Assembly: GCA_036971475.1 (NCBI GenBank)
Contig: JBAIZL010000005.1
Coordinates: 63,914,655-63,978,654, forward strand
Length of the DNA: 64,000 bases
DNA from: Prosapia bicincta
Taxonomy: Eukaryota; Arthropoda; Insecta; Hemiptera; Cercopidae
Reading direction: 5' to 3'
Shown here piece after piece: positions 1-64,000 of this stretch. Made by a program: the position numbers and the translations under genes. Every line of letters begins with the position of its first letter. Positions within the stretch are counted from its first letter, which is position 1. The notes under the pieces are model-generated. The model ran no database searches. It was not told the origin of the DNA and saw only the letters and a program-made list of their open reading frames with translations.

Positions 1-170
1 TTCTCATTTAAAAGGCATAATAAACGCAGAATCGACCATAGATTCGCATTGTGCTCTTAGAATTGATCTATAATAAGTATTATAGGAGCTATCGCAATTG
101 TCATATATTTTCTCTAAAAAAATGCATGAATTATAGTTCATGGATTTTGCGATTTCTACAAAAAATGGAT
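1..170. repeat. Representative satellite monomer with three dyads
   Basis: One full monomer taken as reference. It contains three inverted repeats: GAATC (29-33) with GATTC (41-45) around a 7-bp spacer; CTATAATAAGTATTATAG (68-85), 8-bp perfect arms around AG; and CATGAA (125-130) with TTCATG (137-142) around a 6-bp spacer. ATGCAT is also self-complementary. The dyads lie in a conserved part of most copies; the common variant ending TATTATAAGAG breaks only the last pair of the second dyad. I looked for the CENP-B box pattern TTCG-N4-A-N2-CGGG and did not find it. A role in hairpin or cruciform formation is inference. Confidence 0.9.
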
Positions 171-3100
171 TTCTCATTTAAAAGGCATAATAAACGCAGA
201 ATCGTCCATAGATTCGCATTGTGCTCTTAGAATTGATCTATAATAAGTATTATAGGAGCTATGGCAATTGTCATATATTTGCTCTAAAAAAATGCATAAA
301 TTATAGTTCATGGATTTTGCGATTTCTACAAAAAATGGATTTCTCATTTAAAAGGCATAATAAACGCAGAATCGACCATAGATTCGCATTGTGCTCTTAG
401 AATTGATCTATAATAAGTATTATAGGAGCTATCGCGTTTGTCATATATTTTCTCTTAAAAAATGCATGAATTATAGTTCATGGATTCTGCGTTTTCTACA
501 AAAAATGGATTTCTCATTTAAAAGGCATAATAAACGCAGAATCGACCACAGATTCGCATTGTGCACTTAGAATTGATCTATAATAAGTATTATAAGAGCT
601 ATCGCAATTGTCATATATTTGCTCTAAAAAAAATGCATGAATTATATAGTTCATGGATTTTGCGATTTCTACAAAAAATGGATTTCTCATTTAAAAGGCA
701 TAATAAACGCAGAATCGACTATAGATTCGCATTGTGCACTTAGAATTGATATATATTAAGTATTATAGGAGCTATCGCAATTGTCATATATTTTCTCTAA
801 AAAAATGCATGAATTATAGTTCATGGATTTTGCGATTTCTACAAAAAATGGATTTCTCATTTAAAAGGCATAATAAAAGCAGAATCGACCATAGATTCGC
901 ATTGTGCACTTAGAATTGATCTATAATAAGTATTATAAGAGCTATCGCAATTGTCATATATTTTCTCTAAAAAAATGCATGAATTATAGTTCATGGATTT
1001 TGCGATTTCTACAAAAAATGGATTTCTCATTTAAAAGGCATAATAAACGCAGAATCGTCCATAGATTCGCATTGTGCTCTTAGAATTGATCTATAATAAG
1101 TATTATAGGAGCTATGGCAACTGTCATATATTTGCTCTAAAAAAAATGCATGAAATATAGTTCATGGATTTTGCGATTTCTACAAAAAATGGATTTCTCA
1201 TTTAAAAGGCATAATAAACGCAGAATCGACCATAGATTCGCATTGTGCACTTAGAATTGATCAATATTAAGTATTATAAGAGCTATCGCAATTGTCATAT
1301 ATTTGCTCTAAAAAAAATGCATGAATTATAGTTCATGGATTTTGCGATTTCTACAAAAAATGGATTTCTCATTTAAAAGGCATAATAAACGCAGAATCGT
1401 CCATAGATTCGCATTGTGCTCTTAGAATTGATCTATAATAAGTATTATAGGAGCTATGGCAACTGTCATATATTTGCTCTAAAAAAAATGCATGAAATAT
1501 AGTTCATGGATTTTGCGATTTCTACAAAAAATGGATTTCTCATTTAATAGGCATAATAAACGCAGAATCGACCATAGATTCGCATTGTGCACTTAGAATT
1601 GATCAATATTAAGTATTATAAGAGCTATCGCAATTGTCATATATTTGCTCTAAAAAAAATGCATGAATTATAGTTCATGGATTTTGCGATTTCTACAAAA
1701 AATGGATTTCTCATTTAAAAGGCATAATAAACGCAGAATCGACCATAGATTCGCATTGTGCTCTTAGAATTGATCTATAATAAGTATTATAGGAGCTATG
1801 GCAATTGTCATATATTTGCTCTAAAAAAAAATGCATGAATTATAGTTCATGGATTCTGCGTTTTCTACAAAAAATGGATTTCTCATTTAAAAGGCATAAT
1901 AAACGCAGAATCGACCATAGATTCGGATTGTGCACTTAGAATTGATCTATAATAAGTATTATAAGAGCTATCGCAATTGTCATATATTTGCTCTAAAAAA
2001 AATGCATGAATTATAGTTCATGGATTTTGCGATTTCTACAAAAAATGGATTTCTCATTTAAAAGGCATAATAAACGCAGAATCGACCATAGATTCGCATT
2101 GTGCACATAGAATTGATCTATAATAAGTATTATAGGAGCTATCGCAATTGTCATATATTTTCTCTAAAAAAATGCATGAATTATAGTTCATGGATTTTGC
2201 GATATCTACAAAAAATGGATTTCTCATTTAAAAGGCATAATAAACGCAGAATCGACCATAGATTCGCATTGTGCTCTTAGAATTGATCTATAATAAGTAT
2301 TATAGGAGCTATCGCGATTGTCATATATTTTCATTTAAAAAATGCATGAATTATAGTTCATGGATTTTACGATTTCTACAAAAAATGGATTTCTCATTTA
2401 AAAGGCATAATAAACGCAGAATCGACCATAGATTCGCATTGTGCTCTTAGAATTGATCTATAATAAGTATTATAGGAGCTATGGCAATTGTCATATATTT
2501 TCTCTTAAAAAATGCATGAATTATAGTTCATGTATTTTGCGATTTCTACAAAAAACGGATTTCTCATTTAAAAGGCATAATAAACGCAGAATCGACCATA
2601 GATTCGCATTGTGCTCTTAGAATTGATCTATAATAAGTATTATAGGAGCTATCGCAATTGTCATATATTTTCTCTAAAAAAATGCATGAATTATAGTTCA
2701 TGGATTTTGCGATTTCTACAAATAATGGATTTCTCATTTAAAAGGCATAATAAACGCAGAATCGACCATAGATTCGCATTGTGCACCTAGAATTGATCTA
2801 TATTAAGTATTATAAGAGCTATCGCAATTGTCATATATTTGCTCTAAAAAAAATGCATGAATTATAGTTCATGGATTTTGCGATTTCTACAAAAAATGGA
2901 TTTCTCATTTAAAAGGCATAATAAACGCAGAATCGACCATAGATTCGCATTGTGCTCTTAGAATTGATCTATAATAAGTATTATAGGAGCTATGGCAATT
3001 GTCATATATTTGCTCTAAAAAAAATGCATGAATTATAGTTCATGGATTCTGCGTTTTCTACAAAAAATGGATTTCTCATTTAAAAGGCATAATAAACGCA

Positions 3101-3843
3101 GAATCGACCATAGATTCGCATTGTGCACTTAGAATTGATCTATAATAAGTATTATAGGAGCTATCGCAATTGTCATATATTTTCTCTAAAAAAATGCATG
3201 AATTATAGTTCATGGATTTTGCGATATCTACAAAAAATGGATTTCTCATTTAAAAGGCATAATAAACGCAGAATCGACCATAGATTCGCATTGTGCTCTT
3301 AGAATTGATCTATAATAAGTATTATAGGAGCTATGGCAATTGTCATATATTTTCTCTTAAAAAATGCATGAATTATAGTTCATGTATTTTGCGATTTCTA
3401 CAAAAAATGGATTTCTCATTTAAAAGGCATAATAAACGCAGAATCGACCATAGATTCGCATTGTGCTCTTAGAATTGATCTATAATAAGTATTATAGGAG
3501 CTATCGCAATTGTCATATATTTTCTCTAAAAAAATGCATGAATTATAGTTCATGGATTTTGCGATTTCTACAAAAAATGGATTTCTCATTTAAAAGGCAT
3601 AATAAACGCAGAATCGTCCATAGATTCGCATTGTGCTCTTAGAATTGATCTATAATAAGTATTATAGGAGCTATGGCAATTGTCATATATTTGCTCTAAA
3701 AAAAATGCATGAATTATAGTTCATGGATTTTGCGATTTCTACAAAAAATGGATTTCTCATTTAAAAGGCATAATAAACGCAGAATCGACCATAGATTCGC
3801 ATTGTGCTCTTAGAATTGATCTATAATAAGTATTATAGGAGCT

Positions 3844-6033
3844 ATTGCGATTGTCATATATTTTCTCTTAAAAAATGCATGAATTATAGTTCATGGATTC
3901 TGCGTTTTCTACAAAAAATGGATTTCTCATTTAAAAGGCATAATAAACGCAGCATCGACCACAGATTCGGATTGTGCACTTAGAATTGATCTATAATAAG
4001 TATTATAGGAGCTATCGAAATTGTCATATATTTGCTCTAAAAAAAATGCATGAATTATATAGTTCATGGATTTTGCGATTTCTACAAAAAATGGATTTCT
4101 CATTTAAAAGTTATAATAAACGCAGAATCGTCCATAGATTCGCATTGTGCTCTTAGAATTGATCTATAATAAGTATTATAGGAGCTATGGCAACTGTCAT
4201 ATATTTGCTCTAAAAAAAATGCATGAAATATAGTTCATGGATTTTGCGATTTCTACAAAAAATGGATTTCTCATTTAAAAGGCATAATAAACGCAGAATC
4301 GACCATAGATTCGCATTGTGCACTTAGAATTGATCTATATTAAGTATTATAAGAGCTATCGCAATTGTCATATATTTGCTCTAAAAAAAATGCATGAATT
4401 ATAGTTCATGGATTTTGCGATTTCTACAAAAAATGGATTTCTCATTTGAAAGGCATAATAAACGCAGAATCGACCATAGATTCGCATTGTGCTCTTAGAA
4501 TTGATCTATAATAAGTATTATAGGAGCTATGGCAATTGTCATATATTTGCTCTAAAAAAAATGCATGAATTATAGTTCATGGATTCTGCGTTTTCTACAA
4601 AAAATGGATTTCTCATTTAAAAGGCATAATAAACGCAGAATCGACCATAGATTCGCATTGTGCACTTAGAATTGATCTATAATAAGTATTATAGGAGCTA
4701 TCGCAATTGTCATATATTTTCTCTAAAAAAATGCATGAATTATAGTTCATGGATTTTGCGATATCTACAAAAAATGGATTTCTCATTTAAAAGGCATAAT
4801 CAACGCAGAATCTACCATAGATTCGCATTGTGCTCTTAGAATTGATCTATAATAAGTATTATAGGAGCTATCGCGATTGTCATATATTTTCTCTTAAAAA
4901 ATGCATGAATTATAGTTCATGGATTTTACGATTTCTACAAAAAATGGATTTCTCATTTAAAAGGCATAATAAACGCAGAATCGACCATAGATTCGCATTG
5001 TGCTCTTAGAATTGATCTATAATAAGTATTATAAGAGCTATGGCAATTGTCATATATTTGCTCTAAAAAAATGCATGAATTATAGTTCATGGATTTTACG
5101 ACTTCTACAAAAAATGGATTTCTCATTTAAAAGGCATAATAAACGCAGAATCGACCATAGATTCGCATTGTGCTCTTAGAATTGATCTATAATAAGTATT
5201 ATAGGAGCTATGGCATTTGTCATATATTTTCTCTTAAAAAATGCATGAATTATAGTTCATGTAATTTGCGATTTCTACAAAAAATGGATTTCTCATTTAA
5301 AAGGCATAATAAACGCAGAATCGACCATAGATTCGCATTGTGCTCTTAGAATTGATCTATAATAAGTATTATAGGAGCTATCGCAATTGTCATATATTTT
5401 CTCTAAAAAAATGCATGAATTATAGTTCATGGATTTTGCGATTTCTACAAAAAATGGATTTCTCATTTAAAAGGCATAATAAACGCAGAATCGTCCATAG
5501 ATTCGCATTGTGCTCTTAGAATTGATCTATAATAAGTGTTATAGGAGCTATGGCAATTGTCATATATTTGCTCTAAAAAAAATGCATGAATTATAGTTCA
5601 TGGATTTTGCGATTTCTACAAAAAATGGATTTCTCATTTAAAAGGCATAATAAACGCAGAATCGACCATAGATTCGCATTGTGCTCTTAGAATTGATCTA
5701 TAATAAGTATTATAGGAGCTATTGCGATTGTCATATATTTTCTCTTAAAAAATGCATGAATTATAGTTCATGGATTCTGCGTTTTCTACAAAAAATGGAT
5801 TTCTCATTTAAAAGGCATAATAAACGCAGCATCGACCACAGATTCGGATTGTGCACTTAGAATTGATCTATAATAAGTATTATAGGAGCTATCGAAATTG
5901 TCATATATTTGCTCTAAAAAAAATGCATGAATTATATAGTTCATGGATTTTGCGATTTCTACAAAAAATGGATTTCTCATTTAAAAGGCATAATAAACGC
6001 AGAATCGTCCATAGATTCGCATTGTGCTCTTAG
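3844..6033. repeat. Higher-order repeat, 11 monomers (1877 bp)
   Basis: The unusual variant string ATTGCGATTG at 3844, followed by GCAGCATCGACCACAG and an ATATAG expansion, recurs at 5721 with all three features, a shift of 1877 bp or 11 monomers. Upstream, the rare GCGATATCTA variant recurs at 2209, 3221 and 4758 with spacings of about 6 and 9 monomers. The higher-order organisation here is therefore irregular, with monomer gains and losses. Confidence 0.8.
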
Positions 6034-9000
6034 AATTGATCTATAATAAGTATTATAGGAGCTATGGCAATTGTCATATATTTGCTCTAAAAAAAATGCA
6101 TGAATTATAGTTCATGGATTTTACGATTTCTACAAAAAATGGATTTCTCATTTAAAAGGCATAATAAACGCAGAATCGACCATAGATTCGCATTGTGCTC
6201 TTAGAATTGATCTATAATAAGTATTATAAGAGCTATGGCAATTGTCATATATTTGCTCTAAAAAAATGCATGAATTATAGTTCATGGATTTTACGACTCC
6301 TACAAAAAATGGATTTCTCATTTAAAAGGCATAATAAACGCAGAATCGACCATAGATTCGCATTGTGCTCTTAGAATTGATCTATAATAAGTATTATAGG
6401 AGCTATGTCAATTGTCATATATTTTCTCTTAAAAAATGCATGAATTATAGTTCATGTATTTTGCGATTTCTACAAAAAATGGATTTCTCATTTAAAAGGC
6501 ATAATAAACGCAGAATCGACCATAGATTCGCATTGTGCTCTTAGAATTGATCTATAATAAGTATTATAGGAGCTATCGCAATTGTCATATATTTTCTCTA
6601 AAAAAATGCATGAATTATAGTTCATGGATTTTGCGATTTCTACAAAAAATGGATTTCTCATTTAAAAGGCATAATAAACGCAGAATCGTCCATAGATTCG
6701 CATTGTGCTCTTAGAATTGATCTATAATAAGTATTATAGGAGCTATGGCAATTGTCATATATTTGCTCTAAAAAAAATGCATGAATTATAGTTCATGGAT
6801 TTTGCGATTTCTACAAAAAATGGATTTCTCATTTAAAAGGCATAATAAACGCAGAATCGACCATAGATTCGCATTGTGCTCTTAGAATTGATCTATAATA
6901 AGTATTATAGGAGCTATCGCGATTGTCATATATTTTCTCTTAAAAAATGCATGAATTATAGTTCATGGATTCTGCGTTTTCTACAAAAAATGGATTTCTC
7001 ATTTAAAAGGCATAATAAACGCAGAATCGACCACAGATTCGGATTGTGCACTTAGAATTGATCTATAATAAGTATTATAGGAGCTATCGCGATTGTCATA
7101 TATTTTCTCTTAAAAAATGCATGAATTATAGTTCATGTATTTTGCGATTTCTACAAAAAATGGATTTCTCATTTAAAATGCATAATAAACGCAGAATCGT
7201 CCATAGATTCGCATTGTGCTCTTAGAATTGATCTATAATAAGTATTATAGGAGCTATGGCAATTGTCATATATTTGCTCTAAAAAAAATGCATGAATTAT
7301 AGTTCATGGATTTTGCGATTTCTACAAAAAATGGATTTCTCATTTAAAAGGCATAATAAACGCAGAATCGACCATAGATTCGCATTGTGCTCTTAGAATT
7401 GATCTATAATAAGTATTATAGGAGCTATCGCGATTGTCATATATTTTCTCTTAAAAAATGCATGAATTATAGTTCATGGATTCTGCGTTTTCTACAAAAA
7501 ATGGATTTCTCATTTAAAAGGCATAATAAACGCAGAATCGACCACAGATTCGTATTGTGCACTTAGAATTGATCTATAATAAGTATTATAGGAGCTATCG
7601 CAATTGTCATATATTTGCTCTAAAAAAAAAGGCATGAATTATAGTTCATGGATTTTGCGATTTCTACAAAAAATGGATTTCTCATTTAAAAGGCATAATA
7701 AACGCAGAATCGACTATAGATTCGCATTGTGCACTTAGAATTGATATATATTAAGTATTATAGGAGCTATCGCAATTGTCATATATTTTCTCTAAAAAAA
7801 TGCATGAATTATAGTTCATGGATTTTGCGATTTCTACAAAAAATGGATTTCTCATTTAAAAGGCATAATAAAAGCAGAATCGACCATAGATTCGCATTGT
7901 GCACTTAGAATTGATCTATAATAAGTATTATAAGAGCTATCGCAATTGTCATATATTTTCTCTAAAAAAATGCATGAATTATAGTTCATGGATTTTGCGA
8001 TTTCTACAAAAAATGGATTTCTCATTTAAAAGGCATAATAAACGCAGAATCGTCCATAGATTCGCATTGTGCTCTTAGAATTGATCTATAATAAGTATTA
8101 TAGGAGCTATGGCAATTGGCATATATTTGCTCTACAAAAATGCATGAATTATAGTTCATGGATTTTACGATTTCTACAAAAAATGGATTTCTCATTTAAA
8201 AGGCATAATAAACGCAGAATCGACCATAGATTCGCATTGTGCTCTTAGAATTGATCTATAATAAGTATTATAGGAGCTATGGCAATTGTCATATATTTTC
8301 TCTTAAAAAATGCATGAATTATAGTTCATGTATTTTGCGATTTCTACAAAAAACGGATTTCTCATTTAAAAGGCATAATAAACGCAGAATCGACCATAGA
8401 TTCGCATTGTGCTCTTAGAATTGATCTATAATAAGTATTATAGGAGCTATCGCAATTGTCATATATTTTCTCTAAAAAAATGCATGAATTATAGTTCATG
8501 GATTTTGCGATTTCTACAAAAAATGGATTTCTCATTCAAAAGGCATAATAAACGCAGAATCGTCCATAGATTCGCATTGTGCTCTTAGAATTGATCTATA
8601 ATAAGTATTATAGGAGCTATGGCAACTGTCATATATTTGCTCTAAAAACATGCATGAAATATAGTTCATGGATTTTGCGATTTCTACAAAAAATGGATTT
8701 CTCATTTAAAAGGCATAATAAACGCAGAATCGACCATAGATTCGCATTGTGCACTTAGAATTGATCTATATTAAGTATTATAAGAGCTATCGCAATTGTC
8801 ATATATTTGCTCTAAAAAAAATGCATGAATAATAGTTCATGGATTTTGCGATTTCTACAAAAAATGGATTTCTCATTTTAAAGGCATAATAAACGCAGAA
8901 TCGACCATAGATTCGCATTGTGCTCTTAGAATTGATCTATAATAAGTATTATAGGAGCTATGGCAATTGTCATATATTTGCTCTAAAAAAAATGCATGAA

Positions 9001-12000
9001 TTATAGTTCATGGATTCTGCGTTTTCTACAAAAAATGGATTTCTCATTTAAAAGGCATAATAAACGCAGAATCGACCATAGATTCGGTTGTGCACTTAGA
9101 ATTGATCTATAATAAGTATTATAAGAGCTATCGCAATTGTCATATATTTGCTCTAAAAAAAATGCATGAATTATAGTTCATGGATTTTGCGATATCTACA
9201 AAAAATGGATTTCTCATTTAAAAGGCATAACAAACGCAGAATCGACCATAGATTCGCATTGTGCTCTTAGAATTGATCTATAATAAGTATTATAGGAGCT
9301 ATCGCGATTGTCATATATTTTCTCTTAAAAAATGCATGAATTATAGTTCATGGATTTTACGATTTCTACAAAAAATGGATTTCTCATTTAAAAGGCATAA
9401 TAAACGCAGAATCGACCATAGATTCGCATTGTGCTCTTAGAATTGATCTATAATAGGTGTTATAAGAGCTATGGCAATTGTCATATATTTGCTCTAAAAA
9501 AATGCATGAATTATAGTTCATGGATTTTACGACTTCTACAAAAAATGGATTTCTCATTTAAAAGGCATAATAAACGCAGAATCGACCATAGATTCGCATT
9601 GTGCTCTTAGAATTGATCTATAATAAGTATTATAGGAGCTATGGCAATTGTCATATATTTTCTCTTAAAAAATGCATGAATTATAGTTCATGTATTTTGC
9701 GATTTCTACAAAAAATGGATTTCTCATTTAAAAGGCATAATAAACGCAGAATCGACCATAGATTCGCATTGTGCTCTTAAAATTGATCTATAATAAGTAT
9801 TATAGGAGCTATCGCAATTGTCATATATTTTCTCTAAAAAAATGCATGAATTATAGTTCATGGATTTTGCGATTTCTACAAAAAATGGATTTCTCATTTA
9901 AAAGGCATAATAAACGCAGAATCGACCATAGATTCGCATTGTGCACTTAGAATTGATATATATTAAGTATTATAGGAGCTATCGCAATTGTCATATATTT
10001 TCTCTAAAAAAATGCATGAATTATAGTTCGTGGATTTTGCGATTTCTACAAAAAATGGATTTCTCATTTAAAAGGCATAATAAACGCAGAATCGTCCATA
10101 GATTCGCATTGTGCTCTTAGAATTGATCTATAATAAGTATTATAGGAGCTATGGCAATTGTCATATATTTGCTCTAAAAAAAATGCATGAATTATAGTTC
10201 ATGGATTTTGCGATTTCTACAAAAAATGGATTTCTCATTTAAAAGGCATAATAAACGCAGAATCGACCATAGATTCGCATTGTGCTCTTAGAATTGATCT
10301 ATAATAAGTATTATAGGAGCTATCGCGATTGTCATATATTTTCTCTAAAAAAAATGCATGAATTATAGTTCATGGATTTTACGATTTCTACAAAAAATGG
10401 ATTTCTCATTTAAAAGGCATAATAAACGCAGAATCGACCATAGATTCGCATTGTGCTCTTAGAATTGATCTATAATAAGTAATATAGGAGCTATGGCAAT
10501 TGTCATATATTTTCTCTTAAAAAATGCATGAATTATAGTTCATGTATTTTGCGATTTCTACAAAAAATGGATTTCTCATTTAAAAGGCATAATAAACGCA
10601 GAATCGACCATAGATTCGCATTGTGCTTTTAGAATTGATCTATAATAAGTATTATAGGAGCTATCGCAATTGTCATATATTTTCTCTAAAAAAATGCATG
10701 AATTATAGTTCATGGATTTTGCGATTTCTACAAAAAATGGATTTCTCATTTAAAAGGCATAATAAACGCAGAATCGTCCATAGATTCGCATTGTGCTCTT
10801 AGAATTGATCTATAATAAGTATTATAGGAGCTATGGCAATTGTCATATATTTGCTCTAAAAAAAATGCATGAATTATAGTTCATGGATTTTTCGATTTCT
10901 ACAAAAAATGGATTTCTCATTTAAAAGGCATAATAAACGCAGAATCGTCCATAGATTCGCATTGTGCTCTTAGAATTGATCTATAATAAGTATTATAGGA
11001 GCTATGGCAATTGTCATATATTTGCTCTAAAAAAAATGCATGAATTATAGTTCATGGATTTTGCGATTTCTACAAAAAATGGATTTCTCATTTAAAAGGC
11101 ATAATAAACGGAGAATCGACCATAGATTCGCATTGTGCTCTTAGAATTGATCTATAATAAGTATTATAGGAGCTATCGCGATTGTCATATATTTTGTCTT
11201 AAAAAATGCATGAATTATAGTTCATGGATTTTACGATTTCTACAAAAAATGGATTTCTCATTTAAAAGGCATAATAAACGCAGAATCGACCATAGATTCG
11301 CATTGTGCTCTTAGAATTGATCTATAATAAGTATTATAAGAGCTATGGCAATTGGCATATATTTGCTCTAAAAAAATGCATGAATTATATTTCATGGATT
11401 TTACGATATCTACAAAAAATGGATTTCTCATTTAAAAGGCATAATAAACGCAGAATCGTCCATAGATTCGCATTGTGCTCTTAGAATTGATCTATAATAA
11501 GTATTATAGGAGCTATGGCAATTGTCATATATTTGCTCTAAAAAAAATGCATGAATTATAGTTCATGGATTTTGCGATTTCTACAAAAAATGGATTTCTC
11601 ATTTAAAAGGCATAATAAACGCAGAATCGTCCATAGATTCGCATTGTGCTCTTAGAATTAATCTATAATAAGTATTATAGGAGCTATGGCAATTGTCATA
11701 TATTTGCTCTAAAAAAAATGCATGAATTATAGTTCATGGATTTTGCGATTTCTACAAAAAATGGATTTCTCATTTAAAAGGCATAATAAACGCAGAATCG
11801 ACCATAGATTCGCATTGTGCTCTTAGAATTGATCTATAATAAGTATTATAGGAGCTATGGCAATTGTCATATATTTTCTCTTAAAAAATGCATGAATTAT
11901 AGTTCATGTATTTTGCGATTTCTACAAAAAACGGATTTCTCATTTAAAAGGCATAATAAACGCAGAATCGACCATAGATTCGCATTGTGCTCTTAGAATT

Positions 12001-12361
12001 GATCTATAATAAGTATTATAGGAGCTATCGCAATTGTCATATATTTTCTCTAAAAAAATGCATGAATTATAGTTCATGGATTTTGCGATTTCTACAAAAA
12101 ATGGATTTCTCATTTAAAAGGCATAATAAACGCAGAATCGTCCATAGATTCGCATTGTGCTCTTAGAATTGATCTATAATAAGTATTATAGGAGCTATGG
12201 CAATTGTCATATATTTGCTCTAAAAAAAATGCATGAATTATAGTTCATGGATTTTGCGATTTCTACAAAAAATGGATTTCTCATTTAAAAGGCATAATAA
12301 ACGCAGAATCGACCATAGATTCGCATTGTGCTCTTAGAATTGATCTATAATAAGTATTATA

Positions 12362-15300
12362 AGAGCTGTCGCGATTGTCATATATTTTCTCTTAAAAAAT
12401 GCATGAATTATAGTTCATGGATTCTGCGTCTTCTACAAAAAATGGATTTCTCATTTAAAAGGCATAATAAACGCAGAATCGACCACAGATTCGGATTGTG
12501 CACTTAGAATTGATCTATAACAAGTATTATAGGAGCTATCGCAATTGTCATATATTTGCTCTAAAAAAAATGCATGAATTATAGTTCATGGATTTTGCGA
12601 TTTCTACAAAAAATGGATTTCTCATTTAAAAGGCATAATAAACGCAGAATCGACCATAGATTCGCATTGTGCACTTAGAATTGATATATATTAAGTATTA
12701 TAGGAGCTATCGCAATTGTCATATATTTTCTCTAAAAAAATGCATGAATTATAGTTCATGGATTTTGCGATTTCTACAAAAAATGGATTTCTCATTTAAA
12801 AAGCATAATAAACGCAGAATCGACCATAGATTCGCATTGTGCACTTAGAATTGATCTATAATAAGTATTATAAGAGCTATCGCAATTGTCATATATTTTC
12901 TCTAAAAAAATGCATGAATTATAGTTCATGGATTTTGCGATTTCTACAAAAAATGGATTTCTCATTTAAAAGGCATAATAAACGCAGAATCGTCCATAGA
13001 TTCGCATTGTGCTCTTAGAATTGATCTATAATAAGTATTATAGGAGCTATGGCAATTGTCATATATTTGCTCTGAAAAAAATGCATGAATTATAGTTCAT
13101 GGATTTTGCGATTTCTACAAAAAATGGATTTCTCATTTAAAAGGCATAATAAACGCAGAATCGACCATAGATTCGCATTATGCTCTTAGAATTTATCTAT
13201 AATAAGTATTATAAGAGCTATGGCAATTGGCATATATTTACTCTAAAAAAATGCATGAATTATAGTTCATGGATTTTACGATTTCTACAAAAAATGGATT
13301 TCTCATTTAAAAGGCATAATAAACGCAGAATCGACCATAGATTCGCATTGTGCTCTTAGAATTGATCTATAATAAGTATTATAGGAGCTATGGCAATTGT
13401 CATATATTTTCTCTTAAAAAATGCATGAATTATAGTTCATGTATTTTGCGATTTCTACAAAAAACGGATTTCTCATTTAAAAGGCATAATAAACGCAGAA
13501 TCGACCATAGATTCGCATTGTGCTCTTAGAATTGATCTATAATAAGTATTATAGGAGCTATCGCAATTGTCATATATTTTCTCTAAAAAAATGCATGAAT
13601 TATAGTTCATGGATTTTGCGATTTCTACAAAAAATGGATTTCTCATTTAAAAGGCATAATAAACGCAGAATCGTCCATAGATTCGCATTGTGCTCTTAGA
13701 ATTGATCTATAATAAGTATTATAGGAGCTATGGCAACTGTCATATATTTGCTCTAAAAAAAATGCATGAAATATAGTTCATGGATTTTGCGATTTCTACA
13801 AAAAATGGATTTCTCATTTAAAAGGCATAATAAACGCAGAATCGACCATAGATTCGCATTGTGCACTTAGAATTGATCTATATTAAGTATTATAAGAGCT
13901 ATCGCAATTGTCATATATTTGCTCTAAAAAAAATGCATGAATTATAGTTCATGGATTTTGCGATTTCTACAAAAAATGGATTTCTCATTTAAAAGGCATA
14001 ATAAACGCAGAATCGACCATAGATTCGCATTGTGCTCTTAGAATTGATCTATAATAAGTATTATAGGAGCTATGGCAATTGTCATATATTTGCTCTAAAA
14101 AAAATGCATGATTTATAGTTCATGGATTCTGCGTTTTCTACAAAAAATGGATTTCTCATTTAAAAGGCATAATAAACGCATAATCGACCATAGATTCGGA
14201 TTGTGCACTTAGAATTGATCTATAATAAGTATTATAAGAGCTATCGCAATTGTCATATATTTGCTCTAAAAAAAATGCATGAATTATAGTTCATGGATTT
14301 TGCGATTTCTACAAAAAATGGATTTTTCATTTAAAAGGCATAATAAACGCAGAATCGACCATAGATTCGCATTGTGCACTTAGAATTGATCTATAATAAG
14401 TATTATAGGATCTATCGCAATTGTCATATATTTTCTCTAAAAAAATGCATGAATTATAGTTCATGGATTTTGCGATTTCTACAAAAAATGGATTTCTCAT
14501 TTAAAAGGCATAATAAACGCAGAATCGTCCATAGATTCGCATTGTGCTCTTAGAATTGATCTATAATAAGTATTATAGGAGCTATGGCAATTGTCATATA
14601 TTTGCTCTAAAAAAAATGCATGAATTATAGTTCATGGATTTTGCGATTTCTACAAAAAATGGATTTCTCATTTAAAAGGCATAATAAACGCAGAATCGAC
14701 CATAGATTCGCATTGTGCTCTTAGAATTGATCTATAATAAGTATTATAAGAGCTGTCGCGATTGTCATATATTTTCTCTTAAAAAATGCATGAATTATAG
14801 TTCATGGATTCTGCGTTTTCTACAAAAAATGGATTTCTCATTTAAAAGGCATAATAAACGCAGAATCGACCACAGATTCGGATTGTGCACTTAGAATTGA
14901 TCTATAATAAGTATTATAGGAGCTATCGCAATTGTCATATATTTGCTCTAAAAAAAATGCATGAATTATAGTTCATGGATTTTGCGATTTCTACAAAAAA
15001 TGGATTTCTCATTTAAAAGGCATAATAAACGCTGAATCGACCATAGATTCGCATTGTGTACTTAGAATTGATATATATTAAGTATTATAGGAGCTATCGC
15101 AATTGTCATATATTTTCTCTAAAAAAATGCATGAATTATAGTTCATGGATTTTGCGATTTCTACAAAAAATGGATTTCTCATTTAAAAAGCATAATAAAC
15201 GCAGAATCGACCATAGATTCGCATTGTGCACTTAGAATTGATCTATAATAAGTATTATAAGAGCTATCGCAATTGTCATATATTTTCTCTAAAAAAATGC

Positions 15301-16890
15301 ATGAATTATAGTTCATGGATTTTGCGATTTCTACAAAAAATGGATTTCTCATTTAAAAGGCATAATAAACGCAGAATCGTCCATAGATTCGCATTGTGCT
15401 CTTAGAATTGATCTATAATAAGTATTATAGGAGCTATGGCAATTGTCATATATTTGCTCTGAAAAAAATGCATGAATTATAGTTCATGGATTTTGCGATT
15501 TCTACAAAAAATGGATTTCTCATTTAAAAGGCATAATAAACGCAGAATCGACCATAGATTCGCATTGTGCTCTTAGAATTGATCTATAATAAGTATTATA
15601 AGAGCTATGGCAATTGGCATATATTTGCTCTAAAAAAATGCATGAATTATAGTTCATGGATTTTACGATTTCTACAAAAAATGGATTTCTCATTTAAAAG
15701 GCATAATAAACGCAGAATCGACCATAGATTCGCATTGTGCTCTTAGAATTGATCTATAATAAGTATTATAGGAGCTATGGCAATTGTCATATATTTTCTC
15801 TTAAAAAATGCATGAATTATAGTTCATGTATTTTGCGATTTCTACAAAAAACGGATTTCTCATTTAAAAGGCATAATAAACGCAGAATCGACCATAGATT
15901 CGCATTGTGCTTTTAGAATTGATCTATAATAAGTATTATAGGAGCTATCGCAATTGTCATATATTTTCTCTAAAAAAATGCATGAATTATAGTTCATGGA
16001 TTTTGCGATTTCTACAAAAAATGGATTTCTCATTTAAAAGGCATAATAAACGCAGAATCGTCCATAGATTCGCATTGTGCTCTTAGAATTGATCTATAAT
16101 AAGTATTATAGGAGCTATGGCAACTGTCATATATTTGCTCTAAAAAAAATGCATGAAATATAGTTCATGGATTTTGCGATTTCTACAAAAAATGGATTTC
16201 TCATTTAAAAGGCATAATAAACGCAGAATCGACCATAGATTCGCATTGTGCACTTAGAATTGATCTATATTAAGTATTATAAGAGCTATCGCAATTGTCA
16301 TATATTTGCTCTAAAAAAAATGCATGAATTATAGTTCATGGATTTTGCGATTTCTACAAAAAATGGATTTCTCATTTAAAAGGCATAATAAACGCAGAAT
16401 CGACCATAGATTCGCATTGTGCTCTTAGAATTGATCTATAATAAGTATTATAGGAGCTATGGCGATTGTCATATATTTGCTCTAAAAAAAATGCATGATT
16501 TATAGTTCATGGATTCTGCGTTTTCTACAAAAAATGGATTTCTCATTTAAAAGGCATAATAAACGCATAATCGACCATAGATTCGGATTGTGCACTTAGA
16601 ATTGATCTATAATAAGTATTATAAGAGCTATCGCAATTGTCATATATTTGCTCTAAAAAAAATGCATGAATTATAGTTCATGGATTTTGCGATTTCTACA
16701 AAAAATGGATTTTTCATTTAAAAGGCATAATAAACGCAGAATCGACCATAGATTCGCATTGTGCACTTAGAATTGATCTATAATAAGTATTATAGGATCT
16801 ATCGCAATTGTCATATATTTTCTCTAAAAAAATGCATGAATTATAGTTCATGGATTTTGCGATTTCTACAAAAAATGGATTTCTCATTTA
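12362..16890. repeat. Higher-order repeat, 14 monomers (2387 bp), two copies
   Basis: Rare variants pair at constant distance: AGAGCTGTCG at 12362 and 14749; TAATCGACCA at 14181 and 16568; also CTCTGAAAAAA, GGATTTTTCATTT and TAGGATCTATCG. All are shifted by about 2387 bp, or 14 monomers. The second copy diverges after about 16890 (AAAAGCAGAATCGATCAT), so I see no complete third copy. Point differences between copies are few, which suggests a fairly recent segmental duplication by unequal exchange. Confidence 0.85.
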
Positions 16891-18996
16891 AAAGGCATAA
16901 TAAAAGCAGAATCGATCATAGATTCGCATTGTGCACTTAGAATTGATCTATAATAAGTATTATAGGAGCTATCGCAATTGTCATATATTTTCTCTAAAAA
17001 ATGCATGAATTATAGTTCATGGATTTTACGATTTCTACAAAAAATGGATTTCTCATTTAATAGGCATAATAAACGCAGAATCGACCAAAGATTCGCATTG
17101 TGCTCTTAGAATTGATCTATAATAAGTATTATAGGAGCTATCGCAATTGTCATATATTTTCTCTAAAAAAATGCATGAATTATAGTTCATGGATTTTGCG
17201 ATTTCTACAAAAAACGGATTTCTCATTTAAAAGGCATAATAAACGCAGAATCGACCATAGATTCGCATTGTGCTCTTAGAATTGATCTATAATAAGTATT
17301 ATAGGAGCTATCGCAATTGTCATATATTTTCTCTAAAAAAATGCATGAATTATAGTTCATGGATTTTGCGATTTCTACAAAAAATGGATTTCTCATTTAA
17401 AAGGCATAATAAACGCAGAATCGTCCATAGATTCGCATTGTGCTCTTAGAATTGATCTATAATAAGTATTATAGGAGCTATCGCGATTGTCATATATTTT
17501 CTCTTAAAAAATGCATGAATTATAGTTCATGGATTTTACGATTTCTACAAAAAATGGATTTCTCATTTAAAAGGCATAATAAACGCAGAATCGACCATAG
17601 ATTCGCATTGTGCTCTTAGAATTGATCTATAATAAGTATTATAAGAGCTATGGCAATTGTCATATATTTGCTCTAAAAAAATGCATGAATTATAGTTCAT
17701 GGATTTTACGATTTCTACAAAAAATGGATTTCTCATTTAAAAGGCATAATAAACGCAGAATCGACCATAGATTCGGATTGTGCTCTTAGAATTGATCTAT
17801 AATAAGTATTATAGGAGCTATGGCAATTGTCATATATTTTCTCTAAAAAAATGCATGAATTATAGTTCATGGATTTTGCGATTACTACAAAAAATGGATT
17901 TCTCATTTAAAAGGCATAATAAACGCAGAATCGACCATAGATTCGCATTGTGCTCTTAGAATTGAACTATAATAAGTATTATAGGAGCTATCGCAATTTT
18001 CATATATTTTCTCTAAAAAAATGCATGAAATATAGTTCATGGATTTTGCGATTTCTACAAAAAATGGATTTCTCATTTAAAAGGCATAATAAACGCAGAA
18101 TCGACCATAGATTCGCATTGTGCACTTAGAATTTATCTATATTAAGTATTATAAGAGCTATCGCAATTGTCATATATTTGCTCTAAAAAAAATGCATGAA
18201 TTATAGTTCATGGATTTTGCGATTTCTACAAAAAATGGATTTCTCATTTAAAAGGCATAATAAACGCAGAATCGACCATAGATTCGCATTGTGCTCTTAG
18301 AATTGATCTATAATAAGTATTATAAGAGCTATGGCAATTGTCATATATTTTCTCTTAAAAAATGCATGAATTATAGTTCATGTATTTTGCGATTTCTACA
18401 AAAAATGGATTTCTCATTTAAAAGGCATAATAAACGCAGAATCGACCATAGATTCGCATTGTGCTCTTAGAATTGATCTATAATAAGTATTATAGGAGCT
18501 ATCGCATTGTCATATATTTTCTCTAAAAAAATGCATGAATTATAGTTCATGGATTTTGCGATTTCTACAAAAAATGGATTTCTCATTTAAAAGGCATAAT
18601 AAACGCAGAATCGACCATAGATTCGCATTGTGCTCTTAGAATTGATCTATAATAAGTATTATAGGAGCTATCGCGATTGTCATATATTTTCTCTAAAAAA
18701 ATGCATGAATTATAGTTCATGGATTTTGCGATTTCTACAAAAAATGGATTTCTCATTTAAAAGGCATAATAAACGCAGAATCGACCATAGATTCGCATTG
18801 TGCACTTAGAATTGATCTATAATAAGTATTACAGGAGCTATCGCAATTGTCATATATTTGCTCTAAAAAAAATGCATGAATTATAGTTCATGGATTTTGC
18901 GATTTCTACAAAAAATGGATTTCTCATTTAAAAGGCATAATAAACGCAGAATCGACCATAGATTCGCATTGTGCACTTAGAATTGACCTATAATAA

Positions 18997-19006
18997 GTAG
19001 GCCTAT
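18997..19006. other. Unique 6-bp insertion inside a satellite palindrome
   Basis: Here the usual TAATAAGTATTATAG reads TAATAAGTAGGCCTATTATAG. The 6 added bases create TAGGCCTA, itself a palindrome, in the centre of the monomer's main dyad. I saw this variant in no other monomer. Confidence 0.8.
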
Positions 19007-20626
19007 TATAGGAGCTATCGCAATAGTCATATATTTTCTCTAAAAAAATGCATGAATTATAGTTCATGGATTTTGCGATTTCTACAAAAAATGGATTTCT
19101 CATTTAAAAGGCATAATAAACGCAGAATCGACCATAGATTCGCATTGTGCACTTAGAATTGATATATATTAAGTATTATAGGAGCTATCGCAATTGTCAT
19201 ATATTTTCTCTAAAAAATGCATGAATTATAGTTCATGGATTTTGCGATTTCTACAAAAAATGGATTTCTCATTTAAAAGGCATAATAAAAGCAGAATCGA
19301 CCATAGATTCGCATTGTGCACTTAGAATTGATCTATAATAAGTATTATAAGAGCTATCGCAATTGTCATATATTTTCTCTAAAAAAATGCATGAATTATA
19401 GTTGATGGATTTTGCGATTTCTACAAAAAAAGGATTTCTCATTTAAAAGGCATAATAAACGCAGAATCGTCCATAGATTCGCATTGTGCTCTTAGAATTG
19501 ATCTATAATAAGTATTATAGGAGCTATGGCAATTGTCATATATTTGCTCTAAAAAAAATGCATGAATTATAGTTCATGGATTTTGCGATTTCTACAAAAA
19601 ATGGATTTCTCATTTAAAAGGCATAATAAACGCAGAATCGACCATAGATTCGCATTGTGCTCTTAGAATTGATCTATAATAAGTATTATAGGAGCTATCG
19701 CGATTGTCATATATTTTCTCTTAAAAAATGCATGAATTATAGTTCATGGATTTTACGATTTCTACAAAAAATGGATTTCTCATTTAAAAGGCATAATAAA
19801 CGCAGAATCGACCATAGATTCGCATTGTGCTCTTAGAATTGATCTATAATAAGTATTATAAGAGCTATGGCAATTGTCATATATTTGCTCTAAAAAAATG
19901 CATGAATTATAGTTCATGGATTTTACGACTTCTACAAAAAATGGATTTCGCATTTAAAAGGCATAATAAACGCAGAATCGACCATAGATTCGCATTGTGC
20001 TCTTAGAATTGATCTATAATAAGTATTATAGGAGCTATCGCAATTGTCATATATTTTCTCTAAAAAAATGCATGAATTATAGTTCATGGATTTTGCGATT
20101 TCTACAAAAAATGGATTTCTCATTTAAAAGGCATAATAAACGCAGAATCGACCATAGATTCGCATTGTGCTCTTAGAATTGATCTATAATAAGTATTATA
20201 GGAACTATCGCGATTGTCATATATTTTCTCTTAAAAAATGCATGAATTATAGTTCATGGATTTTACGATTTCTACAAAAAATGGATTTCTCATTTAAAAG
20301 GCATAATAAACGCAGAATCGACCATAGATTCGCATTGTGCTCTTAGAATTGATCTATAATAAGTATTATAAGAGCTATGGCAATTGGCATATATTTGCTC
20401 TAAAAAAATGCATGAATTATAGTTCATGGATTTTACGATTTCTACAAAAAATGGATTTCTCATTTAAAAGGCATAATAAACGCAGAATCGACCATAGATT
20501 CGCATTGTGCTCTTAGAATTGATCTATAATAAGTATTATAGGAGCTATGGCAATTGTCAGATATTTTCTCTTAAAAAATGCATGAATTATAGTTCATGTA
20601 TTTTGCGATTTCTACAAAAAACGGAT

Positions 20627-20669
20627 TTCTCATAGTTCATGGATTTTGCGATTTCTACAAAAAATGGAT
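20627..20669. repeat. Truncated satellite monomer (43 bp)
   Basis: TTCTCAT at 20627 runs directly into AGTTCATGG instead of TTAAAAGG, and the next monomer starts at 20670. About 127 bp of a monomer is missing. The joint has only a 2-bp overlap (AT). This is the only clear phase break I found in the left array. Confidence 0.85.
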
Positions 20670-23107
20670 TTCTCATTTAAAAGGCATAATAAACGCAGAA
20701 TCGTCCATAGATTCGCATTGTGCTCTTAGAATTAATCTATAATAAGTATTATAGGAGCTATGGCAACTGTCATATATTTGCTCTAAAAAAAATGCATGAA
20801 ATATAGTTCATGGATTTTGCGATTTCTACAAAAAATGGATTTCTCATTTAAAAGGCATAATAAACGCAGAATCGACCATAGATTCGCATTGTGCTCTTAG
20901 AATTGATCTATAATAAGTATTATAGGAGCTATGGCAATTGTCATATATTTGCTCTAAAAAAAATGCATGAATTATAGTTCATGGATTCTGCGTTTTCTAC
21001 AAAAAATGGATTTCTCATTTAAAAGGCATAATGAACGCAGAATCGACCATAGATTCGGATTGTGCACTTAGAATTGATCTATAATAAGTATTATAAGAGC
21101 TATCGCAATTGTCATATATTTGCTCTAAAAATAATCCATGAATTATAGTTCATGGATTTTGCGATTTCTACAAAAAATGGATTTCTCATTTAAAAGGCAT
21201 AATAAACGCAGAATCGACCATAGATTCGCATTGTGCACTTAGAATTGATCTATAATAAGTATTATAGGAGCTATCGCAATTGTCATATATTTTCTCTAAA
21301 AAAATGCATGAATTATAGTTCATGGATTTTGCGATTTCTACAAAAAATGGATTTCTCATTTAAAAGGCATAATAAAAGCAGAATCGACCATAGATTCGCA
21401 TTGTGCACTTAGAATTGATCTATAATAAGTATTATAGGAGCTATCGCAATTGTCATATATTTTCTCTAAAAAAATGCATGAATTATAGTTCATGGATTTT
21501 ACGATTTCTACAAAAAATGGATTTCTCATTTAATAGGCATAATAAACGCAGAATCGACCATAGATTCGCATTGTGCTCTTAGAATTGATCTATAATAAGT
21601 ATTATAGGAGCTATCGCAATTGTCATATATTTTCTCTAAAAAAATGCATGAATTATAGTTCATGGATTTTGCGATTTCTACAAAAAACGGATTTCTCATT
21701 TAAAAGGCATAATAAACGCAGAATCGACCATAGATTCGCATTGTGCTCTTAGAATTGATCTATAATAAGTATTATAGGAGCTATCGCAATTGTCATATAT
21801 TTTCTCTAAAAAAATGCATGAATTATAGTTCATGGATTTTGCGATTTCTACAAAAAATGGATTTCTCATTTAAAAGGCATAATAAACGCAGAATCGTCCA
21901 TAGATTCGCATTGTGCTCTTAGAATTGATCTATAATAAGTATTATAGGAGCTATCGCGATTGTCATATATTTTCTCTTAAAAAATGCATGAATTATAGTT
22001 CATGGATTTTACGATTTCTACAAAAAATGGATTTCTCATTTAAAAGGCATAATAAACGCAGAATCGACCATAGATTCGCATTGTGCTCTTAGAATTGATC
22101 TATAGTAAGTATTATAAGAGCTATGGCAATTGTCATATATTTGCTCTAAAAAAATGCATGAATTATAGTTCATGTATTTTGCGATTTCTACAAAAAATGG
22201 ATTTCTCATTTAAAAGGCATAATAAACGCAGAATCGACCATAGATTCGCATTGTGCTCTTAGAATTGATCTATAATAAGTATTATAGGAGCTATGGCAAT
22301 TGTCATATATTTGCTCTAAAAAAAATGCATGAATTATAGTTCATGGATTCTGCGTTTTCTACAAAAAATGGATTTCTCATTTAAAAGGCATAATAAACGC
22401 AGAATCGACCATAGATTCGCATTGTGCACTTAGAATTGATCTATAATAAGTATTATAGGAGCTATCGCAATTGTCATATATTTGCTCTAAAAAAAATGCA
22501 TGAACTATAGTTCATGGATTTTACGATTTCTACAAAAAATGGATTTCTCATTTAAAAGGCATAATAAACGCAGAATCGACCATAGATTCGCATTGTGCTC
22601 TTAGAATTGATCTATAATAAGTATTATAAGAGCTATGGCAATTGTCATATATTTGCTCTAAAAAAATGCATGAATTATAGTTCATGGATTTTGCGATTTC
22701 TACAAAAAATGGATTTCTCATTTAAAAGGCATAATAAACGCAGAATCGACCATAGATTCGCATTGTGCTCTTAGAATTGATCTATAATAAGTATTATAGG
22801 AGCTATCGCGATTGTCATATATTTGCTCTAAAAAAAATGCATGAATTATAGTTCATGGATTCTGCGTTTTCTACAAAAAATGGATTTCTCATTTAAAAGG
22901 CATAATAAACGCAGAATCGACCATAGATTCGCATTGTGCACTTAGAATTGATCTATAATAAGTATTATAGGAGCTATCGCAATTGTCATATATTTGCTCT
23001 AAAAAAAAATGCATGAACTATAGTTCATGGATTTTACGATTTCTACAAAAAATGGATTTCTCATTTAAAAGGCATAATAAACGCAGAATCGACCATAGAT
23101 TCGCATT

Positions 23108-25278
23108 GTGCTCTTAGAATTGATCTATAATAAGTATTATAAGAGCTATGGCAATTGTCATATATTTGCTCTAAAAAAATGCATGAATTATAGTTCATGG
23201 ATTTTACGACTTCTACAAAAAATGGATTTCTCATTTAAAAGGCATAATAAACGGAGAATCACCATAGATTCGCATTGTGCTCTTAGAATTGATCTATAAT
23301 AAGTATTATAGGAGCTATCGCAATTGTCATATATTTGCTCTAAAAAAATGCACGAATTATAGTTCATGGATTTTGCGATTTCTACAAAAAATGGATTTCT
23401 CATTTAAAAGGCATAATAAACGCAGAATCGACCATAGATTCGCATTGTGCTCTTAGAATTGATCTATAATAAGTATTATAGGAGCTATCGCAATTGTCAT
23501 ATATTTGCTCTTAAAAAATGCATGAATTATAGTTCATGTATTTTGCGATTTCTACAAAAAATGGATTTCTCATTTAAAAGGCATAATAAACGCAGAATCG
23601 TCCATAGATGCGCATTGTGCACTTAGAATTGATCTATAATAAGTATTATAGGAGCTATGGCAACTGTCATATATTTGCTCTGAAAAAAATGCATGAATTA
23701 TAGTTCATGGATTCTGCGTTTTCTACAAAAAATGGATTTCTCATTTAAAAGGCATAATAAACGCAGAATCGACCATAGATTCGCATTGTGCACTTAGAAT
23801 TGATCTATAATAAGTATTATAGGAGCTATCGCAATTGTCATATATTTGCTCTAAAAAAAATGCAAGAACTATAGTTCATGGATTTTACGATTTCTACAAA
23901 AAATGGATTTCTCATTTAAAATTCATAATAAACGCAGAATTGACCATAGATTCGCATTGTGCTCTTAGAATTGATCTATAATGAGTATTATAAGAGCTAT
24001 TGCAATTGTCATATATTTGCTCTAAAAAAAATGCATGAATTATAGTTCATGGATTTTGCGATTTCTACAAAAAATGTATTTCTCATTTAAAAGGCATAAT
24101 AAACGCAGAATCGACCATAGATTCGCATTGTGCTCTTAGAATTGATCTATAATAAGTATTATAAGAGCTATGGCAATTGTCATATATTTGCTCTAAAAAA
24201 ATGCATGAATTATAGTTCATGGATTTTACGACTTCTACAAAAAATGGATTTCTCATTTAAAAGGCATAATAAACGGAGAATCGACCATAGATTCGCACTG
24301 TGCTCTTAGAATTGATCTATAATAAGTATTATAGGAGCTATGGCAATTGTCATATATTTTCTCTAAAAAAATGCATGAATTATAGTTCATGGATTTTGCG
24401 ATTTCTACAAAAAATGGATTTCTCATTTAAAAGGCATAATAAACGCAGAATCGTCCATAGATTCGCATTGTGCTCTTAGAATTGATCTATAATAAGTATT
24501 ATAAGAGCTATGGCAATTGTCATATATTTGCTCTTAAAAAATGCATGAATTATAGTTCATGTATTTTACGACTTCTACAAAAAATGGATTTCTCATTTAA
24601 AAGGCATAATAAACGCAGAATCGACCATAGATTCGCATTGTGCTCTTAGAATTGATCTATAATAAGTATTATAGGAGCTATCGCGATTGTCATATATTTG
24701 CTCTAAAAAAAATGCATGAATTATAGTTCATGGATTCTGCGTTTTCTACAAAAAATGGATTTCTCATTTAAAAGGCATAATAAACGCAGAATCGACCATA
24801 GATTCGCATTGTGCACTTAGAATTGATCTATAATAAGTATTATAGGAGCTATCGCAATTGTCATATATTTGCTCTAAAAAAAAATGCATGAACTATAGTT
24901 CATGGATTTTACGATTTCTACAAAAAATGGATTTCTCATTTAAAAGGCATAATAAACGCAGAATCGACCATAGATTCGCATTGTGCTCTTAGAATTGATC
25001 TATAATAAGTATTATAAGAGCTATGGCAATTGTCATATATTTGCTCTAAAAAAATGCATGAATTATAGTTCATGGATTTTACGACTTCTACAAAAAATGG
25101 ATTTCTCATTTAAAAGGCATAATAAACGGAGAATCACCATAGATTCGCATTGTGCTCTTAGAATTGATCTATAATAAGTATTATAGGAGCTATCGCAATT
25201 GTCATATATTTGCTCTAAAAAAATGCACGAATTATAGTTCATGGATTTTGCGATTTCTACAAAAAATGGATTTCTCAT
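23108..25278. repeat. Higher-order repeat, 11/10 monomers with one lost
   Basis: The stretch 23108-23403, including AACGGAGAATCACC (one base shorter than usual) and GCACGAATT, recurs at 24983-25278 with a 1875-bp shift. The variants that follow recur with a shift of only 1705 bp: TCCATAGATG at 23601 and 25306, and TTAAAATTCATAATAAACG near 23916 and 25621. One 170-bp monomer, about 23404-23573, was therefore lost from the second copy or gained by the first. This is a clear record of unequal exchange in register. Confidence 0.85.
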
Positions 25279-26369
25279 TTAAAAGGCATAATAAACGCAG
25301 AATCGTCCATAGATGCGCATTGTGCACTTAGAATTGATCTATAATAAGTATTATAGGAGCTATGGCAACTGTCATATATTTGCTCTGAAAAAAATGCATG
25401 AATTATAGTTCATGGATTCTGCGTTTTCTACAAAAAATGGATTTCTCATTTAAAAGGCATAATAAACGCAGAATCGACCATAGATTCGCATTGTGCACTT
25501 AGAATTGATCTATAATAAGTATTATAGGAGCTATCGCAATTGTCATATATTTGCTCTAAAAAAAATGCAAGAACTATAGTTCATGGATTTTACGATTTCT
25601 ACAAAAAATGGATTTCTCATTTAAAATTCATAATAAACGCAGAATTGACCATAGATTCGCATTGTGCTCTTAGAATTGATCTATAATGAGTATTATAAGA
25701 GCTATTGCAATTGTCATATATTTGCTCTAAAAAAAATGCATGAATTATAGTTCATGGATTTTGCGATTTCTACAAAAAATGTATTTCTCATTTAAAAGGC
25801 ATAATAAACGCAGAATCGACCATAGATTCGCATTGTGCTCTTAGAATTGATCTATAATAAGTATTATAAGAGCTATGGCAATTGTCATATATTTGCTCTA
25901 AAAAAATGCATGAATTATAGTTCATGGATTTTACGACTTCTACAAAAAATGGATTTCTCATTTAAAAGGCATAATAAACGGAGAATCGACCATAGATTCG
26001 CACTGTGCTCTTAGAATTGATCTATAATAAGTATTATAGGAGCTATGGCAATTGTCATATATTTTCTCTAAAAAAATGCATGAATTATAGTTCATGGATT
26101 TTGCGATTTCTACAAAAAATGGATTTCTCATTTAAAAGGCATAATAAACGCAGAATCGTCCATAGAGTCGCATTGTGCTCTTAGAATTGATCTATAATAA
26201 GTATTATAAGAGCTATGGCAATTGTCATATATTTGCTCTAAAAAAATGCATGAATTATAGTTCATGGATTTTACGACTTCTACAAAAAATGGATTTCTCA
26301 TTTAAAAGGCATAATAAACGGAGAATCACCATAGATTCGCACTGTGCTCTTAGAATTGATCTATAATAA

Positions 26370-27300
26370 GTATTATAGGAGCTATGGCAATTGTCATATA
26401 TTTTCTCTTAAAAAATGCATGAATTATAGTTCATGTATTTTACGACTTCTACAAAAAATGGATTTCTCATTTAAAAGGCATAATAAACGCAGAATCGACC
26501 ATAGATTCGCACTGTGCTCTTAGAATTGATCTATAATAAGTATTATAGGAGCTATGGCAATTGTCATACATTTTCTCTTAAAAAATGCATGAATTATAGT
26601 TCATGTATTTTGCGATTTCTACAAAAAATGGATTTCTCATTTAAAAGGCATAATAAACGCAGAATCGACCATAGATTCGCACTGTGCTCTTAGAATTGAT
26701 CTATAATAAGTATTATAGGAGCTATGGCAATTGTCATATATTTTCTCTTAAAAAATGCATGAATTATAGTTCATGTATTTTGCGATTTCTACAAAAAATG
26801 GATTTCTCATTTAAAAGGCATAATAAACGCAGAATCGACCATAGATTTGCATTGTGCTCTTAGAATTGATCTATAATAAGTATTATAGGAGCTATGGCAA
26901 TTGTCATATATTTTCTCTTAAAAAATGCATGAATTATAGTTCATGTATTTTGCGATTTCTACAAAAAATGGATTTCTCATTTAAAAGGCATAATAAACGC
27001 AGAATCGACCATAGATTCGCACTGTGCTCTTAGAATTGATCTATAATAAGTATTATAGGAGCTATGGCAATTGTCATATATTTTCTCTTAAAAAATGCAT
27101 GAATTATAGTTCATGTATTTTGCGATTTCTACAAAAAATGGATTTCTCATTTAAAAGGCATAATAAACGGAGAATCACCATAGATTCGCACTGTGCTCTT
27201 AGAATTGATCTATAATAAGTATTATAGGAGCTATGGCAATTGTCATATATTTTCTCTTAAAAAATGCATGAATTATAGTTCATGTATTTTGCGATTTCTA
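26370..27300. repeat. Homogeneous run of one monomer subtype
   Basis: Six consecutive monomers, exactly 170 bp apart, carry the same haplotype TTTTCTCTTA with TTCATGTATTT, at about 26401, 26571, 26741, 26911, 27081 and 27251. Most also share CGCACTGTGCTCTT. Elsewhere this subtype alternates with others. The run looks like a local single-monomer amplification, contrasting with the multi-monomer repeats around it. Confidence 0.8.
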
Positions 27301-30300
27301 CAAAAAATGGATTTCTCATTTAAAAGGCATAATAAACGCAGAATCGACCATAGATTCGCATTGTGCTCTTAGAATTGATCTATAATAAGTATTATAGGAG
27401 CTATCGCAATTGTCATATATTTTCTCTAAAAAAATGCATGAATTATAGTTCATGGATTTTGCGATTTCTACAAAAAATGGATTTCTCATTTAAAAGGCAT
27501 AATAAACGCAGAATCGACCATAGATTCGCATTGTGCTCTTAGAATTGATCTATAATAAGTATTATAGGAGCTATGGCAATTGTCATATATTTGCTCTAAA
27601 AAAAATGCATGAATTATAGTTCATGGATTCTGCGTTTTCTACAAAAAATGGATTTCTCATTTAAAAGGCATAATAAACGCAGAATCGACCATAGATTCGC
27701 ATTGTGCACTTAGAATTGATCTATAATAAGTATTATAGGAGCTATCGCAATTGTCATATATTTGCTCTAAAAAAAATGCAAGAACTATAGTTCATGGATT
27801 TTACGATTTCTACAAAAAATGGATTTCTCATTTAAAAGGCATAATAAACGCAGAATTGACCATAGATTCGCATTGTGCTCTTAGAATTGATCTATAATGA
27901 GTATTATAAGAGCTATTGCAATTGTCATATATTTGCTCTAAAAAAATGCATGAATTATAGTTCATGGATTTTACGACTTCTACAAAAAATGGATTTCTCA
28001 TTTAAAAGGCATAATAAACGGAGAATCGACCATAGATTCGCACTGTGCTCTTAGAATTGATCTATAATAAGTATTATAGGAGCTATGGCAATTGTCATAT
28101 ATTTTCTCTTAAAAAATGCATGAATTATAGTTCATGTATTTTGCGATTTCTACAAAAAATGGATTTCTCATTTAAAAGGCATAATAAACGCAGAATCGAC
28201 CATAGATTCGCATTGTGCTCTTAGAATTGATCTATAATAAGTATTATAGGAGCTATCGCAATTGTCATATATTTTCTCTAAAAAAATGCATGAATTATAG
28301 TTCATGGATTTTGCGATTTCTACAAAAAATGGATTTCTCATTTAAAAGGCATAATAAACGCGGAATCGACCATAGATTCGCATTGTGCTCTTAGAATTGA
28401 TCTATAATAAGTATTATAGGAGTTATCGCGATTGTTATATATTTTCTCTTAAAAAATGCATGAATTATAGTTCATGGATTCTGCGTTTTCTACAAAAAAT
28501 GGATTTCTCATTTAAAAGGCATAATAAACGCAGAATCGACCACAGATTCGGATTGTGCACTTAGAATTGATCTATAATAAGTATTATAGGAGCTATCGCA
28601 ATTGTCATATATTTGCTCTAAAAAAAATGCATGAATTATAGTTCATGGATTTTGCGATTTCTACAAAAAATGGATTTCTCATTTAAAAGGCATAATAAAC
28701 GCAGAATCGTCCATAGATTCGCATTGTGCTCTTAGAATTGATCTATAATAAGTATTATAGGAGCTATGGCAATTGTCATATATTTGCTCTAAAAAAAATG
28801 CATGAATTATAGTTCATGGATTTTGCGATTTCTACAAAAAATGTATTTCTCATTTAAAAGGCATAATAAACGCAGCATCGACCATAGATTCGCATTGTGC
28901 TCTTAGAATTGATCTATAATAAGTATTATAAGAGCTATGGCAATTGTCATATATTTGCTCTAAAAAAATGCATGAATTATAGTTCATGGATTTTACGACT
29001 TCTACAAAAAATGGATTTCTCATTTAAAAGGCATAATAAACGGAGAATCGACCATAGATTCGCACTGTGCTCTTAGAATTGATCTATAATAAGTATTATA
29101 GGAGCTATGGCAATTGTCATATATTTTCTCTTAAAAAATGCATGAATTATAGTTCATGTATTTTGCGATTTCTACAAAAAATGGATTTCTCATTTAAAAG
29201 GCATAATAAACGCAGAATCGACCATAGATTCGCATTGTGCTCTTAGAATTGATCTATAATAAGTATTATAGGAGTTATCGCGATTGTTATATATTTTCTC
29301 TTAAAAAATGCATGAATTATAGTTCATGGATTCTGCGTTTTCTACAAAAAATGGATTTCTCATTTAAAAGGCATAATAAACGCAGAATCGACCACAGATT
29401 CGGATTGTGCACTTAGAATTGATCTATAATAAGTATTATAGGTGCTATCGCAATTGTCATATATTTGCTCTAAAAAAAATGCATGAATTATAGTTCATGG
29501 ATTTTGCGATTTCTACAAAAAATGGATTTCTCATTTAAAAGGCATAATAAACGCAGAATCGTCCATAGATTCGCATTGTGCTCTTAGAATTGATCTATAA
29601 TAAGTATTATAAGAGCTATGGCAATTGTCATATATTTGCTCTAAAAAAAATGCATGAATTATAGTTCATGGATTTTGCGATTTCTACAAAAAATGTATTT
29701 CTCATTTAAAAGGCATAATAAACGCAGAATCGACCATAGATTCGCATTGTGCTCTTAGAATTGATCTATAATAAGTATTATAAGAGCTATGGCAATTGTC
29801 ATATATTTGCTCTAAAAAAATGCATGAATTATAGTTCATGGATTTTACGACTTCTACAAAAAATGGATTTCTCATTTAAAAGGCATAATAAACGGAGAAT
29901 CGACCATAGATTCGCACTGTGCTCTTAGAATTGATCTATAATAAGTATTATAGGAGCTATGGCAATTGTCATATATTTTCTCTTAAAAAATGCATGAATT
30001 ATAGTTCATGTATTTTGCGATTTCTACAAAAAATGGATTTCTCATTTAAAAGGCATAATAAACGCAGAATCGACCATAGATTCGCATTGTGCTCTTAGAA
30101 TTGATCTATAATAAGTATTATAGGAGCTATCGCAATTGTCATATATTTTCTCTAAAAAAATGCATGAATTATAGTTCATGGATTTTGCGATTTCTACAAA
30201 AAATGGATTTCTCATTTAAAAGGCATAATAGACGCAGAATCGTCCATAGATTCGCATTGTGCTCTTAGAATTGATCTATAATAAGTATTATAGGACCTAT

Positions 30301-32260
30301 GGCAACTGTCATATATTTGCTCTAAAAAAAATGCATGAAATATAGTTCATGGATTTTGCGATTTCTACAAAAAATGGATTTCTCATTTAAAAGGCATAAT
30401 AAACGCAGAATCGACCATAGATTCGCATTGTGCACTTAGAATTTATCTATATTAAGTATTATAAGAGCTATCGCAATTGTCATATATTTTCTCTAAAAAA
30501 ATGCATGAATTATAGTTCATGGATTTTGCGATTTCTACAAAAAACGGATTTCTCATTTAAAAGGCATAATAAACGCAGAATCGACCATAGATTCGGATTG
30601 TGCTCTTAGAATTGATCTATAATAAGTATTATAGGAGCTATGGCAATTGTCATATATTTTCTCTTAAAAAATGCATGAATTATAGTTCATGTATTTTGCG
30701 ATTTCTACAAAAAATGGATTTCTCATTTAAAAGGCATAATAAACGCAGAATCGTCCATTGATGCGCATTGTGCTCTTAGAATTAATCTATAATAAGTATT
30801 ATAGGAGCTATGGCAACTGTCATATATTTGCTCTGAAAAAAATGCATGAATTATAGTTCATGGATTTTGCGATTTCTACAAAAAATGGATTTCTCATTTA
30901 AAAGGCATAATAAACGCAGAATCGACCATAGATTCGCATTGTGCTCTTAGAATTGATCTATAATAAGTATTATAGGAGCTATGGCAATTGTCATATATTT
31001 GCTCTAAAAAAAATGCATGAATTATAGTTCATGGATTCTGCGTTTTCTACAAAAAATGGATTTCTCATTTATAAGGCATAATAAACGCAGAATCGACCAT
31101 AGATTCGCATTGTGCACTTAGAATTGATCTATAATAGGTATTATAAGAGCTATCGCAATTGTCATATATTTGCTCTAAAAAAAATGCATGAATTATGTTC
31201 ATGGATTTTGCGATTTCTACAAAAAATGGATTTCTCATTTAAAAGGCATAATAAACGCAGAATCGACCATAGATTCGCATTGTGCTCTTAGAATTGATCT
31301 ATAATAAGTATTATAGGAGCTATCGCGATTGTCATATATTTTCTCTTAAAAAATGCATGAATTATAGTTCATGTATTTTGCGATTTCTACAAAAAATGGA
31401 TTTCTCATTTAAAAGGCATAATAAACGCAGAATCGACCATAGATTCGCATTGTGCTCTTAGAATTGATCTATAATAAGTATTATAGGAGGTATGGCAATT
31501 GTCATATATTTGCTCTAAAAAAAATGCATGAATTATAGTTCATGGATTTTACGATTTCTACAAAAAATGGATTTCTCATTTAAAAGGCATAATAAACGCA
31601 GAATCGACCAAAGATTCGCATTGTGCTCTTAGAATTGATCTATAATAAGTATTATAGGAGCTATCGCGATTGTCATATATTTTCTCTTAAAAAATGCATG
31701 AATTATAGTTCATGGATTCTGCGTTTTCTACAAAAAATGGATTTCTCATTTAAAAGGCATAATAAACGCAGAATCGACCACAGATTCGGATTGTGCACTT
31801 AGAATTGATCTATAATAAGTATTATAGGAGCTATCGCAATTGTCATATATTTGCTCTAAAAAAAATGCATGAATTATAGTTCATGGATTTTGCGATTTCT
31901 ACAAAAAATGGATTTCTCATTTAAAAGGCATAATAAACGCAGAATCGACCATAGATTCGCATTGTGCACTTAGAATTGATATATATTAAGTATTATAGGA
32001 GCTATCGCAATTGTCATATATTTTCTCTAAAAAAATGCATGAATTATAGTTCATGGATTTTGCGATTTCTACAAAAAATGGATTTCTCATTTAAAAGGCA
32101 TAATAAACGCAAAATCGTAAATAGATGCGCATTGTGCTCTTAGAATTGATCTATAATAAGTATTATAGGAGCTATGGCAACTGTCATATATTTGCTCTGA
32201 AAAAAATGCATGAATTATAGTTCATGGATTTTGCGATTTCTACAAAAAATGGATTTCTCA

Positions 32261-35200
32261 TTTAAAGGCATAATAAACGCAGAATCGACCATAGATTCGC
32301 ATTGTGCACTTAGAATTTATCTATATTAAGTATTATAAGAGCTATCGCAATTGTCATATATTTGCTCTAAAAAAAATGCATGAATTATAGTTCATGGATT
32401 CTGCGATTTCTACAAAAAATGGATTTCTCATTTAAAAGGCATAATAAACGCAGAATCGACCATAGATTCGCATTGTGCTCTTAGAATTGATCTATAATAA
32501 GTATTATAGGAGCTATGGCAATTGTCATATATTTGCTCTAAAAAAAATGCATGAATTATAGTTCATGGATTTTGCGATTTCTACAAAAAATGGATTTCTC
32601 ATTTAAAAGGCATAATAAACGCAGAATCGACCATAGATTCGCTTTGTGCTCTTAGAATTGATCTATAATAAGTATTATAGGAGCTATCGCGATTGTCATA
32701 TATTTTCTCTTAAAAAATGCATGAATTTAGTTCATGGATTTTACGATTTCTACAAAAAATGGATTTCTCATTTAAAAGGCATAATAAACGCAGAATCGAC
32801 CATAGATTCGCATTGTGCTCTTAGAATTGATCTATAATAAGTATTATAGGAGCTATCGCGATTGTCATATATTTTCTCTTAAAAAATGCATGAATTATAG
32901 TTCATGGATTTTACGACTTCTACAAAAAATGGATTTCTCATTTAAAAGGCATAATAAACGCAGAATCGACCATAGATTCGCATTGTGCTCTTAGAATTGA
33001 TCTATAATAAGTATTATAGGAGCTATGGCAATTGTCATATATTTTCTCTTAAAAAATGCATGAATTATAGTTCATGTATTTTGCGATTTCTACAAAAAAT
33101 GGATTTCTCATTTAAAAGGCATAATAAACGCAGAATCGACCATAGATTCGCATTGTGCTTTTAGAATTGATCTATAATAAGTATTATAGGAGCTATGGCA
33201 ATTGTCATATATTTGCTCTAAAAAAAATGCATGAATTATAGTTCATGGATTTTGCGATTTCTACAAAAAATGGATTTCTCATTTAAAAGGCATAATAAAC
33301 GCAGAATCGACCATAGATTCGCTTTGTGCTCTTAGAATTGATCTATAATAAGTATTATAGGAGCTATCGCGATTGTCATATATTTTCTCTTAAAAAATGC
33401 ATGAATTTAGTTCATGGATTTTACGATTTCTACAAAAAATGGATTTCTCATTTAAAAGGCATAATAAACGCAGAATCGACCATAGATTCGCATTGTGCTC
33501 TTAGAATTGATCTATAATAAGTATTATAGGAGCTATCGCGATTGTCATATATTTTCTCTTAAAAAATGCATGAATTATAGTTCATGGATTTTACGACTTC
33601 TACAAAAAATGGATTTCTCATTTAAAAGGCATAATAAACGCAGAATCGACCATAGATTCGCATTGTGCTCTTAGAATTGATCTATAATAAGTATTATAGG
33701 AGCTATGGCAATTGTCATATATTTTCTCTTAAAAAATGCATGAATTATAGTTCATGTATTTTGCGATTTCTACAAAAAATGGATTTCTCATTTAAAAGGC
33801 ATAATAAACGCAGAATCGACCATAGATTCGCATTGTGCTTTTAGAATTGATCTATAATAAGTATTATAGGAGCTATCGCAATTGTCATATATTTTCTCTA
33901 AAAAAATGCATGAATTATAGTTCATGGATTTTGCGATTTCTACAAAAAATGGATTTCTCATTTAAAAGGCATAATAAACGCAGAATCGTCCATAGATTCG
34001 CATTGTGCTCTTAGAATTGATCTATAATAAGTATTATAGGAGCTATGGCAATTGTCATATATTTGCTCTAAAAAAAATGCATGAATTATAGTTCATGGAT
34101 TTTACGATTTCTACAAAAAATGGATTTCTCATTTAAAAGGCATAATAAACGCAGAATCGACCAAAGATTCGCATTGTGCTCTTAGAATTGATCTATAATA
34201 AGTATTATAGGAGCTATCGCGATTGTCATATATTTTCTCTTAAAAAATGCATGAATTATAGTTCATGGATTCTGCGTTTTCTACAAAAAATGGATTTCTC
34301 ATTTAAAAGGCATAATAAACGCAGAATCGACCACAGATTCGGATTGTGCACTTAGAATTGATCTATAATAAGTATTATAGGAGCTATCGCAATTGTCATA
34401 TATTTGCTCTAAAAAAAATGCATGAATTATAGTTCATGGATTTTGCGATTTCTACAAAAAATGGATTTCTCATTTAAAAGGCATAATAAACGCAGAATCG
34501 ACCATAGATTCGCATTGTGCACTTAGAATTGATATATATTAAGTATTATAGGAGCTATCGCAATTGTCATATATTTTCTCTAAAAAAATGCATGAATTAT
34601 AGTTCATGGATTTTGCGATTTCTACAAAAAATGGATTTCTCATTTAAAAGGCATAATAAACGCAAAATCGTCCATAGATGCGCATTGTGCTCTTAGAATT
34701 GATCTATAATAAGTATTATAGGAGCTATGGCAACTGTCAAATATTTGCTCTGAAAAAAATGCATGAATTATAGTTCATGGATTTTGCGATTTCTACAAAA
34801 AATGGATTTCTCATTTAAAGGCATAATAAACGCAGAATCGACCATAGATTCGCATTGTGCACTTAGAATTTATCTATATTAAGTATTATAAGAGCTATCG
34901 CAATTGTCATATATTTGCTCTAAAAAAAATGCATGAATTATAGTTCATGGATTTTGCGATTTCTACAAAAAATGGATTTCTCATTTAAAAGGCATAATAA
35001 ACGCAGAATCGACCATAGATTCGCTTTGTGCTCTTAGAATTGATCTATAATAAGTATTATAGGAGCTATCGCGATTGTCATATATTTTCTCTTAAAAAAT
35101 GCATGAATTTAGTTCATGGATTTTACGATTTCTACAAAAAATGGATTTCTCATTTAAAAGGCATAATAAACGCAGAATCGACCATAGATTCGCATTGTGC

Positions 35201-38200
35201 TCTTAGAATTGATCTATAATAAGTATTATAGGAGCTATCGCGATTGTCATATATTTTCTCTTAAAAAATGCATGAATTATAGTTCATGGATTTTACGATT
35301 TCTACAAAAAATGGATTTCTCATTTAAAAGGCATAATAAACGCAGAATCGACCAATAGATTCGCATTGTGCTCTTAGAATTGATCTATAATAAGTATTAT
35401 AAGAGCTATGGCAATTGTCATATATTTGCTCTAAAAAAATGCATGAATTATAGTTCATGGATTTTACGACTTCTACAAAAAATGGATTTCTCATTTAAAA
35501 GGCATAATAAACGCAGAATCGACCATAGATTCGCATTGTGCTCTTAGAATTGATCTATAATAAGTATTATAGGAGCTATGGCAATTGTCATATATTTTCT
35601 CTTAAAAAATGCATGAATTATAGTTCATGTATTTTGCGATTTCTACAAAAAATGGATTTCTCATTTAAAAGGCATAATAAACGCAGAATCGACCATAGAT
35701 TCGCATTGTGCTTTTAGAATTGATCTATAATAAGTATTATAGGAGCTATCGCAATTGTCATATATTTTCTCTAAAAAAATGCATGAATTATAGTTCATGG
35801 ATTTTGCGATTTCTACAAAAAATGGATTTCTCATTTAAAAGGCATAATAAACGCAGAATCGTCCATAGATTCGCATTGTGCTCTTAGAATTGATCTATAA
35901 TAAGTATTATAGGAGCTATGGCAATTGTCATATATTTGCTCTAAAAAAAATGCATGAATTATAGTTCATGGATTTTGCGATTTCTACAAAAATGGATTTC
36001 TCTTTTAAAAGGCATAATAAACGCAGAATCGACCATAGATTCGCATTGTGCTCTTAGAATTGATCTATAATAAGTATTATAGGAGCTATCGCGATTGTCA
36101 TATATTTTCTCTTAAAAGATGCATGAATTATAGTTCATGGATTCTGCGTTTTCTACAAAAAATGGATTTCTCATTTAAAAGGCATAATAAACGCAGAATC
36201 GACCACAGATTCGGATTGTGCACTTAGAATTGATCTATAATAAGTATTATAGGAGCTATCGCAATTGTCATATATTTGCTCTAAAAAAAATGCATGAATT
36301 ATAGTTCATGGATTTTGCGATTTCTACAAAAAATGGATTTCTCATTTAAAAGGCATAATAAACGCAGAATCGACCATAGATTCGCATTGTGCACTTAGAA
36401 TTGATATATATTAAGTATTATAGGAGCTATCGCAATTGTCATATATTTTCTCTAAACAAATGCATGAATTATAGTTCATGGATTTTGCGATTTCTACAAA
36501 AAATGGATTTCTCATTTAAAAGGCATAATAAACGCAGAATCGTCCATAGATTCGCATTGTGCTCTTAGAATTGATCTATAATAAGTATTATAGGAGCTAT
36601 GGCAATTGTCATATATTTGCTCTAAAAAAAATGCATGAATTATAGTTCATGGATTTTGCGATTTCTACAAAAAATGGATTTCTCATTTAAAAGGCATAAT
36701 AAACGCAGAATCGACCATAGATTCGCTTTGTGCTCTTAGAATTGATCTATAATAAGTATTATAGGAGCTATCGCGATTGTCATATATTTTCTCTTAAAAA
36801 ATGCATGAATTATAGTTCATGGATTTTGCGATTTCTACAAAAAACGGATTTCTCATTTAAAAGGCATAATAAACGCAGAATCGACCATAGATTCGCATTG
36901 TGCTCTTAGAATTGATCTATAATAAGTATTATAGGAGCTATCGCAATTGTCTTATATTTTCTCTAAAAAAATGCATGAATTATAGTTCATGGATTTTGCG
37001 ATTTCTACAAAAAATGGATTTCTCATTTAAAAGGAATAATAATAAAGGCAGAATCGTCCATAGATTCGCATTGTGCTCTTAGAATTGATCTATAATAAGT
37101 ATTATAGGAGCTATCGCGATTGTCATATATTTTCTCTTAAAAAATGCATGAATTATAGTTCATGGATTTTACGATTTCTACAAAAAATGGATTTCTCATT
37201 TAAAAGGCATAATAAACGCAGAATCGACCATAGATTCGCATTGTGCTCTTAGAATTGATCTATAAAAGGTATTATAAGAGCTATGGCAATTGTCATATAT
37301 TTGCTCTAAAAAAATGCATGAATTATAGTTCATGGATTTTACGATTTCTACAAAAAATGGATTTCTCATTTAAAAGGCATAATAAACGCAGAATCGACCA
37401 TAGATTCGGATTGTGCTCTTAGAATTGATCTATAATAAGTATTATAGGAGCTATGGCAATTGTCATATATTTTCTCTTAAAAAATGCATGAATTATAGTT
37501 CATGTATTTTGCGATTTCTACAAAAAATGGATTTCTCATTTAAAAGGCATAATAAACGCAGAATCGACCATAGATTCGCATTGTGCTCTTAGAATTGATC
37601 TATAATAAGTATTATAGGAGCTATCGCAATTGTCATATATTTTCTCTAAAAAAATGCATGAATTATAGTTCATGGATTTTGCGATTTCTACAAAAAATGG
37701 ATTTCTCATTTAAAAGGCATAATAAACGCAAAATCGTCCATAGATGCGCATTGTGCTCTTAGAATTGATCTATAATAAGTATTATAGGAGCTATGGCAAC
37801 TGTCATATATTTGCTCTGAAAAAAATGCATGAATTATAGTTCATGGATTTTGCGATTTCTACAAAAAATGGATTTCTCATTTAAAGGCATAATAAACGCA
37901 GAATCGACCATAGATTCGCATTGTGCACTTAGAATTTATCTATATTAAGTATTATAAGAGCTATCGCAATTGTCATATATTTGCTCTAAAAAAAATGCAT
38001 GAATTATAGTTTATGGATTCTGCGATTTCTACAAAAAATGGATTTCTCATTTAAAAGGCATAATAAACGCAGAATCGACCATAGATTCGCATTGTGCTCT
38101 TAGAATTGATCTATAATAAGTATTATAGGAGCTATGGCAATTGTCATATATTTGCTCTAAAAAAAATGCATGAATTATAGTTCATGGATTCTGCGTTTTC

Positions 38201-39250
38201 TACAAAAAATGGATTTCTCATTTAAAAGGCATAATAAACGCAGAATCGACCATAGATTCGCATTGTGCTCTTAGAATTGATCTATAATAAGTATTATAAG
38301 AGCTATGGCAATTGTCATATATTTGCTCTAAAAAAATGCATGAATTATAGTTCATGGATTTTACGACTTCTACAAAAAATGGATTTCTCATTTAAAAGGC
38401 ATAATAAACGCAGAATCGACCATAGATTCGCATTGTGCTCTTAGAATTGATCTATAATAAGTATTATAGGAGCTATGGCAATTGTCATATATTTTCTCTT
38501 AAAAAATGCATGAATTATAGTTCATGTATTTTGCGATTTCTACAAAAAATGGATTTCTCATTTAAAAGGCATAATAAACGCAGAATCGACCATAGATTCG
38601 CATTGTGCTCTTAGAATTGATCTATAATAAGTATTATAGGAGGTATGGCAATTGTCATATATTTGCTCTAAAAAAAATGCATGAATTATAGTTCATGGAT
38701 TTTACGATTTCTACAAAAAATGGATTTATCATTTAAAAGGCATAATAAACGCAGAATCGACCAAAGATTCGCATTGTGCTCTTAGAATTGATCTATAATA
38801 AGTATTATAGGAGCTATCGCGATTGTCATATATTTTCTCTTAAAAAATGCATGAATTATAGTTCATGGATTCTGCGTTTTCTACAAAAAATGGATTTCTC
38901 ATTTAAAAGGCATAATAAACGCAGAATCGACCACAGATTCGGATTGTGCACTTAGAATTGATCTATAATAAGTATTATAGGAGCTATCGCAATTGTCATA
39001 TATTTGCTCTAAAAAAAATGCATGAATTATAGTTCATGGATTTTGCGATTTCTACAAAAAATGGATTTCTCATTTAAAAGGCATAATAAACGCAGAATCG
39101 ACCATAGATTCGCATTGTGCACTTAGAATTGATATATATTAAGTATTATAGGAGCTATCGCAATTGTCATATATTTTCTCTAAAAAAATGCATGAATTAT
39201 AGTTCATGGATTTTGCGATTTCTACAAAAAATGGATTTCTCATTTAAAGG
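32261..39250. repeat. Dispersed single-base-deletion monomer lineage
   Basis: A monomer with TTTAAAGG in place of TTTAAAAGG occurs at 32261, 34814, 37880 and 39243. It is each time followed by the AGAATTTATCTATATTAAG variant. Spacings are about 15, 18 and 8 monomers. The shared linked variants show a common origin with later gain and loss of monomers between copies. Confidence 0.75.
32640..33999. repeat. Tandem duplication of a 4-monomer unit (680 bp)
   Basis: GCTTTGTGCTC followed by a monomer with GAATTTAGTTCATGG (a 2-bp deletion) occurs at about 32640 and 33320. The rare TTGTGCTTTTAG lies at the same offset in both copies, near 33155 and 33835. The same GCTTTGTG block appears again near 35022 and 36725 (without the 2-bp deletion in the last), so the unit belongs to a wider family. 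Confidence 0.85.
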
Positions 39251-42200
39251 CATAATAAACGCAGAATCGACCATAGATTCGCATTGTGCACTTAGAATTT
39301 ATCTATATTAAGTATTATAAGAGCTATCGCAATTGTCATATATTTGCTCTAAAAAAAATGCATGAATTATAGTTCATGGATTCTGCGATTTCTACAAAAA
39401 ATGGATTTCTCATTTAAAAGGCATAATAAACGCAGAATCGACCATAGATTCGCATTGTGCTCTTAGAATTGATCTATAATAAGTATTATAGGAGCTATGG
39501 CAATTGTCATATATTTGCTCTAAAAAAAATGCATGAATTATAGTTCATGGATTCTGCGTTTTCTACAAAAAATGGATTTCTCATTTAAAAGGCATAATAA
39601 ACGCAGAATCGACCATAGATTCGCATTGTGCTCTTAGAATTGATCTATAATAAGTATTATAAGAGCTATGGCAATTGTCATATATTTGCTCTAAAAAAAT
39701 GCATGAATTATAGTTCATGGATTTTACGACTTCTACAAAAAATGGATTTCTCATTTAAAAGGCATAATAAACGCAGAATCGACCATAGATTCGCATTGTG
39801 CTCTTAGAATTGATCTATAATAAGTATTATAGGAGCTATGGCAATTGTCATATATTTTCTCTTAAAAAATGCATGAATTATAGTTCATGTATTTTGCGAT
39901 TTCTACAAAAAATGGATTTCTCATTTAAAAGGCATAATAAACGCAGAATCGACCATAGATTCGCATTGTGCTCTTAGAATTGATCTATAATAAGTATTAT
40001 AGGAGCTATGGCAATTGTCATATATTTTCTCTTAAAAAATGCATGAATTATAGTTCATGTATTTTGCGATTTCTACAAAAAATGGATTTCTCATTTAAAA
40101 GGCATAATAAACGCAGAATCGACCATAGATTCGCATTGTGCTCTTAGAATTGATCTATAATAAGTATTATAGGAGCTATGGCAATTGTCATATATTTGCT
40201 CTAAAAAAAATGCATGAATTATAGTTCATGGATTTTACGATTTCTACAAAAAATGGATTTCTCATTTAAAAGGCATAATAAACGCAGAATCGACCAAAGA
40301 TTCGCATTGTGCTCTTAGAATTGATCTATAATAAGTATTATAGGAGCTATCGCGATTGTCATATATTTTCTCTTAAAAAATGCATGAATTATAGTTCATG
40401 GATTCTGCGTTTTCTACAAAAAATGGATTTCTCATTTAAAAGGCATAATAAACGCAGAATCGACCACAGATTCGGATTGTGCACTTAGAATTGATCTATA
40501 ATAAGTATTATAGGAGCTATCGCAATTGTCATATATTTGCTCTAAAAAAAATGCATGAATTATAGTTCATGGATTTTGCGATTTCTACAAAAAAAGGATT
40601 TCTCATTTAAAAGGCATAATAAACGCAGAATCGACCATAGATTCGCATTGTGCACTTAGAATTGATATATATTAAGTATTATAGAAGCTATCGCAATTGT
40701 CATATATTTTCTCTAAAAAAATGCATGAATTATAGTTCATGGATTTTGCGATTTCTACAAAAAATGGATTTCTCATTTAAAAGGCATAATAAAAGCAGAA
40801 TCGACCATAGATTCGCATTGTGCACTTAGAATTGATCTATAATAGGTATTATAAGAGCTATCGCAATTGTCATATATTTTCTCTAAAAAAATGCATGGAT
40901 TATAGTTCATGGATTTTGCGATTTCTACAAAAAATGGATTTCTCATTTAAAAGGCATAATAAAAGCAGAATCGACCATAGATTCGCATTGTGCACTTAGA
41001 ATTGATCTATAATAAGTATTATAGGAGCTATCGCAACTGTCATATATTTTCTCTAAAAAAATGCATGAATTATAGTTCATGGATTTTACGATTTCTACAA
41101 AAAATGGATTTCTCATTTAATAGGCATAATAAACGCAGAATCGACCATAGATTCGCATTGTGCTCTTAGAATTGATCTATAATAAGTATTATAGGAGCTA
41201 TCGCAATTGTCATATATTTTCTCTAAAAAAATGCATGAATTATAGTTCATGGATTTTGCGATTTCTACAAAAAATGGATTTCTCATTTAAAAGGCATAAT
41301 AAACGCAGAATCGTCCATAGATTGGCATTGTGCTCTTAGAATTGATCTATAACAAGTATTATAGGAGCTATCGCGATTGTCATATATTTTCTCTTAAAAA
41401 ATGCATGAATTATAGTTCATGGATTTTACGATTTCTACAAAAAATGGATTTCTCATTTAAAAGGCATAATAAACGCAGAATCGACCATAGATTCGCATTG
41501 TGCTCTTAGAATTGATCTATAAAAGGTATTATAAGAGCTATGGCAATTGTCATATATTTGCTCTAAAAAAATGCATGAATTATAGTTCATGGATTTTACG
41601 ATTTCTACAAAAAATGGATTTCTCATTTAAAAGGCATAATAAACGCAGAATCGACCATAGATTCGGATTGTGCTCTTAGAATTGATCTATAATAAGTATT
41701 ATAGGAGCTATGGCAATTGTCATATATTTTCTCTTAAAAAATGCATGAATTATAGTTCATGGATTTTGCGATTTCTACAAAAAATGGATTTCTCATTTAA
41801 AAGGCATAATAAACGCAGAATCGTCCATAGATGCGCATTGTGCTCTTAGAATTGATCTATAATAAGTATTATAGGAGCTATGGCAACTGTCATATATTTG
41901 CTCTAAAAAAAATGCATGAATTATAGTTCATGGATTCTGCGATTTCTACAAAAAATGGATTTCTCATTTAAAAGGCATAATAAACGCAGAATCGACCATA
42001 GATTCGCATTGTGCTCTTAGAATTGATCTATAATAAGTATTATAGGAGCTATGGCAATTGTCATATATTTGCTCTAAAAAAAATGCATGAATTATAGTTC
42101 ATGGATTCTGCGTTTTCTACAAAAAATGGATTTCTCATTTAAAAGGCATAATAAACGCAGAATCGACCATAGATTCGCATTGTGCACTTAGAATTGATCT

Positions 42201-43121
42201 ATAATAAGTATTATAAGAGCTATCGCAATTGTCATATATTTGCTCTAAAAAAAATGCATGAATTATAGTTCATGGATTTTGCGATTTCTACAAAAAATGG
42301 ATTTCTCATTTAAAAGGCATAATAAACGCAGAATCGACCATAGATTCGCATTGTGCTCTTAGAATTGATCTATAATAAGTATTATAGGAGCTATCGCGAT
42401 TGTCATATATTTTCTCTTAAAAAATGCATGAATTATAGTTCATGGATTTTACGATTTCTACAAAAAATGGATTTCTCATTTAAAAGGCATAATAAACGCA
42501 GAATCGACCATAGATTCGCATTGTGCTCTTAGAATTGATCTATAATAAGTATTATAAGAGCTATGGCAATTGTCATATATTTGCTCTAAAAAAATGCATG
42601 AATTATAGTTCATGGATTTTACGACTTCTACAAAAAATGGATTTCTCATTTAAAAGGCATAATAAACGCAGAATCGACCATAGATTCGCATTGTGCTCTT
42701 AGAATTGATCTATAATAAGTATTATAGGAGCTATGGCAATTGTCATATATTTTCTCTTAAAAAATGCATGAATTATAGTTCATGTATTTTGCGATTTCTA
42801 CAAAAAATGGATTTCTCATTTAAAAGGCATAATAAACGCAGAATCGACCATAGATTCGCATTGTGCTCTTAGAATTGATCTATAATAAGTATTATAGGAG
42901 CTATGGCAATTGTCATATATTTGCTCTAAAAAAAATGCATGAATTATAGTTCATGGATTTTACGATTTCTACAAAAAATGGATTTCTCATTTAAAAGGCA
43001 TAATAAACGCAGAATCGACCATAGATTCGCATTGTGCTCTTAGAATTGATCTATAATAAGTATTATAGGAGCTATCGCGATTGTCATATATTTTCTCTTA
43101 AAAAATGCATGAATTATAGTT

Positions 43122-43127
43122 CATGGA
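43122..43127. repeat. Left target site duplication CATGGA
   Basis: The satellite reads ATAGTTCATGGA and then breaks into the element. The same 6 bases begin the right flank. Joining the flanks with one copy restores ATAGTTCATGGATTCTGCG, exactly as in uninterrupted monomers such as the one around 40350-40488. It overlaps the right arm of the monomer's CATGAA/TTCATG dyad. Confidence 0.9.
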
Positions 43128-43500
43128 AGTAGAAGTTGTGATACTTGGGCGCGGACCCACCCCTAACTCGGCCGCTACGTAACCTAGGACTATAGGGGTA
43201 GTTTTGGATGATGCTCAAGGTCACCCCAGCCGTGACCCCAGACCAAGGGGTGGTTTCGACCACGTTCAGGGGGGTAGGGGGTAGTTTTTCGAAAAAAAAA
43301 AAAAAAAAAATCGGCCGCTACGTAACCTAGGACTATAGGGGTAGTTTCGGATGATGCGGGCGGACGTCGTGATCCTGATCCAAGCCTTAGGGGTGGTTTT
43401 GACCACGTTTAGAGGGGTAGGGGGTAGTTTTTCGAAAAAATTTATTTCTAACCTACTAACCTAAGCTAGCCAAATTGGATCTAACCTAACCTAACCTATG
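43128..43500 (+). repeat. Outer terminal module, left arm
   Basis: After the terminal AGTAGAAGTTGTG comes a unit that starts TCGGCCGCTACG at 43168 and again at 43311 (period 143). Both copies contain CCTAGGACTATAGGGGTAG, GGATGATGC, a GGGGTGGTTT-GACCACGTT stretch and GGGGTAGTTTTTCGAAAA. The first ends in 19 A (43292-43310). The second leads into CTAACCTACTAACCTAAGC and three CTAAC units. The second part aligns with the inner module at 49390-49640. Confidence 0.85.
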
Positions 43501-43537
43501 TGTAGGGGGTGACCTCGGCTACGTTCAGGACCATCTC

Positions 43538-43670
43538 CGGGGGTAGCATCGGGGGTGGATTGGGGGGTGGGGGGTAGTTTTCGAAAAAATATTGGAAAAT
43601 CGTGTCTTGACCGATAGGGTATGTCTAGAGTGTATTAATGCGTCGGTAGGGGTAGTTTCACCTAGGGGTA
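43538..43670 (+). other. G-quadruplex motif and GGGGTAGTTT sequence
   Basis: 43539-43574 reads G5, 7-base loop, G5, 6-base loop, G6, 1-base loop, G6, which meets the standard four-run G-quadruplex pattern on the plus strand. Sequence after it repeats GGGGTAGTTT. The mirror motif lies at 55153-55188 on the minus strand. Confidence 0.8.
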
Positions 43671-43900
43671 GTTTTTACAAAAAATATGAAATTGCCGAAA
43701 ATCGATCGGATGGATCAACAGACAGTACAGGATATGTCTAGAGTCCCTTTCGACCATTGCGGGGGCGGGTTCACCAAGGGGTAGTTTTTACAAAAAATAT
43801 AAAATTGCCGAAAATCGATCGGTTGGATCAAATGACCGTATATGGTAATGTTAAAGTCTATTATGGAACATTGCGGGGGCGGGTTCACCTATTTTTAGAT
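43668..43900 (+). repeat. 113-bp direct repeat in left arm
   Basis: GTTTTTACAAAAAATAT followed by AAATTGCCGAAAATCGATCGG and GGATCAA starts at 43671 and 43784. Both copies are joined to a GCGGGGGCGGGTTCACC unit. A weaker third copy (GAAATTACCAAAAAATGATC) lies near 44731. The mirror lies at about 54827-55059. Confidence 0.8.
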
Positions 43901-43914
43901 TGTCAAAAATGATC

Positions 43915-44720
43915 GGGGTCCTAGGTAAAATCCACCCAGGCATCAGTTAAACCCGCCAAGGTAGAGCCAATATGGAGCACGCTATCGGTTAAAGCCAAAC
44001 CGAGCCCAGCCACCCGGCAGCTAGGCCTTAGGTAAAGCTAACACGGAGCTAGCCCTCGGGTAAAGCCATCACGAGGCCGATCCTTAGGTAAAGTAACCCC
44101 GGAATAGCTCCGGTGGTGGGGGTAACCTTTGGAAAGATTTAACGGTTATCTGATCACGTATCAGCGCCTGAGCGAGTCTAGGCAAGTAGTAGGCATACCC
44201 CAACTATAGTGTTCTACCCTAAATAAATTGGCTGATGCAGGGCAAGGGGCAAACCTGCAGAGTTAACACACTATCTTGGAGGTAGACCCACCCAAACCTC
44301 AGGCATAGCATCCCTGCAGCGGGGATTTAGCCAACCCAAGGCAGGCCCTTAAGTAAAGCCACCCGAGGAAAAGGCTTAAGGTAAAGCTACCTTGGAGCCT
44401 GGCCCTAGGTAAAGCCTCTTTGGAGGTAGACTTTAAGTAAAGCTACCCAAGAGTCTGGCCAGGCTGGTTGCTATATCAATTACAACCTATCGACCATGAC
44501 AAATACCTCCACCAAGTCCTAGGTAAAGCCATCCGGGTGTCAGACCATAGGTAAAGTAACCGCGGAGTCGGGCGTGAGGTAAAGCCAGCCAGGCCTTAGG
44601 TAAAGCTACCATGGAGTTAGACCATAGGTAAAGCAAACACGGAGCAAGGACTCAGGTAAAAGCCATCCCGAAGACAGCCGATAGGTAAAGTAACCCCGGA
44701 ATCTTACATTAAGTGAGGGT
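43915..44720 (+). repeat. TAAAGC degenerate repeat block (left arm)
   Basis: A degenerate unit with core AGGTAAAGCYA-CC-CGGAG recurs every 30-45 bp, for example in TTAGGTAAAGCTAACACGGAG near 44030 and again near 44400, 44520, 44590 and 44690. It is interrupted near 44100-44280 and 44460-44510 by unrelated sequence. The mirror block lies at 54007-54812. No function is evident and no frame is kept open. Confidence 0.8.
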
Positions 44721-45000
44721 GGTTATCAAATGAAATTACCAAAAAATGATCGGTTAGATCAAACGACCAACGACCTACATACAGTTCAAATAGTCAACAA
44801 GTTGAATCGACCAATCACAACGCAGGGGCCCGGTAGGCCTACGTAAACGGTTAATGTAAGACGAGAAGGCCCATATACCGTGTTAAACCAATATATACGA
44901 TAGCCCACATAATGTGTTAAACAAATACGCATGCAGGCATACATACATACTATGCAAGGCCGACATACTATGTCGGTAAATCACCGGCCAAAGCCTATAT

Positions 45001-45872
45001 GACCTGAGCTATTTTCACCTCTTCTATCAGGTTGATCCTGGCAACCGTCTAATATGGGAGGTACTATAGGGTACATCTACCAATGCATAACCTATCAAGC
45101 CCACGTAAAGATTTATGACGTATAGGCGACCGAGCGACTCTATGCAAGTATTAGGCCCACCCTAACTAGAGGGGCAAAGGGTTATGATTGCCAAACTCAA
45201 AATTGTCTATGCTACAAATTAATAAACAATGCGACAAAGCCTTATCGTTTGAGGGAATACGCTTGACCGTGTGCTTGACATGTGCAAACTTGCAGAGATA
45301 ACACATTATCTTAATACCGCAATGGCAATCGGTAACCGCTATAGCAGGCATAAAAACCAGCTTGGCTGTGTCGTTGTGAATCTAGGCGCGTGTTTATATT
45401 TTGATTACTGTATCAACTTACTATGTACTATTGGCATACCAAGGCCTACATATATATAATCAGAAATCAATGTAAATAATCAAATAGCCTCAATGGATAT
45501 ATCCTATAGCTGTAAATGTATCTAGATATAAAGAAATATATATGGAGAAACACTAATAAAGAGGCCTATCACAAAACGTGAATAAATATATGTTATAAAA
45601 CGATGCTAAGCCAACATGCATGCTATCATACATAGGCGTATATACCGTGTTAAGCCAACAAACGTGATAGCACACATAATGTGTTAAACAAATATGTATG
45701 TAAACCTGCATACATGCTAAGCCGACTTACATGAATCCCTAAATGCGCCTACTATGTCTGTAAACACAGGCCAAAACCTTTATGACCTGAGCTATTTTCA
45801 CCTCTTCTATCAGGTTGATCCTGGCAACCGTATAATATGGGAAGTACTATAGGGTACATTTACCAATGCATA
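45001..45872 (+). repeat. Duplicated ~90-bp segment with hairpin
   Basis: GACCTGAGCTATTTTCACCT through TACCAATGCATAA occurs at 45001-45090 and again at about 45783-45872, with few changes. It contains GGTTG (45030-45034), a 7-bp spacer and CAACC (45042-45046), a potential hairpin. Conservation of this piece inside otherwise degenerate repeats stands out. The mirror copies lie at 52855-52944 and 53637-53726. The stretch between the copies (45090-45780) holds diverged TATGTTAAGCC-like repeats and no gene. Confidence 0.85.
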
Positions 45873-46930
45873 ATCTATCACGCTCATGACGGTCAACAAA
45901 TACTACAATATAATTTAAAAAAACTTACGCAACCTATATACATACAGTGCTAAGCCATCATTCAGGTATATATATACTATGTTAAACCAGCATGCAATAT
46001 AATCTACATAGCCATATATACGCTGTTAAACCAATATGCAGGTTAACCTATATACATCCTGTATTAGGCAAATATCCCCGTTACCCGCATAGGCCTATGT
46101 TAAGCCAGGATGAATGATAGCTTATATAGTGTGTTAAACAAATATGCTTGTAAACCTACATAAATAATATGCTAAGCCTACATACTGTGCTAAACAGATA
46201 TGCGTGTAAACCTACATAAATACTATGCTAACCAGCATGGATGCTATCCTACATAGGCTTATATACTATGTTAGGCCTGCATACGTAATTACCCCATATA
46301 GTGTGTTAAATAAATATGCGTGTAAACCAAATAAATACTATGCTAAGCCAACATGCGTGCTATCATACTATGTTGGGCCTACATAATGTGTTAAACATAT
46401 ATGTGTGTAAGCTTGCATAGATATTATGCTAAGAAGACACGGGCCTACAAAGTATAACACATTATATCCGGTGCATAGTTTAGCTAAACGGCTATCACAC
46501 ACACTATCCTACAGGTACCACAAATTACCTGATACATAGCCTGGCTAATCATTAACACATAGTAGGCCCCAACACATAATATCCGGTGCATAGCCTCGCT
46601 AAATAAGCATAAACTCCCCAAAATTGGCTTATCAATTATGTATGGTCTAGATATAGTCACACATGTCATTTCAAAAGTCAGCTGGAAAGAAACACTAGCC
46701 TGGTATATACTATGTTAAACCAGCATGCAATATACTCTAAATAGCCATATATACGCTGTTAAACAAATATGCGTGTAAACCTACATAAATACCACGCCAA
46801 GCCAATATCCATGCTATCATAGATAGGCGTATATACTATGTTAGGCCTACATACTGCGTTAAACAAACATGTGTGTAAGCCTGCATACATATTATGCTAA
46901 GCCGACAAGGGCCTACAAATTATATCCAAT
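45600..46930 (+). repeat. ACTATGCTAAGCC / TGTGTTAAAC repeat block
   Basis: Degenerate units of about 35-45 bp alternate two phrases: TGTGTTAAACAAATATGCGTG-like, and CCTACATAAATACTATGCTAAGCC with ATGCTATCATACATAGGC. A local copy of ACCAGCATGCAATATA recurs near 45983 and 46719. The mirror lies at 51797-53127. Confidence 0.8.
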
Positions 46931-47770
46931 GCATAGTTTAGCTAATGGTTATCACACAGTAGCCTGACTACAACTTGCCCACATAATACCTGATACATAG
47001 CTAGACTAATCATTAACACATAGTATCCGAAGCGTAGCCCGACGATGGGTTAACATATAGTATCCGATAAGTAGCTTGAGAATGCCCCAACACATAATAT
47101 CCGGTGCATAGCCTCGCTAATGGTTAGCACATAGTAGCCGATGCTGAGCCTGGCTATGGAATATCACTTATTATCTGATGTGTAGCCTGACTAATGGTTA
47201 ACATAGCTAGGCTAATGATTAACATAAAGTATCCAATGCATGGCTTGGGTAATGTATATAGTTAGCCTGTGTGTTATCTATGTAAACCCACATACTATGC
47301 TAAGCCGGTTATCCATAGACACAGATCTATGGTGATGCAAGAGTAACCAGCACCCTGACAACAGATACCTAGCATGATCATAGCCTACATTGCCTGATAA
47401 CAGATGCCTAGTCTGACCATAGCCTACATAGCTAGACAAAAGATACATAACTAGACAATAGATACCTAGCCTGACAACAGACACCAATCTTGGAATCAAA
47501 TACATAGCCCGACAAACGATGCATAGCCCAACAAGGGCTAGCACATAGTATCCGAACCATAGATTGACTAATGGTTAACACATGGTATCCAAAGCATAGC
47601 TAGGCTAGTGAATAACTAGTGGTTAGTTTGACTATGGTTAACACACACACACAGTATCCGATGCGTAGCTTAGCTAACGGATAACACATAGTAACCTATG
47701 CTTAGCCTGACTAGGGCTAACACATATCCGACGAACGGCTCGACTAAGGCTAACACACAGTATCCGGTAC
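46930..47770 (+). repeat. ACACATAGTATCCGATGC repeat block
   Basis: Units of roughly 35-50 bp carry CACATAGTATCCGATGCATAGC with GCTAATGGTTA or GGCTAATGATTA, many times over the block. The part 47390-47530 has an ACAACAGATACCTAGCCTGA variant. An 88-codon frame on the minus strand (47278-47544) is explained by these repeats. The mirror lies at 50957-51797. Confidence 0.8.
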
Positions 47771-48110
47771 ACAACCTAGGATCGAATATGACGTCATCCA
47801 GGTGGAGAACAAGATGGTGGCAATGTTGATACCGACTTCAAAAAGGGCTATGGCCTGTGCAGGCTAGATCAAATAACCAACGTTTCAACTAAACTACTGT
47901 CATACGCGTAGTTTAACCAACCAACATACGTGAAGTTCAAACGAACAGCATTGACACCAAGTCCAAATAGGCTATGGCGGCTATGCCCAGATCAACGTAT
48001 CAGCTAATCAAAATGAAAAACCTACGCTAATCAACCAACATCTACACCGAAGTCAAATGGGTTATGGTTAGCGAAGGCACCGGCAAAAGCTTTAAGCCTT
48101 AGACATAATT
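47770..48110 (+). repeat. ~100-bp degenerate repeat with GCTATGG core
   Basis: Three diverged units begin GATACCGACTTCAAAAAGG (47829), GACACCAAGTCCAAATAGG (about 47951) and ACACCGAAGTCAAATGGG (about 48042). Each is followed by CTATGG-like sequence and GATCAA-ACCAACG-like sequence. The region opens with GACGTCATCCAGGTGGAG. The mirror lies at 50617-50957. Confidence 0.7.
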
Positions 48111-49040
48111 ATAGCTATCAACGCGTACCAAAATAGCCATGCAGAAACCGTCAAGGCCATTACACATATTGTCCAGGTATGTTCTCCATCAAACCGAGAC
48201 TTTAGACACCATCTCTGTAAAACAGCTAACAAATTATACTCTACCACAATAGGTATGTCAAAACTGTTACCGGATCATAATCTAAGACAGCGGTTACGTA
48301 ACGCCCTTTATCAATTTAAGACCTTAAGAGATATCTTCGTAAAGACAGCTACCAATTCATACTATATCACAATAGTTACGTTAGAGCCACCGCTGCTCAC
48401 CCTACCATAATAGCCACGTACAGACGGTTAATATTGTATAACCTATCACAAGACTTATGTAAAAACGGCTAGGCATAACCTGTCACACAATAACTGCGTA
48501 AAGGCAGCTAACAAGGCCCCTACCCCATTAAAATAGCTACGAAAAGATAACATCCAATACATACCCTATCATATTAGCTATGTAAAGACAATAACTGCGT
48601 AAAGGCAGCTAACAATGCCTACCCCTTTAAAATAGCTACGAAAAGATAACAACCAATACATACCCTATCATAATAGCTATGTAAAGACAGCTAAAGATGC
48701 ATAACCTAACTCAGTAATGATTGCTATTAAATAATGAACCATTACACTAGCCACGTAAAGACAGCTACCAACACCACAATAGCTACGTAAAAACAGTTAT
48801 CGATCCGTGACCAAGATAATACCTACGTAAGACCTATATCAGTGCTAAGACAATAGCTCCGTAAGGAAAACCTACCACTTCATGAACTACGACAACAGCA
48901 AGGTGTGGACGGCTACCAATACATTACTTATCACAACTACCAACACATAACTCGTCACACTAGCTAAGTAAATAGCGCTACGATTGAATAGCCTATCACA
49001 CAGGCCAAATGAGGGTCACTAACTAAACCACCACAATATC
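48110..49040 (+). repeat. ATAGCTACGTAAAGACAGCTA repeat block
   Basis: Degenerate units of about 40-45 bp read CACAATAGCTACGTAAAGAC then AGCTACCAATACATAACC. A recent 101-bp tandem duplication is included: CAATAACTGCGTAAAGGCAG at 48488 and 48589. The mirror lies at 49687-50617. Confidence 0.8.
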
Positions 49041-49084
49041 TCTGTACATGGCAGATGGCGTGATGATCCTCATCTTTATCGCAC

Positions 49085-49340
49085 ACCTAACAGTAGGTTA
49101 GAAGCACTCTGGCTAGCTTAGGTTAGTGGGTTGAAAATAATTTTTTCTAAAAACTACCCCTCTAGACGTGGTTGAACACCCAACAGTAGGTTAGGTTAGA
49201 AGCACTCTGGCTAGCTTAGGTTAGTGGGTTGAAAATAATTTTTCCTAAAAACTACCCCTCTAGACGTGGTTGAACCCTCCCCCAAGGCTACGATCAAGGT
49301 CACATCGACCGCCTGCATCATCCAAAACCACCCCTAACTT
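49085..49340 (-). repeat. Inner terminal module, left arm
   Basis: The module contains a 98-bp tandem repeat (GAAGCACTCTGGCTAGCTTA at 49101 and 49199) and ends in ACCACCCCTAACTT. On the minus strand it aligns with the outer module: GGATGATGC, then GGGCGGACG or AGGCGGTCG, ACCACGT-TAGAGGGGTAG, a TTTTT-AAAAA-TTATTT stretch and CACTAACCTAAGCTAGCC appear in the same order. Confidence 0.8.
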
Positions 49341-49386
49341 TCAAAGGTTGGTCGTATCTACGGGCATCACTGACCTGTGGTTGTAG
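49341..49386. other. Asymmetric spacer at the palindrome centre
   Basis: 46 bp of unpaired sequence lie between CCACCCCTAACTT and AAGTTAGGGGTGG. Its right edge continues into the arm as TAGAAGTT (49384-49391), the same 8 bases found two bases inside the outer terminus AGTAGAAGTT. The left edge (TCAAAGG) has no such match, so the right half seems to keep more of an original end. Confidence 0.85.
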
Positions 49387-49642
49387 AAGTTAGGGGTGGT
49401 TTTGGATGATGCAGGCGGTCGATGTGACCTTGATCGTAGCCTTGGGGGAGGGTTCAACCACGTCTAGAGGGGTAGTTTTTAGGAAAAATTATTTTCAACC
49501 CACTAACCTAAGCTAGCCAGAGTGCTTCTAACCTAACCTACTGTTGGGTGTTCAACCACGTCTAGAGGGGTAGTTTTTAGAAAAAATTATTTTCAACCCA
49601 CTAACCTAAGCTAGCCAGAGTGCTTCTAACCTACTGTTAGGT
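49387..49642 (+). repeat. Inner terminal module, right arm
   Basis: This is the mirror of 49085-49340. It begins AAGTTAGGGGTGG and includes CACGTCTAGAGGGGTAGTTT and CACTAACCTAAGCTAGCC twice. It is oriented opposite to the outer module at the right end, so the right half is itself bounded by related inverted ends. Confidence 0.8.
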
Positions 49643-49686
49643 GTGCGATAAAGATGAGGATCATCACGCCATCTGCCATGTACAGA

Positions 49687-52600
49687 GATATTGTGGTGGT
49701 TTAGTTAGTGACCCTCATTTGGCCTGTGTGATAGGCTATTCAATCGTAGCGCTATTTACTTAGCTAGTGTGACGAGTTATGTGTTGGTAGCTGTGATAAG
49801 TAATGTATTGGTAGCCGTCCACACCTTGCTGTTGTCGTAGTTCATGAAGTGGTAGGTTTTCCTTACGGAGCTATTGTCTTAGCACTGATATAGGTCTTAC
49901 GTAGGTATTATCTTGGTCACGGATCGATAACTGTTTTTACGTAGCTATTGTGGTGTTGGTAGCTGTCTTTACGTGGCTAGTGTAATGGTTCATTATTTAA
50001 TAGCAATCATTACTGAGTTAGGTTATGCATCTTTAGCTGTCTTTACATAGCTATTATGATAGGGTATGTATTGGTTGTTATCTTTTCGTAGCTATTTTAA
50101 AGGGGTAGGCATTGTTAGCTGCCTTTACGCAGTTATTGTCTTTACATAGCTAATATGATAGGGTATGTATTGGATGTTATCTTTTCGTAGCTATTTTAAT
50201 GGGGTAGGGGCCTTGTTAGCTGCCTTTACGCAGTTATTGTGTGACAGGTTATGCCTAGCCGTTTTTACATAAGTCTTGTGATAGGTTATACAATATTAAC
50301 CGTCTGTACGTGGCTATTATGGTAGGGTGAGCAGCGGTGGCTCTAACGTAACTATTGTGATATAGTATGAATTGGTAGCTGTCTTTACGAAGATATCTCT
50401 TAAGGTCTTAAATTGATAAAGGGCGTTACGTAACCGCTGTCTTAGATTATGATCCGGTAACAGTTTTGACATACCTATTGTGGTAGAGTATAATTTGTTA
50501 GCTGTTTTACAGAGATGGTGTCTAAAGTCTCGGTTTGATGGAGAACATACCTGGACAATATGTGTAATGGCCTTGACGGTTTCTGCATGGCTATTTTGGT
50601 ACGCGTTGATAGCTATAATTATGTCTAAGGCTTAAAGCTTTTGCCGGTGCCTTCGCTAACCATAACCCATTTGACTTCGGTGTAGATGTTGGTTGATTAG
50701 CGTAGGTTTTTCATTTTGATTAGCTGATACGTTGATCTGGGCATAGCCGCCATAGCCTATTTGGACTTGGTGTCAATGCTGTTCGTTTGAACTTCACGTA
50801 TGTTGGTTGGTTAAACTACGCGTATGACAGTAGTTTAGTTGAAACGTTGGTTATTTGATCTAGCCTGCACAGGCCATAGCCCTTTTTGAAGTCGGTATCA
50901 ACATTGCCACCATCTTGTTCTCCACCTGGATGACGTCATATTCGATCCTAGGTTGTGTACCGGATACTGTGTGTTAGCCTTAGTCGAGCCGTTCGTCGGA
51001 TATGTGTTAGCCCTAGTCAGGCTAAGCATAGGTTACTATGTGTTATCCGTTAGCTAAGCTACGCATCGGATACTGTGTGTGTGTGTTAACCATAGTCAAA
51101 CTAACCACTAGTTATTCACTAGCCTAGCTATGCTTTGGATACCATGTGTTAACCATTAGTCAATCTATGGTTCGGATACTATGTGCTAGCCCTTGTTGGG
51201 CTATGCATCGTTTGTCGGGCTATGTATTTGATTCCAAGATTGGTGTCTGTTGTCAGGCTAGGTATCTATTGTCTAGTTATGTATCTTTTGTCTAGCTATG
51301 TAGGCTATGGTCAGACTAGGCATCTGTTATCAGGCAATGTAGGCTATGATCATGCTAGGTATCTGTTGTCAGGGTGCTGGTTACTCTTGCATCACCATAG
51401 ATCTGTGTCTATGGATAACCGGCTTAGCATAGTATGTGGGTTTACATAGATAACACACAGGCTAACTATATACATTACCCAAGCCATGCATTGGATACTT
51501 TATGTTAATCATTAGCCTAGCTATGTTAACCATTAGTCAGGCTACACATCAGATAATATGTGATATTCCATAGCCAGGCTCAGCATCGGCTACTATGTGC
51601 TAACCATTAGCGAGGCTATGCACCGGATATTATGTGTTGGGGCATTCTCAAGCTACTTATCGGATACTATATGTTAACCCATCGTCGGGCTACGCTTCGG
51701 ATACTATGTGTTAATGATTAGTCTAGCTATGTATCAGGTATTATGTGGGCAAGTTGTAGTCAGGCTACTGTGTGATAACCATTAGCTAAACTATGCATTG
51801 GATATAATTTGTAGGCCCTTGTCGGCTTAGCATAATATGTATGCAGGCTTACACACATGTTTGTTTAACGCAGTATGTAGGCCTAACATAGTATATACGC
51901 CTATCTATGATAGCATGGATATTGGCTTGGCGTGGTATTTATGTAGGTTTACACGCATATTTGTTTAACAGCGTATATATGGCTATTTAGAGTATATTGC
52001 ATGCTGGTTTAACATAGTATATACCAGGCTAGTGTTTCTTTCCAGCTGACTTTTGAAATGACATGTGTGACTATATCTAGACCATACATAATTGATAAGC
52101 CAATTTTGGGGAGTTTATGCTTATTTAGCGAGGCTATGCACCGGATATTATGTGTTGGGGCCTACTATGTGTTAATGATTAGCCAGGCTATGTATCAGGT
52201 AATTTGTGGTACCTGTAGGATAGTGTGTGTGATAGCCGTTTAGCTAAACTATGCACCGGATATAATGTGTTATACTTTGTAGGCCCGTGTCTTCTTAGCA
52301 TAATATCTATGCAAGCTTACACACATATATGTTTAACACATTATGTAGGCCCAACATAGTATGATAGCACGCATGTTGGCTTAGCATAGTATTTATTTGG
52401 TTTACACGCATATTTATTTAACACACTATATGGGGTAATTACGTATGCAGGCCTAACATAGTATATAAGCCTATGTAGGATAGCATCCATGCTGGTTAGC
52501 ATAGTATTTATGTAGGTTTACACGCATATCTGTTTAGCACAGTATGTAGGCTTAGCATATTATTTATGTAGGTTTACAAGCATATTTGTTTAACACACTA

Positions 52601-54812
52601 TATAAGCTATCATTCATCCTGGCTTAACATAGGCCTATGCGGGTAACGGGGATATTTGCCTAATACAGGATGTATATAGGTTAACCTGCATATTGGTTTA
52701 ACAGCGTATATATGGCTATGTAGATTATATTGCATGCTGGTTTAACATAGTATATATATACCTGAATGATGGCTTAGCACTGTATGTATATAGGTTGCGT
52801 AAGTTTTTTTAAATTATATTGTAGTATTTGTTGACCGTCATGAGCGTGATAGATTATGCATTGGTAAATGTACCCTATAGTACTTCCCATATTATACGGT
52901 TGCCAGGATCAACCTGATAGAAGAGGTGAAAATAGCTCAGGTCATAAAGGTTTTGGCCTGTGTTTACAGACATAGTAGGCGCATTTAGGGATTCATGTAA
53001 GTCGGCTTAGCATGTATGCAGGTTTACATACATATTTGTTTAACACATTATGTGTGCTATCACGTTTGTTGGCTTAACACGGTATATACGCCTATGTATG
53101 ATAGCATGCATGTTGGCTTAGCATCGTTTTATAACATATATTTATTCACGTTTTGTGATAGGCCTCTTTATTAGTGTTTCTCCATATATATTTCTTTATA
53201 TCTAGATACATTTACAGCTATAGGATATATCCATTGAGGCTATTTGATTATTTACATTGATTTCTGATTATATATATGTAGGCCTTGGTATGCCAATAGT
53301 ACATAGTAAGTTGATACAGTAATCAAAATATAAACACGCGCCTAGATTCACAACGACACAGCCAAGCTGGTTTTTATGCCTGCTATAGCGGTCACCGATT
53401 GCCATTGCGGTATTAAGATAATGTGTTATCTCTGCAAGTTTGCACATGTCAAGCACACGGTCAAGCGTATTCCCTCAAACGATAAGGCTTTGTCGCATTG
53501 TTTATTAATTTGTAGCATAGACAATTTTGAGTTTGGCAATCATAACCCTTTGCCCCTCTAGTTAGGGTGGGCCTAATACTTGCATAGAGTCGCTCGGTCG
53601 CCTATACGTCATAAATCTTTACGTGGGCTTGATAGGTTATGCATTGGTAGATGTACCCTATAGTACCTCCCATATTAGACGGTTGCCAGGATCAACCTGA
53701 TAGAAGAGGTGAAAATAGCTCAGGTCATATAGGCTTTGGCCGGTGATTTACCGACATAGTATGTCGGCCTTGCATAGTATGTATGTATGCCTGCATGCGT
53801 ATTTGTTTAACACATTATGTGGGCTATCGTATATATTGGTTTAACACGGTATATGGGCCTTCTCGTCTTACATTAACCGTTTACGTAGGCCTACCGGGCC
53901 CCTGCGTTGTGATTGGTCGATTCAACTTGTTGACTATTTGAACTGTATGTAGGTCGTTGGTCGTTTGATCTAACCGATCATTTTTTGGTAATTTCATTTG
54001 ATAACCACCCTCACTTAATGTAAGATTCCGGGGTTACTTTACCTATCGGCTGTCTTCGGGATGGCTTTTACCTGAGTCCTTGCTCCGTGTTTGCTTTACC
54101 TATGGTCTAACTCCATGGTAGCTTTACCTAAGGCCTGGCTGGCTTTACCTCACGCCCGACTCCGCGGTTACTTTACCTATGGTCTGACACCCGGATGGCT
54201 TTACCTAGGACTTGGTGGAGGTATTTGTCATGGTCGATAGGTTGTAATTGATATAGCAACCAGCCTGGCCAGACTCTTGGGTAGCTTTACTTAAAGTCTA
54301 CCTCCAAAGAGGCTTTACCTAGGGCCAGGCTCCAAGGTAGCTTTACCTTAAGCCTTTTCCTCGGGTGGCTTTACTTAAGGGCCTGCCTTGGGTTGGCTAA
54401 ATCCCCGCTGCAGGGATGCTATGCCTGAGGTTTGGGTGGGTCTACCTCCAAGATAGTGTGTTAACTCTGCAGGTTTGCCCCTTGCCCTGCATCAGCCAAT
54501 TTATTTAGGGTAGAACACTATAGTTGGGGTATGCCTACTACTTGCCTAGACTCGCTCAGGCGCTGATACGTGATCAGATAACCGTTAAATCTTTCCAAAG
54601 GTTACCCCCACCACCGGAGCTATTCCGGGGTTACTTTACCTAAGGATCGGCCTCGTGATGGCTTTACCCGAGGGCTAGCTCCGTGTTAGCTTTACCTAAG
54701 GCCTAGCTGCCGGGTGGCTGGGCTCGGTTTGGCTTTAACCGATAGCGTGCTCCATATTGGCTCTACCTTGGCGGGTTTAACTGATGCCTGGGTGGATTTT
54801 ACCTAGGACCCC
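49687..54812 (-). repeat. Right-arm mirror of the internal repeat blocks
   Basis: In order: TAGCTGTCTTTACGTAGCTAT repeats (49687-50617); the GCTATGG-core repeats (50617-50957); GCATCGGATACTATGTGTTA repeats (50957-51797); GGCTTAGCATAGTATTTATG repeats (51797-53127); the duplicated hairpin segment (52855-52944 and 53637-53726); and GGCTTTACCTAAGG repeats (54007-54812). An 88-codon frame at 51183-51449 is the exact mirror of the one in the left arm and is not taken as a gene. Confidence 0.85.
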
Positions 54813-55229
54813 GATCATTTTTGACAATCTAAAAATAGGTGAACCCGCCCCCGCAATGTTCCATAATAGACTTTAACATTACCATATACGGTCATTTGAT
54901 CCAACCGATCGATTTTCGGCAATTTTATATTTTTTGTAAAAACTACCCCTTGGTGAACCCGCCCCCGCAATGGTCGAAAGGGACTCTAGACATATCCTGT
55001 ACTGTCTGTTGATCCATCCGATCGATTTTCGGCAATTTCATATTTTTTGTAAAAACTACCCCTAGGTGAAACTACCCCTACCGACGCATTAATACACTCT
55101 AGACATACCCTATCGGTCAAGACACGATTTTCCAATATTTTTTTGAAAACTACCCCCCACCCCCCAATCCACCCCCGATGCTACCCCCAGAGATGGTCCT
55201 GAACGTAGCCGAGGTCACCCCCTACACAT

Positions 55230-55595
55230 AGGTTAGGTTAGGTTAGATCCAATTTGGCTAGCTTAGGTTAGTAGGTTAGAAATAATTTTTTTCGAAAAAC
55301 TACCCCCTACCCCTCTAAACGTGGTCAAAACCACCCCTAAGGCTTGGATCAGGATCACGACGTCCGCCCGCATCATCCGAAACTACCCCTATAGTTCTAG
55401 GTTACGTAGCGGCCGATTTTTTTTTTTTTTTCGAAAAACTACCCCCTACCCCCCTGAACGTGGTCGAAACCACCCCTTGGTCTGGGGTCACGGCTGGGGT
55501 GACCTTGAGCATCATCCAAAACTACCCCTATAGTCCTAGGTTACGTAGCGGCCGAGTTAGGGGTGGGTCCGCGCCCAAGTATCACAACTTCTACT
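55230..55595 (-). repeat. Outer terminal module, right arm
   Basis: This is the mirror of the left outer module, with T15 (55417-55431) in place of A19. It ends AACTTCTACT at the right target site duplication. Confidence 0.85.
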
Positions 55596-55601
55596 CATGG
55601 A
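55596..55601. repeat. Right target site duplication CATGGA
   Basis: This follows the last element base (AACTTCTACT) and continues as TTCTGCGTTTTC, the next bases of the interrupted monomer. It is identical to the left copy. Confidence 0.9.
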
Positions 55602-56890
55602 TTCTGCGTTTTCTACAAAAAATGGATTTCTCATTTAAAAGGCATAATAAACGCAGAATCGACCACAGATTCGGATTGTGCACTTAGAATTGATCTATAA
55701 TAAGTATTATAGGAGCTATCGCAATTGTCATATATTTTCTCTAAAAAAATGCATGAATTATAGTTCATGGATTTTGCGATTTCTACAAAAAATGGATTTC
55801 TCATTTAAAAGGCATAATAAACGCAGAATCGACCATAGATTCGCATTGTGCTCTTAGAATTGATCTATAATAAGTATTATAGGAGCTATCGCAATTGTCA
55901 TATATTTTCTCTAAAAAAATGCATGAATTATAGTTCATGGATTTTGCGATTTCTACAAAAAATGGATTTCTCATTTAAAAGGCATAATAAACGCAGAATC
56001 GTCCATAGATTCGCATTGTGCTCTTAGAATTGATCTATAATAAGTATTATAGGAGCTATGGCAATTGTCATATATTTGCTCTAAAAAAAATGCATGAATT
56101 ATAGCTCATGGATTTTGCGATTTCTACAAAAAATGGATTTCTCATTTAAAAGGCATAATAAACGCAGAATCGACCATAGATTCGCATTGTGCTCTTAGAA
56201 TTGATCTATAATAAGTATTATAGGAGCTATGGCGATTGTCATATATTTTCTCTTAAAAAATGCACGAATTATAGTTCATGGATTTTACGATTTCTACAAA
56301 AAATGGATTTCTCATTTAAAAGGCATAATAAACGCAGAATCGACCATAGATTCGCATTGTGCTCTTAGAATTGATCTATAATAAGTATTATAGGAGCTAT
56401 GGCAATTGTCATATATTTTCTCTTAAAAATTGCATGAATTATAGTTCATGTATTTTGCGATTTCTACAAAAAACGGATTTCTCATTTAAAAGGCATAATA
56501 AACGGAGAATCGACCATAGATTCGCATTGTGCACTTAGAATTGATCTATATTAAGTATTATAAGAGCTATCGCAATTGTCATATATTTGCTCTAAAAAAA
56601 ATGCATGAATTATAGTTCATGGATTTTGCGATTTCTACAAAAAATGGATTTCTCATTTAAAAGGCATAATAAAAGCAGAATCGACCATAGATTCGCATTG
56701 TGCTCTTAGAATTGATCTATAATAAGTATTATAGGAGCTATGGCAATTGTCATATATTTGCTCTAAAAAAAATGCATTAATTATAGTTCATGGATTCTGC
56801 GTTTTCTACAAAAAATGGATTTCTCATTTAAAAGGCATAATAAACGCAGAATCGACCATAGATTCGGATTGTGCACTTAGAATTGATCTA

Positions 56891-59800
56891 TAATAAGCAT
56901 TATAAGAGCTATCGCAATTGTCATATATTTGCTCTAAAAAAAATGCATGAATTATAGTTCATGGATTTTGCGATTTCTACAAAAAATGGATTTCTCATTT
57001 AAAAGGCATAATAAACGCAGAATCGACCATAGATTCGCATTGTGCACTTAGAATTGATCTATAATAAGTATTATAGGAGCTATGGCAATTGTCATATATT
57101 TTCTCTTAAAAATTGCATGAATTATAGTTCATGTATTTTGCGATTTCTACAAAAAACGGATTTCTCATTTAAAAGGCATAATAAACGGAGAATCGACCAT
57201 AGATTCGCAATGTGCACTTAGAATTGATCTATATTAAGTATTATAAGAGCTATCGCAATTGTCATATATTTGCTCTAAAAAAAATGCATGAATTATAGTT
57301 CATGGATTTTGCGATTTCTACAAAAAATGGATTTCTCATTTAAAAGGCATAATAAACGCAGAATCGACCATAGATTCGCATTGTGCTCTTAGAATTGATC
57401 TATAATAAGTATTATAGGAGCTATGGCAATTGTCATATATTTGCTCTAAAAAAAATGCATTAATTATAGTTCATGGATTCTGCGTTTTCTACAAAAAATG
57501 GATTTCTCATTTAAAAGGCATAATAAACGCAGAATCGACCATAGATTCGGATTGTGCACTTAGAATTGATCTATAATAAGCATTATAAGAGCTATCGCAA
57601 TTGTCATATATTTGCTCTAAAAAAAATGCATGAATTATAGTTCATGGATTTTGCGATTTCTACAAAAAATGGATTTCTCATTTAAAAGGCATAATAAACG
57701 CAGGATCGACCATAGATTCGCATTGTGCACTTAGAATTGATCTATAATAAGTATTATAGGAGCTATCGCAATTGTCATATATTTTCTCTAAAAAAATGCA
57801 TGAATTATATTTCATGGATTTTACGATTTCTACAAAAAATGGATTTCTCATTTAATAGGCATAATAAACGCAGAATCGACCATAGATTCGCATTGTGTTC
57901 TTAGAATTGATCTATAATAAGTATTATAGGAGCTATCGCAATTGTCATATATTTTCTCTAAAAAAATGCATGAATTATAGTTCATGGATTTTGCGATTTC
58001 TACAAAAAATGGATTTCTCATTTAAAAGGCATAATAAACGCAGAATCGACCATAGATTCGCATTGTGCTCTTAGAATTGATCTATAATAAGTATTATAGG
58101 AGCTATCGCAATTGTCATATATTTTCTCTTAAAAAATGCATGAATTATAGTTCATGGATTTTACGATTTCTACAAAAAATTGATTTCTCATTTAAAAGGC
58201 ATAATAAACGCAGAATCGACCATAGATTCGCATTGTGCACTTAGAATTGATCTATAATAAGTATTATAGGAGCTATCGCAATTGTCATATATTTTCTCTA
58301 AAAAAATGCATGAATTATAGTTCATGGATTTTGCGATTTCTACAAAAAATGGATTTCTCATTTAAAAGGCATAATAAACGCAGAATCTACCATAGATTCG
58401 CATTGCGCACTTAGAATTGATCTATAATAAGTATTATAGGAGCTATCGCAATTGTCATATATTTTCTCTAAAAAAATGCATGAATTATAGTTCATGGATT
58501 TTGCGATTTCTACAAAAAATGGATTTCTCATTTAAAAGGTATAATAAACGCAGAATCGACCATAGATTCGCATTGTGCTCTTAGAATTGATCTATATTAA
58601 GTATTATAGGAGCTATTGCAATTGTCATATATTTTCTCTAAAAAAATGCATGAATTATAGTTCATGGATTTTGCGATTTCTACAAAAAATGGATTTCTCA
58701 TTTAAAAGGCATAATAAACGCAGAATCGACCATAGATTCGCATTGTGCTCTTAGAATTGATCTAATTTAAGTATTATAGGAGCAATCGCAATTGTCATAT
58801 ATTTTCTCTTAAAAAATGCATGAATTATAGTTCATGGATTTTACGATTTCTACAAAAAATTGATATCTCATTTAAAAGGCATAATAAACGCAGAATCGAC
58901 CATAGATTCGCATTGTGCACTTATAATTGATCTATAATAAGTATTATAAGAGCTATCGCAATTGTCATACATTTGCTCTAAAAAAAATGCATGAATTATA
59001 GTTCATGGATTTTGCGATTTCTACAAAAAATGGATTTCTCATTTAAAAGGCATAATAAACGCAGAATCGACCATAGATTCGCATTGTGCACTTAGAATTG
59101 ATCTATAATAAGTATTATAGGAGCTATCGCAATTGTCATATATTTTCTCTAAAAAAATGCATGAATTATAGTTCATGGATTTTGCGATTTCTACAAAAAA
59201 TGGATTTCTCATTTAAAAGGCATAATAAACGCAGAATCGACCATAGATTCGCATTGTGCTCTTAGAATTGATCTATAATAAGTATTATAGGAGCTATGGC
59301 AATTGTCATATATTTGCTCTAAAAAAAATGCATTAATTATAGTTCATGGATTCTGCGTTTTCTACAAAAAATGGATTTCTCATTTAAAAGGCATAATAAA
59401 CGCAGAATCGACCATAGATTCGGATTGTGCACTTAGAATTGATCTATAATAAGCATTATAAGAGCTATCGCAATTGTCATATATTTGCTCTAAAAAAAAT
59501 GCATGAATTATAGTTCATGGATTTTGCGATTTCTACAAAAAATGGATTTCTCATTTAAAAGGCATAATAAACGCAGAATCGACCATAGATTCGCATTGTG
59601 CACTTAGAATTGATCTATAATAAGTATTATAGGAGCTATGGCAATTGTCATATATTTTCTCTTAAAAATTGCATGAATTATAGTTCATGTATTTTGCGAT
59701 TTCTACAAAAAACGGATTTCTCATTTAAAAGGCATAATAAACGGAGAATCGACCATAGATTCGCATTGTGCACTTAGAATTGATCTATATTAAGTATTAT

Positions 59801-62800
59801 AAGAGCTATCGCAATTGTCATATATTTGCTCTAAAAAAAATGCATGAATTATAGTTCATGGATTTTGCGATTTCTACAAAAAATGGATTTCTCATTTAAA
59901 AGGCATAATAAACGCAGAATCGACCATAGATTCGCATTGTGCTCTTAGAATTGATCTATAATAAGTATTATAGGAGCTATGGCAATTGTCATATATTTGC
60001 TCTAAAAAAAATGCATTAATTATAGTTCATGGATTTTGCGTTTTCTACAAAAAATGGATTTCTCATTTAAAAGGCATAATAAACGCAGAATCGACCATAG
60101 ATTCGGATTGTGCACTTAGAATTGATCTATAATAAGCATTATAAGAGCTATCGCAATTGTCATATATTTGCTCTAAAAAAAATGCATGAATTATAGTTCA
60201 TGGATTTTGCGATTTCTACAAAAAATGGATTTCTCATTTAAAAGGCATAATAAACGCAGAATCGACCATAGATTCGCATTGTGCACTTAGAATTGATCTA
60301 TAATAAGTATTATAGGAGCTATCGCAATTGTCATATATTTTCTCTAAAAAAATGCATGAATTATATTTCATGGATTTTACGATTTCTACAAAAAATGGAT
60401 TTCTCATTTAATAGGCATAATAAACGCAGAATCGACCATAGATTCGCATTGTGTTCTTAGAATTGATCTATAATAAGTATTATAGGAGCTATCGCAATTG
60501 TCATATATTTTCTCTAAAAAAATGCATGAATTATAGTTCATGGATTTTGCGATTTCTACAAAAAATGGATTTCTCATTTAAAAGGCATAATAAACGCAGA
60601 ATCGACCATAGATTCGCATTGTGCTCTTAGAATTGATCTATAATAAGTATTATAGGAGCTATCGCAATTGTCATATATTTTCTCTTAAAAAATGCATGAA
60701 TTATAGTTCATGGATTTTACGATTTCTACAAAAAATTGATTTCTCATTTAAAAGGCATAATAAACGCAGAATCGACCATAGATTCGCATTGTGCACTTAG
60801 AATTGATCTATAATAAGTATTATAGGAGCTATCGCAATTGTCATATATTTTCTCTAAAAAAATGCATGAATTATAGTTCATGGATTTTGCGATTTCTACA
60901 AAAAATGGATTTCTCATTTAAAAGGCATAATAAACGCAGAATCTACCATAGATTCGCATTGCGCACTTAGAATTGATCTATAATAAGTATTATAGGAGCT
61001 ATCGCAATTGTCATATATTTTCTCTAAAAAAATGCATGAATTATAGTTCATGGATTTTGCGATTTCTACAAAAAATGGATTTCTCATTTAAAAGGTATAA
61101 TAAAAGCAGAATCGACCATAGATTCGCATTGTGCTCTTAGAATTGATCTATATTAAGTATTATAGGAGCTATTGCAATTGTCATATATTTTCTCTAAAAA
61201 AATGCATGAATTATAGTTCATGGATTTTGCGATTTCTACAAAAAATGGATTTCTCATTTAAAAGGCATAATAAACGCAGAATCGACCATAGATTCGCATT
61301 GTGCTCTTAGAATTGATCTAATTTAAGTATTATAGGAGCTATCGCAATTGTCATATATTTTCTCTTAAAAAATGCATGAATTATAGTTCATGGATTTTAC
61401 GATTTCTACAAAAAATTGATATCTCATTTAAAAGGCATAATAAACGCAGAATCGACCATAGATTCGCATTGTGCACTTATAATTGATCTATAATAAGTAT
61501 TATAAGAGCTATCGCAATTGTCATACATTTGCTCTAAAAAAAATGCATGAATTATAGTTCATGGATTTTGCGATTTCTACAAAAAATGGATTTCTCATTT
61601 AAAAGGCATAATAAACGCAGAATCGACCATAGATTCGCATTGTGCACTTAGAATTGATCTATAATAAGTATTATAGGAGCTATCGCAATTGTCATATATT
61701 TTCTCTAAAAAAATGCATGAATTATAGTTCATGGATTTTGCGATTTCTACAAAAAATGGATTTCTCATTTAAAAGGCATAATAAACGCAGAATCGACCAT
61801 AGATTCGCATTGTGCTCTTAGAATTGATCTATAATAAGTATTATAGGAGCTATGGCAATTGTCATATATTTGCTCTAAAAAAAATGCATTAATTATAGTT
61901 CATGGATTCTGCGTTTTCTACAAAAAATGGATTTCTCATTTAAAAGGCATAATAAACGCAGAATCGACCATAGATTCGGATTGTGCACTTAGAATTGATC
62001 TATAATAAGCATTATAAGAGCTATCGCAATTGTCATATATTTGCTCTAAAAAAAATGCATGAATTATAGTTCATGGATTTTGCGATTTCTACAAAAAATG
62101 GATTTCTCATTTAAAAGGCATAATAAACGCAGAATCGACCATAGATTCGCATTGTGCACTTAGAATTGATCTATAATGAGTATTATAGGAGCTATCGCAA
62201 TTGTCATATATTTTCTCTTAAAAAATGCATGAATTATAGTTCATGGATTTTGCGATTTCTACAAAAAATGGATTTCTCATTTAAAAGGCATAATAAAAGC
62301 AGAATCGACCATAGATTCGCATTGTGCACTTAGAATTGATCTATAATAAGTATTATAGGAGCTATCGCAATTGTCATATATTTTCTCTAAAAAAATGCAT
62401 GAATTATATTTCATGGATTTTACGATTTCTACAAAAAATGGATTTCTCATTTATTAGGCATAATAAACGCAGAATCGACCATAGATTCGCATTGTGTTCT
62501 TAGAATTGATCTATAATAAGTATTATAGGAGCTATCGCAATTGTCATATATTTTCTCTAAAAAAATGCATGAATTATAGTTCATGGATTTTGCGATTTCT
62601 ACAAAAAATGGATTTCTCATTTAAAAGGCATAATAAACGCAGAATCGACCATAGATTCGCATTGTGTTCTTAGAATTGATCTATAATAAGTATTATAGGA
62701 GCTATCGCAATTGTCATATATTTTCTCTAAAAAAATGCATGAATTATAGTTCATGGATTTTGCGATTTCTACAAAAAATGGATTTCTCATTTAAAAGGCA

Positions 62801-64000
62801 TAATAAACGCAGAATCGACCATAGATTCGCATTGTGCTCTTAGAATTGATCTATAATAAGTATTATAGGAGCTATCGCAATTGTCATATATTTTCTCTTA
62901 AAAAATGCATGAATTATAGTTCATGGATTTTACGATTTCTACAAAAAATTGATTTCTCATTTAAAAGGCATAATAAACGCAGAATCGACCATAGATTCGC
63001 ATTGTGCACTTAGAATTGATCTATAATAAGTATTATAGGAGCTATTGCAATTGTCATATATTTTCTCTAAAAAAATGCATGAATTATAGTTCATGGATTT
63101 TGCGATTTCTACAAAAAATGGATTTCTCATTTAAAAGGCATAATAAACGCAGAATCTACCATAGATTCGCATTGCGCACTTAGAATTGATCTATAATAAG
63201 TATTATAGGAGCTATCGCAATTGTCATATATTTTCTCTAAAAAAATGCATGAATTATAGTTCATGGATTTTGCGATTTCTACAAAAAATGGATTTCTCAT
63301 TTAAAAGGTATAATAAACGCAGAATCGACCATAGATTCGCATTGTGCTCTTAGAATTGATCTATATTAAGTATTATAGGAGCTATTGCAATTGTCATATA
63401 TTTTCTCTAAAAAAATGCATGAATTATAGTTCATGGATTTTGCGATTTCTACAAAAAATGGATTTCTCATTTAAAAGGCATAATAAACGCAGAATCGACC
63501 ATAGATTCGCATTGTGCTCTTAGAATTGATCTAATTTAAGTATTATAGGAGCTATCGCAATTGTCATATATTTTCTCTTAAAAAATGCATGAATTATAGT
63601 TCATGGATTTTACGATTTCTACAAAAAATTGATATCTCATTTAAAAGGCATAATAAACGCAGAATCGACCATAGATTCGCATTGTGCACTTATAATTGAT
63701 CTATAATAAGTATTATAAGAGCTATCGCAATTGTCATACATTTGCTCTAAAAAAAATGCATGAATTATAGTTCATGGATTTTGCGATTTCTACAAAAAAT
63801 GGATTTCTCATTTAAAAGGCATAATAAACGCAGAATCGACCATAGATTCGCATTGTGCACTTAGAATTGATCTATAATAAGTATTATAGGAGCTATCGCA
63901 ATTGTCATATATTTTCTCTAAAAAAATGCATGAATTATAGTTCATGGATTTTGCGATTTCTACAAAAAATGGATTTCTCATTTAAAAGGCATAATAAACG
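56891..64000. repeat. Higher-order repeat, 15 monomers (2556 bp), three copies
   Basis: TAATAAGCAT lies at 56891, 57574, 59447, 60130 and 62003, alternating spacings of 683 and 1873 bp. This is a 2556-bp, 15-monomer unit that contains a 4-monomer internal duplication. CATTGCGCAC at 58401 and 60957 confirms the 2556-bp shift. Its third occurrence at 63170 is only 2213 bp on, so the third copy is two monomers shorter and is cut by the window end. The differences lie between 62003 and about 62700, where the TGTGTTCTT monomer is doubled and others are missing. Confidence 0.9.

What the first reader, a model, noticed from the sequence alone, without database searches (positions are those of the whole stretch)
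43128..55595. 12.47 kb palindromic transposon-like element inside a satellite
Seen: perfect inverted termini, arms of about 6.2 kb with only a handful of differences, a 46-bp spacer, an identical 6-bp flanking duplication, and satellite continuing in the same orientation and phase on both sides. Known: foldback elements have long inverted repeats made of short tandem repeats, but those I know are much shorter; Polinton/Maverick elements make 6-bp duplications and have AG/CT ends but code for several proteins. Inference: a giant non-coding foldback element, possibly a new family or a non-autonomous partner of an autonomous element elsewhere in the genome.
Basis: partly seen in the sequence, partly recalled or inferred. 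Interest (0 to 1): 0.92.

Follow-up and report, generated by a model that had tools for sequence, protein, structure and literature searches.

The report
Palindromic passenger of a split Polinton
A 12.5-kb gene-free DNA palindrome sits in a satellite array, and the same genome holds other palindromes with the same kind of ends and similar length, as well as two kinds of gene-carrying Polinton virus-like insertions, one with a DNA polymerase and one with integrase and capsid genes, which likely copy and insert the palindrome.

Summary
Window 43128-55595 is a 12,468-bp near-perfect palindrome (arms differ by 7 substitutions and one 4-bp indel; 46-bp spacer) flanked by CATGGA; removing it restores a satellite monomer identical to five others. 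Its 2.2-Gb genome holds relatives: 20 further end-pairs were read and, with the window, 21 of 21 have exact 6-bp duplications. Fifteen are giant palindromes (11.4-13.2 kb). Six are not: five carry a type B DNA polymerase, one carries integrase, packaging ATPase and double-jelly-roll capsid genes but no polymerase. All share outer ends and similar length. None of 37 scored polymerase copies lies within 25 kb of 125 scored integrase or 150 capsid matches, while 44 of 90 close integrase copies have a capsid match nearby. So the foldback is the non-coding partner of a Polinton/adintovirus-like family whose genes appear split over two kinds of element. A 35-bp centre motif (up to 3 mismatches) occurs 562 times. 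Arms agree within an element (98.8-99.97%) but mostly 85-89% between elements, which suggests (untested) copying through a hairpin. Packaging, hairpin copying and mobilisation in trans are inferred; gene conversion remains a rival for arm identity.

The parts
43122..43127 (+). left copy of the 6-bp target-site duplication CATGGA
43128..49340 (+). left arm of the palindrome (about 6.2 kb), non-coding
43128..43624 (+). outer end shared with gene-carrying elements (88% and 92% over about 490 bp with the two ends of the polymerase element C79:346235075)
   Evidence: terminal 200 bp 98-99% to that element
43168..43440 (+). 1.9 tandem copies of a 143-bp unit in the outer end
   Evidence: TRF run in a script
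49187..49336 (-). inner end of left arm: inverted, 79% copy of part of the outer end (arm 209-366)
49341..49386 (+). 46-bp central spacer; with its flanks 94-100% alike in the pairs of palindrome centres shown
   Evidence: a 35-bp motif from this centre occurs 562 times in the genome with up to 3 mismatches
49387..55595 (-). right arm of the palindrome
49391..49540 (+). inner end of right arm: mirror image of 49187-49336
   Evidence: limits worked out from the pairing of the arms
55103..55595 (-). right outer end, counterpart of 43128-43624
   Evidence: limits worked out from the pairing of the arms
55596..55601 (+). right copy of the 6-bp target-site duplication CATGGA
1..43127 (+). 170-bp satellite array left of the insertion
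55602..64000 (+). same satellite array, same orientation and phase, right of the insertion

Best explanation
The palindrome is a non-coding member of a Polinton/adintovirus-like family that has many copies in this genome, and it is likely copied and inserted in trans by the proteins of gene-carrying members that have the same ends. Shown: three kinds of element of similar length, each flanked by exact 6-bp duplications and sharing outer ends. Kind P carries a type B DNA polymerase (protein-primed by its kinship, inferred) and a few small genes. Kind S (one copy read, apart from a 450-bp unread gap; others seen only as linked integrase and capsid matches) carries an rve-type integrase, an A32-type packaging ATPase and a double-jelly-roll capsid protein, and no polymerase. 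Kind N, to which the window belongs, is a palindrome of about 12.3 kb without genes. Inferred: the system is split, with the polymerase from P and the integrase and capsid from S. Inferred: the shared outer end is replication origin and integrase site; protein-primed copying starts at the end and displaces a single strand. For N that strand would snap back into a 6.2-kb hairpin with a loop of about 50 nt, and copying round the hairpin would rebuild both arms from one template, which would explain why arms are nearly identical within an element while elements differ from each other. Inferred: the common length of P, S and N reflects one capsid, so N would travel as a satellite of the virus-like particle. 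The satellite array is only where this copy landed.
For: Terminal 200 bp against the own genome: 81 matches from 40 scored of 1,871 candidates. 23-bp end pattern, up to 2 mismatches: 36 forward + 33 reverse, reversed-pattern control 0. From these two lists 26 facing pairs, window included, 9,823-13,155 bp long; with seven more (one with both ends extrapolated by 21 bp), 33 pairs, median 12,407 bp, 30 of 33 within 11.3-13.7 kb. TSDs exact in 21 of 21 pairs read. Palindromes 15 of 21, mean 12,289 bp, SD 503; coding 6 of 21, mean 12,672, SD 525; no difference shown (P = 0.15, small n). Polymerase PF03175 1.9e-47 in the one scanned; 37 of 37 scored genomic copies have an open frame of 1,267-1,285 aa (the best of 1,964 candidates); dN/dS 0.07-0.14 in 6 comparisons of 4 ORFs. 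S element: rve 2.3e-9, Pox_A32 1.3e-6, DJR capsid 3.9e-73. Split: 0 of 37 polymerase copies within 25 kb of 125 integrase or 150 capsid matches; 44 of 90 close integrase copies (24 of the top 32) have a capsid match on the same strand within 12 kb, 28 of the 45 distances being 8.3-8.6 kb. Method control: one polymerase of another type lies 2.2 kb from an integrase. Ends: S end against P and N ends 95-97% over 200 bp; mean identity over 480 bp N-N 90.6%, N-coding 90.7%, coding-coding 91.5%. Hairpin copying: arms 98.8-99.97% alike within palindromes, mostly 85-89% between (one pair 95%); left/right differences in the outer 480 bp: median 0 in 15 palindromes, 5.0% in 6 coding elements, P = 0.02. 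Centre motif: 562 matches, control 0; centre found in 12 of 12 palindromes where it could be checked.
Against: Only one S element was read at both ends; three further integrase copies have a family end at a fitting distance (C333, C260; C340, compared by eye). Only 11 of 37 polymerase copies have a listed end. 46 of 90 close integrase copies have no capsid match in the scored list. The genome searches score only the best candidates, so a rarer single-element form could be missed, and the one found shows that such a form exists for a related type. The arm/end contrast has an exception on each side: coding element C146:313012722 has ends that do not differ (0/480), palindrome C313:76276354 has outer ends differing by 6.2%. 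Gene conversion between close inverted arms would also keep them alike. Unread gaps of 450-710 bp remain in the S element and in three of the five P elements. There are no expression, particle or replication data.
Confidence: 0.72

Rival explanations
1. P, S and N elements are all defective derivatives of a single-piece helper virus or Polinton (polymerase and integrase on one molecule) that infects from outside or is missing from the assembly; there is no true division of labour.
For: Drosophila-associated adintoviruses 1 and 2 are single contigs of 14.6 and 13.3 kb, the first described with polymerase, integrase, capsid and protease (PMC8363768, passages read). One polymerase-integrase neighbour pair of a related type exists in this genome. 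Searches score only the best candidates.
Against: Polymerase copies evolve under strong constraint (dN/dS 0.07-0.14) and the 37 scored frames are open, as if they themselves supply function; 0 of 37 are linked to an integrase or capsid match.
Confidence: 0.2
2. The palindromes are ordinary non-autonomous foldback transposons with Polinton ends, moved by the same integrase but never packaged; arms are kept identical by gene conversion after insertion, and the length similarity is coincidence.
For: Arms built of degenerate tandem repeats as in foldback elements. Closely spaced inverted repeats convert readily (general knowledge). Leaving out C313:76276354, arm differences are somewhat denser in the outer 480 bp than at 1.5-3.5 kb (13 of 6,686 against 27 of 27,951, P = 0.04), as conversion centred on the loop might give.
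Against: Palindrome length stays near that of the coding elements, and the inner part with the loop is among the best conserved stretches, which a mere by-product would not need. Neither point is decisive.
Confidence: 0.25
3. Assembly or sequencing artefact (fold-back read, missed adapter).
For: Long perfect palindromes are a known artefact class (general knowledge).
Against: 15 palindromes with exact 6-bp duplications of differing sequence, arms that differ at some sites, and 562 centre motifs.
Confidence: 0.01
4. A foldback of another superfamily with 6-bp duplications (IS3EU/GingerRoot).
For: 6-bp duplications (PMC10045372, passages read).
Against: Those have TA..TA or occasionally TG..CA termini; here AG..CT, and partners carry Polinton-type genes.
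Confidence: 0.02

Closest known systems
Polinton/Maverick elements and adintoviruses
   Same: 6-bp duplications, long inverted ends, and in the family as a whole a type B DNA polymerase, rve integrase, A32-type ATPase and double-jelly-roll capsid
   Different: Described members carry polymerase and integrase on one element (PMC4028283 and PMC8363768, passages read). Relatives that lack a recognisable polymerase and integrase have been noted (PMC11071296, passages read). Here polymerase and integrase are found on separate elements with common ends, with a gene-free palindrome as a third kind
Foldback elements (FB, Galileo, Tetris, Tm1)
   Same: Long inverted repeats with internal tandem repeats; Tetris has no apparent coding capacity (PMC4079207, PMC3169594, PMC3688188, passages read)
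   Different: Tetris and Tm1 have 8-10 bp duplications, and known foldbacks are tied to Mutator or P-type transposases; here 6 bp, Polinton-type partners and arms of 6.2 kb
Bidnaviruses and bidna-like Vesanto virus
   Same: PolB-encoding insect DNA viruses with divided genomes and inverted terminal repeats (PMC4061559, PMC8363768, passages read); P elements also encode a weakly NS3-like protein
   Different: Bidnaviruses have a parvovirus-type capsid and helicase and ssDNA segments of about 6 kb; here a double-jelly-roll capsid and integrated 12-13 kb elements
Adenovirus symmetric recombinants (SYREC) and hairpin forms of adeno-associated virus
   Same: Palindromic molecules with two copies of one viral end, replicated with viral help (SYREC recalled; one search found no paper on it)
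   Different: Not integrated chromosomal families; nothing about this comparison was tested

Membership tests
Polinton/Maverick (adintovirus-like), window element | 6-bp target-site duplication | tested here: met
   CATGGA; 20 of 20 relatives read
   AGTAG...CTACT; same in the 20 further pairs read
Polinton/Maverick (adintovirus-like), window element | own DNA polymerase, integrase, capsid | tested here: not met
   no coding frame beyond chance; so it is a non-coding relative, not a full member
Polinton/Maverick, the gene-carrying partners taken together | PolB, rve integrase, A32-type ATPase, DJR capsid | tested here: met
   (on two kinds of element)
Polinton/Maverick, the gene-carrying partners | PolB and integrase on the same element | tested here: not met
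   0 of 37 scored PolB copies within 25 kb of 125 scored integrases; no integrase among the frames listed for the five P elements (three have unread gaps of 0.6-0.7 kb)
Foldback elements | long inverted repeats with internal tandem repeats | tested here: met
Foldback elements of the Mutator type | 8-10 bp target-site duplication | tested here: not met
   6 bp in 21 of 21
IS3EU/GingerRoot | TA..TA or TG..CA termini | tested here: not met
   AG..CT; definition from PMC10045372
Bidnaviridae | parvovirus-type capsid and NS1 helicase | tested here: not met
   none among the ORFs given to Pfam; the capsid is DJR
Virus satellite packaged by a helper | satellite DNA found in helper particles | not testable with these tools
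   only length agreement

The most novel reading that the evidence does not exclude
A three-part Polinton: a divided double-stranded DNA virus-like genome with a polymerase segment, an integrase-and-capsid segment, and a gene-free palindromic segment that replicates as a giant hairpin, resets both arms at every round, fits the same capsid and has spread as hundreds of chromosomal copies.
Probability: 0.42. Interest if true: 0.95.

Novelty: new variant of a known kind. Interest (0 to 1): 0.88.

Why it matters
Polintons are described as elements that carry their own polymerase and integrase. Here polymerase and integrase/capsid genes sit on different elements with common ends, which would be a divided Polinton genome and a possible parallel to the segmented, PolB-encoding bidna-like viruses. 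The palindromes would be a large class of Polinton satellites that I did not find described, and their length gives a direct test of whether Polintons in this animal still form particles. They would also be a natural record of hairpin-templated DNA copying: one arm could be read against the other to date each insertion.

Tried and rejected
Dead ends: Rfam on the window (none); pattern scans of viral contigs (none; five 17-base matches, taken as chance and not used) and genome contigs (none); polymerase relatives in viral contigs (none); polymerase against solved structures (three weak matches to antibodies, irrelevant); Pfam on arm frames (nothing above cut-off); DNA folding of the outer 400 bases (z 0.59, no special structure); literature searches for a non-autonomous Polinton by name (0 papers), for end motifs as printed strings (seven papers, unrelated by title), for divided Polintons or adintoviruses, for palindromic adenovirus forms and for palindromic Polintons (listing only). 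The main adintovirus paper is not held. Considered and rejected: artefact; other 6-bp superfamilies; a role of the satellite (arm and satellite share no match).

Mixed results kept: C313:76276354 and C146:313012722 go against the simple arm/end contrast. Twelve of the 33 facing pairs (five, seven) were not read and count for length only. In one search C313:76276354 was left out of the outer/inner comparison but kept in the median test.
Full report
What was claimed and what is there. The sequence shows exactly that: arms 43128-49340 and 49387-55595, spacer 49341-49386, seven substitutions and one 4-bp poly-A difference between arms, CATGGA on both sides. The joined flanks give a 170-bp stretch identical to five others in the array, and a 600-bp joined stretch matches the array at up to 98.8%. 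The insertion is clean and the satellite is only its landing place; arm and satellite share no match.

Anatomy. The arms are non-coding: the longest stop-to-stop frame is 104 aa, and 64 of 100 shuffles reach that. They are a patchwork of degenerate tandem repeats (periods near 28, 37, 41, 56, 98-100, 113 and 143 bp) which between arm positions 500 and 5900 all but point one way: 430 direct against 3 inverted 12-mer pairs. The inner end of each arm is an inverted 79% copy of part of the outer end, so each arm looks like an old end-flanked unit of about 6.2 kb, two of which were joined head to head; that history is inferred.

The family. The window lies in a 2.2-Gb genome. The terminal 200 bp give 81 matches there (40 of 1,871 candidates scored; full-length matches 94-99% identical), and a 23-bp end pattern with up to two mismatches occurs 36 times forward and 33 times reverse, with none for the reversed control. 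From these two lists 26 facing pairs, the window included, lie 9.8-13.2 kb apart; the end of another member adds seven pairs, giving 33 with a median of 12,407 bp, 30 of them between 11.3 and 13.7 kb. I read 20 of these pairs besides the window; 12 were not read. All 20 have their own exact 6-bp duplication, as does the window.

Three kinds of element. Fifteen of the 21 are palindromes, with arms 98.8-99.97% identical over most of their length. Six are not. Five carry a type B DNA polymerase (PF03175, 1.9e-47 for the one scanned; three others among the matches, the fifth by its frames) with a 101-aa protein (seen in the two of them listed at that length), a protein with a sub-threshold match to densovirus NS3 (best 5.9e-5 in four scanned, below Pfam's cut-off) and a 170-254 aa protein of unknown kind; in one of the five the polymerase frame is broken. 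The sixth, C286:7914460-7927309, carries an rve integrase, a Pox_A32-type ATPase, matrixin and phospholipase A2-like domains and a double-jelly-roll capsid protein interrupted by a stop, and no polymerase. I call the kinds N (non-coding), P (polymerase) and S (integrase and structural).

Same ends, similar length. The first 200 bp of the S element match P and N ends at 95-97%; the window's first 200 bp match the P element C79:346235075 at 98-99% and the end beside the S-type integrase of C333 at 96%. Over 480 bp, N ends are on average no more like each other (90.6%) than like the coding ends (90.7%), so ends have been exchanged between kinds or share a recent source. One palindrome, C313:76276354, whose two outer ends differ by 6.2% while most of its arms do not, looks like such an exchange. 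Beyond the ends, N arms are largely unrelated to the two P elements compared: weak stretches of about 67% and short end-like pieces and, in C333:99859529, a further 0.6 kb at 84%. Mean lengths are 12,289 bp (15 N) and 12,672 bp (6 coding), not distinguishable with these numbers (P = 0.15).

Polymerase and integrase lie apart. The P polymerase has 37 scored copies in the genome, all with an open frame of 1,267-1,285 aa and 96-100% identity; only the best of 1,964 candidates are scored, so intactness describes the best copies. Four of these frames compared pairwise give dN/dS 0.07-0.14. The S integrase has 125 scored matches, 90 of them at 78% identity or more, and the capsid query 150. Of the 90, 44 have a capsid match on the same strand within 12 kb, 28 of the 45 distances being 8.3-8.6 kb; 46 have none in the scored list; of the 35 more distant integrases 15 have one. 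None of the 37 polymerase copies lies within 25 kb of an integrase or capsid match. A family-level search (76 loci scored) finds one polymerase of another type (1,374 aa) 2.2 kb from an integrase, so the single-element arrangement can be seen by this method; for other polymerase types the integrase may be too distant for my query. Eleven of 37 polymerase copies and four integrase copies have a listed family end at a fitting distance.

How the palindrome likely works. Polintons have been suggested to replicate by protein priming through a single-stranded intermediate (PMC4061559, passages read). A displaced strand of an N element would fold into a 6.2-kb hairpin with one origin end; copying round it would make both arms from one template. 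This predicts arms nearly identical within an element though elements differ. That is seen: 98.8-99.97% within against mostly 85-89% between elements. The inner part is well conserved: 94-100% around the loop in the same-orientation pairs shown for eight centres, and 94-98% in the inner 1 kb, as against 69% at the lowest and 95% in the outer 250 bp, in a profile of seven other palindromes against the window. In the outer 480 bp the two ends differ by a median of 0 in 15 palindromes and 5.0% in six coding elements (P = 0.02), with one exception on each side. Gene conversion after insertion could give the same picture and remains the main rival for this step. A 35-bp centre motif with up to three mismatches occurs 562 times (control 0; each need not be a complete element); of the 100 places listed, six have a listed family end within 9 kb, all at 5.8-6.6 kb. 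The centre is present in 12 of 12 palindromes where it could be checked (ten stretches, the window, C79:364492032; three have it in unread gaps). Its 25-base core is absent from the 12 stretches of coding elements; a 19-base flank has one match with up to four edits in each of four of them, taken as chance.

Host. The nearest named relatives of the polymerase are from the leafhopper Macrosteles quadrilineatus (60% over 98% of the length); beetles follow, and the very best match is unnamed. The host is therefore probably an insect, perhaps a hemipteran. This is an inference from one protein.

Comparison with the known. Polintons and adintoviruses are described with polymerase and integrase together (PMC4028283, PMC8363768; passages read), though relatives lacking both have been noted (PMC11071296, passages read). 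Foldback elements resemble the arms but Tetris and Tm1 have 8-10 bp duplications (PMC4079207, PMC3169594; passages read). Divided PolB-encoding DNA viruses exist among bidnaviruses and Vesanto virus (PMC4061559, PMC8363768; passages read), with other capsids or smaller segments. Palindromic adenovirus recombinants (SYREC) are recalled and came from no call. I saw no divided Polinton and no palindromic Polinton satellite in the searches, of which I read the listings and the passages named here.

Verdict. That the family is a divided Polinton with P, S and N parts is well supported but not proved; packaging, hairpin copying and mobilisation in trans are inferred.

Noticed in passing
G000 C350:61592883 and C350:61595040: A polymerase of another type (1,374 aa frame) lies 2.2 kb from an integrase 67% like the S one: a single-element arrangement in the same genome.
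   Followed up: partly
own genome: Dozens of capsid copies at 92% identity to the query share the same scores and are scattered over many contigs, which suggests a recent burst of a second S-like lineage; an integrase group at 64-67% shows the same.
   Followed up: no
L052:5446-6384: The S element has a predicted fibre-like protein: matches to YadA stalk (9.5e-14) and phage T7 tail-fibre N-terminal domain (2.8e-12), in an element that also has matrixin and phospholipase A2-like domains.
   Followed up: no
G000 C313:247041602 and 247048059: Two family ends on the same strand 6.4 kb apart, possibly a rearranged or nested palindrome.
   Followed up: no
G000 C313:63547511, 63673968, 64106120, 64137464: Four integrase copies lie within about 0.4 Mb of the window, three of them with stop codons.
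   Followed up: no
window 18808 and 20514: Two irregular spacings (348 and 214 bp) in an otherwise regular 170-bp satellite; 191 distinct sequences among 300 units.
   Followed up: no
window 43480-43500 and 49190-49200: Short runs of CCTAA-like repeats inside the arms, resembling the insect telomere unit (recalled); may be chance.
   Followed up: no
L017:2647-3276, L041:2248-2877, L037:2402-3034, L046:4010-4654: A 210-215 aa P-element protein with a sub-threshold match to densovirus NS3 (E-values 5.9e-5 to 0.0056), a gene also found in bidnaviruses.
   Followed up: partly
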